A stretch of DNA of 64,000 bases. It comes from Platanthera guangdongensis (Eukaryota > Streptophyta > Magnoliopsida > Asparagales > Orchidaceae). Positions 1 through 64,000 of the stretch are shown piece by piece. Both the position numbers and the translations under genes were made by a program. The notes beneath the pieces were generated by a model that was not told the origin of the DNA, searched no databases, and worked only from the letters and a program-made list of their open reading frames with translations. The DNA is taken from assembly GCA_039583875.1 (NCBI GenBank), contig CM077153.1:117486568-117550567 (forward strand), read 5' to 3'. The first letter of the stretch is position 1. Every line of letters begins with the position of its first letter.

Positions 1-624
1 CCTTGTGTCGACACTTTCTTCAAGTGTTGAGTCTTCAGCTGTGTGTCGACACATTGTTCTGGGTGTCGACACATACTTCAAATGTTGACTCTTTTGTTGA
101 GTGTCGACACATTGTGTTGAGTGTCGACACTTACTTCAGGTGCTGACTCTTCTGCATAGTGTCGACACATTGTGTTGAGTGTCGACACTTGTACTTAGAC
201 TCTGCAGACTTTTGCTGAGTGTCGACACAGCTCCAACTATCGACACTTTCTGCTGTAGACACAGCTTCACTGGGTATCGACACACCTCCTTATGTCGACA
301 CTTTCTGTCTGCACTTTTCTTCACTAAGTGTCGACACAGCTCCAAGTGTCGACACTTTCTGTCTTGTGTCGACTCTGCATCCCAGGTGTCGACACAATGA
401 CTCCAAGTGTCGACACTGCTTGTCTGGATGTCGACACAAGTCTTCTTAAGTGTCGACACTTTCCCTCTGGGTGTCGACACATGGACTTAGAAACTTTTTG
501 CTTTAGTCAGTGATTTCTTAACCTGCACAAGTAAACTCAACATAAATCAAATACATTATGATGTATATCATTGAGTTGGGTGAGGCTTCTTCAAATCAGG
601 TACATTTGACCAATGTACCCAACA
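1..624 (-). repeat. Copia-1 3' LTR, partial
   Basis: The stretch matches 11058-11681 almost base for base and ends at ACCCAACA, the complement of the LTR start TGTTGGGT. Bases 1 to about 482 are filled with copies of the palindrome GTGTCGACAC and its variants. The rest of the LTR lies before the window. Variants against the other LTR are mostly transitions, several inside the palindrome, as expected of CpG decay. Confidence 0.93.
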
Positions 625-640
625 ATCTCCCCCTATTTGG
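625..640 (-). other. Copia-1 polypurine tract
   Basis: Read on the minus strand this is CCAAATAGGGGGAGAT, directly abutting the LTR start TGTTGGG. It primes plus-strand DNA synthesis in this family. The same purine run is present in Copia-2 (48691-48702) and Copia-3 (34154-34169). Bases 641-911 between here and the end of ORF3 are AT-rich untranslated sequence with nothing recognisable. Confidence 0.85.
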
Positions 641-911
641 AGAAGTCATAACCCTTAGTCAATGATATACACCATTCATAATTAAAAATTATAGAATGAT
701 ATAAAGCAGATTATAATCAGCAGGGTAAACATAAACATGTAATATTTCACACATGTATACACATTCAACATTGCAGAACAAACAAGAAATAGACATATTC
801 TCAGAACAATCATGAAATATATTTATCATTTATTGTTCTAACATTTTTCTAATACATCTTCAATGATTTACAAAAATGTATTTCATTCAAAAGATTACAA
901 CAATCTTTAAG

Positions 912-3767
912 TCAATTCCTAATATATTTCTGATCTGGTTCTTTGATAACAATGCCTTTGCCTGATTGGACTTGAGCTTTGACAGTGGCTTCAGCAGTTG
1001 CAGCATCAGCAGGCTTCTTGCCTTTTAAGTCCTTCTTCTTCAGCTCTTCTGCTTTGATTTTCTGCCTTTCAAAATAGTGGTATGGCTTGGGGAAGTACTT
1101 GCTAGGCTCCACTGCAGTAGGAGGTAGCTTTCACATCTTTGCCTTTCTTCTATATTGAACAATGGCCTCCTGTCTTATTTCATGTTTCCTCCATTCTGCT
1201 TCAGAGAACCACTTGTTCCTTTCATGAGCATTGTCCTTGGCAGCTTTCCAGGCAGTTAGAATTATATTCCTAGAGGTAGGGCTCCACTGTTCAAAATCTG
1301 GCTTTTGTTCTGCTTGTTCCCTAAACCTCTTCTTTGACAGCCTTGTCTCTTCTTCTTTCTCTAATGCCTCTTGCATAGCTGCAGAAATAGGTTCAACAAC
1401 CTTTTCCAGAACAACATTTGACTTCCCTGCAGTTGGGCTATACATCTGGTGAATATCAGCTTGCACCATGTCAAAATCTGGTGGAGGATATATGACCTGA
1501 GCTACCTCTGGTTGCTCACCTCCAAGATATGCACTTTGAATCCCAGATTCAGCAACATTATCATCATCACAGAGTGGAGGATAGCCCAGTGTAGCTCTGA
1601 TGGAGTTAGATATCCATTTGGCATGGTCAGAGCTAGCTTTGACTAAAACTCTCTCCCCCTTTATGACTTCTTGGGCAACATGATCTCTTACATCATCCTT
1701 TTGAAATCTAATCTGACTATCCAAGTACCTGATTCCCTCTTTAAAGTAAGGTCTGAGCTTAGTGAGCTGTTCAGAGATGGCCTTCTGGGAATCTTGAATT
1801 GCAGTCTTGACAGCAGTAATCTCAGCTTGAAATACTTTATCAAAGTCAGCCTTAACTGCAGCAGCAGATGTAGAAGGTTCAGCAGTCTTATTTTTCAATT
1901 CAGTGACTATAGCATTGTGTGAAGCAGTCAAGTTGTCATTCATCCTTAACTGATTTTCCAGTACATACCCTTGCTTCAATGCTATATCATCTACTTGGGC
2001 TTTGATCTTCTCTTGGTGTGTAGCCAGATACACCACTGCATTGCCACCCTTGTGGAAGCAGTCTGTCATCTCTTTCTTGTTGAGATTCATCTCAAACCTT
2101 ATAGATTTTATATCTTGGGCAAGATCAAACTGTAATGATCTGTGCCCTGCATCAACATAAGCCTCTATGGCTTTCCTTTGTTCATCCATTTTTATCTGCA
2201 GTGCAATCAGTAAAGCACTATAGTCAACAGTTGGAGCTTGTTGGACTATAGGCTGTGGGGCAATGGATTGCAAAGCCTTCTTGTAACTCTGGCTTCTTCT
2301 TTTAAAAACATATAATTTCTTCCTTTTAGCCTTTGCAGCCTCATCTTCTTCAGATTCTGAAGTGCTGGCTATTTCAACCCTTTCCTTAGGGCTTGGAGGT
2401 TTGTCAGCTTGCATAGCAGTTGCCTTTTCAGTTTCTTGCCTAATAGGCTCTTCCAGAACTTCCATGTGCTCCCCCTCAGCAGCAGCACTCTTATCTTTAG
2501 CAGCAGCATCCTTGTCCATATCAAAATCTTCTTGATCTAAATTTAGGAATAGATCTTCCATTGTAAACTCTTGAGGTGAAGAAGCTGGAGAAGTTCTTTG
2601 TTCTTCAACTACTTGATCAGGAACCACTTCTAGTACAACAGATGTGTCTTGGATAACAACATCTGGTTCTTGACTGTCTAGCTGAGTTTGCTGATGTACA
2701 TCAGACAAATCAGAATCTACTATAGAAAAATTCAATGTATTTAGTTCAATGAGTACCTCTTGGATGATGTTAGTGGCTTGCTCACTGTCCAGAGTAGAGG
2801 GTTCTTCTACTACTGGAGGCTCCCCCTGGCTTTGATCCCTGTGGATGAGGCTAGCCTGTGGCAGCTCCCCCTGGATCTCAGCTACATCTTGATCAGCAGG
2901 GGTCTTCTCTGCAGCCACTTCCTCTTGGTCATCAGGAGTGAAAACAACTTATTCTTCACTCCCTGAATTGCTGGAGGACTCATGTGTCACAGGAGCTGTC
3001 TTCCTTTTTTTCTTAGGAGGAATCTCCTTCTCAGTAACTGGCTTCTCTGGGGTTGTCACTTCCTTGGACAACACCCTGTCCCATCTGGAAAATATCCGTT
3101 GATCCATCTTCCTCATGTGGTTGATCTTGCTTCCAGCAGCATTGCTCATTACCTCTGGTATTGTACCAGCTAGGTAGAGACTTATAATTCTGCCCAGATT
3201 GGGCTTCTTCAAGCTCTCCTTGATCTTGTCAAAAACCACTATTGACCAGTCTGTTTTCAGAGTGAATATGATTCTAGTCATAATTCCAAACATAGAGGCT
3301 GACACCCTGTCATGCCGTCCAGGCTTACTGAGAATAACCTTGCCCACAATCTCAGACATGAATTTTCCTTGACTGTTCATGCCTTTCCTGTTAAAGACAG
3401 ATCCTATCTTCATCTTTGGATCAAGTCCACACCAGGTAAGGGCTTCCCTGGTCTTGGATGCAGTTACTTCTTCTTCATCTTGTGTTTTAGGTAGCTGGAG
3501 TACCTTCCTCAGACTTTTTGGTGAAATCTTGACTTTAGATCCATGAACTCTAGATTTGATTCTATATCCAGAGTCATCTACAGCAGCTCCATTAAGGAAT
3601 TCAAGAACTTCCTTCTTCCAAAACTTTGTTGGTTCTGAAACCAAGTATTCTAGTCCAGAATTGGCGACTAGGGTTACCACCGACTTGATTTCTTGATCAG
3701 CTTCATCGAACGCGCCGCGCACTAGCTCATAGCCCTCGTTAACGTTCTCCTCAAGCTTAGGAGCCAT
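912..3767 (-). pseudogene. Copia-1 ORF3: accessory protein with putative plant transposon domain, two in-frame stops
   Basis: Three open segments (2949-3767, 1131-2918, 912-1112) lie in one frame and together make a 951-codon gene broken by TAA at 2949-2951 and TGA at 1131-1133. I start it at the ATG at 3767-3765, because upstream codons only translate the GTGTCGACAC repeats. The first 200 residues resemble the start of Copia-3 ORF3, with shared elements such as F-x-x-(D/E)-(I/V)-V-G-K-V-(I/L)-L and, later, a lone tryptophan in K/R-W-D-R. They look like the domain annotated in many plants as putative plant transposon protein. The middle is acidic and Glu/Ser-rich, followed by a long charged, probably coiled-coil segment and a Lys-rich tail. 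No protease, polymerase or clear membrane segment is seen. Its position matches the envelope-like ORF of SIRE elements, but an envelope role is not supported by the sequence. Confidence 0.8.
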
Positions 3768-3800
3768 TAGGGTTTGGAGAATTAGTTTTGAGAAAAGAGA

Positions 3801-4250
3801 GGTGTCGACACAGGAGTTTTGGTCTCGAAACTTTGAAAGCGTGTCGACAAACAAAGATAGAACCCTATTTATACCTTTCTGATTTTGAAGATGAACAGGC
3901 GGGACAGCTAGCTTAACATGTGTCGACACTGGCAATAAGTGTCGACACTGACTTATAATGTCTCGACACATATGTGTCGACACAAGTTTAGTCAACAGAT
4001 TTTATGTGTCGACACTTGGTTATGTATCGACACAACATAACTCGACACATTGTCGAGACTTTACTTAGAAAAATTCTGAGTAAAACTTAAGTGTCGACAC
4101 CACATAGGATGTGTCGACACCTACTTGACATGTGTCGACACTAACATTCTGAAGTGTCGACACCACATTCCTAGATGTGTCGACACCTTTTTCCTGAAGT
4201 GTCGACACCACTATTTTGTGTCGACATAGACTTGTCTATGTGTCGACACC
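3801..4250 (-). promoter_or_regulatory. Promoter-like spacer upstream of Copia-1 ORF3: TGTCGACA array plus TATA box
   Basis: Fourteen exact TGTCGACA copies, mostly within GTGTCGACAC, lie between the pol stop and ORF3. None was seen by eye in gag or pol. A TATAAATA box on the minus strand sits at 3873-3866, 99 bases before the ORF3 ATG; twelve palindrome copies are upstream of it and two downstream. The 5' LTR has the same order: palindrome array, then TATAAATA at 10475-10468. I infer an internal promoter built like the LTR promoter. Expression is not shown by the sequence. Confidence 0.6.
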
Positions 4251-4281
4251 TTTTTACTTAGTCATTTTCAAATCTGTAAAC

Positions 4282-7200
4282 TTACTCTAAGTTTATCATT
4301 CCTAGTTCAATTTTGAATCTATTGAACTTAGCTTCTTCTAGTGGCTTAGTAAACATATCAGCTACTTGTTCATCTATTTTAACATATTCAAGTGAAATAT
4401 CTTCTCTTTCTACATGTTCTCTAAGAAAGTGATATTTAATCTCAATATGTTTTGTTCTACTATGAGATACAGGATTATTAGCTATTGAAATAGCACTTGT
4501 AGAATCACAGTAAAGTGGAGTTCTACTTACCTGAAATCCATAGTCCTCTAGCTGATGTTGAATCCACAGAAGTTGAGCACAGCAACTTCCTGCAGCCACA
4601 TACTCTGACTCAGCTGTGGAGATAGCCACACTAGTCTGCTTTTTGCTGCTCCATGAAATTAGTCTCCCACCTAGGAATTGATAGGTTCCAGTAGTACTCT
4701 TTCTATCCTCTTTGCATCCTGCAAAGTCTGCATCTGAATAACCTGTTAGATCAAAGTCTCCATTCCTAGGGTCCCAGAGGCCTAGATAGGGAGTGCCCTT
4801 TAGATATCTCAAAATTCTCTTGAATGCAGTCAAGTGAGATTCTTTAGGGCAGGCTTGATACCTTGCACAAACACATGTAGCATACATGATGTCTGGTCTA
4901 CTAGCAGTCAAGTATAGTAGGGAGCCAACTATCCCTCTATACAAGGTTTCATCTACAGGTTTCCCTGCATCATCCTTGCTAAGAGACATACTTGACCCCA
5001 TAGGAGTCTTCATGGTACTGGATGAATCCATACCATACTTCCTTATGAGTTCTAGGGTGAACTTTGACTGACAAATGGACAAACCACTCTCAGTCTGTTT
5101 AACTTGGAGACCCAAGAAAAACTTCAGCTCTCCCATACTACTCATTTCAAACTGACCTTGCATAAGTTTTGCAAACTTTTTGCAAAGGCTGCTTTCAGTA
5201 GACCCAAATATAATGTCATCTACATATATTTGGACTAGTATGACTTTGCCTCTTGATTCCCTAAGGAATAGAGTCTTATCTATTTTCCCCCTTGAGAATT
5301 TGTTCTCAATGAGGAAACTAGATAGGGTTTCATACCAAGCCCTAGGGGCTTGCTTTAACCCATATAAAGCTTTCCTAAGCCTATAGACATAATGAGGTAG
5401 AGTTGGATCAACAAAACCTGAAGGCTGCTCCACATAGACTTCTTCTTTAAGATTACCATTTAAGAATGCTGACTTGACATCCATCTGGTAAACCTTGAAT
5501 CCTTGATAGGTTGCATAGGCCAAGAACATCCTTATGGCTTCCAGTCTGGCTACTGGAGCAAAGGTTTGATCAAAGTCAATACCTTCTTCTTGCCTATATC
5601 CTTTAGCAACCAGTCTAGCTTTATTCTTAATGATGACCCCTTGTTCATCCATCTTATTCCTGTAGATCCACTTAACTCCTATTACATTGTGATCTTTAGG
5701 TTTAGGAACCAATTCCCAGACCTTGCACCTCTTGAACTGATTAAGCTCTTCTTGCATTGCTTCAGTCCATTGTGGATCTTGTATTGCTTCTTCAAATTTC
5801 TTATGTTTAACTTGTGACAGAAAGCTGGAATAGATTGCAGCATCCTGATTTCTGCTCCTAGTTTGAACTCCTTGTCTTGGATCTCCAATAATCAGCTCTA
5901 CTGGATGATCTCTAAGATGCCTGTGGGCTGGAGGCATCCTCACTTCAGGTTGAACCACTTCAGCATCTGCATCATGCTGTATTCCTTGGATTTCTTCAGC
6001 AACTGGCACATGTAGTTCTCCCCCTGGACAGCAGCTACTCTCCTCTCCTTGCTGTCTTGCAGCAGGCACCTCTTCTATAGTAAGCTTGTCCATTGTCTTT
6101 GTCAAACCTGTGGGGCTGCATACATTGCTAGACAACTCATTATTAATAAGTTTAGTCTCATCAAAAACTACATGCACTGATTCTTCTACAACTTGTGTAG
6201 TCAAGTTGTACACTCTATAAGCCTTACTATTATTGTTGTACCCAACAAAAATTCCCTCTTGGGACTTGGCAACAAACTTAGTTAAGTAAGACTTCCCATT
6301 GTTAAGTATGAAGCATTTGCAACCGAAGATCCTGAAGTAGGATAGGTTTGGTTTCCTGCCTTTCACAACTTCATAGGGGGTCTTGTTTAGCCCTTTAGTG
6401 ATGGTAGCCCTATTTATAACATGGCATGCAGTGTTAACTGCTTCAGCCCAGAAATACTCTGGCAGTGATGTATCACTCAATAGGGTTCTACCAGCCTCTA
6501 TCAAGGTCCTATTTTTCCTCTCAGCAATGCCATTTTGCTGAGGTGTTCTAGGTGAAGAGAATTCTTGAAATATCCCAAAGTCTTCACATAGTTTTGTCAT
6601 GCTTTCAGACTGAAACTCAGTACCATGGTCACTTCTAATTTTGACCACAGTACTATTTAGTTCATTCTGAATTTGCTTGACAAAGCTGTAGAAGACACTA
6701 GGTGTTTCAGATTTCTGTCTTAAGAAGAACACCCAGGAAAACCTTGAGTAGTCATCTACAACTACAAGGGTATAGACCTTTCTACCTAAGCTGTGAACTG
6801 GCATTGGACCAAAGAGATCCAAATGCAAGAGGTACAAACACCTCACAGCATCTTTGTTTTCTATGCTTTTAAAGGTGTATTTAGTCTGCTTGCCCTTTTG
6901 ACAAGCTGAGCAAATACCATCTTTGACACACTTAACTTGAGCACCATTCCTCACTAACTCTTTGCTAAAGAGTTTGCTAATAGTCTTGTAGTTAAGATGG
7001 GCTAGCCTCTTGTGCCATTTGACACAATGAGAGACTGTCTCATCAGCTACAAGACAAACTGGAGAACCATTGTTCTCAATCATAATGTCTAGGCAGTAGA
7101 CATTCCTCTTCCTATAACCTGTCAAAATGATCTCTTGATCTCTTGACCTCTTGATATGACAACCATTTTTAACAAATGAGATGTCATACCCTACATCACT

Positions 7201-7449
7201 TAATTGACTTATACTTATTAGGTTGTGTTTCAACCCTTTAACATAAGCCACTTGAGTAATGGTAACTAAGTTTGAAGAAATGTTACCAAACCCTTTGATG
7301 ATTCCTTTTTCAGAACCACCAAAGGTCACTTTAGGACCATTTTTGATTGGAATGTAGTCCTTCAGTAGTCCCCTAGTTCCAGTCATATATCTGGAACATC
7401 CACTGTCCAAGTACCATGTAGGGGTATGGCCACTTGGACTCACCTGCAA
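4282..7449 (-). CDS. pol: Copia-1 Pol: protease, integrase, reverse transcriptase, RNase H (intact)
   Basis: The frame of 1055 codons is open throughout and in Ty1/copia order. The aspartic protease motif is [10 protein letters not shown] near residue 15. The GAG-pre-integrase zinc site has the H-x3-H ... C-x2-C pattern ending CSACQKGK. The integrase core has its D, D and E in [15 protein letters not shown] and NGIAERKNR. The reverse transcriptase carries [10 protein letters not shown] and the catalytic YVDD. RNase H spans from SDADFAG to the C-terminal VADMFTKPL. The reading frame is the same as gag, with a single TAA (7458-7456) between them. The apparent start codon is not ATG, so Pol is presumably made by readthrough or splicing from gag rather than initiated here. 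It acts in virus-like particles in the cytoplasm and, for integration, in the nucleus. Confidence 0.93.
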
Positions 7450-7458
7450 AACAAATTA
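7443..7458 (-). other. Gag/pol junction: in-frame TAA followed by splice-acceptor-like site
   Basis: On the minus strand the gag stop TAA sits inside TTAATTTGTTTTGCAG, which reads as a branch-like TTAAT, a pyrimidine tract and AG, cut before GTG at 7443. Copia-2 has a closely similar stretch at the same junction (30000-30016) although the surrounding coding sequence has diverged. This could be a 3' splice site; the alternative is simple stop readthrough. No convincing in-phase donor was found in Copia-1. Confidence 0.4.
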
Positions 7459-9497
7459 ATGAACCTTAGAACCCAAAGTATTCTTGGGTCCTTGGTGATT
7501 GTTAGTTTGCAATTTGACAAACCTACCTACTGGCTTTCCAACAGGTAGTTTGGAACTCACTTTGGCACTCACATTGTGCCAACAGTATACTGCAAAATGG
7601 CCAACTTTGCCACAGCACCAACATTCAAATTTATTGTACCTTTGCTTAGGTACTGCCTTGGCTGTCTTGACTATAGCAGGCTTGTTGAATGTTGGGGCTT
7701 TGCCCTTGGACTTATACTTGGACTGCTCAGTCCCTGCAGGTCTAATAAAGCCCAGTCCAGCTTTACCCTTGTGATGAACAAATTCATCAATTATGGGTAA
7801 CACTGACTTAGGTTTAGAAAACCTAGCAACCAAGTCCTTCTCCTTCTGAAGATTGTTCTCCAGACACTTAATTTGATCATTCTTAAAAGTGATAGTTCCC
7901 ATCTGAATCACAGTAATGTGTTTCAGCCTGGCTACCTCATTTAGTTTTTGATCAAATTGCTTCTCAAAATCTGTTGCAGCAGCTTTAAGATCAGCAATTT
8001 CCTTTGCCTGACTTTTGGCTAGGGTCTTGCTTTTCTTGTAGGCTTGCAACAGTACCTTATATTCATCTATAAGCTGATGAATATCTTCCTCAGACTCAGA
8101 TATATTCTCATCACTTGATGAAGAAGAATCTGATTCTGAACTAGAACAAGAAACTGAATTTAAACTTGAACTTTGTACCTGACTGGGTCCTGGCTGCTCC
8201 AGGATTTTGGCACTGTCTGTCAAAGCCATTAGTCCTTGGCAATGACTGTCTTCTTGTTCATAAATTGACTCCAAGATCTGCATGAATTCTTCCTCTTCTT
8301 TTTCAGCAAACAGCCCTATGTAGGCTTCAGCCTCAGACTCAGTTTCTGAAGAAGAGATATCTGATAGAGTCTTCTCCTTCTTAGCAACAAAAGACTTTTC
8401 TTTCTTCCCTTTGAAGTGAGTCTTTTTCCTGTCACCAGATTCCTTTCTCTTCTCTGGATAATCTGCAATAACATGGCCCTGTCTATTGCAGCAATAGCAA
8501 ACAATCTTTGAACCAGTTGCCTTGTTTGATTTTGTCCTTTTTTGTCATTCTTTGAAGACCTCTTTTTCTGATAAGAGTCTTCCTTTCCTTGTGATGTAGA
8601 AGGCCTTGACCTCCACTGTTTCTTTTTCAAAAACTTCTGAAAGTGTCTAGTGAAAGCAGCAAAGTCTTCATCACTTTCACTGCTCTTAGACTTTGTGCTG
8701 ACAGACTCATCAGATTCTGATTCAACTACCTCTGGAGGTGGAGTTAAAGACTTATTCCTGCACTTTCTGGGAACTTCTGTCTTGAAAGCAACAGTTCTTT
8801 CTTTGTGCTCAGTCCTTGTTGATTTCTCCTCCTCTTTTCTCACTATTAACTGCATCTCATATGACAATAACTTGCCAAACAGTGTAGGAGGAGGAATTTC
8901 CACCAACTTAGCCATTTCTCTTATGGCACAGATCTTGGTGTCCCAATCTTTGGTTAGGGACCTTAGGAACTTGTCATTTAGTTCATAGTTACTGAACTCT
9001 CTTCCATAAGACATGAGTTCATTAACTATTCTGTAAAATTTCTTATAGCACTCAGTGATGCTATCACCCTTTCCTTGCCTAAAGCTTTCATACTCCTGAT
9101 TTAGCAAGGACTTCCTATCTTGCCTAACTTCTTCAGAACCTTCCATATAAACAATGAGAGTATCCCACATCTCTTTTGCTGTTTTACAGTGAATTAAGTT
9201 CTGAAAAGTTGTATCATCAATGGCACTCACTATTATGTTCTGTGCCCTCTTGTCCATGGTGGCCAGGACAATTTCATCCTTACTCATCTCAGAGAAATCC
9301 TTTGGAGTTCTCTGATTTGCATCTAGAACTGAAATCTTCATAGGCACATAAGGCCCTTCCTTTACTGTGATGTAGATTCTAGGGTCTGAGGCCTCCATAA
9401 ATAGCCTTACCCTTTCTTTCCAGATCCCAAAGTTCTCCTTCCTGCATATGGGTATTTTCATGGAACCCAATTCCTTGTGATTCTCATAAGACCCCAT
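7456..9497 (-). pseudogene. gag: Copia-1 Gag, frameshifted
   Basis: The segment 8316-9497 begins at an ATG (MGSYENHKELG) and has the retrotransposon Gag core, with W-K-E-R near the start, W-D-T-L in the middle and FLRSLTKDWDTK. The frame shifts at about 8545, after which the sequence continues in the frame of 7456-8283. The first zinc knuckle, just past the shift, reads C-x2-C-x4-H-x4-Y, so its last cysteine is lost. The second is intact as CWCCGKVGHFAVYC. Between them lies an acidic Ser/Asp/Glu stretch and a probable coiled coil. Gag would form the particle and package RNA. The shift sits in a run of As and Gs and is probably a one-base indel. Upstream, 9498-9596 is short leader. Confidence 0.88.
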
Positions 9498-9596
9498 GTT
9501 TCTTGATTTTCTTGAATTTCTTGAATCTGTGTTGTCCCTTACACTGAATCTGCCAAACAGGATCTCCTCAGACTGTTAGTCCTTGTTTTGAGGAAC

Positions 9597-9612
9597 CTGG
9601 CTCTGATACCAC
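9597..9612 (-). other. Copia-1 primer binding site
   Basis: The minus strand reads TGGTATCAGAGCCAGG two bases after the LTR end. This is the usual plant initiator-Met-tRNA complement, where minus-strand DNA synthesis starts. Confidence 0.9.
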
Positions 9613-9633
9613 TTGAAAGATATGGGACCTAAA

Positions 9634-9660
9634 CACCTAGAGGGGGGGGGTGAATAGGTG
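9634..9660 (-). other. C-tract hairpin near Copia-1 LTR 3' end
   Basis: CACCTA and TAGGTG pair across a loop containing nine consecutive C (minus strand). It lies about 20 bases before the LTR end. Equivalent hairpins with different stem bases are in Copia-2 and Copia-3. Confidence 0.6.
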
Positions 9661-10467
9661 ACCTAATCCTTTTCTAACTTTATTGGCAGCAATCAGTTAT
9701 ATCACAGCAATCTAACTAGTTTATCACAGCAAACACAGCATACACAGCAACAATTTCAGCACAGTACAGCACACAGTGATTTATAGTGGTTCCCCAAGAT
9801 ATGGGTACATCCACTTTCCCCCTTCGCCTATCTAGCAGTGTACTAGATTCGGCCAAACTCCTGCACTGTCTCAGAACCCAAATTGGTTCCTACACCTCAG
9901 GCCCAAAGCCTTACAACTCAGCTTTATCCCAAAGCCTACACTCAGCCAATCAAGGCCTACACTCAGAGATCTCTATCTCCTACACTCAGGCTAACAAGCC
10001 CTACCCTCAGCCTTTATAAATATAGGCTTACAATCACTCAGATACAATGGATCCTACAAGTTAAAAATGTAATACAAATAATATCTCTACAACTCAGAAT
10101 TAAAGGAGGGGAGTTGAGAGATTCTTGATGAGTTCTTGGAAGAACTCAGCTGGATTCACCCTGACTTAGCTTTCTTCAAAGCTTCTTGAGTGGAACTGAA
10201 TAAGACTGAATCCTCTGCAGTTGTTCCTTGACCTCTGCCACTTAAGATCCAGAATTGAATCTGAATCATTCTTCTCAGCCTAGTTCCAGAGGCTGATTTC
10301 TTGGATGGAGCCCTCTCTCTCCAACTTCTTAGATCTGCACTTTAACTGCTAGATCTTCTTGTGTTGATACTCTTTGTATTACTTCAATAATTACTTCAAC
10401 AACTCTTAACCACTTTCAACAACTTTTAAACTTCTTTCAACAACAGTTTCTGTAAACTGTAGGTGCC

Positions 10468-10475
10468 TATTTATA
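10468..10475 (-). promoter_or_regulatory. TATA box of the Copia-1 LTR
   Basis: TATAAATA on the minus strand, about 130 bases downstream of the palindrome array, is the best core-promoter candidate in this LTR. It is placed by motif only. Confidence 0.55.
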
Positions 10476-10607
10476 GGCCTTCTTCATGGTAACCGGCTGG
10501 TCCGGTCCATAACTGACTTCTGATATCTCTGACAGGTGCTGTAGACCGGCTGGAACGGCATCTGTCAAATCATCCAATCACTTCTTGAAAATCTCTAACT
10601 GTCTGTA

Positions 10608-11538
10608 AGTGTCGAGACTTTCTGTCTTTAAGTGTCGACACTTATAGTCCAAGTGTCGACACATGTTGTGTAAGTGTCGACACAAGTCTACAAGGTGTCG
10701 ACACAACTCCTTGTATGTCTCGACACAGATTCTTCTACATATGTCGACACTGAAATTGAGTGTCGACACAAGTACTTGTTCTTCTAGCTTTTGCTGAATT
10801 CTTCTATGTGTCGACACATCTCCTTTGTGTCGACACATCTTCTTGTGTTGAATCTGTCAAGTGTCGACACTGCTTCTTGGTGTCGACACATAGTCTTCTT
10901 TGTTGAATCTTGCTGAGTGTCGACACAGCTCCTTGTGTCGACACACCTTCTTGTTGTTGAGACTTCAGCTGAGTGTCGACACATTCCCTTAGTGTCGACA
11001 CTTGTACTTAGAATATTTTGTTGATAATTCTTTTCTTTGCTAAGTGTCGACACAGCTCCTTGTGTCAACACTTTCTTCAAGTGTTGAGTCTTCAGCTGTG
11101 TGTCGACACATTATTCTGGGTGTCGACACATACTTCAAATGTTGACTCTTCTGTTGAGTGTCGACACATTGTGTTGAGTGTCGACACTTACTTCAAGTGC
11201 TGACTCTTCTGCATAGTGTCGACACATTGTGTTGAGTGTCGACACTTGTACTTAGACTCTGCAGACTTTTGCTGAGTGTCGACACAGCTCCAACTGTCGA
11301 CACTTTCTGGTGTAGACACAGCTTCACTGGGTGTCGACACACCTCCTTGTGTCGACACTTTCTGTCTGCACTTTTCTTCACTGAGTGTCGACACAGCTCC
11401 AAGTGTCGACACTTTCTGTCTGGTGTCGACTCTGCATCCCAGGTGTCGACACAATGACTCCAAGTGTCGACACTGCTTGTCTGGATGTCGACACAAGTCT
11501 TCTTAAGTGTCGACACTTTCCCTCTGGGTGTCGATACA
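10608..11538. repeat. TGTCGACA palindrome array in the Copia-1 LTR
   Basis: I count 31 exact TGTCGACA copies, mostly as GTGTCGACAC, plus decayed variants such as GTGTCGAGAC, GTGTCAACAC and TGTCTCGACA. Spacing alternates between roughly 16-20 and longer intervals, with spacers such as AGCTCC recurring. The array lies in U3, upstream of the TATA box, where an enhancer is expected. Confidence 0.9.
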
Positions 11539-11681
11539 TGGACTTAGAAACTTTTTGCTTCAGTCAGTGATTTCTTAACCTGCACAAGTAAACTCAACAT
11601 ACATCAAATACATTATGATGTATATCATTAAGTTGGGTGAGGCTTCTTCAAATCAGGTACATTTGACCAATGTACCCAACA

Positions 11682-14011
11682 CCATCTGGCACTGACCCTA
11701 CAGAGACTGCGGGAGAATCATTTATATGCAAAGTTCAGCAAATGTCAGTTCTGGTTGAAGGAGGTGGGCTTCTTAGGCCATATTATCAGTGGAGCCGGGT
11801 TGGCAGTGGATCCGGCAAAGATTCGGGCAGTTCGGGATTGGCCACCGTTGAAGGCAGCCACCAACGTGAGAAGTTTCCTAGGACTTGCCGGTTATTACCG
11901 GAAGTTCGTGGAGGGATTATCTCGAATCGCCCTCCCACTCACATCTTTGACGAAGAAGGAGGTACCTTTCGTGTGGACCCCGCAGTGCCATGCGGCTTTC
12001 CAGGAGCTGAAGGACCGACTCACCTCGGCTCCCATACTTGCTCTCCCCTCAGGGAGAGAAGGATTTCAGGTCTACACTGACGCTTCCTACCAGGGTATGG
12101 GAGCTGTACTGATGCAGAAGGGTCATGTGATTGCGTATGCGTCTCGCTAGTTGAAGAAGCACGAACAGAACTACCCGGTGCACGACCTTGAGATGGGGGG
12201 CGGTCGTTTTTGCTTTGAAGGTCTGGCGCCACTATCTTTATGTAGTCCACTGCGACATCTACTCCGACCACAAGAACCTGAAATACGTGGACACGCAGAA
12301 GGAACTGAACATCAGGCAGAGGCACTGGGTGGAGTTCTTAGCGGATTACCAGTATGAGATGCACTACCATCCAGGGAAGGCAAATGTGGTGGCTGACGCG
12401 TTGAGTCGGAGAGCTGCCACTTCCGAAGCTGGGCCCCAGGTTATGTCTATGGAGCTGGTGAGGAGGTTGGAAGATATGCACATCACACTGGTGTCATCCG
12501 AGGATCCCGAGCTTTACATGGAGTATTTAGCTGCGATGAGTGCTACAGACGATATCCGGGATCGAGTCAGAGATGGGCAGAGGCGAGATGCCAAATTGGA
12601 GCCGATATTCTGGGCCTTGGAGAACGGTACAGTAGGGGATTACACGATGAGGGACGGCATGGTATGCTTTAGAGGTCGGACTTATATACAGGAAGGAGGT
12701 CAGGTACGGGAAGATATCATGGCGGAGGCCCACCACAGCAGATACTTGGTGCACCCGGGGATCACGAAGATGACTGCGGACTTAAAGAAGACTATGTACT
12801 GGCCAGGCATGAAGAAGGATATCACTCAGTTTGTGACCCACTGTGAAGCGTGCCAGTTAGTAAAGGCGGAGTGCAAAAACCCCGCAGGATTGTTGCAACC
12901 ACTCCCGGTACCGGAGTGGAAGTTTGAAGACATCGCCATGGACTTTATCCATGGACTTCCCCGATCACGGACGGGAAACGACTCGATTTGGGTCATCGTC
13001 GATCGGTTGACGAAGGTGGCCAGATTCATTCCGATCAGGAAGGACGACTCTGTGGGATTATTAGTGCGGAGATTTGTGGAGCAGTTCGTTCGATATCACG
13101 GGGTGCCCAAGACGATCGTGTCGGATCGGGATGGCCGGTTCACTTCCAGGGAGTGGAGATCCGTGCAGGCTTACTTAGGCACGCGTTTGACCTTCAGCAC
13201 CGCATTCCATCCCCAGACGGATGGGCAGACGGAGCGCACCAATCGGACGCTGGAAGATCTTTTGAGGCTGTGCATTTTGGACCGCGGGGAACCGTGGGAG
13301 AAGCTCTTACCCCTGGTCGAATTCTCCTATAACAACAGCTACCAGTCCAGCATCAGGATGGCGCCTTACGAAGCCTTGTATGGAAGGAAATGCAGGACCC
13401 CGCTTTCTTGGATTCGGGACGAGGATCCGAAGTTTTTGGGATCAGATTTTGTTGAAGACACCGAGGCTCAGGTGAGGCTGATCAGAGATAGGATGTTAGA
13501 GGCACAGAGCAGACAGGCTAAGTACTACGATGCCCGGCATCGTCAGGTAGAGTTTCAGATGGGGGACCAAGTGTTTCTGAAGATCCGGCCTATGCATGGA
13601 GATTCACGAGTGCGTTGTTGGAAGAAGAAGCTCAGCCCTAGGTATATGGGCCCTTACAGGATCCTGGAGCGGATCGGACCCCTAGCTTACAGGCTGGAGT
13701 TGCCACCAGATCTGGAACCCTTGCATGATGTGTTCCATATTTCCTCGCTCAGGAGGGCTCTATTACGCCCAGAGTAGCACATTTCGACCACAGATGGACC
13801 GGTAGCCTCAGACCGGTCAGTCCGCTTAGAGCCGGTACGGATCGACGACAAAGGAGTACGGATCTTGCGCCGCAAGAAGATACCCTTAGTCAAGGTCTTA
13901 TGGAGGAACCACGGCCAGGAAGAGCATACCTGGGAACCGCAGGACCTGATGCGACAAAAGTACCCAGAGCTGTTCAGTCAGGTATACCTCACAACCCCTC
14001 AAGATGTTTAA
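11682..14011 (+). pseudogene. pol: Gypsy-A Pol remnant: C-terminal RT, RNase H, integrase, chromodomain-like tail
   Basis: The frame opens at the Copia-1 boundary inside the reverse transcriptase ([11 protein letters not shown], then [10 protein letters not shown]) and continues through RNase H ([19 protein letters not shown]), the integrase HHCC zinc site (ending CEACQ) and the integrase core ([24 protein letters not shown]). It ends in a chromodomain-like segment with VLWRNHG and EEHTWE. It is broken by TAG at 12148-12150 (where Gln is expected), a one-base gain in the six-G run at 12195-12200, and TAG at 13775-13777 (again Gln expected). The natural stop is TAA at 14009-14011. The 5' part lies beyond Copia-1, left of the window. 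The layout and tail suggest a chromovirus of the Tekay/Del group. Bases 14012-14242 are 3' untranslated, with TTTCGGGGACGAAAT at about 14199, typical of that group. Confidence 0.9.
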
Positions 14012-14242
14012 TTTATTTTACTAGTAAGGCTGCTCCATGAAGAGTAGAGGCTAATCTTTTATTTATTGGGATCTTGGTTTGCCAATTAGGCGAATTGGTC
14101 ATCGATTTAGGTTTCCCTTTAAACTTAATTTATCAAACATGGCGTCGTGATGGGATGTTACAAGTTTCTTTTCTTTGGTAGAAATTCCCGTAGGCTTAAC
14201 CTTGATTTCGGGGACGAAATCTTTGTTTTGTTTATTGGGATT

Positions 14243-17200
14243 TGTAACATCTCATTTCCAACTAGACCCCTAAGAGTGGTTTTGGTCATGACTAGGTCAT
14301 GACAAAACCCTAAGAAGCCAGAAATGGGCCAAGAGATAGAAGGCCAAGGTGAGAATCACCATGGTCTGCCTATGGCACAACCTCATCACCCAACCTAGGG
14401 TTTGACCTTAGGGCTTCACCATGACTCCATGACCCCACCACAACATCACTAACCCATTAGAGGGTCCACTAGAGCCTTAAGGGTCCATTGGAGTCAACCA
14501 CAGGTGGCCAATTTGACCTAGGACCACCATAAGCCTAAATTGGGCAAGGTGCCATAACTAAGGGCAATGTGCCCTAGTAAAGCCCAACTAACCCTATCAG
14601 GGACTCCCTAGACCCAATGTGGGATCAATGGGTCACTAAGGACCTATGAAGGACAGTCAAAAGGGTTAAGTTGACCAAAGTCAACTCTAACCCTAAATGG
14701 GTCAAACTGACCTACTTAGGGTCAATTGACCATCCCCAAGCCAAGTGGACCCCACCCAAGCCCACCTAACCCTAGAGTGAGGTCAATGGGTCACCTAGGA
14801 CCCACTGGGGTCCACCCAAGATGCTAAGTTGACCAAAGTCAACTCTAACCCTAAATGGGTCAACCTAACCTACATTCGGTCAAACGGACATACACAAGGG
14901 CCAATTGAAGTTACCTTAGCCAAGTGGACCCCACACATACCCTCATAACCGTAGTGAGAGGCCAATGGGTCATCAAGGACCCATTGGGACCAATCAAAAA
15001 GGCTAAGTTGACCAAAGTCAACTCTAGCCCTAAAATGGTCAAGTGCCCTACCTAAGGGTCAAGTGACCTCCAAGGGGCCAAGACAACCCTACCTAGGCCT
15101 TAGGGGAGACCAATGGGTCACAAAGGACCCATTAGGGGCAAACTCAAAGACCAAATTGACCAAGTTCAACCCTAGCCTAGGTTTGGGTCAAGCTAGCCCA
15201 AATGGGCTAACTCAAGCTCATGCCCAATTCTCTTGGGCTAACCTTGCTTGGATGGGTGAAATAAACATGTGGTCTGCCTTAGGGTTAGGTAGGAGTCAAA
15301 AATTCAGATTGGTTAATGGGAGAGAGAAAGTGCTTCAAAGGGAAGAGAGAGAAAGAGAGAGAAGAAATGGAGGAAGACTTGGGCTCATCCTTCCCCTTGC
15401 CCAACCTTCCCCAACCTCCCATTCAATTCCCTAAGACCAGAGGAGTGCAACCAGCTACCCATTGACTGGCTGGAGCCAGCATTTCCCCCCTACCTACCAT
15501 GGCCGCCAAGCTTGACCAAGAGCCAATAATGGCAAATGCATTTCCAGCCACCTAACACCCCTTCTCTTCATTTTAAAAGCTTCACTGGACTCCAAGGAAT
15601 CAGTCCCACCCCTTACCCGAAGGAGCCAGAGCTGTTCACTGTGTTGTTGCAGAAATCCGACCACCACCACCACAAAAATGGCATCCCGGCAATCGGCAAG
15701 GATTCAGGCCACCAGAAAGGTCCTCCTCCACTCCTTCTCTCATGTATAGATCATAGCAATCAATAGGTCCAAGGTTCGGGCTCAATTGAGCCCGATCCAA
15801 TTCGGCATTTTCATGGATTTTCCAAAGAAATCCACTTGTCGGGTTCGCCGGAAAACGGCCCTCCGGCGGCCAAGCCGCCGCCTGGCGACGGCCACCACCT
15901 CAATGGAGGTGGTGGTGGCGGTGGCCGGCCGGGGAGGTGGCCGGATCGCCGGCGGTGGCGTTTGAAAATTGCTCCAGGTGGGACGAATCGCAGCCGTCGG
16001 CTGGAGCTTGAGGATGACCGGATCCCGTTAACCCTGCGCCAAGATTCGTGCAGATGGATGTATTAAACTATAGTATATGAAATGTGTGTTATTTAAATTC
16101 TGTCATACTTATGTCATTTAATGTTTTAAATATTTAAACATAGTTAGAGGCTCTGTATGAGGAAATGATCAACATAGGATTTGTATGCCATTGGGTCTAG
16201 TGTAGTTTAAAATTGGTTTGGACCAATTTGGGTGCCTGCTCTGACTAGGGCACCCATTTTTGTGGGGTCTACACATAGGGCTAGGCAGATATTCAATTGA
16301 GTGCCCACACTTTATCTTTGATCCAAATGAGCTGAAATTTTGGAAGGTAGTCAATCTAGACCATATCTAGGAGTAGACCAAAAATGGAAATTTTTGGGGA
16401 CAATGTTTCTATAGTTTTGTAAATTATTTAATTTATCTAGGGTAAATTAATTTAAGGGCCAAATGACCTCCAAACTCACCCAAATTTTGGTGAGTGGTGC
16501 TTGGGGTCATTATAGTGCTCTGGTTAAAATGTTATCACAATTGGATGTGTATTGGACTATAATCATGCAAATCCTAGCCTTGCCCTAAAAGGGTATTTTG
16601 GTCAAAAAGTGCACTTTGGTGTTTTGAGTGACCAAATCACCTCAACAGAGGCTGAAATTTGGGCCACTGACTTGGTATGGCACTTAGCACCTCCCCATGG
16701 AATGTGGGGTAGAGTGGAATTGATTTGCCCTAAGTTCCTAGGCCAAACCCTAAGGAAGGACCTTTGTGCCTTGTGAAGGGCATGAGTCCTAAACACCTTG
16801 GATGAACTTCAAATTTTGTATGGAGGGTCCTAGGGTATATAAAACCCTCTGGTAAAAATATTAAATAATTTTGAAAAGGGTAGGGTCCACAAAGCCCTAA
16901 CCCTTCTTAGGTCATAAAACTTGTGCTAGTTTAGGTTAGCTAAACTCCTTGAAATATAATCAAATTTGGGTAGTGTGGGAATAAGGATATTTTGAGCCTC
17001 TGGTAATTTATTTGGGAAGTTTTGATCAATATTTGTAGCACTTCATTTGTAACCAATAGGATTGCCATAATTAATAATTTGACTATTGTGATCTCACTGC
17101 CCATTGAAAGGTCATGAAAATTTGGCAGAGGTAGTTTTAGACCATATTGATCATATATGATTTTTAATAGAAGTTTTTGATACATAATTAGGGCATCTAC

Positions 17201-18851
17201 TTCACAAGTGCAATACTTTGGTTATATACTGAATAATTCTTACAAGAGCTCAATACTTGTTGCACAATTATGAAACCTTATACATAGTGTTCTTAGTTCA
17301 TCATTATCATGTGGGAATTTATTTAGAAATTTTGGATGGATAATTAGTATACTTTGTTCATTAACCCATAAACTTGGAATTTCATGAGAAAATCAAGTAT
17401 AGCCTTATTATTAAATGATAAATTATGAAACTTGATCTAGAGTATTTATATGCTATCCTAACCATCCTTGAATGTTCTCTGAATTTTTGGAGGTATTATT
17501 GCTGTAAATTTTTTTTAAAATGACTTATTATGAGATATATTTAAAATTAAAATTAAGGGCTTAAACCTTGCTGAAAAATTGGAAGACTTAGGATTTAGAT
17601 TTGATTATTCATTTTATAATTAACATAAATTTAGTGGATTATTATCTTGTCTGAAATTGGTACTTCATGTTCAAACTTGGGCCATTTGGATACTAGAATA
17701 AATAAATAAATTATCTGACAAATTAGGAAAATTATGAATTTCTAGATTTATGCTAAAAATGTAATTATAGCCCTCTAATAATTATCATAGGGGTACTGGA
17801 TGATTATTTGATGTACCTCCCATTTTACGAGTCATATAGCTTAAGTGGTCTGCATATAGTAAAAACTGCAGAAATCATGTTGGAGTATAATTAGGTGCAT
17901 GTCTTGGGATTAGTGGTATGCTGGTTTGGATGGATAAAAATAAGTTCATTATTGGTAGTAGGAGGAGTAGAGGGATGGATTGGCTAGAGTTAGACGGTGT
18001 CCGGGATCGACGAAAGATCGTCTTCCCCGAGGTGAGGTATAGTCAAATCACCCTAGGATTAGCCTATTGTAACACGAGAAGGTAATGGGTAAGGGAATCA
18101 ACTAATAATAATAATAAGCACCTTGTGAAAGGGAACGCTGGGCGTAATCCCAACATAGTTCCTAGTGCCCCTTGAGAGCCCTTCACAGGGAATACCGGGG
18201 GCAGTCCTGGGTTAACGTAAACTGTATTAACAAGCTGAAAAGAGTAACTTAGTAATTAGGGTTGCACATTTCAAGAACACAGAGAGCTCTGTAAGATATT
18301 TGGAAGCTTCGGCTTGGATGGTTAAGAGACGGACGTTTGGGTCCGGGGAGCTTCGGCTCGATTGTTTGAGACAGACATTTTGGTCCGGGGAGCTTCGGCT
18401 CGGTTTTTGGATACGTTAAATTTGCATGTGAATAAAAGGAAAGGAAATTAAGGTGGTGGGTCTTCGGTATTGGAGGGTCGATGCACCGACGCCAATACGC
18501 TGACTCGGGAAGGTGGTTAGCACTTCGCCAACAGAAGTCCGGTGCGCCAGCCGGCAAGAGTACGCAGGAGTCCGCTTCGTGCACCAAGCGTTGAGGCGTA
18601 CGATAGGTCTGACCGGTAGTGCTTTACTGGTTTAGAGGTGGGCGAGGCCCAACCCACCGCTTCCGTCTGCCACTACGGAGGTATCCTGGGAGGTTACGGC
18701 TCCAGAAAGGGGGAACTAAAGGTCTGTGTGCACAGAGTCGGGTGTGTGTGTTGCACTTGCCTGTTCCATCATACCCACTTGCATGTCATAGCATAATCGA
18801 TTCATTTAACCCTGACACCTAAAGTATAAGTGGAATGGGACGCTTATACAT
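14243..18851 (+). repeat. LTR-A: giant 3' LTR of Gypsy-A, 3' end truncated
   Basis: It begins TGTAACATCTCATTTCC after the Gypsy-A 3' UTR and is collinear with LTR-B (19062-24406) up to CGCTTATACAT at 18851. There LTR-B continues for about 800 bases and LTR-A stops. It contains about 165-bp subrepeats, a GC-rich block with CCGGCGGCC (15850-15965), a candidate TATA box TATATAAAA at about 16836, AT-rich sequence (17000-17900), and a repeated GGGAGCTTCGGCTCG motif (18340-18400). Short ORFs here are not conserved as proteins and I do not annotate them. LTRs near 5 kb are unusually long but known in plant gypsy elements. Confidence 0.87.
14628..15215 (+). repeat. Tandem subrepeats of about 165 bp with W-box dyads in LTR-A
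   Basis: Four diverged units each start near AATGGGTCAC...AAGGACC and contain TTGACC and GTCAA cores. Three have the dyad TTGACCAAAGTCAA (14671-14684, 14829-14842, 15008-15021). LTR-B lacks one unit and has the dyad at 19489-19502 and 19749-19762. TTGACC/T is the WRKY factor site. Regulation is inferred, not shown. Confidence 0.65.
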
Positions 18852-19061
18852 CATGGATCTAGGACAAGGATCCCAAGGCACTCAACTCAGAATTTGTGAA
18901 GAACCCAGAAACCCTGGTGTGACTGGTTCGAGATAGGATGTTGGAGGCCCAGGGCAGACCGACCAAATATTATGATGCGCGACATTGCCAAGTAGAGTTA
19001 AGGATGGAGACTGTGTATTCCTAAAGATACATCAGGTGCATGGAGTCACGCGGGTACGCTG
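18852..19061 (+). pseudogene. Second gypsy copy: integrase C-terminal fragment, left of the solo LTR
   Basis: The frame from 18854 resembles Gypsy-A integrase from WIRDEDPKF to the basic segment before KKLSPR, with the shared motifs RDRMLEAQ and KYYDARH. It has TAG at 18860-18862, a later TGA and a frameshift near 19005. Its left edge is the abrupt junction with LTR-A, so everything 5' of it is deleted. The last five bases CGCTG (19057-19061) are the target duplication of LTR-B. Confidence 0.82.
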
Positions 19062-22000
19062 TGTAACATCCCATTTCCAACTAGACCCCTAAGAGTGGTT
19101 TTGTCCATGACTAGGTCACGACAAAACCCTAGGAAGCCAGAAATGGGCCAAGAGATAGAAGACCAAGATGAAGATCACCATGGTCTCCCTATGGCACAAC
19201 CACATCACCAAATCTAGGGTTTGACCTAGGGCTTCACCATGACTCCATGACCCCACCACAACATCACTAACCCATTAGAGGGTCCACTAGAGCCTTAAGG
19301 GTACATTGGAGTCAACCACAGGTGACCAATTTGACATAGGACCACCATAAGCCTAAATTGGGCAAGATGTCATAACTAAGGGCAATGTGCCCTAGTAAAG
19401 CCCAACTAACCCTATCAGGGACTCCCTAGACCCAATGTGGGATCAATGGGTCACTAAGGACCTATGAAGGACAGTCAAAAGGGTTAAGTTGACCAAAGTC
19501 AACTCTAACCCTAAATGGATCAAACTGACCTACTTAGGGTCAATTGACCATCCCCAAGCCAAGTGGACCCCACCCAAGCCCACCTAACCCTAGAGTGAGG
19601 TCAATGGGTCACCTAGGACACATTGCGGTCCACCCAAGAGGCCAATTGAAGTTACCTTAGCCAAGTGGACCCCACTCATACCCTCATAACCCTAGTGAGA
19701 GGCCAATGGGTCACCAAGGACTCATTGGGACCAATCAAAAAGGCTAAGTTGACCAAAGTCAACTCTAGCCCTAAAATGGTCAAGTGCCCTACCTAAGGGT
19801 CAAGTGACCTCCAAGGGGCCAAGACAACCCTACCTAGGCCTTAGGGGAGACCAATGGGTCACCAAGGACCCATTAGGGGCAAGCTCAAAGACCAAATTGG
19901 CCAAGTTCAACCCTAGCCTAAGTTTGGGTCAAGCTAGCCCAAATGGGCTAACTCAAGCTCATGCCCAATTCTCTTAGGCTAACCTTGCTTGGATGGGTGA
20001 AATAAACATGTGGGCTGCCTTAGGGTTAGGTAGGAGTCAAAAATTCAGATTGGTGAATGGGAGAGAGAAAGTGCTTCAAAGGGAAGAGAGAGAAAGAGAA
20101 GAGAAGAAATGGAGGAAGACTTGGGCTCATCTTTCCCCTTCCCCAACCTTCCCCAACCTCCCATTCAATTCCCTAAGACCAGAGGAGTGCAACCAGCTAC
20201 CCATTGACTGGCTGAAGCCAGCATTTCCCCCCTACCTACCATGGCCGCCAAGCTTGACCAAGAGCCAATAATGGCAAATGCATTTCCAGCCACCTAACAC
20301 CTCTTCTCTTCATTTTAAAAGCTTCACTGGACTCCAAGGAATCAATCCCACCCCTTACCCGAAGGAGCCAGAGCTTTTCACTGTGTTGTTGCAGAAATCC
20401 GACCACCACCACCACAAAAATGGCATTCCGGCGATCGGCAAGGATTCAGGCCACCAGAAAGGTCCTCCTCCACTCCTTCTCTCATGGATAGTTCTTAGCA
20501 ATCAATAGGTTCAAGGTTCGGGCTCAATTGAGCCCGAATCAATTTATAATTTTCATGGTTTTTCCATGGAAAATCACCTATCGGGATCGCCAGAAAAGGG
20601 GCTTCAGGCGGCCAATCCGCCGCCTGATGACGGCCGCCACCTCAACGGAGGTGGTGGTGGTGGTGGCCGGCCGGGGAGGTGGCCGGATCGCCGGCGTTGG
20701 CGTTTTGAAATTGCTCCAGGCGGGACGAATCGCAGCCATCGGCTGGAGCTTGAGGATGACCGGATCCCGTTAATCCTGCGCCAAGATTCGTGCAAAGCCT
20801 GATGAATGAAACTATAGTTTCTAATATGCATTTTATTCATTCTGTCACACCCTTTTATATTTAATGTTTCTATTTTTTATAAATACATAGATGCTGTTTC
20901 ATAAAACGTCATCAACACGAAACGTGTAGCCCAGTGAGTCTACTTTAATACAAAATTGGTTTGGACCAATTTGGGTGTCTGGTTTGACCAGGGCACCCAT
21001 TTTGGTGGGGCCTACACATAGGGCTAGGCAGAAATTAAATTGAGTGCTCACCTTTCATCTGTGGTCCAAATGAGTTGCAATTTTGGCAGGGAGTCACGAA
21101 AGACCATAGCTAGGTGCTGCCCAAACATGGAAATTTTTGGGGACAATTTTTCTATAGTTTTGTAAATTATTTAATTTATATATGGTAAATTAATTTAAGG
21201 GCCAAATGACCTCCAAACTCACCCAAATTTTGGTCAGTGGTGCTTGGGGTCATTATAGTGCTCTGGTTAAAATTTGATCACAATTGGATGTGTATTGGAC
21301 TATAATCATGCAAATCCTAGCCTTGCCCTAAAAGGGTATTTTGGTCAAAAAGTACACTTTGGTGTTTTGAGTGGCCAAATCACCTCAACAGAGGATGAAA
21401 TTTAGACCACTGACTTGGCATGACATTTATCACCTCTCCATGGAATGTGGGGTAGAGTGGAATTGATTTGCCCTAAGTTCCTAGGCCAAACCCTAAGGAA
21501 GGACCTTTGTGCCTTGTGAAGGGCATGAGTCCTAAACACCTTGGATGAACTTCAAATTTTGTATGCAAGGTCCTAGGGTATATAAAACCCTCTGGTAAAA
21601 ATCTTAAAGAATTTTGAAAAGGGTAGGGCCTACAAAACCCTAACCGTAGCTTAGGTCATAAAAAATGCTAGTACTAGTTTAGGTTAGCTAAACTCCTTGA
21701 AATATAATAAAATTTGGGTAGTGTGGGAATAAGGATATAATGAGCCTCTGGTAATTTATTTGGGAATTTTTGATCAATATTTGTAGCACTTCATTTGTAA
21801 CCAATAGGATTGCCCTAATTAATAATTTTACTATTGAGATCTCACTGCCAATTGAAAGGTCATGAAAAATTGGCAGAGGTAGTTATAGAGCATAATGATC
21901 ATATATGAATTTTAATAGAATTTTTGGATTCATAATTATGGCATCTCCTGCACAAGTGCATTATTTTGGTTACATGCTAAATAATTCCTACAGAGCTTAA

Positions 22001-24406
22001 TACTTGTTTAACAATTATGCAATTTGATACATAGTGTTACTAGTTCATCATTATCAAGTGGGAATTTATTTGGAATTTTGTGATGGATAATTAGAATACT
22101 TTGTTCATTAATCCTTAAACTTGGAATTTCATGAGAAAATCAAGTATAGCCTTATTATTAAATGATAAATTATGAAACTTGCTCTAGAGTATTTATATGT
22201 CATTATAACCATACTTGAATTTTATCTGAAATTTTGGAGGTATTATTGCTGTAAACTCTTTTAAAATGTCTTATTATGAGATATATTTGAAATTAAAATT
22301 AAGGGCCTAAACCTTGCTGAAAAATTGGAAGACTTAGGCTTTAGAGTTGATTATTCATTTTGTAATTAACATAAATTTAGTGGATTATTATCTTGTCTGA
22401 AATTGGTACTTCATGTTCAAACTTGGGCTTTTTGGATACTAGAATAAATAAATAAATTATCAGACAAATTAGGAAAATTATGAATTTCTGGATTTATGCT
22501 AAAAATATCATTATAGCCCTCTAATAATTACCATAGGGGTACTGGATGATTATTTGATGTACCTCCCATTTTACGAGTCATATAGCTTAAATGGTCTGCA
22601 TATAGTAAAAACTGCAGAAATCATGTTGGAATATAATTGGATGCATGTCTTGGGATTAGTGGTAGGCTGGTTTGGATGGATAAAAATAAGTTCATTATTG
22701 GTAGTAGGAGGAGTAGAGTGATGGATTGGCTAGAGTTAGGCGGTGCCCGGGATCGACGAAAGATCGTCTTCCCCGAGGTGAGGTAGAGTCAAATCACCCT
22801 AGGATTATCCTATTGTAACATGAGAAGGTAATGGGTAAGGGAATCAACCAATAATAATAATAAGCACCTTGCAAAATGGAACGCTGGGCGTAATCCCAAC
22901 ATAGTTCCTAGTGCCCCTTGAGAGCCCTTCACAGGGAATACCGGGGGCAGTCCTGGGTTAACGTAAACTGTATTAACAAGCTGAAAAGAGTAACTTAGTA
23001 ATTAGGGTTGCACATTTCACAAACACAGATAGCACTGGAAGATAGTTGGAAGCTTCGGCTTGGATGGTTAAGAGACGGACGTTTGGGTCCGGGGAGCTTC
23101 GGCTCGATTGATTGAGACGGACATTTTGGTCCGGGGAGCTTCGGCTCGGTTTTTGGATACGTTAAATTTGCATGTGCATAAAAGGAAAGGAAATTTAAGG
23201 TGGTGGGTCTTCGGTATTGGAGTGTCGATGCACCGACGCCAATACGCTGACTCGGCAAGTGTGGTTAGCACTTCGCCAACAGAAGTCCGGTGCGCCAGCC
23301 GGCAAGAGTACGCAGGAGTCCGCTTCGTGCACCAAGCATTGAGGCGTACGATAGGTCTGACCGGTAGTGCTTTACTTGTTTAGAGGTGGGCGAGGCCCAA
23401 CCCACCGCTTCCTTCTGCCACTACGGAGGTATCCTGGGAGGTTATGGCTCCAGAAAGGGGGAACTAAAGGTCTGTGTGCACAGAGTCGTGTGTGTGTGTT
23501 GCACTTGCCTGTTCCATCATACCCACTTGCATGTCATAGCATAATCGATTCATTTAACCCTGACACCTAAAGTATAAGTGGAATGGGACGCTTATACATT
23601 AGGACCTGCAAAACGACCCCTTAGTCTATAAGCTTGTGTGGGCAAGTTTATAAATTAAATGTTAAATTCTTTATATATATAATGTTGTTATTAACCGACA
23701 CCCCAACGTATAAATTGGTATGGGACTTTTTATACGATGGGAGCCCTGTAAAAGATCCCTTGCTTATACGTTCCGTATAAGTTAAGGTTATTTTTCATAC
23801 TATGCTTTACTGCCACATGTACTATAAAAATTGCTAGTATAGGTTCGCTGCCATATGATTCATGTTTACTCTCCACCTTCAAGTCCTCCCCTTTCTTCCT
23901 CTACACTCGGTGCCTAGGGGCCATGGGGGAAGGGGCAGAGGATGATAGGACTTAGTTTTTTAGACTAACGGTTTTCGAACCACATCATTTTAGGGGACCG
24001 TGGAGCCCAGCATGGAAGAGCAGCCCCAGAGGTCGGCACACTTGGAGATCGGGCAGTCTAGTTCCGGAGTTCAGACGATAAGTATTGTGAGTCCTGATCG
24101 CTACTAGTAGTTATATTAGTTTGCTTCCGCATTGAGAGATTTGTAATGAGGACATGATGTACTGGGCATGAGCCCAAGATCTTATATTTCTGTGTATCTG
24201 TGGACACTCCCTTCGTGGAGATTATTTACATATATATGTGATTTCTGTGGACTTGCTTTACTATTTTGCTACAGTTGCGATCGATTTGGCCGGCAGGATC
24301 GGCATTTTGTAGTGATGACCTTCCCGGGTGCGAAGGTGTCACCGCAAAGCAACGGTTCTGGGTCTAAGACCCCGGTGTTTTAAAAAGAAAAAAAAGGGGT
24401 CTTACA
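19062..24406 (+). mobile_element. LTR-B: 5,345-bp solo LTR with CGCTG target duplication
   Basis: It starts TGTAACATCCC, ends CTTACA, and is flanked by CGCTG on both sides (19057-19061 and 24407-24411). It has no internal region, so it is a solo LTR left by recombination between the two LTRs of a full element. It is the same family as LTR-A and LTR-C and the only complete copy here. It holds a candidate TATA box (TATATAAAA, about 21579), the GC-rich block (20590-20700), and a 3' part missing from LTR-A (23595-24406). The interrupted integrase frame resumes after it. Confidence 0.93.
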
Positions 24407-24411
24407 CGCTG

Positions 24412-24780
24412 GGGGAAGAAGCTCAGTCCAAGGAATATGGGGCGTTATAGGATCCTGGAGCGGATCAGCCCATTGGCATACAGACTGGAGCTACCGCTGG
24501 AGTTAGAGGGCTCGCACGACGTCTTCCACATCTCCTCTCTTAGGAAGGCTCTACTATGGCCGGAACAGCAGGTTCTTGGTATAGATGGCTCGACAGCTTT
24601 TGATCAATCGGTCCAGTGTGAGCCGGTCAGGATAGATGATACAGCGGTGCGGGTCTTACAAGAAGGTCTCGCTGGTCAAAGTCCTGTAGAGGAACCATGG
24701 GTAGGAGGAGCATACTTGGGAGCTAGCGGATCTGATACAATAGAGGTACTCGGATCTCTCCGGGTAAAGTATACATTCAA
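24412..24780 (+). pseudogene. Second gypsy copy: integrase end and chromodomain-like tail, right of the solo LTR
   Basis: The frame continues with [17 protein letters not shown] and [14 protein letters not shown] as in Gypsy-A. A frameshift near 24660 moves the tail into another frame, where LVKVL, RNHG and EEHTWE are separated by TAG codons replacing Trp or Gln. Those stops are consistent with C-to-T or G-to-A decay. A GGGGCGAAAT motif at about 24845 precedes the LTR, like the one in Gypsy-A. Confidence 0.82.
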
Positions 24781-24877
24781 CTTCCTATGGGATGTTACAT
24801 CCCGTTACTCTCAGTAGAAACCCTGCAGGCCTAAGCAGAATTTCGGGGCGAAATTTTTATTTTTGTTTATTGGGATT

Positions 24878-25626
24878 TGTAACATCTCATTTCCAACTAG
24901 ACCCCTAAGAGTGGTTTTGGTCATGACTTGGTCATGACAAAACCCTAGGAAGCCCAAGAATACCAAGTGAGCTTAGAAATGAAGGTGGAAACCACCATGG
25001 TCTGCAAATAGTAGAATTCCAATTACTAGCTTAGGGATGACTATAGGGCCTCACCATGACACCATGACCCCACCACAACATCACTAACCTGATAGAGGGT
25101 CCATTAGATCCATGGGGACCCACTAGGGTCAACTAAAATGGTCAATTTGATCAAAGTCAACACAAACCATAATCAGGTCAAACTAAGATCATACATGGTC
25201 AACTGACCTCCCCTTGGCCAAAGGGACCCACCTATACCTTCCCAAGCCCTAAGGGAGGCCAATGGGTCACCAAGGACCCATTGGGGATAGTCAAAGTGGT
25301 CAAGTTGACCTAAGTCAACCCTAACCCTAAATGGGTCAAACTAGCCTACTTCGGGTCAATTGACCTTCCCTTAGCGAAGTGGACCCCCCCCCCCATGCAC
25401 TCCGAACCATAAAGTAAGGTCAATGAGTCACCAAGGACCCATTGGGGTCAACCCTAGTGGCTAATTTGACCGAATTCAACTCTAGCCTCAAAGTGGTCAA
25501 AGTGTCCTTACTAAGGGTCAAGTGACCTCCAAGGTGCCAAGTCAACCCTACCCAACCCTACCTAGACCTTAGGGGAGTCCAATGGGTCACCAAGGACCCA
25601 TTGATGGAAACTCAAAAGGTCAAATT
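24878..25626 (+). repeat. LTR-C: 5' part of the 3' LTR of the second gypsy copy
   Basis: It begins TGTAACATCTCATTTCC and is homologous but diverged from the first 750 bases of LTR-A and LTR-B, with the same subrepeats (for example CCAATGGGTCACCAAGGACC). It is interrupted at 25627 by LTR-X, and its remainder presumably lies right of the window. Confidence 0.8.
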
Positions 25627-25991
25627 TGTAACAACCCAAATTTCAAAATGGGAAAATTTTGGGTGACACGGCCTGGGACACGGGCGTGTCCGGCTCGGAT
25701 GCGGAGACGTCGCGAGTTCGACGAAAATGCATTCGACGAAGTGTTCAGGAGGGACACGCCCTGTGACACGGGTGTGACCTACGGCGTGTCCTCCTTTGTG
25801 TCGACACTCCAGTCTTTGGTCGAGAGAGGTAACACGCATGTGACACGGGTGTACCTTCTAACACGGGCGTGTCGGAGGGCGTGTCCCCCCCCCCTCTAGT
25901 CGACAAATTCTGCTCGATGATCATTGAGTGAAGACACGCCCTGCGACACGAGCGTGTCTGGGCCGACACGGGCGTGTACCCTGGTCGTGAC
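25627..25991 (+). repeat. LTR-X left part: gypsy LTR rich in GACACG palindromes
   Basis: It begins TGTAACAACCC. Read on the plus strand it corresponds to the reverse complement of the Gypsy-4 LTR terminus (TTTGGGCTGTTACA), so it is a related family in the opposite orientation. It contains GACACGGGCGTGTC-type dyads and one GTGTCGACAC. The last five bases GTGAC (25987-25991) are the target duplication of Copia-2. The LTR resumes at 50282. Confidence 0.83.
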
Positions 25992-26324
25992 TGTTGGGTA
26001 TTGTATCCACAATGTACCTGATTTGAAGAAGCCCCTGGACAAGCTAAGGTCAATAGACAATGTCTTTGATAAAATCTTTCAAGTTGTACTTGCAGTTATT
26101 CCACGCTAAGTGCACACCACTGTCAGGGTGCAGTAGGTCAATATACACGGGTCTGCACGACGTAATCCCTCGTTGAGCAGATCAGTGTGTTGGCCTACGT
26201 GTACTCTCTCTATTGGAGTGCACTTACTTTCAAGTACAGGGCTGTGATCTTGCAGGAGCAGACAAGGAGCAAGGATGGGTCAAGGAGCAGCTCTTGGGTG
26301 GAAAGACAAAAATTCATCTAAGTA

Positions 26325-26645
26325 CAATTCGACGAGAATCACCAAGTGATTCTCGCCGATTCGGCGAGAATCACTAGTGATTCTCGCCGAATCGTCGAGA
26401 ATCATTAGTGATTCTCGCCGATTCTTTCCGGCTACCTCAAAACGGTGCCAAGTAAGATTCGGCGAGAATCACTAGTGATTCTCGCCGAACCCATCGCAGA
26501 GCAGATCATGAATATCAAGTAATATTCGTTGAGAATCAAAAAGTGATTCGGCGAGAATCACTAGTGATTCTCGACGAATCGTCGAGAATCACTAACTGAT
26601 TCTCGCCGATTCGTCGAGAATCACCTGCGATTCTCGCCGATTTTT
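26325..26645. repeat. Palindrome array of the Copia-2 LTR (TCGGCGAGAATC ... GATTCTCGCCGA)
   Basis: The unit is a near-perfect inverted repeat built from GGCGAGAATC, a centre such as ACTAGT, and GATTCTCGCC, with variant arms GTCGAGAATC. About six dyads are tandem. The copy in the 3' LTR (49040-49290) lacks about 65 bases. The array lies upstream of the TATA-like stretch, as in Copia-1 and Copia-4. Confidence 0.88.
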
Positions 26646-27573
26646 ACTTAGCGATTTCTCTGGAAGTTCCTGAACCTGATTCTGCCGCTGTCAATGTTCT
26701 GGACTGGGATTTAGGGATTCTTCTTGTGGGTCCCACGACGGCCTTATTGGAGTTGTCTACAGTATATATATTCGGGTATTTTGAATAGTATCAATATACT
26801 CAGAAAAGAAGCCGAGCACGATCTAACCCTAAAATCACGAAACTGCTCCGCCGCCGCCGTCGCCGCTCGCGCTAGTTGGTCGCCGCTGTTGATCGCGTTT
26901 CTTCCCGATCTCCGGTGACAGAAGCTTAGCCAAGCTTAGTGTCTCACGCGTCTATCCAGAGATCCCCTGTCTCTCGATTTGTTGATCGGGAAAAACTTCC
27001 CCGTCCGAATCGATCGAGACGACCGATCCTCGTGTGACCGTTGGTAGACCTAGCTAGCTTCGCTACGAAGTTTGGATCTCTAAAGAACAGCAGCCGCACA
27101 TCGTCGTCGCCGCCGATCCCGTGAACCTAGCCGCCGCCCTTCTTGTCGCCGCCGGTTCAGGGGAGATCCTCTCCAAGAGAGACAAAGGTCGTGGACTCTT
27201 TGTAGACTTCAAGATCACGTCGTCAACGAAGAGGGACACCGTAGTCTCCTCACGTAGTTTGTATTTCTTGTACATTCTATTTTACTTTTGTTGTAAAGGA
27301 ACGTTGGTTCCGTGTTGTAAGGGTTGGGTGCAACCCGGTTTGTGGGAGTGTTGACTCCCACGTGTGGAAGGGTTCCTTCCGATAGTGCAGGGATTGGATT
27401 TCAATCCTGTTGGAGAAGAGACCGAGTCGTCCCTGGTTGGGAGATAGGTCGAAGGGGGAAAGTGGATGTACCCAAGTCGGGGAACCACTATAAATAGCTT
27501 GTGTACTCTGTTGTGCTGTGTTGTTTTATTTACATGTGCAGGTACAATTTAAATTCCGCAAAAGCGCTGCACG

Positions 27574-27603
27574 TCACCTATTCCCCCCCCCCCCCATAGG
27601 TGA
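27574..27603 (+). other. C-tract hairpin near Copia-2 LTR 3' end
   Basis: TCACCTAT and ATAGGTGA form an eight-pair stem around a loop of T and 13 or so C. It is repeated in the 3' LTR at 50223-50249 with a shorter C run. It is equivalent to the hairpins in Copia-1 and Copia-3. Confidence 0.6.
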
Positions 27604-27632
27604 ACATAGTTGACACTAGGTGGACTTTCAAG

Positions 27633-27643
27633 TGGTATCAGAG
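27633..27643 (+). other. Copia-2 primer binding site
   Basis: TGGTATCAGAG, two bases after the LTR end, matches the initiator-Met-tRNA complement for the first 11 bases. Confidence 0.88.
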
Positions 27644-27720
27644 GGAGGTTACTCATCAAAAAGGTTAACACCTTGAGTTGAATCCTGCTCCTAGTGTCAA
27701 GAAGAAGACAAACATCTACT

Positions 27721-29985
27721 ATGGACGGACTCAAGTACACAGGCAAGATCCCAGTGTGCACCATGCTCAACTTTCCTATCTGGAAGGAAAGGATCAGGTT
27801 CTACATGGAAGCAGTTGATCCTCGTCTCTTCATGATCGTGGAGGAGGAACCTTATGTCCCCACTAAGGCATCCACCATTGATCCTACCCAGAAAGTGCCA
27901 AAGAAACTTTCTGAAATGGACAAGGACGAGATGGTGCTAGTAGGACTTGACAAGAAGGCGCGAAACATTCTAGTCAGCGCGGTTGATGACTCTATGATGC
28001 AAAACTTCAGCAACTGCAGGACAGCACAGGAGATCTGGCAGTGCCTGATCATCCTAATGGAGGGCACGGATGAAGTGAGGGATGATCGGAGATCCCTCCT
28101 GAACCAGAAATATGAGGCCTTCAGACAAGGGCCTAAGGAAGAGATCGGAGTCACCTACGAGAACTTCCTCAAGATTGTCAACGCCCTCAAAGGATACGAA
28201 AGAGTGTTCACCAATGGTGAAATCAACGATAAATTCCTTAGGTCCCTTACTAAGGAATGGGACACAAAGATCTGCGCCATCCGAGAGTTTGGCAGACTAG
28301 CTGAAACAGACCCGCAAATCCTGTTTGGGAAGCTGATGTCCTATGATCTTCAGCTGAACACCAGGAAAGCAGAAGAAGAAGCAGAGAAGGCTGCAGCCAA
28401 AGAAAAGACTGTGGCTTTAAAAGCTAGTCACTCCAGAAAAGGCAAGGGTGCGGTTTCATACCGTGCCAGGAAAAAGGATGAGGAGGAGGACTCCGAGCCA
28501 TGCTCCTCCAGCTCAGAGCTGTCGGAGGAGGATTTCTCCCTCATCACTCGAGAGTTCAAGAAGTTCCTCAAGATGAGGAATCAAAGAAAGAGAGACGGCT
28601 CCTCCTCCAGGCATCAGAAGAAAAATTATTCTTCTGACAGGTATGCTTCTAGACCGAACAAACATCGCTCCTCTGACATTATTTGCTTTGGATGCAATAA
28701 GCCAGGACACGTCGTGGCCGACTGCTATCAAGGCAAGAGAGAAAAAGGGAAAGAAGAGGAGCACAAATCTTCGAGAGATAAGAAGAAAGAGCGGAACTAC
28801 ATCGCCAAAAGGCCAAAGACACTGAGTGAGTCTAATTCCTCAGACTCAAGTAATGATGAGGTAGCCTACTTCGGGCTGGTGGGTCGCTCCGACTCAGAAG
28901 GAGAATGCCCCCCATTTACTGGGAAGGTAAAAGCTCACACTCCTCTCTCCAACTCCGACTCTGACCCTGAGTCTCAGGATGATGAACCTGAGGATAGCCC
29001 TTCGGCCCGTGAAGCGGAGCTCCTCGAGAAATATGAGCTCCTGCTCAACACTTTCGAGGAGTGTCGTAAGAGACTGAAGGCTGAGAAGAAGGAAGTGAAA
29101 TTCCTTAAGGGTGAGTGTGTATCCCTAAGGGAAGAGGTCACTAGCTTGATTTCTCTCCGACAGGAGCACCTTGACCTGACTTCAAAGCATTCAGAGTCTT
29201 TGAAGCTCCTTGATCTTAAGCAGGAGGAAGTCGACAAGTTGGAAGAACAACTTGCGGCAGAAAGGAAGATCGTCAAGAGCTTCTCTATGCCAAAAACAGT
29301 TCTTCCAGTCGTTGATACCTTCTCTGCTCAGGCCAAAGGAGCTGGCTTGGGGCATGTTGGGGTATCTGGTTCCTCATCCAGGAGAAACAGGAACCAGAGG
29401 AAGAATAAGGCCGCCAAGAAGGCCTCTGCTGATGAAAAGGGCAAGGCTCCTCTTAGTCCTGTTGCGTTCAGAAAGCCTAGCTTTCCTTGCAACCAACATG
29501 ACTTTGAATCAACATTTGGTCATCACTTCCGGCCCTCGGTTGCAAAGCCAAAGAGCCGATATGATGGTTGGACCTTTCCCCGGAACTTCGGTGAGAGTGC
29601 ATTCAAGGCACCTTATGAGGAAATCCACATGGGAAATTATGGTCAATTCTCTAGCGGCCATAATGGAAAGCAGGCACCAAAAGTCAAGCATGTTATACAG
29701 AAGGTGACAAAGTCATGTGACTGCTGTCACCATGAGGCCTCCACCTCCAGATCCAAGGCCCCAGCTGTACCCACCGTTCCCAGGGTAAGGCAGGAGCCTA
29801 GGAAGAGGTACAACAGATTCGACTGTTGGTGCTGTGGCAAAGTCGGTCACTTTGCCGTGGATTGTTGGTTTAATCCAAGGTATTATGAGACTCCCCATGT
29901 TAGCAATGCGAGGCCGACCACTCGTAGGGTTAACCAACCGAGGGGGAGTGTGCTAACCAGGAATCTAGGACCCAAGTTCGATTGA
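27721..29985 (+). CDS. gag: Copia-2 Gag, open
   Basis: I start at the first ATG (MDGLKYTGK), 78 bases after the primer site. The 754-residue product has the SIRE-type Gag core with FPIWKERI near residue 20 and FLRSLTKEWDTK near 175. A Ser/Arg-rich region, the knuckle CFGCNKPGHVVADC, an acidic Ser-rich stretch, a probable coiled coil and a second knuckle CWCCGKVGHFAVDC follow. The order matches Copia-1 Gag, and both knuckles are complete here. It would assemble particles and bind genomic RNA. The stop TGA at 29983-29985 lies 31 bases before the likely pol junction. The pol frame differs from gag by one base and overlaps it over 29969-29985, so frameshifting is one route to Pol and splicing another. 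Confidence 0.92.
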   Translation: MDGLKYTGKIPVCTMLNFPIWKERIRFYMEAVDPRLFMIVEEEPYVPTKASTIDPTQKVPKKLSEMDKDEMVLVGLDKKARNILVSAVDDSMMQNFSNCRTAQEIWQCLIILMEGTDEVRDDRRSLLNQKYEAFRQGPKEEIGVTYENFLKIVNALKGYERVFTNGEINDKFLRSLTKEWDTKICAIREFGRLAETDPQILFGKLMSYDLQLNTRKAEEEAEKAAAKEKTVALKASHSRKGKGAVSYRARKKDEEEDSEPCSSSSELSEEDFSLITREFKKFLKMRNQRKRDGSSSRHQKKNYSSDRYASRPNKHRSSDIICFGCNKPGHVVADCYQGKREKGKEEEHKSSRDKKKERNYIAKRPKTLSESNSSDSSNDEVAYFGLVGRSDSEGECPPFTGKVKAHTPLSNSDSDPESQDDEPEDSPSAREAELLEKYELLLNTFEECRKRLKAEKKEVKFLKGECVSLREEVTSLISLRQEHLDLTSKHSESLKLLDLKQEEVDKLEEQLAAERKIVKSFSMPKTVLPVVDTFSAQAKGAGLGHVGVSGSSSRRNRNQRKNKAAKKASADEKGKAPLSPVAFRKPSFPCNQHDFESTFGHHFRPSVAKPKSRYDGWTFPRNFGESAFKAPYEEIHMGNYGQFSSGHNGKQAPKVKHVIQKVTKSCDCCHHEASTSRSKAPAVPTVPRVRQEPRKRYNRFDCWCCGKVGHFAVDCWFNPRYYETPHVSNARPTTRRVNQPRGSVLTRNLGPKFD

Positions 29986-30016
29986 GTTCCTAAGGCAAAT
30001 TAATTTTATTTTGCAG
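29785..30016 (+). other. Possible 232-nt intron joining Copia-2 gag to pol
   Basis: GGTAAGG with GT at 29785 lies on a gag codon boundary. TTTTGCAG ending at 30016 lies on a pol codon boundary, so removal would fuse the two frames without a stop but drop the second zinc knuckle. The acceptor is conserved in Copia-1; this donor is not. I rank this as possible, with ribosomal frameshifting as the alternative. Confidence 0.3.
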
Positions 30017-31852
30017 GAATGTCCAAAGGCCACCAAAATGCCGATCTGGTATTTGGACAGTGGATGCTCCCGGCATATGACTGGGACAAGAAGCCTGCTG
30101 CGTGATTACACTCCAGTCGAGAATGGACCCAAAGTCATCTTTGGAGGGTCAGATCGAGGAGTCACCAGAGGTTACGGTATGATTTCCAACGGTATAATCT
30201 CTATCACCGACGTGGCTTATGTTGAAGGGTTAAACCATAACCTGATCAGTGTAAGTCAGTTATGTGACAAAGGTTATGACGTTAAGTTCTGCAAGGATAA
30301 ATGTCTGATAATTTCACGTACCTCTTCTGAGACGGTATTATCAGGCATTAGGAGCAGAAATATCTTCTGCTTAGATTTTCTCAGTGTAGATTCATCTACC
30401 CCCGTATGCCTTGTGGCAACAGGCAGTGCATCTCTTTGTGATCAATGGCACAAGAGATTGGCACATATTAATTTCAAGACAATTAGTATGCTGTTTTCTA
30501 AGAACTTAGTAAGGGATGCTCTCAGTATCAAGTGCATCAAAGATAGCCCATGTCCTGCATGCCAGATGGGCAAACAGACTCGGGCTACCTTTAAGAGCAT
30601 CGCAGACAAAGACTCTTCCCGATGTCTTTACCTTTTACATATGGACTTGTTTGGTCCAATGCAATTTCATAGCTTGGTAGGCAAGTCCTATACGCTAGTG
30701 ATAGTTGATGATCATTCTCGGTTTACATGGGTGTTCTTTTTGAAACGAAAGTCAGATACGTTTGACATCTTCACTAGTTTTGTCAAGTAGGTTCAGAACG
30801 AATTTAACTGCTCAGTGGTCAAATCAGAAGTGACCATGGAACAGAATTCGAATCTGGTGCTATGACAGAATTTTGTGAAGAACAAGGTTTCTTTCATGAG
30901 TTTTCCTCCCCGCGCACTCCTCAGCAAAATGGAGTTGCGGAGAGGAGAAACAGAACTCTTATTGAAGCCTGCACGATAATGTTGAAAGACGCTTCTCTCC
31001 CGGAATACTTCAGGGCAGAGGCTGTCAATACAGCTTGTCATGTACAAAACCGAGCATTGATCAACAAGCATCATCGTAAGACGCCTTACGAGCTACTGAA
31101 AGGCAGGAAACTAACCATGGCCTACTTGAGGATTTTTGGTTGCAGATGCTATGTACTGAATAATGGGAAGTACCCGCGTACTAAATTTGGTGAAAAATGC
31201 TTCGAAGGCATATTCATGGGCTATAGTTCCCACAGTCGGGCATATAGGGTCTTCAATAAGAAAACCCTAGTGGTAGAAGAATCAATAAATGTTGTATTTG
31301 ATGAAGGAAGTTTGCTTAACAGCAATTCTTCCAGTGGTATTCTTGAAGATGCAGGTGCACGACTTGAATAGCTGAGTCTGGATGAGACCGCTAAAGATGA
31401 CACTCCTAAGTATGTCAAAGTTTCCACCTCCACGTCATCTGAAAATGTTGAAGATCAAAATGGAACAAATCTCTTGGAAGAAAGAGAAGCCCAAGAAGTA
31501 GTTGAAGCTCCAGACGCCAGACTTCTAGAGCTCCGGCACATGAGGGATCATCCTAGAGATCAGAACATCGGAGATCCTCGTGTCGGTGTCAGAACTCGAA
31601 GAGGTACCATTAACGAAGTATTGCATCTTAGCTTCATGTCACAGGTTGAGCCAAAGAAGTTCGACGAGGCGAACAAGGATTCAGCATGGATTCTGGCCAT
31701 GCAAGATGAACTACATCAATTCGAACGTTGCAACGTTTGGACGCTAGTTCCTAGACCATACAAGCAGAATGTGATTGGCACCAAGTCGATCTTCAGAAAC
31801 AAGCTGGATGAACATGGTGTCATCATAAAGAACAAGGCAAGGCTGGTGGCTC
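30017..31852 (+). pseudogene. pol: Copia-2 Pol, 5' part: protease, integrase, start of reverse transcriptase
   Basis: Protease motif DSGCSRHMTG is followed by the pre-integrase zinc site (ending CPACQMGK) and the integrase core (HMDLFGPM and NGVAERRNR, with RSDHGTEF shifted out of frame). It is broken by TAG at 30788-30790, a one-base loss at about 30826, and TAG at 31369-31371. The last segment reaches the reverse transcriptase start (KNKARLVA), where Gypsy-4 is inserted after the five bases GGCTC (31848-31852). The frame resumes at 47079. It is homologous to Copia-1 Pol along its length. Confidence 0.9.
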
Positions 31853-32564
31853 TGTAACAACCCCATCCGTTCATATGATATATTCTAGAAGGTCCGGCCG
31901 GGGCCCCATAGGATATACCACAAAACAGTCGGTGAAGGTACAGGATGATATCAGAGTAGCGCGTCGCACCTATCACAAGCATTCTAGCGGAAGCCTAAAC
32001 TACTTGAACTCCTCATGAATGTCCAAACATAAAACTCCACATTTTATATATATATAGGAATGTCTTACAACAAGTCAAAAGAGTTGGCCTTATGGCCTTA
32101 CATGGCTTTCACACAGTGGCCTAAAACAGCTTGGCGCGCAGGCCGGCCACAATAAAAGAAAACACTCAAAAGAATATATTTAGCCTTCGAGGGCTAACAG
32201 CAGCAGCAGCAACACCAGCAGGAGCATCAACCTCTATGCGTCCCGCTCGGTTCTCCCGTACCTGGAAAGGGACAATCCACCCACCGGTGGCAAACAAAAG
32301 CAACGGTCAGTGTTCAGCTAACCAAATTATAATGACCCTACCCCTTCTCTCGGGGCAGCGGTATTTTTCCCTGCAGGCATATCATATCACAAGTATGGCA
32401 AGCTATATCATGAAAAGGTGCTTTCACGCACACAAGCCATCACAACCGTTCGTCGCCCGGCCCAACGGTCCGTGCACTCAGGGCACATTCTTGGTGTTCT
32501 GGCAACCTCTTGCCCACCACCGTATCAGGGTTATATCACCCAACGGTAACTCTCTTGAGCATTT
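31853..32564 (-). repeat. Gypsy-4 3' LTR, segment left of Copia-3
   Basis: It matches 44612-45323 of the right LTR with about nine differences. It ends in CATTT (32560-32564), the target duplication of Copia-3. A short ORF on the plus strand is present in both LTRs, but it is antisense and probably non-coding. Confidence 0.92.
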
Positions 32565-32585
32565 TGAAAGGGGAAACTAGATCAG

Positions 32586-32618
32586 ATATACTCTAGAGGG
32601 GGGGTGAATAGAGTATAT
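32586..32618 (-). other. C-tract hairpin near Copia-3 LTR 3' end
   Basis: ATATACTCTA and TAGAGTATAT make a ten-pair stem around a loop with seven C. The loop bases TTCACCCCCCC are shared with Copia-1, while the stem sequence differs and still pairs. Confidence 0.65.
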
Positions 32619-33639
32619 GGTGCTTTTAAAACACAAAAAAAACTTTTGCAAAGCTTTACAACAATTGTTGTAATGAGTGTAAGCAGGGAAGCAGAGATAA
32701 AACTAATCACAAAACCAAGCTATGCAGAAACTAAGCACAAGAAAATCTAGGCCAGAAACAAAAAGAAAACATGCAAAACCAGATGACACAAGGAATTATA
32801 GTGGTTCCCCAAACTTGGGTACATCCACTCTTCTACCACCCTAGGTAGGAATCCACTGCAGGATGAGTTGATCAGGTGTCCTGGGCACCAATGAGCTTTT
32901 GATAAGGTGCTCAAAAACCAAATCAGATTTTTTGATCAGGTGTCTTGCCACCAATGAGCTTTTGACAAGGTGCTCAAAAACCAGATTCAAACTTTTGAAG
33001 GGATTTTGAAAAACCCTTTACAGAGTGGGGGTGAGAGAGTGATGGCAGTCTTCTCTTTCTCAATCAACTGAGAAGACTAAGTGGATTGATGTCAAAGCTC
33101 CCCCTGAATCCTTGAAATCTTCAGGAAGATGAGCTTTGTTGAGGGTGATAGGCCTTCAAAGATAGATCTCCAGCAGAAGATGATTTCAGCAAGCTGAAAT
33201 GTTGAGAGTCTGGAGTCTTGAAATGATGTTGGCCTTGAACACTTTGAGAGCTGAAGAAATCTGAAGATTTTTGAAAGCTTGATCTCTCTGATGAGTGTTC
33301 TTCAGAATTCTTGTTGACAGAATATTTTCAAAGAGTCTCTGTATACTGAGTTGTGTCCTATTCTTGTCAATCTCTCTTTTTTGTTCTTATCTATTCTATG
33401 TCTTGATTCAAAAGCATTCTGTCTTTTATTCTCTGTGTCTGAATAGAATATCACTCTGTCAAAGATAGCCGTTGGTCTACATTGATTACAGCCTTAATTG
33501 CATAATTTGTTCTGAAGGAAAGTCCACTGAATTGTTCCTAGAAAAATCCCTTGAAACTTGCTCCAGAAGTAAATGAAAACGGCTGGCAGATCTTCTGAAT
33601 TAAATGCAGAATAACTTCTGATAGATTTGAATTTGAATT

Positions 33640-33990
33640 CTGAAAGATAACTGAAATCGTCGAACTGAGCTCTGCTATCGTCGAGCTGAGCTCAGCGAAC
33701 TGGAAAATGCAAGCAGCAACATAATCGTCGATCTGAGCTCAAAGATCGTCGAACTGAGCTCAGAGATAAGGATCCAGTGCAGAGTCAAAATCGTCGACCT
33801 GAGCTCAGCGATCGTCGAATGGAGTTCGACGATATTGAGAAGTTGAGCTCAGCGATCGTCGAGTGGAGCTCGACGATATTATGAGGTTGAGCTCAGCGAT
33901 CGTCGAATGGAGCTCGACGATCTGTCGAAGTTGAGCTAGACGATCGTCGACCGGAGTTCGACGAATCATCGTGCTGAGCTCGACGATTGG
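33640..33990. repeat. Palindrome array of the Copia-3 LTR (ATCGTCGA ... TCGACGAT)
   Basis: Tandem dyads read ATCGTCGA, six or seven bases such as GTGGAGC or ATGGAGT, then TCGACGAT. GAGCTC often occupies the centre. Several variants read GAGCTCAGCGATCGTCGA. The same dyads lie upstream of ORF3 (37440-37610). Confidence 0.88.
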
Positions 33991-34153
33991 ACTTAGTCTC
34001 CAGAAAAACTTGGTCTTCAGGGCAGCTTCCAAACCTAGACTTCTAACCCTTAGACTCAATTCTAATTGACCTATTAAGCTATACAGAAGGTCAAACACAG
34101 ATTCCTAGAGACATAGTGATCCTGACCCAAATTAGTAATAGGGTGTTCCAACA

Positions 34154-34169
34154 ATCTCCCCCTATTTGG
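34154..34169 (-). other. Copia-3 polypurine tract
   Basis: On the minus strand CCAAATAGGGGGAGAT abuts the LTR start TGTTGG. Bases 34170-34332 up to ORF3 are untranslated with nothing recognisable. Confidence 0.85.
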
Positions 34170-34332
34170 GTTAGGATTACTATTTACAGACTTTGGAAAA
34201 TCAAACAACATCATACAATCAGAAAAACATAAAAACAATAGCAGCTAGTCATTGCAGAACCATCACAGAGATATATATATATATGTCATCCAGATATCAG
34301 TCAGAAAAACCAAGGATTGTCACCTTACAGAA

Positions 34333-37317
34333 TTACTTTTTCTCTTTGCTTTTTACCAACTTGATTTCTCTGTTAGGATTTAAAGCTTCTTGTTTGGATC
34401 TGGTATCATCAGCTGCTCCCAAATATGTTTGCTTTGATGTCCTGGGAACCACTGCAGCTGGATGCAACTCCATGTACCTGTCTGCATCAAAAAATTTACT
34501 GGAGGCATATCTTTCTAGTTCTTTCTGTCTTTGTTCTGACATTGTAGATATATTAGAGGTGTCTAGGCCTTGCTCTCTGGCTTTCTTTATCTGATCTAAA
34601 GCAGCCAACTCCTTCATTCTAGCAGTCCAAGCAACAGGATTCTTCTCAGGGTCCTCAAAAGGAACAGGTGGCTCATACCTGTTGGAAGAAGTATCTTGAG
34701 GAGTCCTGGCAGTCACAGTTTCTTTGAGCTTGTAGGGGAATGGACCAGAAGATGTATCAGAAGGAACATGTCCTCCCCTGGAATAAGGGTGCTGCCTGGA
34801 ATGCCCTTTAGAATATACCTGAGTCTCTCTTTGATTTCCCCTATATCCTCCCCTTCTAGAGTAAGAGCCCCTAGACTGGCTTTCCCTTTGATATGTTCTA
34901 GCATGGGGTTGGTAGGGAGCCTGGCTTCTAGCTGGGCCTGAACTTGCAGAGCTGCCACCTGCACCTGCATCAGGTGGAGGTGGTGGAGGAGGATGAGGGT
35001 GCTTGGACTGGGTGGAACCTTTCTCATACTTCCTTTTCTTCTTCATTGCCTTTAGCTGATTTTTAGAGAACTGCATCCAATGTTCAGTAATTGGGCAGTT
35101 ATGCAGAATATAGTAGGGAACATCATTGTCATCTCTAACTTTGGCAGGTGGAATCCTTTTCATTGCCTTACTTCTTGCCTTCCTTTTCCTTGCAATGGTG
35201 GCAGAAGAATCATCAGAATCTGTCTTGAATTCATCAGAGTCAGAACTCTGGGCATCATATATAGCATCAATCCTTTTCATCAAATCTTCTTTTAGTTGAA
35301 CAGCAGCAGATGGGGCAGAAGCAGAAGCAGAAGGAGCAACAGAGACAGATACAGCAGCAGATGTAACAACAGATACAGGAGCAGCAGTAGAAGCAACACT
35401 GGTTATTTCAGGAATTATGGCAGCAGCAGGTTCAGAAACAACAACAACATCTACAGCAGGCTCAAAAACAACAGCCTCTGTCATCAGAGAATCCTGGGAA
35501 ATGGGCTCATCAGAAACAATTTGATTTTCAGCAGCAGTTGGAACATTTTCTTCAGCAGCAGCAAGAACAATTTCAGAAGCAGATTCAGCCTTTTCTTTAT
35601 CAGCAGCAGCAGCAGTCATCACTGAGAGTACAAAGGATGAAAGAATGTTGGGGTCACAGCCAGAGAAGGGCACCATTGCCTTAGACAGATCTTCTGAGGG
35701 CTGGACAGCAATAGCTTCTGGAAGGTAGCTGTAATATGCAGTATCAAATGCAGATAGCAAAGACCTTAGGTCTATTGCTAAGACTAGAGTAGCAGCAGCA
35801 ACTGGAGCAGAAGAGGCAGCAGACACAGGTGCAGCAGCAGCAGCAGCAGCAGCATGAAGGTTGGCTTCATAGGGCATCTCCCCCTGCCTGGATGCAGATA
35901 CCTCTGTATCAAGGCAAACTGCTGGTGGGGCTGCTTGAGGAAGGAGAGAAGAAAGCCTGGCAGAGAGGGCTGCCACTGACAAGTGTAGAGGAGCTAAAGA
36001 GGTCTCCAAGAGAAGGGAGAGCCTGGGGGCAATGAGCTCATACAACTTGTCAGCAAGGGCTGAGAGATCTACTTGCTCAAGAAGAGGAGCAGAGGTAGAG
36101 GGTACAGGGATGGCTGAAGAAGCTGGAGGTGGAGGGCTGAATGGTGGAATGAATGGCTCAGGAGAGGGGATTGTGGAGATGGAGGACAAAGGGAGGGATA
36201 TGGAGGGAGTGAAAGTGGGTTGGTCAATGATGTGGTGGAGAAGGTCTTGGAAAGATGTTGAAGAGGATGGTAAGTCTGGAGGAGAGGAGGGGGAATCATC
36301 CATGTAGGATTCATCCAGAAGTGTGAAGGATGGTATGGATGGGGATGAGGTGACATCTGGTGGTGGATATGAGAATAATGGGTGGAATTGGTCTACTGGA
36401 GGTGATGAAATTATTGCTGGAGATGGAATAGATGTTGGAGATGGGCTGGAGATTGTAATGGTGGATGGAATATGTAGGGTTGGACTTGGAGGAGGAGGAG
36501 AAGCAGCACTAGCAGCAGGCAGGTCTTCTGCAGGAGCAGAGACCTGGGGGGGAGTGACTCTTTGAGTCCTGGTGCCTGAAGGGGCAGTTGAAGAGGGCCT
36601 GCTGGGCTTGCTAATTTGCCTGTCCCATTTCCCAAATAGGGCACAGGTGAGTCTCTTGGAGGCATTGATGTGCACTCCAGAGGAGACCAACAGAGCAGGG
36701 CACCTTGCCTGAAGGAAAACTCCCAGAATTCTTCCAAAATTCACAAAGGTTTTGTTAATCTTTTTCTTTATCAGGTCAAAGAAGACCTCTCCCCAGTTCA
36801 AGCTTTTCCTATCTATCAGAGCTCCCATAAGGCAGAGCTGATGTCTGGAGATGGTGTCATGTGCAGAATGCTTGGCCAACAGCACCTTGCCTACAACATC
36901 AGCTAGGAACCTATATTCAACTGACAAGTTCCTCTTAAACAACTTGCTAGGGTTTCCCTCAGGATGACCCATCCTGGCAAGTATATCAGAAAATTCCTCT
37001 CCAGATAGTTCAGCAGTGTCTTCACCATTTCTCAAGCCAAAAACCTCTGTTAAGACTGTTGGGGTCAGAGGTACCTGTGTTCCAGTAATAGATCCAACTA
37101 TGGTGTTGTTGTCAAGGTTGTGTGCAGTATACACCCATTCTTTGATTTCATCTGAGGCAAGTTTGATTCTTGTGGTCATGAGGGCAGACAAATGCTGATC
37201 TTTGAATAAACTCAGGATGTCCTGGAAGATTTGATCAGTGGTGTTGAAGGAGTCCAGATCAATGTCAAACCCTGCATCAAACTTCATTGCGGCGAGGACA
37301 GCGACTGAGGCGACCAT
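34333..37317 (-). CDS. Copia-3 ORF3: 994-residue accessory protein, fully open
   Basis: The ATG at 37317-37315 is about 115 bases after a TATAAAA on the same strand. Residues 1 to about 240 form the domain shared with Copia-1 ORF3 (putative plant transposon type), including FLADVVGKVLLAKH and FGKWDRQI. Residues 240-450 are Pro/Ser-rich low complexity. Residues 450-720 are Ala/Val-rich with acidic patches. A Lys-rich segment (RKRKARSKAMKR, a possible nuclear localisation signal), a His-Pro run and an Arg/Gly/Tyr-rich tract follow, and the C-terminus is charged. There is no signal peptide or clear membrane helix, which argues against an envelope. The function is unknown; a basic, disordered nuclear protein would fit RNA or DNA binding. 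The frame is intact although gag and pol are gone. Confidence 0.85.
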   Translation of the reverse strand: MVASVAVLAAMKFDAGFDIDLDSFNTTDQIFQDILSLFKDQHLSALMTTRIKLASDEIKEWVYTAHNLDNNTIVGSITGTQVPLTPTVLTEVFGLRNGEDTAELSGEEFSDILARMGHPEGNPSKLFKRNLSVEYRFLADVVGKVLLAKHSAHDTISRHQLCLMGALIDRKSLNWGEVFFDLIKKKINKTFVNFGRILGVFLQARCPALLVSSGVHINASKRLTCALFGKWDRQISKPSRPSSTAPSGTRTQRVTPPQVSAPAEDLPAASAASPPPPSPTLHIPSTITISSPSPTSIPSPAIISSPPVDQFHPLFSYPPPDVTSSPSIPSFTLLDESYMDDSPSSPPDLPSSSTSFQDLLHHIIDQPTFTPSISLPLSSISTIPSPEPFIPPFSPPPPASSAIPVPSTSAPLLEQVDLSALADKLYELIAPRLSLLLETSLAPLHLSVAALSARLSSLLPQAAPPAVCLDTEVSASRQGEMPYEANLHAAAAAAAAPVSAASSAPVAAATLVLAIDLRSLLSAFDTAYYSYLPEAIAVQPSEDLSKAMVPFSGCDPNILSSFVLSVMTAAAADKEKAESASEIVLAAAEENVPTAAENQIVSDEPISQDSLMTEAVVFEPAVDVVVVSEPAAAIIPEITSVASTAAPVSVVTSAAVSVSVAPSASASAPSAAVQLKEDLMKRIDAIYDAQSSDSDEFKTDSDDSSATIARKRKARSKAMKRIPPAKVRDDNDVPYYILHNCPITEHWMQFSKNQLKAMKKKRKYEKGSTQSKHPHPPPPPPPDAGAGGSSASSGPARSQAPYQPHARTYQRESQSRGSYSRRGGYRGNQRETQVYSKGHSRQHPYSRGGHVPSDTSSGPFPYKLKETVTARTPQDTSSNRYEPPVPFEDPEKNPVAWTARMKELAALDQIKKAREQGLDTSNISTMSEQRQKELERYASSKFFDADRYMELHPAAVVPRTSKQTYLGAADDTRSKQEALNPNREIKLVKSKEKK

Positions 37318-37430
37318 GGTACCTGCAAAAACTTAACAAACAAACTGAACAAGCGTAGAACTGTTTGGAGGGAAGAAAATTTTTTGCAGAGAAATTGAAA
37401 GCGCAAGAGAGAACGACGGCGAAAAATGAG

Positions 37431-37610
37431 TTTTATATTAGGGTTCGACGCAGAAATGGAAAGATCGTTGAACTCAGTTCGACGATCTAGGCTTCTAAAG
37501 GAATCTGAAGAGACTCCAATATCGTCGATCTCCGTTCGACGATCTTGGAAGGCGTCGAGCTCCGTTCGACGATCGTTCAGGGAACAAAATCGTCGAGCGC
37601 CGTTCGACGA
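37431..37610 (-). promoter_or_regulatory. Promoter-like spacer upstream of Copia-3 ORF3
   Basis: Four to five dyads of the LTR type (for example ATCGTCGATCTCCGTTCGACGAT-like arms ATCGTCGA and TCGACGAT) precede a TATAAAA at 37437-37431 on the minus strand. The ORF3 ATG is about 115 bases further. This is the arrangement seen in Copia-1, but with a different palindrome. Confidence 0.58.
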
Positions 37611-37952
37611 TCGTCGAATGGAGTTCGACGATATTGAGAAGTTGAGCTCAGCGATCGTCGAGTGGAGCTCGACGATATTATGAGGTTGAGCTCAGCGATC
37701 GTCGAATGGAGCTCGACGATCTGTCGAAGTTGAGCTAGACGATCGTCGACCGGAGTTCGACGAATCGTCGTGCTGAGCTCGACGATTGGACTTAGTCTCC
37801 AGAAAATCTTGGTCTTCAGGGCAGCTTCCAAACCTAGACTTCTAACCCTTAGACTCAATTCTAATTGACCTATTAAGCTATACAGAAGGTCAAACACAGA
37901 TTCCTAGAGACATAGTGATCCTGACCCAAATTAGTAATAGGGTGTTCCAACA
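37608..37952 (-). repeat. Copia-3 5' LTR, truncated to its first 345 bp
   Basis: It matches 33809-34153 with about two differences. Homology fades inside a palindrome unit between 37585 and 37610, which marks the deletion junction. The rest of the LTR and the primer site are missing, so the element cannot start reverse transcription from this copy. Confidence 0.88.
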
Positions 37953-38263
37953 TATTTCCTCCATGGCGTGCAGCCGGAGTTAGTCTTCCTACACCGGGAT
38001 GGCCCGTAGCCCCCCATTGTGTCATGGCGCGCAGGCCGAAGACTCTTGCTATGCGCTCCAACAGACCGCACTTTTTGGTCTCACGTCAGACGGACATAGC
38101 GCAGGTCGGATCCTCCACCCCCCGTTGCTCAAATCGCCTTGCCTTCTCCGAGTACGGCGTACTCATGGCTATATCAAAGGCGCAGGTCGGTCTCACCAAT
38201 CCTGTTCTTGGCATTCAAGCCTGGGTATTTCTCTATACCCATTTCTCTCACAGCAACAGCGGG

Positions 38264-38540
38264 TCTTTCCTGGGCACACCAGTACTTCCTGTGACTCTCT
38301 CCACAGGTGGACACCGCACTAGCACAAATGTCAGGGGTCTTTCCTGGGCACACCAGTACTTCCTGTGACTCGCTTCACAGGTGGACACCCTATGACATCA
38401 AGCATCACAAAAGGGCCTTTCCTGGTCCCACCAGTACTTCCTGTGCTTCATTCACAGGTTGGACCCAAAAACATCCCATGGCTATTTTCCTGGGCTACCA
38501 CCCCAGTACTTCCTGCTACTCCTTTTCGCAGGCATAACCC
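38264..38540. repeat. Tandem repeat of about 70-75 bp in the Gypsy-4 LTR
   Basis: Four diverged units share TTTCCTGGG, CCAGTACTTCCTG and CACAGGTGGACACC. Counterparts are at about 45630-45905 in the other LTR and, reversed, at 50935-51230 in LTR-X (core AGCAGGAAGTACTGG). The copy spacing is conserved between families. Confidence 0.8.
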
Positions 38541-38672
38541 GTAGACTCCTTACACTACACATTTATCACGGAGTCTTCTCCGGTTCGTATGCAACATCAC
38601 CAATCCAGACCAACCGTCCAGATGGGCTTCACACAGCATGCCTATTCCGTACTCCATTTCCGGATCTATATG

Positions 38673-38819
38673 CTAACAAAAGGGGATTTCAAGTATCCAC
38701 CCAAAGATTTCCATAACCAGCCACCTCTTGGTGGGGGAAATCACAAAATATGCCAAAAAGAAAGCCTTCACATGGCTAGGAAGAAAAGTCGTTACCCTTG
38801 ACGACCGCTTCGGTGCCAT
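38673..38819 (-). CDS. Small ORF in the Gypsy-4 3' LTR (48 residues)
   Basis: It begins MAPKRSSRVTTFLPS and ends GWILEIPFC. The same frame occurs at 46039-46185 in the 5' LTR and, as a longer relative starting MAPKWFSRIMTFLPS, in LTR-X (50646-50837). Residues kept include TFLPS, VKA, FLA, PT and WLV. It would lie in the transcript leader. Whether it is translated is unknown; nucleotide homology alone might explain it. Confidence 0.35.
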   Translation of the reverse strand: MAPKRSSRVTTFLPSHVKAFFLAYFVISPTKRWLVMEIFGWILEIPFC

Positions 38820-39104
38820 GGACTCCAAGCTAGCTTGCAAGACTCGCAAGAGCGTTTCCTCCGCAACGCTGGCTTCGGATTTCTCGTCGGTAAACCGCAA
38901 CACCACCAACAGCAGCCCCCTTTCCTTCTTCTTCCTCCTTTCTCTCTCTCTTTCTCTCTTCACTTGAAGAAAGTTCAAGGCCAAAGAAATGAGAATTCTT
39001 TCTCTGATTTCGGCCCTTAAGGAAAAAGAAGAAGAAGCTTCAGCCCTTGGATCTAGGCTGAAGGAATGGACGGCCACGATTCTGCCAAAAACACATATTT
39101 TGAC

Positions 39105-39670
39105 CCGACACGGCCTCTGACACGGCCGTGTGCCAGGCCGTGTTCCTCAAGCGGTGGTCAACCGACTTATCCAAACCAGTGACACGCCCATGGGACACGC
39201 CCGTGTCATGGGCCGTGTCACCAACACGCCTTCAGACACGCCCGTGTCTGTGACCGTGTACCTGGGTGAAAAAAATCCCAAATCATCCCGAGACTTCACA
39301 CGGCCTGTGACACGCCCGTGTCCCAGGCCGTGTGCCCAGACACGGCATAAAGACACGCCCTGTCGAAATCCTTCGACGGGCTGAGTTCGTCGCCTGATTT
39401 GACACGCCCTGTGACACGCCCGTATCACAGGCCGTGTTCAATCTCTCGACACACGACACTCACGTCTCGACACTCGACACTCACGTCTCGACACTCGACG
39501 ATCGTCGAGAAAAATCATCCAGCATGCGACACGGCCTTGGACACGCCCGTGTCCTGGGCCGTGTGCCTCCTCTCGACGCATCGTCGAGAGCAAAAATCGT
39601 CGAGACAAAGCCCAATCGTCGACACAACCTCTACACGCCCTGGGACATGCCCGTGTCACAGGCCGTGTCA
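39105..39670. repeat. Palindrome field of the Gypsy-4 3' LTR (GACACGCCCGTGTC, CGACGATCGTCG)
   Basis: Tandem GACACGCCCGTGTC, ACACGGCCGTGT and TCGACGATCGTCGA dyads fill the start of U3. The same field is at 46470-47045 in the 5' LTR, and a related one is in LTR-X (25665-25980 and about 50325-50365). Confidence 0.87.
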
Positions 39671-39707
39671 CCCAAAATTTCCTGATTCTGCACTTTGGGC
39701 TGTTACA

Positions 39708-39745
39708 ATCCTCCCCTCCTACAAGAAATTTCGTCCTCGAAATTT
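39708..39745 (-). other. Gypsy-4 polypurine region
   Basis: On the minus strand it reads AAATTTCGAGGACGAAATTT followed by CTTGTAGGAGGGGAGGAT next to the LTR. The GAGGACGAAATTTC motif is characteristic of plant chromoviruses. Confidence 0.85.
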
Positions 39746-39814
39746 AGAGACAGGAAAGCAACAGAAACCAGCAAGAAAAATGTTACAACATAAAAAAAAA
39801 TTTGATGTTACAGA

Positions 39815-42800
39815 TTACACAAACAGCTCAGGGAACTCTGCTCGCATGGTCTGCTCGCGTTCCCACGTCATCTCTTCACGGCCGCAGTTGTCCCACCGGA
39901 CTTTCACCATGCCGACTGTCTTGTTCCGCAACTGTTTCTCGGCTCGATCTTCGATCTGAATGGGTCTAACTCTCATTATTAGCCCATACTCCACCGGCAC
40001 ACGATCATCCGCGATCACTTGAGCTGGATCTTTCACGGCCTTCCGAAGCACTGAGATGTGAAAGACATCATGCAATCCACCCAAGTCTGCCGATAGAGCT
40101 AGCCGATAAGCCGCTTCGCCAACTCGCTCAACCACTTCAAAAGGACCCAAATATCTTGGACTCAACTTTTTCAATCGTCAAATCCTGGAGACACCTTTGA
40201 ATGGCTTGATCTTCAAGTAGACCCAATCGCCAACCGCAAATTCTACGTTCCGGTGCTTGGCGTTGTAGTACTTCGCTTGTCGATCTTGAGCAATAAGCAA
40301 TCGCTCTCGAATAGTCTGTATGGTTGAGTTTGCTTCCTCAACCTCATTTGGTTTAACAACCCGAGCTTCGCCCGCTTCTACCCAAGCCAAGGGAGTACGA
40401 CACTTCCTTCCATATAGAGCTTCATATGGTGCCATCCCAATGCTCGCCTGGTAGCTGTTATTATAAGCAAACTCTACCATATAGAGATGATCTTCCCATC
40501 TCTTTCCGAAGTCAAGGGCGCACATTCGGAGCATGTCCTCCATTGTTCTGTTGGTACGTTCAGTTTGGCCATCCGTTTGGGGATGAAAGGCCGTACTGAA
40601 AGTCAACTTCGTGCCCAACAGTCGGTGAACTAGCCTCCAATCATTTGACGTGAACCGCCCATCTCGATCACTTACGATGCTCCGAGGAACACCGTGAAGC
40701 CGCACAATCTGATTAACATATAACTTTGCCAAACTTTCAACTGAATCATCCCGTCTGTTCGGGAGAAAATGTGTTACTTTCGTTAGCCGGTCAACAATCA
40801 CCCAAATGGAATCATTTCCTCGCTGCGATCTTGGCAATCCGTGCACAAAATCCATGGAAATATCATCAAATTTCCACTCTGGGATTGGTAATGACTTTAA
40901 ATAACCGCCCGGCTTTTGGCATTCCGCCTTCACCATCGCACAGGTTTGGCATTTGGCTACATAAAGGGCAACATCTTTCTTGAGCCCTGGCCATCAGAAA
41001 AGCTTCTTCATATCATTGAACATCTTTGTGCTCCCGGGGTGAATGGAATACTTTGTATAATGCGCTTCATACATGAGTTCTTCCCTCAATTTCCCCACAT
41101 TCGGGACGCACAAACGGCCCTCTTTCCGTACAAGACCGTCAATCCAGGTGAATTTACCCTCTGGCCCTTCATTCACATAGCGTAAGAGATCTTCATCCAA
41201 CTTCGTTGCCCGTCGAACTCGGTCCGCAAGGTCACATTGCACCTCGACCCAGTTCAAACATGCAATGGCAGTGGCATTCTTGTCAACACAATAGATCTCT
41301 AACGCCTCCAACTCCTGGATAAGGCGTTTATCATGCCTTTGTAACCAATTCGCTCTAGCCGGAATCCGCCGACTCAAGGCATCCGCGACAACATTCCCCT
41401 TCCCGGGCGTATAGTGAATCTCGAAAGTGTAGTCCCCAAGGAACTCCAACCACCTTCGTTGTCGCATGTTCAAGTCTTTCTGCTCCAAAAGATACTTTAG
41501 GCTCTTATGATCGGTATAGATCTCCACCTTCACACCATACAGGTAGTGTCGCCACAGCTTGAGTGCAAAAATCACCGCCGCTAGTTCCAAATCATGGACG
41601 GGATAGTTTCGCTCGTGCACCTTCAGCTGGCGTGAGCCATAAGCAATCATCTTCCCGCTCTGCAGAAGAACGCAGCCTTAGCCGCTCCCTGAGGCATCGC
41701 TATAAATTACAAATCCATCAGTTCCACATGGCGAAGACAACACCGGCGCCGTGGTCAACCGAACCTTCAGCTCTTCAAAAGCTCGTGCGCACTCTGGCGT
41801 CCAAACGAACTTCTGATCTTTTCGCGTCAATGTGGTGAGCGGCAAAGCGATCCGCGAGAAGTTTTCCACAAATCTTCTATAGTAGCCCGCAAGTCCAAGG
41901 AAACTCCTGACCTCGGCCACGGAAGACAATCTTGGCCATTCTTGTATGGCTCTTATCTTCGCTGGATCCACTGCAATACCCGCTCCACTTACCACATGGC
42001 CCAAAAATGCCACTGACGATAGCCAAAACTCGCACTTCGAGAACTTGGCATATAGCTGATTTTGCCTCAACGTGTTCAACACTAACCGTAAGTGAATCTC
42101 ATGCTCAGCTTTGGACTTCGAGTATACCAGGATATCATCAATAAACACTATCACAAACAGATCCAGGTACTCACGAAAAATACGGTGCATCAGATCCATA
42201 AACACCGAGGGCGCATTGCACAATCCAAAGGGCATGACTGTGAACTCATAGTGCCCATAACGCGTTCCAAATGCGGTTTTGGGAATGTCACTTTCCCGAA
42301 TTCTTAACTGGTAATAACCAGACTTCAGGTCCAACTTCGAATAGACGGTCGAGCCCACTAGCTGATCAAATAATTCATCAATCTGAGGTATCGGATACTT
42401 ATTCTTCTCGGTCAGCTTATTCAATTCACGGTAATCTATACACAACCGTAACCCACCATCTTTCTTCTTTACAAAAAGCACAGGCGCGCTCCAAGATGAC
42501 ATACTTGGGCGGATATAACCTTGCTCTAGCATTTCTTGTAGTTGAACCTTTAACTCAGCCATCTCTTTAGGCGCAACGCGATATGGCGAGCGGGCCACAG
42601 GTTTCGCACCTGACACCAACTCAATTGTGAAGTCAATCTCCCGCTGGGGTGGTAGCCCAGGGAGATCCGCGGGAAACACATCTGTAAATTCTGTCACAAT
42701 CGGAACCTCGCACAAAGTGGCCTTAGGCTCAACAGCCTGCATTAGTGCAAAGTAACACTCCGCACCCTTCCGAACAGCTTTGACTACCTGGAGTGCAGAC

Positions 42801-43179
42801 ATCAACGTCCCGCTCACTCCTCGCATACCCGCGAACTTGGTCTTCTGTTCGGTATTCTGGCCCAACGTTATTTCTTTGGACTGGCAATCAATCATAGCAT
42901 GCTGCTCCGCAAGCCAATCCATCCCAAAAATCACATCGAATTCCGATATTGGCAAAACAATTGCAGTTAAACGAAAATCCCGACTTCCTAACTGAACCGC
43001 CACATCGCAAGCTTGATCTGCAAGAATCCAACAACCATTCGGCAACAACACTCTGACGCTATCTGTCTTTGCACGACTGGGTATCCCAAGCCGCGTAAGA
43101 AACTCACTAGACAGAAAAGAATGCGATGCCCCTGTATTAAACAGTGCTCGCGCCAGCGTGTCCCGAATCATCACAAAGC
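39815..43179 (-). pseudogene. pol: Gypsy-4 Pol: protease, RT, RNase H, integrase, chromodomain-like tail; three stops
   Basis: All segments share one frame. The protease has FNTGASHSF (D-T/S-G with Asn at the first position, where Asp is expected) and the later DVIFGMDWL. Reverse transcriptase has LDLKSGYYQ and catalytic FIDD. RNase H covers IYSDASGSG to DALSRR. The integrase has its HHCC site ending [20 protein letters not shown] and GQTERTNR. The tail has VKVRWDN and EEMTWE. Stops are TAA at 41678-41680 (Leu expected), TGA at 40994-40996 (Trp expected) and TGA at 40178-40180 (Gly expected). The loss of the first catalytic Asp would itself disable the protease. The product would be a single gag-pol precursor. 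Confidence 0.9.
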
Positions 43180-43269
43180 CTATGACAAACATGTCACACA
43201 CACAAACCACAAACATAGGGGGACTAAGCTAAGCATACAAACATTAGCATATGCAAAACTAAATCATAC
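43180..43269 (-). other. Putative 90-nt intron between Gypsy-4 gag and protease
   Basis: On the minus strand it begins GTATGATTTAG after ACAG and ends TTTGTCATAG before GC. It contains a branch-like TGCTAATG and is T-rich. It holds three in-frame stops (TAG, TAA, TAG). Its length is a multiple of three, and its removal joins gag (ending in VVTG) to the protease segment in the same frame, at the place where related elements have continuous coding sequence. Confidence 0.62.
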
Positions 43270-44392
43270 CTGTGACAACGTCACTCTGCTTAATGGCCTC
43301 TTGCAGGCCAAGATTGTAGACCCGGGGTTGCGCATGCGAGGCAGAAGAATCCACCACCGCCTTTCCTTTTTCCGCATAAGATGCTCCCGCCTTCTTTTCA
43401 CTCTTTGGCGGCATCCGACAATCTCGCGCAATATGCCCCATCCTACCACAATTGAAGCAGGTACGAGTGTCTGGCTTGGAGGTTGCCCCTGATGTTGCTC
43501 CCGTTGCAACTGATGAAGGAGCTTGTCCACTAGGCTTGGACTTCTTGCCCCATCTCTTCTTATAAAATGGTTTTCCCGATCGGGGCGCCTTCCACTCTTG
43601 TTGCGACACAGCCAAAGCTCTCTTCCCTTGCACCCGTTTCATATCCTTTTCCAACGCGGTTGCGGTGTCAACCAACGCTTGGAAACCTTGGTTCACAGAA
43701 CTTGACACAAGGAACCTCAGCTCGTCCCGCAGTCCTTCATAGAACCGATTAGTCTTCCTCTGCTCATCAGCAAAAATTGAACCCGCATACAGCCCCAAGC
43801 GAGTAAATTCATGCAGGTACGCGTCAACACTGCCATCACCTTGAGTCAACCGTTGGAATTCATTTTCCATGGCTATCCGTTAAGCCACAGGAAGGTGCTT
43901 CGCTAGGAAGAGCCGGGAGAATTCTTCCATCGACACTTGGGTTAACGGACGACCCGCCAAATGATGCAACTCCATCTCATCCCACCATAACCGAGCTTCT
44001 CCTTCAAGCAAGAAGGTGGCTAAGGTAACTTTCTGATTCTCCGCCGTTCCTATCGCCATCATCACTCGCTTGACGCGCGATAACCAATCCTCAGCCTGCG
44101 TCGGGGTTCCCGCTCCCGAGAACGTAGGCGGATGGAAGCTCATAAACCGCGTTAGCTGCTTCTCAGCCGCTCGAGGAACCACATCCATGACAGGTTCCGG
44201 CCTTGCCGCCACCTGTTCGGGCCTCACAGCCGCTTGCTCCTGCCTAAGTGGCTGGCCTTGGATCATGGTAAATAAGGCCTCCGCAACTAAATGGACATGT
44301 TCTGCAGACGGTGGAGGTGTAGGCACCGCGGCTGGTGCCGTACTTTCATCAGAACGCTGGGGCTCAGACGGCCCAGCTCCACTCCGTGTCAC
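43270..44392 (-). pseudogene. gag: Gypsy-4 Gag, one internal stop
   Basis: It has a retrotransposon Gag core (FHPPTFSG, DWLSRVKRV, ARLWWDEM), then TAA at 43880-43882 in frame, continuing MENEFQRLTQGD, FYEGLRDELR, and the zinc knuckle CFNCGRMGHIARDC near the C-terminus. No ATG opens the frame: the first codon after the upstream stop is GTG at 44392-44390, so the start may be mutated or supplied by splicing. Bases 44393-44611 are leader; the primer site after the LTR is poorly preserved (TTGGTATCGG). Confidence 0.87.
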
Positions 44393-44611
44393 CTAATGGT
44401 GGACAAGACACACACATTAGCGGTCGTTCCCAAGCAAACAACACAAAATAGGAACACGCAGGTTCCTCAAACATAGCAAGTTGCATTCCTAGCATGGACA
44501 TTCAGGAGTTCATACGTAGACTTTGGTGTGCACAAACACGTGCTCGCCACCCCACAAAAGAAGGCGGCCACGACTTCGAGAGGGAAAGACCAAGACAACC
44601 GATACCAAAAA

Positions 44612-47073
44612 TGTAACAACCCCATCCGTTCATATGATATATTCTAGAAGGTCCGGCCGGGGCCCCACAGGATATACCACAAAACAGTCGGTGAAGGTAC
44701 AGGATGATATCAGAGTAGCGCGTCGCACCTATCACAAGCATTCTAGCGGAAGCCTAAACTACTTGAACTCCTCATGAATGTCCAAACATAAAACTCCACA
44801 TTTTATATATATATATGAATGTCTTACAACAAGTCAAAAGAGTTGGCCTTATGGCCTTACATGGCTTTCACACAGTGGCCTAAAACAGCTTGGCGCGCAG
44901 GCCGGCCACAATAAAAGAAAACACTCAAAAGAACATATTTAGCCTTCGAGGGCTAACAGCAGCAGCAGCAACACCAGCAGGAGCATCAACCTCTATGCGT
45001 CCCGCTCGGTTCTCCCGTACCTGGAAAGGGACAATCCACCCACCGGTGGCAAACAAAAGCAACGGTCAGCATTCAGCTGACCAAATTATAACGACCCTAC
45101 CCCTTCTCTCGGGGCAGCGGTATTTTTCCCTGCAGGCATATCATATCACAAGTATGGCAAGCTATATCATCAAAAGGTGCTTTCACGCACACAAGCCATC
45201 ACAACCGTTCGCCGCCCGGCCCAACGGTCCGTGCACTCAGGGCACATTCTTGGTGTTCTGGCAACCTCTTGCCCACCACCGTATCAGGGTTATATCACCC
45301 AACGGTAACTCTCTTGAGCATTTCCTCCATGGCGTGCAGCCGGAGTTAGTCTTCCTACACCGGGATGGCCCGTAGCCCCCCATTGTGTCATGGCGCGCAG
45401 GCCAAAGACTCTTGCTATGCGCTCCAACATACCGCACTTTTTGGTCTCACGTCAGACGGACATAGCGCAGGTCGGATCCTCCACCCCCCGTTGCTCAAAT
45501 CGCCTTGCCTTCTCCGAGTACGGCGTACTCATGGCTATATCAAAGGCGCGGGTCGGTCTCACCAATCCTGTTCTTGGCATTCAAGCCTGGGTATTTCTCT
45601 ATACCCATTTCTCTCACAGCAACAGCGGGTCTTTCCTGGGCACACCAGTACTTCCTGTGACTCTCTCCACAGGTGGACACCGCACAAGCACAAATGTCAG
45701 GGGTCTTTCCTGGGCACACCAGTACTTCCTGTGACTCCCTTCACAGGTGGACACCCTATGACATCAAGCATCACAAAAGGGCCTTTCCTGGTCCCACCAA
45801 TACTTCCTGTACTTCATTCACAGGTTGGACCCAAAAACATCCCATGGCTATTTTCCTGGGCTACCACCCCAGTACTTCCTGCTACTCCTTTTCGCAGGCA
45901 TAACCCGTAGACTCCTTACACTACACGTTTATCACGGAGTCTTCTCCGGTTCGTATGCAACATCACCAATCCAGACCAACCGTCCAGATGGGCTTCACAC
46001 AGCATGCCTATTCCGTACTCCATTTCCGGATCTATATGCTAACAAAAGGGGATTTCAAGTATCCACCCAAAGATTTCCAAAACCAGCCACCTCTTGGTGG
46101 GGGAAATCACAAAATATGCCAAAAAGAAAGCCTTCACATGGCTAGGAAGAAAAGTCGTTACCCTTGACGACCGCTTCGGTGCCATGGACTCCAAGCTAGC
46201 TTGCAAGACTCGCAAGAGCGTTTCCTCCGCAATGCTGGCTTCGGATTTCTCGTCGGTAAACCGCAACACCACCAACAGCAGCCCCCTTTCCTTCTTCCTC
46301 CTCCTTTCTCTCTCTCTTTCTCTCTTCACTTGAAGAAAGTTCAAGGCCAAAGAAATGAGAATTCTTTCTCTGATTTCGGCCCTTAAGGAAAAAGAAGAAG
46401 AAGCTTCAGCCCTTGGATCTAGGCTGAAGGAATGGACGGCCACGATTCTGCCAAAAACACATATTTTGACCCGACACGGCCTCTGACACGGCCGTGTGCC
46501 AGGCCGTGTGCCTCAAGCGGTGGTCAACCGACTTATCCAAACCAGTGACACGCCCATGGGACACGCCCGTGTCATGGGCCGTGTCACCAACACGCCTTCA
46601 GACACGCCCGTGTCTGTGACTGTGTACCTGGGTGAAAAAAATCCCAAATCATCCCGAGACTTCACACGGCCTGTGACACGCCCGTGTCCCAGGCCGTGTG
46701 CCCAGACACGGCACAAAGACACGCCCTGTCGAAATCCTTCGACGGGCTGAGTTCGTCGCCTGATTTGACACGCCCTGTGACACGCCCGTGTCACAGACCG
46801 TGTTCAATCTCTCGACACTCGACACTCACGTCTCGACACTCGACACTCACGTCTCGACACTCGACGATCGTCGAGAAAAATCGTCCAGCATGCGACACGG
46901 CCTTGGACACGCCCGTGTCCTGGTCCGTGTGCCTCCTCTCGACGCATCGTCGAGAGCAAAAATCGTCGAGACAAAGCCCAATCGTCGACACAACCTCGAC
47001 ACGCCCTGGGACACGCTCGTGTCACAGGCCGTGTCACCCAAAATTTCCTGATTCTGCACTTTGGGCTGTTACA
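44612..47073 (-). repeat. Gypsy-4 5' LTR (2462 bp)
   Basis: This is a complete LTR, TGTAACAACC to GGCTGTTACA on the plus strand. It carries the tandem repeat (45630-45905), the small ORF (46039-46185) and the palindrome field (46470-47045). It is followed by the duplication GGCTC (47074-47078). Confidence 0.94.
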
Positions 47074-47078
47074 GGCTC

Positions 47079-48400
47079 AAGGTTACAGACAGGAGGAGGG
47101 GATTGACTTCGACCAGACCTTCGCACCTGTAGCAAGGCTCGAGGCAATTAGATTGTTCCTGGCGTATGCTTCGCACAAAGGATTCACAGTTTATCAAATG
47201 GATGTGAAATCAGCATTCCTGAACGGAGACCTGAAAGAGGAAGTATACGTCGCTCAACCCCCAGGTTTTGTCGATCCTACTTATCCCAATCATGTTTATT
47301 TTCTTAATAAAGCCTTATATGGGTTGAAACAAGCTCCACGAGCTTGGTATGAGACTTTATCTAGTTTTTTTCTTGAGAACAAGTTCTCTAGAGGTAAAAT
47401 AGATAAAACTTTGTTTCTCAGGGAAGTCAAAGACAAGATTTTGCTGGTGCAAATCTATGTCGATGACATAATATTCGGCTCAACAGACAACAATCTTTGC
47501 AAAAAGTTTTCTAAACTTATGCAAGGAAAGTTTGAAATGAGCAGTATGGGAGAGCTCAAGTATTTCTTAGGACTTCAAGTGAAACAGTTTGAGCATGGAA
47601 TCTTCATCTCTCAGACGAAGTTCACAAATGAACTTAAGAAATTCGGTATGGAGAGTGCAACCTCTATGAGGACTCCAATGGGATCCACTATGTCTCTGGA
47701 TAAGGATGAGAAAGGTAAACCTTTCGATGAAACCAAATACAGAAGCATCATTGGATCCCTGCTCTACCTTACTGCCAGTAGACCGGATATTATATTCTCC
47801 ACATGTGTCTGTGCCCGATATCAGGTGAACACTAAGGAATCTCACTATGTCGCTGCAAAGCGAATTCTAAGATACCTTAAAGGTACTCCTAATCTTGTCT
47901 TGTGGTACCCGAGAAACAATGATGTCGAGCTAATAGGCTTTTCAGATGCTGATTTTGCAGGGAGTAGGGATGACAGGAAAAGCACTTCTGGGACGTGTCA
48001 ATTCCTCGGAAGAAGGCTTATCTCATGGAACAGCAAGAAGCAGAATTGTGTAGCTACCTCCACAGCAGAGTCTGAGTACATCTCGGCAGGCAGCTGTTGC
48101 GCACAACTCCTATGGATCAGAAACCAGTTAGCAGACTATGACCTTCAGTTCAAGGAAGTTCCAATGTACTGCGACTCCTCCAGTGCAATTGCCATTGCCA
48201 ACAATCCTGTATCGCACAGCAGAACGAAGCATATTGAAGTGCGCTACCACTTCATTCGGGAGCACGTGGAGAACAAGGACATATCTCTCTGTTATGTCCC
48301 CACGGAAAAGCAGATTGCTGATATATTCACAAAGCCCTTAGACGAGGACAAGTTCAATCTTTTCAAGACTGAATTGGGGATGCTCAATTATGAGGAATGA
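47079..48400 (+). pseudogene. pol: Copia-2 Pol, 3' part: reverse transcriptase and RNase H
   Basis: It continues the frame interrupted at 31852: [26 protein letters not shown], catalytic YVDD in [10 protein letters not shown], then RNase H from SDADFAG to IADIFTKPL. This part has no stop before TGA at 48398-48400. It is marked pseudogene because the gene as a whole is split and has stops in the 5' part. It is close to Copia-1 Pol. Confidence 0.92.
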
Positions 48401-48702
48401 AGACTACAGAAGCTCCAGGCTCGTGCACGATCTGAGGGGGAGCAAGGAACTCAAGTGTGAGCACAGACGCAAGAACTGAGGGGGAGCAAGGGGTCAAATG
48501 CTTCCGACCCCGATTTGCAGAAGCCGAAAAGGGGGAGATTACCCTCTCGGCTAAGGCTAAGGTGGCTCCAAGCTGGCTCCCAAGAAATTGGTATTGGTAA
48601 TGGATAACTCACTCAACGCAATTTCAAGTTTCTGGTTTTCATTCCCATGTGCTCTATTCACCTTACCTTGTAGGGTTTAGGCTTCTTCAAATAGGGGGAG
48701 AT
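48401..48702 (+). other. Copia-2 3' UTR and polypurine tract
   Basis: Purine-rich runs such as GAGGGGGAGCAAGG occur twice. The polypurine tract AATAGGGGGAGAT (48690-48702) abuts the LTR. No ORF3 is present. Confidence 0.85.
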
Positions 48703-50276
48703 TGTTGGGTATTGTATCCACAATGTACCTGATTTGAAGAAGCCCCTGGACAAGCTAAGGTCAATAGACAATGTATTTGATAAAATCTTTCAAGTTGTAC
48801 TTGCAGTTATTCCACGCTAAGTGCACACCAATGTCAGGGTGCAGTAGGTCAATATATACGAGTCTGCACGACGTAATCCCTCGTTGAGCAGATCAGTGTG
48901 TTGGCCTACGTGTACTCTCTCTATTGGAGTGCACTTACTTTCAAGTACAGGGTTGTGATCTTGCAGGAGCAGACAAGGAGCAAGGATGGGTCAAGGAGCA
49001 GCTCTTGGGTGGAAAGACGAAAATTCGTCTAAGTACAATTCGACGAGAATCACCAAGTGATTCTCGCCGATTCTTTCCGGCTACCTCAAAACGGTGCCAA
49101 GTAAGATTCGGCGAGAATCACTAGTGATTCTCGCCGAACCCATCGCAGAGCAGATCATGAATACCAAGTAATATTCGTTGAGAATCAAAAAGTGATTCGG
49201 CGAGAATCACTAGTGATTCTCGACGAATCGTCGAGAATCACTAACTGATTCTCGCCGATTCGTCGAGAATCACCTGCGATTCTCGTCGATTTTTACTTAG
49301 CGATTTCTCTGGAAGTTCCTGAACCGGATTTTGCCGCTGTCAATGTTCTAGACCGGGATTTAGGGATTCTTCTTGTGGGTCCCACAACGGTCTTATTGGA
49401 GTTGTCTATAGTATATATATTCGGGTATTTTGAACAGTATCAATATACTCAGAAAAGAAGCCGAGCACGATCTAACCCTAAAATCGCGAAACTGCTCTGC
49501 CGCTGCCGTCGCCGCTCGCGCTAGTTGGTCGCTGCTGTTTATCGCGTTTCTTCTCGATCTCCGGCGACAGAAGCTTAGCCAAGCTTAGTGTCTCACGCGT
49601 CTATCCAGAGATCCCATGTCTCTCGATTTGTTGATCGGGAAAAACTTCCCCGTCCGAATCGATCGAGACGACCGATCCTCGTGTGACCGTTGGTAGACCT
49701 AGCTAGCTTCGCTACAAAGTTTGGATCTCTAAAGAACAGCAGCCGCACATCGTCGTCGCCGCCGATCCCGTGAACTTAGCCGCCGCCCTTCTTGCCGCCG
49801 CCGGTTCCGGGGAGATCCTCTCCAAGAGAGACCAAGGTCGTGGACTCTATGTAGACTTCAAGATCACGTCGTCAACGAAGAGGGACACCGTAGTCTCCTC
49901 ACGTAGTTGGTATTTCTTGTACATTCTATTTTACTTTTGTTGTAAAGGAACATTGGTTCCGTGTTGTAAGGGTTGGGTGAAACCCGATTTGTGGGAGTGT
50001 TGACTCCCACGTGTGGAAGGGTTCCTTCCAATAGTGCAGGGATTGGATTTCAATCCTGTTGGAGAAGAGACCGAGTCGTCCCTGGTTGGGAGATAGGTCG
50101 AAGGGGGATAGTGGATGTACCCAAGTCGGGGAACCACTGTAAATAGCTTGTGTACTCTGTTGTGCTGTGTTGTTTTATTTACGTGTGCAGGTACAATTTA
50201 AATTCCGCAAAAGCGATGCACGTCACCTATTCCCCCCCCCCATAGGTGAACATAATTGACACTAGGTGGACTTTCA
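48703..50276 (+). repeat. Copia-2 3' LTR (1574 bp)
   Basis: It matches the 5' LTR with scattered transitions and lacks about 65 bases of the palindrome array. It ends CTTTCA followed by the duplication GTGAC (50277-50281). Confidence 0.93.
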
Positions 50277-50281
50277 GTGAC

Positions 50282-51891
50282 CTGTTTCGGGATAAGGCGG
50301 TTTGTGCACCGCTTAGAGTACACGGCCTATGACACAGGCGTGTCACAGGGCGTGTCGGATCCGAAAAGTGATTTTTTAGGCTTTTTGTGGCCGTCCATTT
50401 TCTTCAGCTGGGATCTCATGGATGAGTTTCCTTCCTGTTCCCTTAAGGCTGTGGATGAGAATGAAAGAACTCATTTGCATATTGCCTTCATCTTTCTAAA
50501 CTCCTAAAGAGAGAAAGAGAGAGGAAGAAGGAGGAGGAGGAAGTGGGGCTGGTCACCGGTGGTGCTGCGGAATTTCGACGAGAGATCTGAGACCATCTTT
50601 GTGGAGGAAAAGCCGTTGCAGTTCTTTCTAGCCAGCTAGGAGCTCATGGCGCCGAAGTGGTTTTCAAGGATAATGACCTTTCTTCCTAGCCGTGTGAAGG
50701 CTTCCTTTTTGGCATGTGCATATGATTACCCCACCAGAGGGTGGCTTGTTGTGGGAGTCTTTGGGTTCATTCATGAAATCCCCAATCATTTGGCATATAG
50801 ATCCAAAAATGAAGTACGGAGTAGGCATGCTGTGTGAAGCCCATCTGGATAGGTTAGTCTGAATTGGTGATGTTGCATACGCACCGGAGAAGACTCCGTG
50901 ATAAACGTGTAGTTTAGGAGTCGACGGGTTGGGCCTGTGAAGGGAAGTAACAGGAAGTACTGGAGTGGTAGTCCAGGAAAATACCCGTATAATGCTTGTG
51001 CTATGGGGTTATACATGTGAAGGGGAGTAGCAGGAAGTACTGGATTGGAAGTCTAGGAAATACCCTTTGTAATGCTTGATGTTCATGGGTGGTACCTGTG
51101 AATGGGAGTAGCAGGAAGTACTGGCGTGGTAAGCCAAGAAATACCCTTTACATTTGTGATTTGCGGGATCGTACCTGTGAAGTGGAGTAGTAGGAAATAC
51201 TGGTATGCCCAGGAAAGACCCGCTAATGTTGTGATATGAAATGGGTGTAAGAGTAAGTACTGATGCGCCCAGGAAAAACACCCAGGCTTGAATGCCAGAA
51301 CAGGATCGGTGAAACTGACCCGTGCGTTTTATATAGCCGCGAGTACGCTGTGCTCGGTGAAGGCAAGGCGATTTGAGCAACGGGGGGTGGATGATCCGAC
51401 CTGCGCTATGTCCGTCCGATGTGAGACCTGAAAGTGCGGTTTATTGGAGCGCATAGCAAGAGTCTTAGGCATGCGCGCCATGACACAATGGCGGATACGG
51501 GCCAATCCCGGTGCATTAAGACAAGAACTCCGGCTGCACGCCATGGAGTAAATGCTCAATGTTTTACCATTGGGTTGCGACCCTGATACAGTGGTGGGAC
51601 CCTGGTTCGTCGGTACACCAAGAATGTGCCCTGAGTGCACGGATCGTCGGGTCGAGTGGCTGACGGTTGTGATGGAATGTGTGCGTGAAAGCACATTATA
51701 TGAGATATATATACGCTTGTGAAATGCTATGCCTGTAGGAAAGAAACCACTGCCCCGGGAAAGGGGTTTTTATATGTTGGAGATTTTATATGTTGGATAT
51801 TCAGGTGTGGATTTCAAGTTTAGTGTTTAGGCTTCCGCTAGAATGCAATGTGTTAGGGTGTGCTGCGCTACTCTGGTATCATACCGTAACT
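50282..51891 (+). repeat. LTR-X right part
   Basis: It continues the LTR begun at 25627: GACACAGGCGTGTCACAGGG, a CT/GA-rich tract (50505-50545), the small ORF (50646-50837), the tandem repeat (50935-51230) and a segment with CTTCCGCTAGAATGC that matches the reverse complement of the Gypsy-4 LTR at about 31980. It is interrupted at 51892 by Gypsy-3. About 1975 bp of this LTR is visible in two parts. No internal region is seen. Confidence 0.82.
50646..50837 (+). CDS. Small ORF in LTR-X, relative of the Gypsy-4 LTR ORF
   Basis: It begins MAPKWFSRIMTFLPS and shares TFLPS, VKA, FLA, PT and WLV with the Gypsy-4 copies. It is 63 residues, longer because its stop differs. Translation is not established. 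Confidence 0.3.
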   Translation: MAPKWFSRIMTFLPSRVKASFLACAYDYPTRGWLVVGVFGFIHEIPNHLAYRSKNEVRSRHAV

Positions 51892-52070
51892 TGTCACTAC
51901 CCGCATTTTCTCAACAATTAAATCATATCAGAGCAAGAGAAAATACGTGTCATGATGCTACGTCATGTAGGGGATAACTACACACACTCAGGCAAAACCC
52001 CGGACTCTAATTCTTTGGATAAAATCATAATTTAATATGAAATAAAACCAGTTAAGTTTGATGGTCGTAT
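51892..52070 (-). repeat. Gypsy-3 3' LTR, terminal fragment
   Basis: TGTCACTACCCGCATTTTCT matches the start of 54875-55060 (TGTCACGACCCGC). Homology ends at about 52070, where RNase H coding begins, so the join is a deletion. Confidence 0.85.
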
Positions 52071-52073
52071 CCC

Positions 52074-52522
52074 TCAACATTGTAATCGACAACATAATCC
52101 AACCATCGCCGCTACCGCAGATTCAATTCCTTCTAGGTGAAGACGTACCATAAGCTCTTATGATCGTTAAAAATCTTGCACTGCGCGCCATAAAGCAGAT
52201 GTCTCCACAACTTCAATGCAAAAATCACAGCTGCAAACTCTAAATCATGCGTAGGGTAGTTCTTATCATGAGTCTTCTGTTGCCTGGAACCATACGCAAT
52301 CACTTTACCGCCTTGCATCAACACGCAACCAAGCCCAACAAGCGATGCATCCACAAAAACAACAAAATCCATGCCCTCCATAGGCAGGGTCAAAACGGGA
52401 GCAGTGCACAATCTATTCTTGAGCTTTAGGAAGGCTTCTTCACACTTCTCGTTCCAAACAAAAGCCACATTCTTCTGAGTCAACCTCATCAAAGGTGCAG
52501 CTAGGGTAGAAAAACCCTCCAC
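52074..52522 (-). pseudogene. Gypsy-3 RNase H fragment
   Basis: It runs from a reverse transcriptase thumb ([10 protein letters not shown]) through RNase H ([27 protein letters not shown]). TAG replaces Gln at 52133-52135 and again about ten codons later, after which the frame continues to about 52074. The upstream RT core is missing. Confidence 0.85.
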
Positions 52523-52525
52523 AAA

Positions 52526-52899
52526 TCACCATAAACACTCTCAGGCTGACTGTTGTCCTTTACGAAGTCCAAGAGCCTACCCTTGCACTGGATAACAGCA
52601 TCATACCTGGACAACCAATCCATGCCTAAGATAACATCAAAGTCTTCCAAGTTGATCACCTTCAGTTCTGCCTTAGCGAGAAAATCCCCTAAAATAATCG
52701 GACAATCCCAAATGCCCTGATCTGAAACCACAGAATCACCGGAAGGGAACTTGACGCAAAAGGCATCCCCAACTCGATCTAGATCCAAACGGTACCGATC
52801 CACGAAAGCTATAGCCACAAATGAGTGGGTAGTGCCAGAGTCGAAGAGAACACGCGTCCAGCGGTTCTTTACCTTAAATCTTCCTATAAAGTTGCGCAC
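52526..52899 (-). pseudogene. Gypsy-3 retroviral-like aspartic protease
   Basis: It has the protease motifs LFDSGTTHSF and DVILGMDWLSRYDA. The coding runs at about 52525 straight into the RNase H fragment in another frame, so a deletion removed about the entire RT core. Confidence 0.85.
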
Positions 52900-53089
52900 G
52901 CATCCAAGGACACAAGTGGTAAAGCTATAATTACGAACTAAAACATTAGAACTAGGGAGGAAGTCTAACCCGAAACAACCTGAGTCGAAGTCTGAGCTTC
53001 CTCTGAGAAAATCACATTCAGCTTTCCTTTATCTTTATCCAATCGCTGAAGCAGTGGAAATGCCTGAAGTGGGACTGGTTGAAGCACAG

Positions 53090-54014
53090 GCTGGAACTAC
53101 GGGCACTGAGCCATAACATGCCCCTTTTGTCCAAACTGATAGCAAACCTTATCCTTTAACCAGCAACGGGCAACATCATGCCCCTTCTTCTTGCACAAGG
53201 TACATTCCAAGTCCCTCTTTGGAGCACCCTGAATCGTAAGAACCTGCTCCTTCTTTTGATCTCCTATCCTCTTGAAACATCTCTCAAAGGGGTGGCCTGA
53301 CCGGCCACAAAAGCTACAAGCCTCTTAGCTCTTCTTCCTTGAAGCAGCATCAGGCACCTGAGGGCTCTTTCCTTCAACCAATTTCCTCTTATCCTTTCTC
53401 ATTTGCTGGCCTCTGTTCTTAGCATTGTCGATTGCCTCGACCTTCAAGGCATCTTCTACCATACTGCTATAACTCATTGCTCTATAAGCACCAGCTAGCT
53501 GTTGGATGTCACTTCTTAGACCACCCAGAAATCTTTTAACTCGATCCGCTTCGGAGCTTACCAAGTCGGGGGCAAACCCACTCAGCTTGCTGAACTCGAT
53601 CTCATACTCACTAACTGTGAGCTGCCTCTACTTCAAATGTAAGAAATCATTCATCGTGAGGTCCCGCTCGACCGAGGGTAGAAACTTTCCCAATAGCATC
53701 TCCTTAAAAGACTCCCAAGAGCATTCTTCTTTCAAGCTCTCCTTCTCTCTCATCCACCAACTTTTTGCTAACCCTTTGAGCTGGTAGGCGGCGATCATCA
53801 CTTTCTGATCGTGAGTAACTCCAGAGGAGGAAAACATCTCTTCGATCGATATAAGCCAATCATCCAAGACCATAAAGTCTGCCTTTCCATCATAAGTAGG
53901 AGGCCTGAGTCGCTGAAACTGAGAGATAAACGTCATCTCTGGTGGAACCACTACCGGAGGCACCAGAGGAGCAGGAGGGGCAGGGACAGCTAGACCCACA
54001 GCAGGGTCCTGCAC
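53090..54014 (-). pseudogene. gag: Gypsy-3 Gag with three zinc knuckles
   Basis: The Gag core has FQRLRPPTYDG, DDWLISIEEMF and KSWWMREK. TAG at 53628-53630 replaces Gln in QRQLTV-like context and TAA at 53325-53327 replaces Gln. After the second stop there are three tandem knuckles: CSFCGRSGHPFERC, CTLCKKKGHDVARC and CYQFGQKGHVMAQC, the last with Phe in place of the second Cys. The first codon is GTG, so the true start is uncertain. Three knuckles is more than the one of Gypsy-4. Confidence 0.82.
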
Positions 54015-54859
54015 TCTCGAAGCTAGCCAGACACAACTGTCAACATAGACTGGATCTGGGACTACATATCCACCATCTACCTTGACAAGGCCTCATTGCT
54101 ATGTCGTAGACTCTCCATCATCGCATTGCTCTACGCACTCGAAGACTCACCCTCAGACTGGGGAGTTAGCCTCGTCAAAGGATGCTTCGACATCTTATAA
54201 TCGAATTGGCACCAATCAAGACCTAGCCCAACTGCTAGCACAAAACTACCCGGTACAGACAAAACATACTTAAATATGAACTTCAACTGCTAACTTGCTC
54301 TGGGATTTCAATAATGATGTTATGCCTAACCTAGGATGATTCACCGTCATCACACTAACTCATGTGCTTAAACCATGAATGCATGAATTTATATTCCTTT
54401 TGACTCAAAACCATGTGTGTACATATATCATCATGTAAATCTTTAGCTTGGCACGTTGTGCTTATGCTATGTTATGTTATACATGTGTTATGCGTTCTAA
54501 AAAGGCCTTAATGCATGTTATGAGCGGCGTACACATGTAATGTTATGCATCTCATACTACATAACATTGCATGTAACGAAAAAAAAAAGAAAACGTGCTA
54601 AAGGGCATTCATGTGGTGAGGTTATGCATCCCATACTACATAACCCTCACATGTTGCCACCTATGGTGGATCCATATACAAACACATATTATGCATCCCA
54701 TACTATATAATATGCCCCCTATACTTCTTGTCATGCTTGTGACTGTAGTGCTCATTCTTCAGCCAAGATGTACTGATGACACATCGGTGTGTGTATGATA
54801 TGACACTAAACAACTAACACTAATAAGGTAAAGTTGCCCGACCAATTATCAAGCAACCT
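54015..54859 (-). other. Gypsy-3 leader between primer site and gag
   Basis: It is AT-rich, with repeated GTTATGCATCCCATACTA stretches (about 54540, 54620 and 54690). I see no coding sequence. Confidence 0.6.
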
Positions 54860-54873
54860 CCCTCTGATACCAA
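54860..54873 (-). other. Gypsy-3 primer binding site
   Basis: On the minus strand TTGGTATCAGAGGG follows the LTR end, matching the initiator-Met-tRNA complement. Confidence 0.85.
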
Positions 54874-54874
54874 C

Positions 54875-56043
54875 TGTCACGACCCGCATTTTCTCAACAA
54901 TTAAATCATATCAAAGCAAGAGAAAATACGTGTCATGATGTCACGTTGTGCAGGGGATAACTGCATACGCTCAGGCAAAACCTCATACTCTAATTCTTTG
55001 GATAAAATCATAATTTAATATGAAAGAAAACCAGTTAAGTTTAATGGTCGTGTCCCTTGGCACAGTGGATCAGCTAGTCCACAATTAAAAATATATTTAT
55101 ACGCTGCGGAAATTACTTTGGTTAAGCTGATTTGACATCCTACATGAGTGTAAACATCCCCGAAGAACAACTCATGGAATGCAGGACTCTAGATTTATCA
55201 TAATATAAGAAAAATAGCCCTTTTTTCATTACTTGGGAAAGTAGTGCTTTAGTTTTATAAACATGACATGCATGAGGTATAGATAGTAATGCTTTAGGGT
55301 TTAAAAATACCTAACATGCAACCTAGCATAAAACATTCCCAGAAGCAAGTAAACAACCTCCAAAAAGGCAAAAATAGCAGTTCTCAGTTCATATCCAGCA
55401 TCACAAGCAAGCCACCAGTGGGCGTCAACAACCTGACACGAACCCACTGATTAGTATGTATGTCTATACAGAAAGAAGAAAACTACCACACCAAATCAAG
55501 GAACAACAAACTCAGCTACCCCGGAGGCCACAAGCAAGCTCCACCAGAACACTAGCTGCTCAATCAACCACAACCTGAACCTGAGGCATTCAAAGAAAGA
55601 ATACCTCAGCAAGAATAGAATGAAAAGAAGTGGAGCATTAGATTCATAAGTAATAAAAGAGAGGCTTACCAACCCCACAACAAGTGCTATCAAAAGAGCG
55701 AAGGTAAAATGAACAATACAGCAAGGGTAAAACACTGCCCAAGACAAGATCAAAACGCACCAAGTACGAGAAATAAACAACATTCCCTGCTAAAAACCTG
55801 CAGCAGCAACACGACAAGCATATGCCAAAATAACAACTTTACAGAAAGGAAGTAACAGTTCTAACTTGTGCATCATTACCAGTGGTAAAGCCATGGGTCT
55901 GGGTTGGTGACCAAAAACAGTCCCCATCCAAACAACAAGACACATAAATACTCAAGGGTTCAACGGTGGCAGCCCTAAGGTCCAACACACCAACACAACC
56001 AACCCAAACCGGCGCCAAAATGGTGACAACACACCAAACAACC
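54875..56043 (-). repeat. Gypsy-3 5' LTR, interrupted by Copia-4
   Basis: It starts TGTCACGACCCGC on the plus strand. At least 1169 bases are visible. CAACC (56039-56043) would be the left target duplication of Copia-4; the partner is outside the window. Confidence 0.82.
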
Positions 56044-57197
56044 TGTTGGGTTTCTCTATAAGGATGGCACAACGCTTGTGCACGCAGCGGAAAAATAAAC
56101 ATCAAGAAAAACCCAAAGAGATGTGGATCGGGCTATGAACGTTGAATCAAGAAGTTAGCAAAAACTAGGCAAAAATTACCTTGGTGGCGTTGAGTCACAA
56201 CTCAACGAAGATGCTCCAAATTTCTTCTTCCTGCTAGCGGCGAGTTCTACGTGGAATAATGTCCACATTTCTGCAGAAGTCCACACGAGCGGGAGAACGC
56301 TGATCTATCCGTCGCACGGATTATCGGGAAGGAGAAGACCGCACCTTTGCTTTCCCACGGACTGCTAGGTCCGCGCCAGGGATTGCAGCACCAGCGACAG
56401 TCGCCGGAGAGGAGGTGGTCGACGGAGCGAACACGGCGGCGGAACTCTTCCGGCGGCGGGAATCGGGATCGGCGGAGCGAACGAGCGGAACTCTACCGTC
56501 GGGTTCGATTCGCTACAGGAGAAAATCGCGAGCAAGCGTGTTCATTCCCGAAAACCCTAAGTGTTGTATTTATACCAAAGGTATAAATAAACCCAGGAAA
56601 ATCGCTATTCGCAGACCACCCGAAATTAGGGTTCAGAATCGGCGAGTATCATTCGGTGAGAATCGGCGACAATCGGCGAGAATCACTGATCAGGTTCGGC
56701 GAGAATCAGTCGACGAGTATCACCAACGATCGGCGAGAATCAGAGTACAATACTCGACGATTCTCGCCGATCGTCGAGCATGACTTGATGATACACGACG
56801 AACTCGTCGATCGTCAAGCCGCGGTCGACGATACATGTCGAAGTCGTCGATCGTCGAGAATCAACATATTGATTCTCGACGATTCTCGTCGATCGGCGAG
56901 AATCAAAGATGATTCTCGCCGATCGGCGGGAATCGGAAGACAACTCTCGACGAATGTCATCAACCCTTGGATGACAATTCTAACCAGCCCTCCAAGGCAA
57001 CATTTGCCCAACTCGACGATCCTTCAAGGCAACACTTTGCCCATGACCCCATTCAGGTCGGTGATTGGCAACCTTTACCAACACAGTCAATCGTCCAACT
57101 TCTCCACATCTCTTATGTGCGACCCTGCAGGCTCATATCGCGTTGGCAGAGAGATTACATGTTTGATCACTTCCAGATCATCATAGTGACTCCAACA
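56044..57197 (-). repeat. Copia-4 3' LTR (1154 bp)
   Basis: On the minus strand it begins TGTTGGAGTCACTATG and ends AACCCAACA. A palindrome array of GATTCTCGCCGATCGGCGAGAATC-like and TCGACGATCGTCGA dyads is at 56640-56950, followed on the minus strand by TATAAATA at 56574-56567. The end has the small dyad GCACAACGCTTGTGC. Confidence 0.92.
56640..56950. repeat. Palindrome array of the Copia-4 LTR
   Basis: Arms GATTCTCG and CGAGAATC are combined as CCGATCGG or ACGATCGTC centres. It is repeated at 63705-64000 in the 5' LTR. The arm is shared with the Copia-2 array, although the elements are of different lineages. Confidence 0.87.
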
Positions 57198-57211
57198 GAC
57201 TCCCACTTGAT
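57198..57211 (-). other. Copia-4 polypurine tract
   Basis: On the minus strand it reads ATCAAGTGGGAGTC directly before TGTTGG. Bases 57212-58164 between it and the pol stop are about 950 bases of untranslated sequence with no ORF or repeat that I recognise. Confidence 0.75.
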
Positions 57212-58164
57212 CTCGAAAGTATCAAAGCAAAAACCTCACAAACAATGAGCGGCATCTAGCAATGCATCATTGCTCCCCAAGCAATAAGAGTTTATAACTC
57301 ATAAGCCTTTATGACCAATGTATCAGCGTTGTCTTTGTCCCTTTGTCCCTTACATCCAGAAAGAACTAGAGGCATGGACCGTGTCACACTCGTAATAGCT
57401 CAATCCAAGTTTCTTGATCCAGGACGGACTTCCAGAGAATGGTGAGTCCAATATCACATATTGACTCAACCAAGAATGGCCATGCATTTCTCAGTCCAAT
57501 TCCATCAAGGGGCCCATGGATGCAACTCCTGTCATATAGGAGGACAAATCCCATATCTGCTCACACACAAACACCCAAGTGATTCGTAACATGCCCAACA
57601 ACCACCCTTATCATCAACCTTTCTCAAGGAAGACTTTAGATGGCATCAAAGCACGCTCTTCCTCACTTGATGAATGCTGTGACTTCAGGTTAAAGGACTA
57701 CAACACCATTGTCAATTGAGACCTACTCGTGATACGATTGGATGACAATCCACAGAGCAGTCTCAGGTTGGGTCTGTCCATTACAACTTGTTCACTAACA
57801 AGTACCCACGTGATGACTTGATATCACAATATCATGACCTGTGAGAACCGGTCATCAGTCAACGCACGTGCTAGCCTTCATGTACCATCATCACCCTTAG
57901 CTTCTATGATGATACTCGACCAGAGACCTTTAAGAATGAAGCTTCAAATAAATCACGGGCTCTCACATTCAAGTCACGTACTTGATGTCTCATGGAAGCG
58001 AACATTCTAAGGGTATCTTTTATGTTAACATTTAACTATCATATAGAAAAAGACATAATAAAAGAATTTGCCATTAATTGTAAAAGGAAAATTGGGTACA
58101 CAGTTCATCATATGAACAAACAGCCAACAAAATACAAGATTACATGCAACCCACAAGATTCTCG

Positions 58165-61100
58165 CTAGAGTTGATCATTTAGGTATCGTATACCCATCGA
58201 TCTAGTATGACCATCATGCTTTCTCTGCGCGAGAGGCTTTGTCAGCGGATCCGCAATATTTTCCTCAGTCGGCACTCTGCAAATGTTTACATCTCCTCGT
58301 TCGACAATCTCACGAATAAGATGAAACCGCCGGAGTATGTGCTTGGAGCGCTGATGACATCTAGGTTCCTTAGATTGTGCAATTGCACCATTGTTATCAC
58401 AGTAGAGAACTACGGGACCAACAATGCTAGGAACTACATCAAGCTCGCCGATGAATTTCCTAATCCATACAACGTCCTTCGCCGCATTAGCTGCTGCGAT
58501 ATACTCGGCCTCTATTGTAGAATCAGCAACTGTCTCTTGCTTGGAACTCTTCCAGCTCACAGCTCCTCCATTCAGGCAAAACACAAAACCTGACTGATAC
58601 TTGGAGTCGTCTCGATCAGTTTGGAAGCTAGCATCCGTGTAACCACTTACAACGAGCTCTTCCTCTCCACCATACACCAAGAACACATCCTTAGTCCTTC
58701 TCAAGTACTTCAGGATATTCTTGACTGCAATCCAGTGACACTCACCGGGGTCTGACTGATACCTGCTAGTCATGCTCAAAGCAAAGGAGACATCGGGTCG
58801 AGTACATAACATCGCGTACATGACAGATCCAATTGCCGAAGCATATGGAATCAACTTCATGCGGTCCTTATCTTCACAAGACTTTGGACACTGGTCCTTA
58901 GAGAGATTCACACCATGAGACATGGGCAAAAATCCTTTCTTGGACTCAAGCATGTTGAACCGCTTCAACACCTTTTCGATGTACGTACTCTGGGTCAAAC
59001 CCAGCAACTTCTTCGATCTATCTCTATAGATCTTAATACCGAGTATATAAGTCGCTTCACCCAAATCCTTCATTGAAAAGCAGTTCCCTAGGTTGTTCTT
59101 AACAACTTTCAGGGTAGGAATGTCATTCCCAATCAACAGTATGTCATCTACATACAATATCAGGAAGACAACAATGCTCCCACTGATTCGCTTGTAAACA
59201 CAAGGCTCATCTTCATTCTTGATGAAACCAAACTCTTTGATTTTCTCATCAAAACGAAGATTCCAACTTCGAGAGGCCTGTTTCAGTCCATAAATGGACT
59301 TATTCAGCTTGCATATTTTAGTGGCTTCATCTGGGGATACAAAACCCTCGGGTTGTGTTATATACACTTCCTCAAGGAGGTTTCCATTAAGGAAAGCCGT
59401 TTTGACATCCATCTGCCAGATCTCGTAGTCATAATACGCAGCAATAGCAAGCAATATCCTTATGGACATTACCATAGCAATAGGGGAAAATGTCTCATCA
59501 TAGTCAATACCATGACTTTGCTTGAAACCCTTAGCCACCAGTCGCCCTTTGAATGTCTGTACATTCCCATCCATGTCGGTTTTCTTCTTGAAGACCCACT
59601 TACACCCTATGGGTCGTACCCCTTCAGGTGGTTCCACCAAGTTCCAAACTTGGTTTGCATACATGGAGTCCATTTCGGATTTCATAGCCTCAAGCCATTT
59701 GTCGGAGTCCGGTCCATTCATAGCCTCTTGGTAGGTTGATGGTTCATCATCAGGATCCATAAGCAACACATTACCTATTTGAGACACGAGAAATCCATAT
59801 CTCTCAGGCTCAAACCTCGGTCTACCAGATCTACGTAGGACTTGTGTTCCCTGAGCAGGTTCTCTAGCTACAACATCTTGTAGTCCTGTCTCAGAATCCA
59901 ATTCCGGTTCATTCACTACATGTGGTTCTTGAACTTCTTCAAGCTCTACCTTTTCAGTCTTTCTAGATAAGAACTCTTTCTCCAAGAAGACACCAGTCCT
60001 TGCGACAAACACTTTGCCCTCAGACGGTAGGTAAAAGTAATACCCTTTCGTTTCCTTAGGATATCCCACCAGATAACATTTATCCGATTTGGGTTCCAGC
60101 TTGTCAGGCATTTGACGTCTCACGTATGCCTCACAGCCCCAAATTTTAATGAACGACATACTAGGACGCTTCCCAGTCCATATCTCATATGGTGTCTTCA
60201 GAACCGTTTTAGTTGGAGCGCGATTCAATGTCATTACAGCAGTCTCTAAAGCAAAACCCCAAAAGGAAACAGGCAAGTCTGCATGACTCATCATCGAACG
60301 TACCATGTCTAACAGAGTACGATTTCTCCTCTCAGACACACCATTATGTTGTGGTGTTCTAGGTGGAGTGAGCTGTGATACAATACCACACTCTTTCAGA
60401 TGATCACGGAACTCATGACTCAGGTATTCGCCACCTCGATCAGATCGGAGTGCTTTAACCTTTTTACCCAACTGGTTTTCTACTTCATTCTTGAACTCTT
60501 TGAACTTTTCAAAGGTCTCGGATTTGCACTTCATAAGATACACATATCCGTATCTACTGAAATCATCAGTAAATGTAACAAAGTAGAAATACCCACCTCT
60601 AGCCATGGAACTCATGGATCCGCATACATCACTATGTACAACACCCAAGAGATCCTCAGCCCTCTCAGTATAACCAGTGAAAGGAGCTTTAGTCATCTTG
60701 CCTAACAAACAAGATTCGCATCGCTCAAATGATTCATAATCAAATGAGTCCAAAAGTCAACCTCTATGGAGCTTGGATATGCGCTTCTCGTTGATATGGC
60801 CCAAACGACAATGCCAGAGATACGTAGGGTTTGAGTCATTTGTTCTTACTCTTTTATTATTATCTACATTACAGATCAGATGGTCCAAGTTCAAAACATA
60901 AAGACCATTAAACAATTGGGCTACAGCATAACAAACATCATTCTTAAATATAGAACAACAATTGTTCTTAATTATAAAAGAAAATCCAATCATGTCCAAA
61001 CATGAAATAGATATAATGTTTCTAGTTATGGCCGGAACGAAATAACAATTATCAAGTTTTATTACAAGCCCACTGGGCAAAGAAAGACGATAAACCCCTA

Positions 61101-62124
61101 CGGCTACAGCAGCAACTCTTGCTCCATTGCCGACGCGGAGGTCCACCTCCCCTTTACTCAGCAATCTTCTCCTTCCCAGTTCCTGCACATTTGTACAAAT
61201 GTGAGAACCACATCTGGTATCCAATACCCAAGATGAAGGAGTAGAAAGGTTTATCTCTATAACGTAAACATTTGAAGCGGAAGTCATACCTCCCCTCAAT
61301 TTCTGCAGACCCTCAATGTATGAAGGACAGTTCCTCCTCCAATGACCAGCCTTGCCACAGTGGTGGCATTTCCCTTCCTTCACCGTGCTTTTCTTTTTCA
61401 TCAGTGCTGAAGACTTGGGCTCAAGATATGACTTAGGTCCCACCTTCGTCTTCTTGGAACCCTTGGCTTTGCCCTTGCCCTTATGCACCATCAGTATGGG
61501 GCTGACAGGCTTGGCCTTCTTCATGTTGATTTCGGCAGTTCTCAACATGCCTAGGAGTTCGGGCAGTGTCTTGTCTATCTCATTCATGTTGTAGTTCAAG
61601 ACAAACTGCTCATAACTGTTTGGCAACGATTGCAGGATCAGATCCGTGGCCAACTCTTGACCAAGATGAAAACCCAGCCTTTCAAGGTTCTCGATATACC
61701 CAATCATCTTGAGTACGTGAGTCCCTACTGAGTCTCGAACTCCCATCTTGCACTGAAACAACGCTTTCGTGATGTCGAACCTCTCTTGACGAGCCTGCCC
61801 TTGAAACATTTTCTTGAGATGCTCGTCAATCTCCTTGCACCCCATGTTCTCATGTTGCTTCTGAAGCTCAGAGTTCATAGTGGCAAGCATAAGGCATTCG
61901 ACATCCAAAGCATCGTCTGTATACTTCTTATAAGTATCTTTCTCAGCACGGGAAGAGTTCCCGGTTGGCACCTCGGGGGCTTCTTCTTCCAAGACATAGA
62001 GCTTTCGCTCCTGCCTGAGAACAATTCTCAGGTTCCTGTATCAGTCCATGTAATTTGTCCCACTGAGCTTATCCTTCTCAAGGATGGCTCTCAGAGACAA
62101 CGTGGAGTGTGAAACACTTGCCAT
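58165..62124 (-). pseudogene. Copia-4 Gag-Pol polyprotein, two in-frame TGA codons
   Basis: A single frame runs from ATG at 62124-62122 (MASVSHSTLSLRAILEKDKL) to the stop at 58165. Gag has QSLPNSYEQF and one knuckle CHHCGKAGHWRRNC. The protease reads WVLDTRCGSHIC, with Arg where the catalytic D-T-G needs Gly. The pre-integrase zinc site ends CESCLLGK. The integrase core has HSDVCGPM-like HSDVCGSM, RSDRGGEY and NGVSERRNR. RT has MDVKTAFLNG and catalytic YVDD. RNase H ends IADPLTKPL. The stops are TGA at 62041-62043 (Trp expected, a G-to-A change) and TGA at 60757-60759 (Gly expected). Apart from the Arg and two stops it is complete at about 1320 codons. Confidence 0.92.
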
Positions 62125-63092
62125 GGAATTCTACAAGAATTTATACAGAATAAAATCAGTACCAAATGTCAAATACAATTTATTTTAATTTGGACTTTAA
62201 TTAAAATACTCCCACTATTTTATTCGAAATGATAGCCCTCACTAACAATTCGGAGAGTTCATGCGAGCTACTCTCTTAGTGGACAAGATCCGTATTTCAC
62301 CAACACTATGAGTCTGCTTTGGCGTTTCTCTCACGATGCGGTTATTTAGGTAGGCAACGCTTGCCAATTGCATCCTCATGCAATTCTTGTATGGTTGGTG
62401 AATAACTCCTTATTCGCATCCATCATATGGTGCATGCCAACCCTATGCCTCTAGGCACTCAACCTTTGAGGTCACCTAGTTAAGTATGACCCGATGTCGA
62501 CAGTGGGATATCACAATTATCCGCTCGCACCCTTACCAAGATAGATTAATGCACCTTGCTTTGGCAAGCCCACACTTCATCGATCGAGGCAGGAAGAGTG
62601 TCATCCATCGGAAGGCATCCGAACACTTAATATTAGATGAAGGGATTTTTCAATTATAGGTTAACAATTAACCATGATCAACATTTGATCAATGTGCACA
62701 TCCAAAGAAAAACAAAATTCTTCTAAAACCACATGCATCCCTTATGTGCACATCCTAACACCATCAACAATTGATAGAAGGAAGGGCTAAATCTGAACAT
62801 CCGAAAATTTCCAAATCCTCAGATTTACATGCATTGGACAAAGGCAAAGACAACTCAACTTAAAGCAGTAGACAAGCTCATCTCTCTATGTTGGATTCAC
62901 AATCCAAAACATACTCGAGGGATGGTTACTGCTAAGGAGACAACAATTTCTAACACTTAGAAATTCCACCGAAATTCCAGTCGTTCTTGGCGAGGTACCA
63001 AGACTAAATCTAGACATTTAGAACACTTCTAAATCTCTAGGTTTACACGCACTGGAATAACACAACTTCCAAAACAACAGTCATGGCCGAAC
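62125..63092 (-). other. Copia-4 leader between primer site and gag
   Basis: About 970 bases with no ORF. It is long for a copia leader, and I recognise no repeats or motifs in it. Confidence 0.6.
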
Positions 63093-63093
63093 C

Positions 63094-63108
63094 TGCCTAT
63101 GATACCAC
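63094..63108 (-). other. Copia-4 primer binding site
   Basis: On the minus strand GTGGTATCATAGGCAGG abuts the LTR end. It matches the initiator-Met-tRNA complement for the first part (TGGTATCA), then resembles the TAGGCAGG variant. Confidence 0.85.
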
Positions 63109-64000
63109 TGTTGGGTTTCTCTATAAGGATGGCACAACGCTTGTGCACGCAGCGGAAAAATAAACATCAAGAAAAACCCAAAGAGATGTGGATCGGGCTA
63201 TGAACGTTGAATCAAGAAGTTAGCAAAAACTAGGCAAAAATTACCTCGGTGGCGTTGAGTCACAACTCAACGAAGATGCTCCAAATTTCTTCTTCCTGCT
63301 AGCGGCGAGTTCTACGTGGAATAATGTCCACGTTTCTGCAGAAGTCCACACGAGCAGGAGAACGCTGATCTATCCGTCGCACGGATTATCGGGAAGGAGA
63401 AGACCGCACCTTTGCTTTCCCACGGACTGCTAGGTCCGCGCCAGGGATTACAGCACCAGCGACAGTCGCCGGAGAGGAGGTGGTCGACGGAGCGAACACG
63501 GCGGCGGAACTCTTCCGGCGGCGGGAATCGGGATCGGCGGAGCGAACGAGCGGAACTCTACCGTCGGGTTCGATTCGCTACAGGAGAAAATCGCGAGCAA
63601 GCGTGTTCATTCCCGAAAACCCTAAGTGTTGTATTTATACCAAAGGTATAAATAAACCCAGGAAAATCGCTATCCGCAGACCACCCGAAATTAGGGTTCA
63701 GAATCGGCGAGTATCATTCGGTGAGAATCGGCGACAATCGGCGAGAATCACTGATCAGGTTCGGCGAGAATCAGTCGACGAGTATCACCAACGATCGGCG
63801 AGAATCAGAGTACAATACTCGACGATTCTCGCCGATCGTCGAGCATGACTTGATGATACACGACGAACTCGTCGATCGTCGAGCCGCGGTCGACGATACA
63901 TGTCGAAGTCGTCGATCATCGAGAATCAACATATTGATTCTCGACGATTCTCGTCGATCGGCGAGAATCAAAGATGATTCTCGCCGATCGGCGGGAATCG
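63109..64000 (-). repeat. Copia-4 5' LTR, partial
   Basis: It matches 56044-56935 at about 99 percent identity, including the TATAAATA box and most of the palindrome array, and is cut by the end of the window. Confidence 0.92.

What the first reader, a model, noticed from the sequence alone, without database searches (positions are those of the whole stretch)
3785..4250. Accessory ORF3 appears to have its own LTR-like promoter, with the same palindrome array as the LTR, in two families with unrelated palindromes
Seen: Copia-1 has 14 TGTCGACA copies and a TATAAATA 99 bases before the ORF3 ATG; its LTR has 31 copies and a TATAAATA. Copia-3 has ATCGTCGA...TCGACGAT dyads and a TATAAAA about 115 bases before ORF3; its LTR has the same dyads. 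The palindromes differ between families, but in each the ORF3 array matches its own LTR. Gag and pol between the arrays lack them. Inference: the palindrome is a binding site and LTR and ORF3 are co-regulated, with LTR and ORF3 arrays kept in step. A speculative parallel is the VANDAL DNA transposons of Arabidopsis, whose VANC proteins bind family-specific motif arrays in their own elements to counter silencing; ORF3 could be such a factor. Against this, Copia-2, Copia-4 and Gypsy-4 have arrays but no ORF3 in this window.
Basis: partly seen in the sequence, partly recalled or inferred. Interest (0 to 1): 0.88.

Follow-up and report, generated by a model that had tools for sequence, protein, structure and literature searches.

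The report
VANC-like promoter arrays in orchid retrotransposons
In an orchid's abundant jumping elements, an extra gene of unknown function sits behind what looks like its own promoter, which carries the same short DNA motif array as the element's main promoter, and the gene's first domain is distantly related to a known plant protein that strips silencing marks off transposons, so the gene may be the element's own defence against silencing.

Summary
The arrays are real: Copia-1 has 14 TGTCGACA before ORF3, 31 in its 5' LTR, none in gag-pol; TATA boxes lie where stated. The basic architecture was published in 2010 (Bousios et al., PMC2829016). The window's Copia-3 case is partly confounded: most of its pre-ORF3 array is a truncated 5' LTR. 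Copies fetched elsewhere in this orchid genome support the match: ATCGTCGA, TTCGTCGA and TACTCGAGTA families carry their own LTR motif before ORF3; the CGAGAATC family matches only weakly. The matching motifs share a TCGA core; some other LTR motifs do not. New here: (1) C1/C3-like bodies are almost CpG-free, yet Copia-1 array CpGs sit in palindromes, and CpG is normal from TATA to about 110 bp into ORF3 (3 copies measured); CAG/CTG is not depleted; (2) palindromes diverge 5-6 times less than spacers; (3) ORF3's N domain is a distant relative of PF20167, whose predicted fold has VANC21 bound to DNA as top, though weak-scoring, PDB match. Best reading: ORF3 has its own promoter and is probably a VANC-like factor acting on LTR and itself. 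Binding, start sites and anti-silencing are untested.

The parts
9614..11681 (-). Copia-1 5' LTR (TGTTGGG...TTTCA), next to PBS (TATCAGAGCC) at 9608-9599
   Evidence: ends read by eye
10633..11515 (-). LTR palindrome array, 31 exact TGTCGACA; each of 35 CpGs is the centre of an octamer with at most 1 mismatch
10468..10475 (-). LTR TATA box TATAAATA
4282..9575 (-). Copia-1 gag-pol region, 1 CpG in 5294 bp
3803..4248 (-). pre-ORF3 palindrome array, 14 exact TGTCGACA
3866..3873 (-). pre-ORF3 TATA box TATAAATA
3656..3880 (-). TATA to ORF3 +110: CpG not depleted (11 outside palindromes, 10.4 expected)
1131..3767 (-). Copia-1 ORF3 (distant PF20167-like N domain), in-frame TAA at 2949-2951; handled as two pieces
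1..624 (-). Copia-1 3' LTR head, cut by window edge; PPT AGGGGGAGAT at 634-625
37585..37952 (-). Copia-3 truncated 5' LTR, fused inside the array to the pre-ORF3 region
37440..37584 (-). Copia-3 native pre-ORF3 array (ATCGTCGA...TCGACGAT)
37431..37437 (-). Copia-3 pre-ORF3 TATA box
34333..37317 (-). Copia-3 ORF3, 994 aa open frame, 4 CpG in 2985 bp, all within the first 30 bp
32565..34153 (-). Copia-3 3' LTR with array about 33650-34000

Best explanation
The region 3785-4260 is the regulatory half of an internal promoter for the Sirevirus ORF3 ('envelope-like') gene. It carries the family's own TCGA-core palindromes, about 20-21 bp apart where adjacent (two helical turns), as does the LTR promoter. 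The palindromes are kept by selection. Most likely ORF3's N-terminal domain, a distant relative of PF20167 with a probable VANC21-like fold, binds this array in the LTR and before its own gene, keeps both promoters unmethylated or active, and so feeds back on itself and lets the element escape silencing. Shown: arrays, family match, conservation, CpG pattern, kinship to PF20167. Inferred: promoter activity, fold of ORF3 itself, binding by ORF3, anti-silencing.
Confidence: 0.5

Rival explanations
1. The arrays are binding sites for a host transcription factor that drives both LTR and ORF3 promoters; ORF3 itself does not bind them.
For: Arrays occur in LTRs without ORF3: window Copia-2 (by eye), L073/L063, and OPIE-2, PREM-2, Osr8, Tnd-1 in PMC2829016. 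Symmetry and about 20-bp spacing suit many dimeric factors.
Against: Motifs differ sharply between families of one genome, which a single host factor would not ask for; a relative of the ORF3 domain has a VANC-like predicted fold.
Confidence: 0.3
2. ORF3 is expressed from the LTR transcript by splicing or stop-codon read-through; the pre-ORF3 array is an enhancer or silencing target, not a promoter.
For: A TTGCAG|G acceptor-like sequence after a pyrimidine run lies just before the ORF3 ATG in window Copia-3, L041, L042, L045, L069 and L094; L044 has an altered form; L043 was not read there. Spliced env-like RNAs and SIRE1 stop suppression are cited in PMC2829016.
Against: Copia-1 has no such acceptor; TATA lies 105-121 bp before the ATG in 8 of 8 C1/C3-like copies; CpG is at the expected level only around this site.
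Confidence: 0.2
3. The arrays are tandem-repeat expansions copied between LTR and linker by recombination or template switching, without function.
For: LTR arrays contain 54-58 bp higher-order repeats; Copia-3 shows a deletion joined within the two arrays; 13 of 216 spacer 8-mers are shared between the Copia-1 arrays, null mean 3.2, maximum 15.
Against: Palindromes are 5-6 times more conserved than spacers despite a mutable CpG; spacers lost CpG but palindromes kept it.
Confidence: 0.07

Closest known systems
Sirevirus repeated motifs (RM) of Bousios et al. 2010, PMC2829016
   Same: Palindromic repeats in the LTR upstream of a TATA, and the same repeat upstream of the ENV gene: 9 of its 13 RM-bearing elements have ENV and copies before it (section read).
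   Different: There CGG-CCG core (except Tnd-1) and no internal promoter conclusively identified; here TCGA core, a TATA at near-fixed distance in C1/C3-like copies, and a CpG-purged body.
VANC anti-silencing proteins of VANDAL transposons (VANC21, VANC6)
   Same: Element-encoded protein beside family-specific motif tandem arrays in the element's non-coding DNA (PMC5735166, PMC10398659, passages); predicted fold of a PF20167 relative matches VANC21.
   Different: VANDALs are DNA transposons; the VANC motifs reported are not these palindromes; ORF3 gives no DUF1985 hit; no binding or demethylation shown here.
PF20167 (Transposase_32) additional ORFs, also reported for an Athila ORF in sunflower (PMC11728184, passages)
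   Same: ORF3 N domain is a distant relative.
   Different: ORF3 scores below the Pfam cut-off. Of 30 high-scoring loci (1.5 kb each side), 29 show no 8- or 10-base palindrome in three or more copies; L027 has TGAGCTCA six times.

Membership tests
Sirevirus (SIRE) | PPT AGGGGGAG next to AT/TG at the 3' LTR | tested here: met
   read at both window elements; AGGGGGAGATTGTTGG at 64,732 sites in the genome, control 1
Sirevirus (SIRE) | PBS TATCAGAGC and polyC signal at LTR end | tested here: met
   Copia-1; Copia-3 has lost its PBS
Sirevirus (SIRE) | Palindromic RM in LTR and upstream of ENV/ORF3 | tested here: met
Sirevirus (SIRE) | CGG-CCG core of the RM | tested here: not met
   Copia-1 and Copia-3 motifs have TCGA, no CGG-CCG; Tnd-1 in PMC2829016 is also an exception, and that paper found RMs in 13 elements only
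VANC | DUF1985 domain in the protein | tested here: not met
   hmmscan at E up to 10 gives only PF20167 for both ORF3 N domains
VANC | VANC21 fold | tested here: inconclusive
VANC | Family-specific motif arrays in the element's non-coding regions | tested here: met
VANC | Sequence-specific DNA binding and loss of methylation | not testable with these tools
   needs experiment

The most novel reading that the evidence does not exclude
The 'envelope-like' gene of Sireviruses is not an envelope but a VANC-fold, sequence-specific anti-silencing factor. Each family carries its own TCGA-palindrome lock on the LTR and on the factor's own promoter, an autoregulated loop, and the nearly CpG-free but CHG-intact body is the fossil trace of it. 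Related extra ORFs with PF20167, plant mobile domain or DUF1985 in Athila, Ogre and VANDAL elements would be one superfamily of transposon anti-silencing proteins.
Probability: 0.38. Interest if true: 0.92.

Novelty: new variant of a known kind. Interest (0 to 1): 0.77.

Why it matters
Neumann et al. 2019 (PMC6317226, passages) found extra 3' ORFs in 74% of SIRE elements, in 19 groups with little mutual similarity, and asked whether they have any function. A candidate binding target (the array), a fold lead (VANC21) and a compositional trace (CG-only purge) turn this into a direct test: one purified domain against cognate and non-cognate arrays. If true, LTR retrotransposons, the bulk of many plant genomes, carry their own sequence-specific escape from silencing, as shown for VANDAL DNA transposons in the papers seen here.

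Tried and rejected

Limits: 40 of 64,732 LTR junctions were sampled, all on contig C1 (1.8-21 Mb), without a shuffle control for motif counts. The 8 copies L039-L046 were picked by hand from 142 and 150 scored hits. Thirteen upstream stretches were chosen for motif diversity (12 of the 13 from LTRs of different or rarer types); 8 gave an ORF3 match and 5 did not (L068, L073, L096, L097, L098). TATAAA was found before ORF3 in 8 of 8 C1/C3-like copies and in L070; L095, L069 and L094 have only TATA-like runs; I did not look for TATA in L072, and saw none clear in L067, L071, L099. The permutation test treats related elements as independent. The downstream CpG offsets printed are wrong by the ATG position.

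Full report
What is there. The window lies in the 4.25-Gb assembly G000, contig C7; annotated proteins on contigs of the same lengths name it Platanthera guangdongensis. Copia-1 lies on the minus strand: 5' LTR 11681-9614, PBS, gag-pol to 4282, linker array 4248-3803, TATA 3873, ORF3 from ATG 3767, PPT 634-625, 3' LTR from 624 and cut by the window edge. The octamer TGTCGACA occurs 63 times in the window against 0.69 expected, 61 of them in these three arrays. In the genome the pattern TGTCGACACN{8,14}GTGTCGACA has 1,049,604 matches (the same count on both strands, as it is its own reverse complement) against 3 for the reversed control.

Copia-3 is not a clean second case. Its 37952-37585 is the head of an LTR, 97% identical to 34153 onward, broken inside the array and followed by a short native array, TATA and ORF3. 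No gag, pol or PBS remains; flanking AAATA/AAATG, read by eye, suggests an ordinary insertion later deleted. Relatives L041-L045, found by protein search, have the native array (ATCGTCGA 9, 3, 8, 6 and 4 times in the 1.4 kb around the ORF3 start, both orientations) and the motif in the LTR. TGAGCTCA is present in their LTRs (5, 3, 5, 4, 6 copies) but is not among the listed repeated octamers before ORF3. So the match of the two arrays stands, on better evidence than the window alone gave.

Test in further families. 40 LTR heads were taken from the first 60 of 100 listed among 64,732 PPT-LTR junctions. By repeated octamers counted on both strands, 39 of 40 carry a CpG-bearing octamer four or more times; L053 does not, and in L048 the motif seems to belong to a nested insertion. 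At least eight octamer types lead: TGTCGACA, ATCGTCGA, TCGACGAA, ACTCGAGT, CGAGAATC, ATAGTCGA, ACACGGGC, ACTCAACG; the last two and CGAGAATC lack TCGA. Of 13 upstream stretches fetched, 8 hold an ORF3 related to Copia-1 or Copia-3 (best tblastn E per stretch 3e-37 to 5e-92). In the ACTCGAGT family, TACTCGAGTA-type repeats lie before ORF3 (L070, L095) and in the LTR (L059, L076); pre-ORF3 spacing is 20-23 bp, mean 21.1, one gap of 45 left out; LTR spacing is 19-24 with longer gaps; TATAAATA lies 161 bp before the ATG in L070. Adjacent Copia-1 palindromes lie 20.6 bp apart before ORF3 and 19.7 in LTRs (means of gaps under 30). The coverage matrix for 11 elements has a diagonal sum reached by 0 (k=8), 0 (k=7) and 1 (k=6) of 100,000 permutations. 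The own family is best in 8, 8 and 6 of 11. The misses at k=8 are L045 and L069, whose motifs overlap those of other families, and L067, whose own LTR is interrupted; L099 is own-best only narrowly (2.4 against 2.3). The CGAGAATC family is the weak case: its LTR dyad GCGAGAATCACTAGTGATTCTCGC is absent before ORF3, where a CpG-rich, non-palindromic CCCGCCGA-type repeat lies (by eye).

Selection and CpG. Gag-pol of Copia-1 has 1 CpG in 5294 bp and Copia-3 ORF3 4 in 2985 bp, while five other coding stretches of the window have observed/expected 0.52-0.91. No NCG codon and no CGN arginine codon occur in Copia-3 ORF3 or Copia-1 pol, and C|G across codon borders is 4 against 69.8 and 1 against 53.5 expected. 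CAG/CTG is at 1.6-2.3 of expectation in these coding parts (0.9-1.33 in the five others), so the loss is confined to CG. Over ORF3 body and linker, CpG o/e is 0.01-0.05 in 9 C1/C3-type copies, 0.11-0.15 in the TCGACGAA and ACTCGAGT families (4 copies), and 0.48-0.53 in the CGAGAATC family (3 copies). Against this background, 54 of 54 LTR-array CpGs and 19 of 21 pre-ORF3 CpGs of window Copia-1 are palindrome centres. Array spacers hold 0 CpG where 17-28 are expected in 8 of 8 C1-like LTR arrays; 2 against 8.4 in the Copia-1 pre-ORF3 array; 1 against 3.1, 1 against 5.3, 0 against 8.3 and 1 against 7.0 in ACTCGAGT arrays. From TATA to ORF3+110 the count is as expected in the 3 copies measured. 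I read this as two things: palindromes kept by selection, and a promoter zone kept free of CG methylation. Palindromes also diverge 5-6 times less than spacers, though repeat alignments of LTR arrays may inflate spacer differences.

Mechanism. VANC lowers CG and non-CG methylation at its motif arrays and mainly non-CG methylation in surrounding coding regions (PMC10398659, passages). Such a regime over long times would deaminate CG but spare CHG in the body and keep CG at promoters, which is the composition seen. This fit is inference. Sunflower SIRE elements show low CG but high CHG methylation inside (PMC12844716, section read), which does not fit directly; the low CG level there may partly reflect few CG sites, which I could not check.

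Known or new. Bousios 2010 (PMC2829016; abstract, three sections and passages read) described the palindromic repeats in LTR and before ENV, took them as support for an internal promoter, but could not conclusively identify one. New here, as far as I could see, are the TCGA-core families, the TATA at near-fixed distance in C1/C3-like copies, the CpG partition, the conservation test and the VANC lead. None of the rows listed by my searches (several of these listed only a part of many hits) joins Sirevirus ORF3 with VANC; the library is open-licence only. Correcting counts and wording in this check did not change my odds.

Noticed in passing
window 25989-50279: Nested set: Copia-2 LTRs (25989-27634, 48700-50279) enclose an element with LTR parts 31853-32564 + 37954-39707 and 44612-47073, the first split by the Copia-3 insertion (about 32565-37952).
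   Followed up: partly
window 14892-18851 and 19632-23599: A 4 kb direct repeat, 93% identical, CpG-poor with CpG-rich islands; unlike Copia-1/3 its CAG/CTG is depleted too, as ordinary methylation decay would give.
   Followed up: no
L009 940-1015: Three CGTCGACCGG-like repeats and a CpG peak just upstream of a PF20167 ORF of another element family.
   Followed up: no
window Copia-3 near 37330; L041, L042, L045, L069, L094 just before the ORF3 ATG: TTGCAG|G splice-acceptor-like sequence after a pyrimidine run, altered in L044, absent in Copia-1.
   Followed up: partly
G000:C19:104524939-104525328 (L100): The only DUF1985 match at E up to 0.001 in this genome search (12 candidates scored, below Pfam's cut-off), also a plant mobile domain match.
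   Followed up: partly
L073 with L063: CGAGAATC-family element whose pol ends near the PPT: LTR array without ORF3, a possible trans user of ORF3 from relatives.
   Followed up: no
L062: About 500 bases of the LTR read N (withheld or unresolved) in this copy.
   Followed up: no
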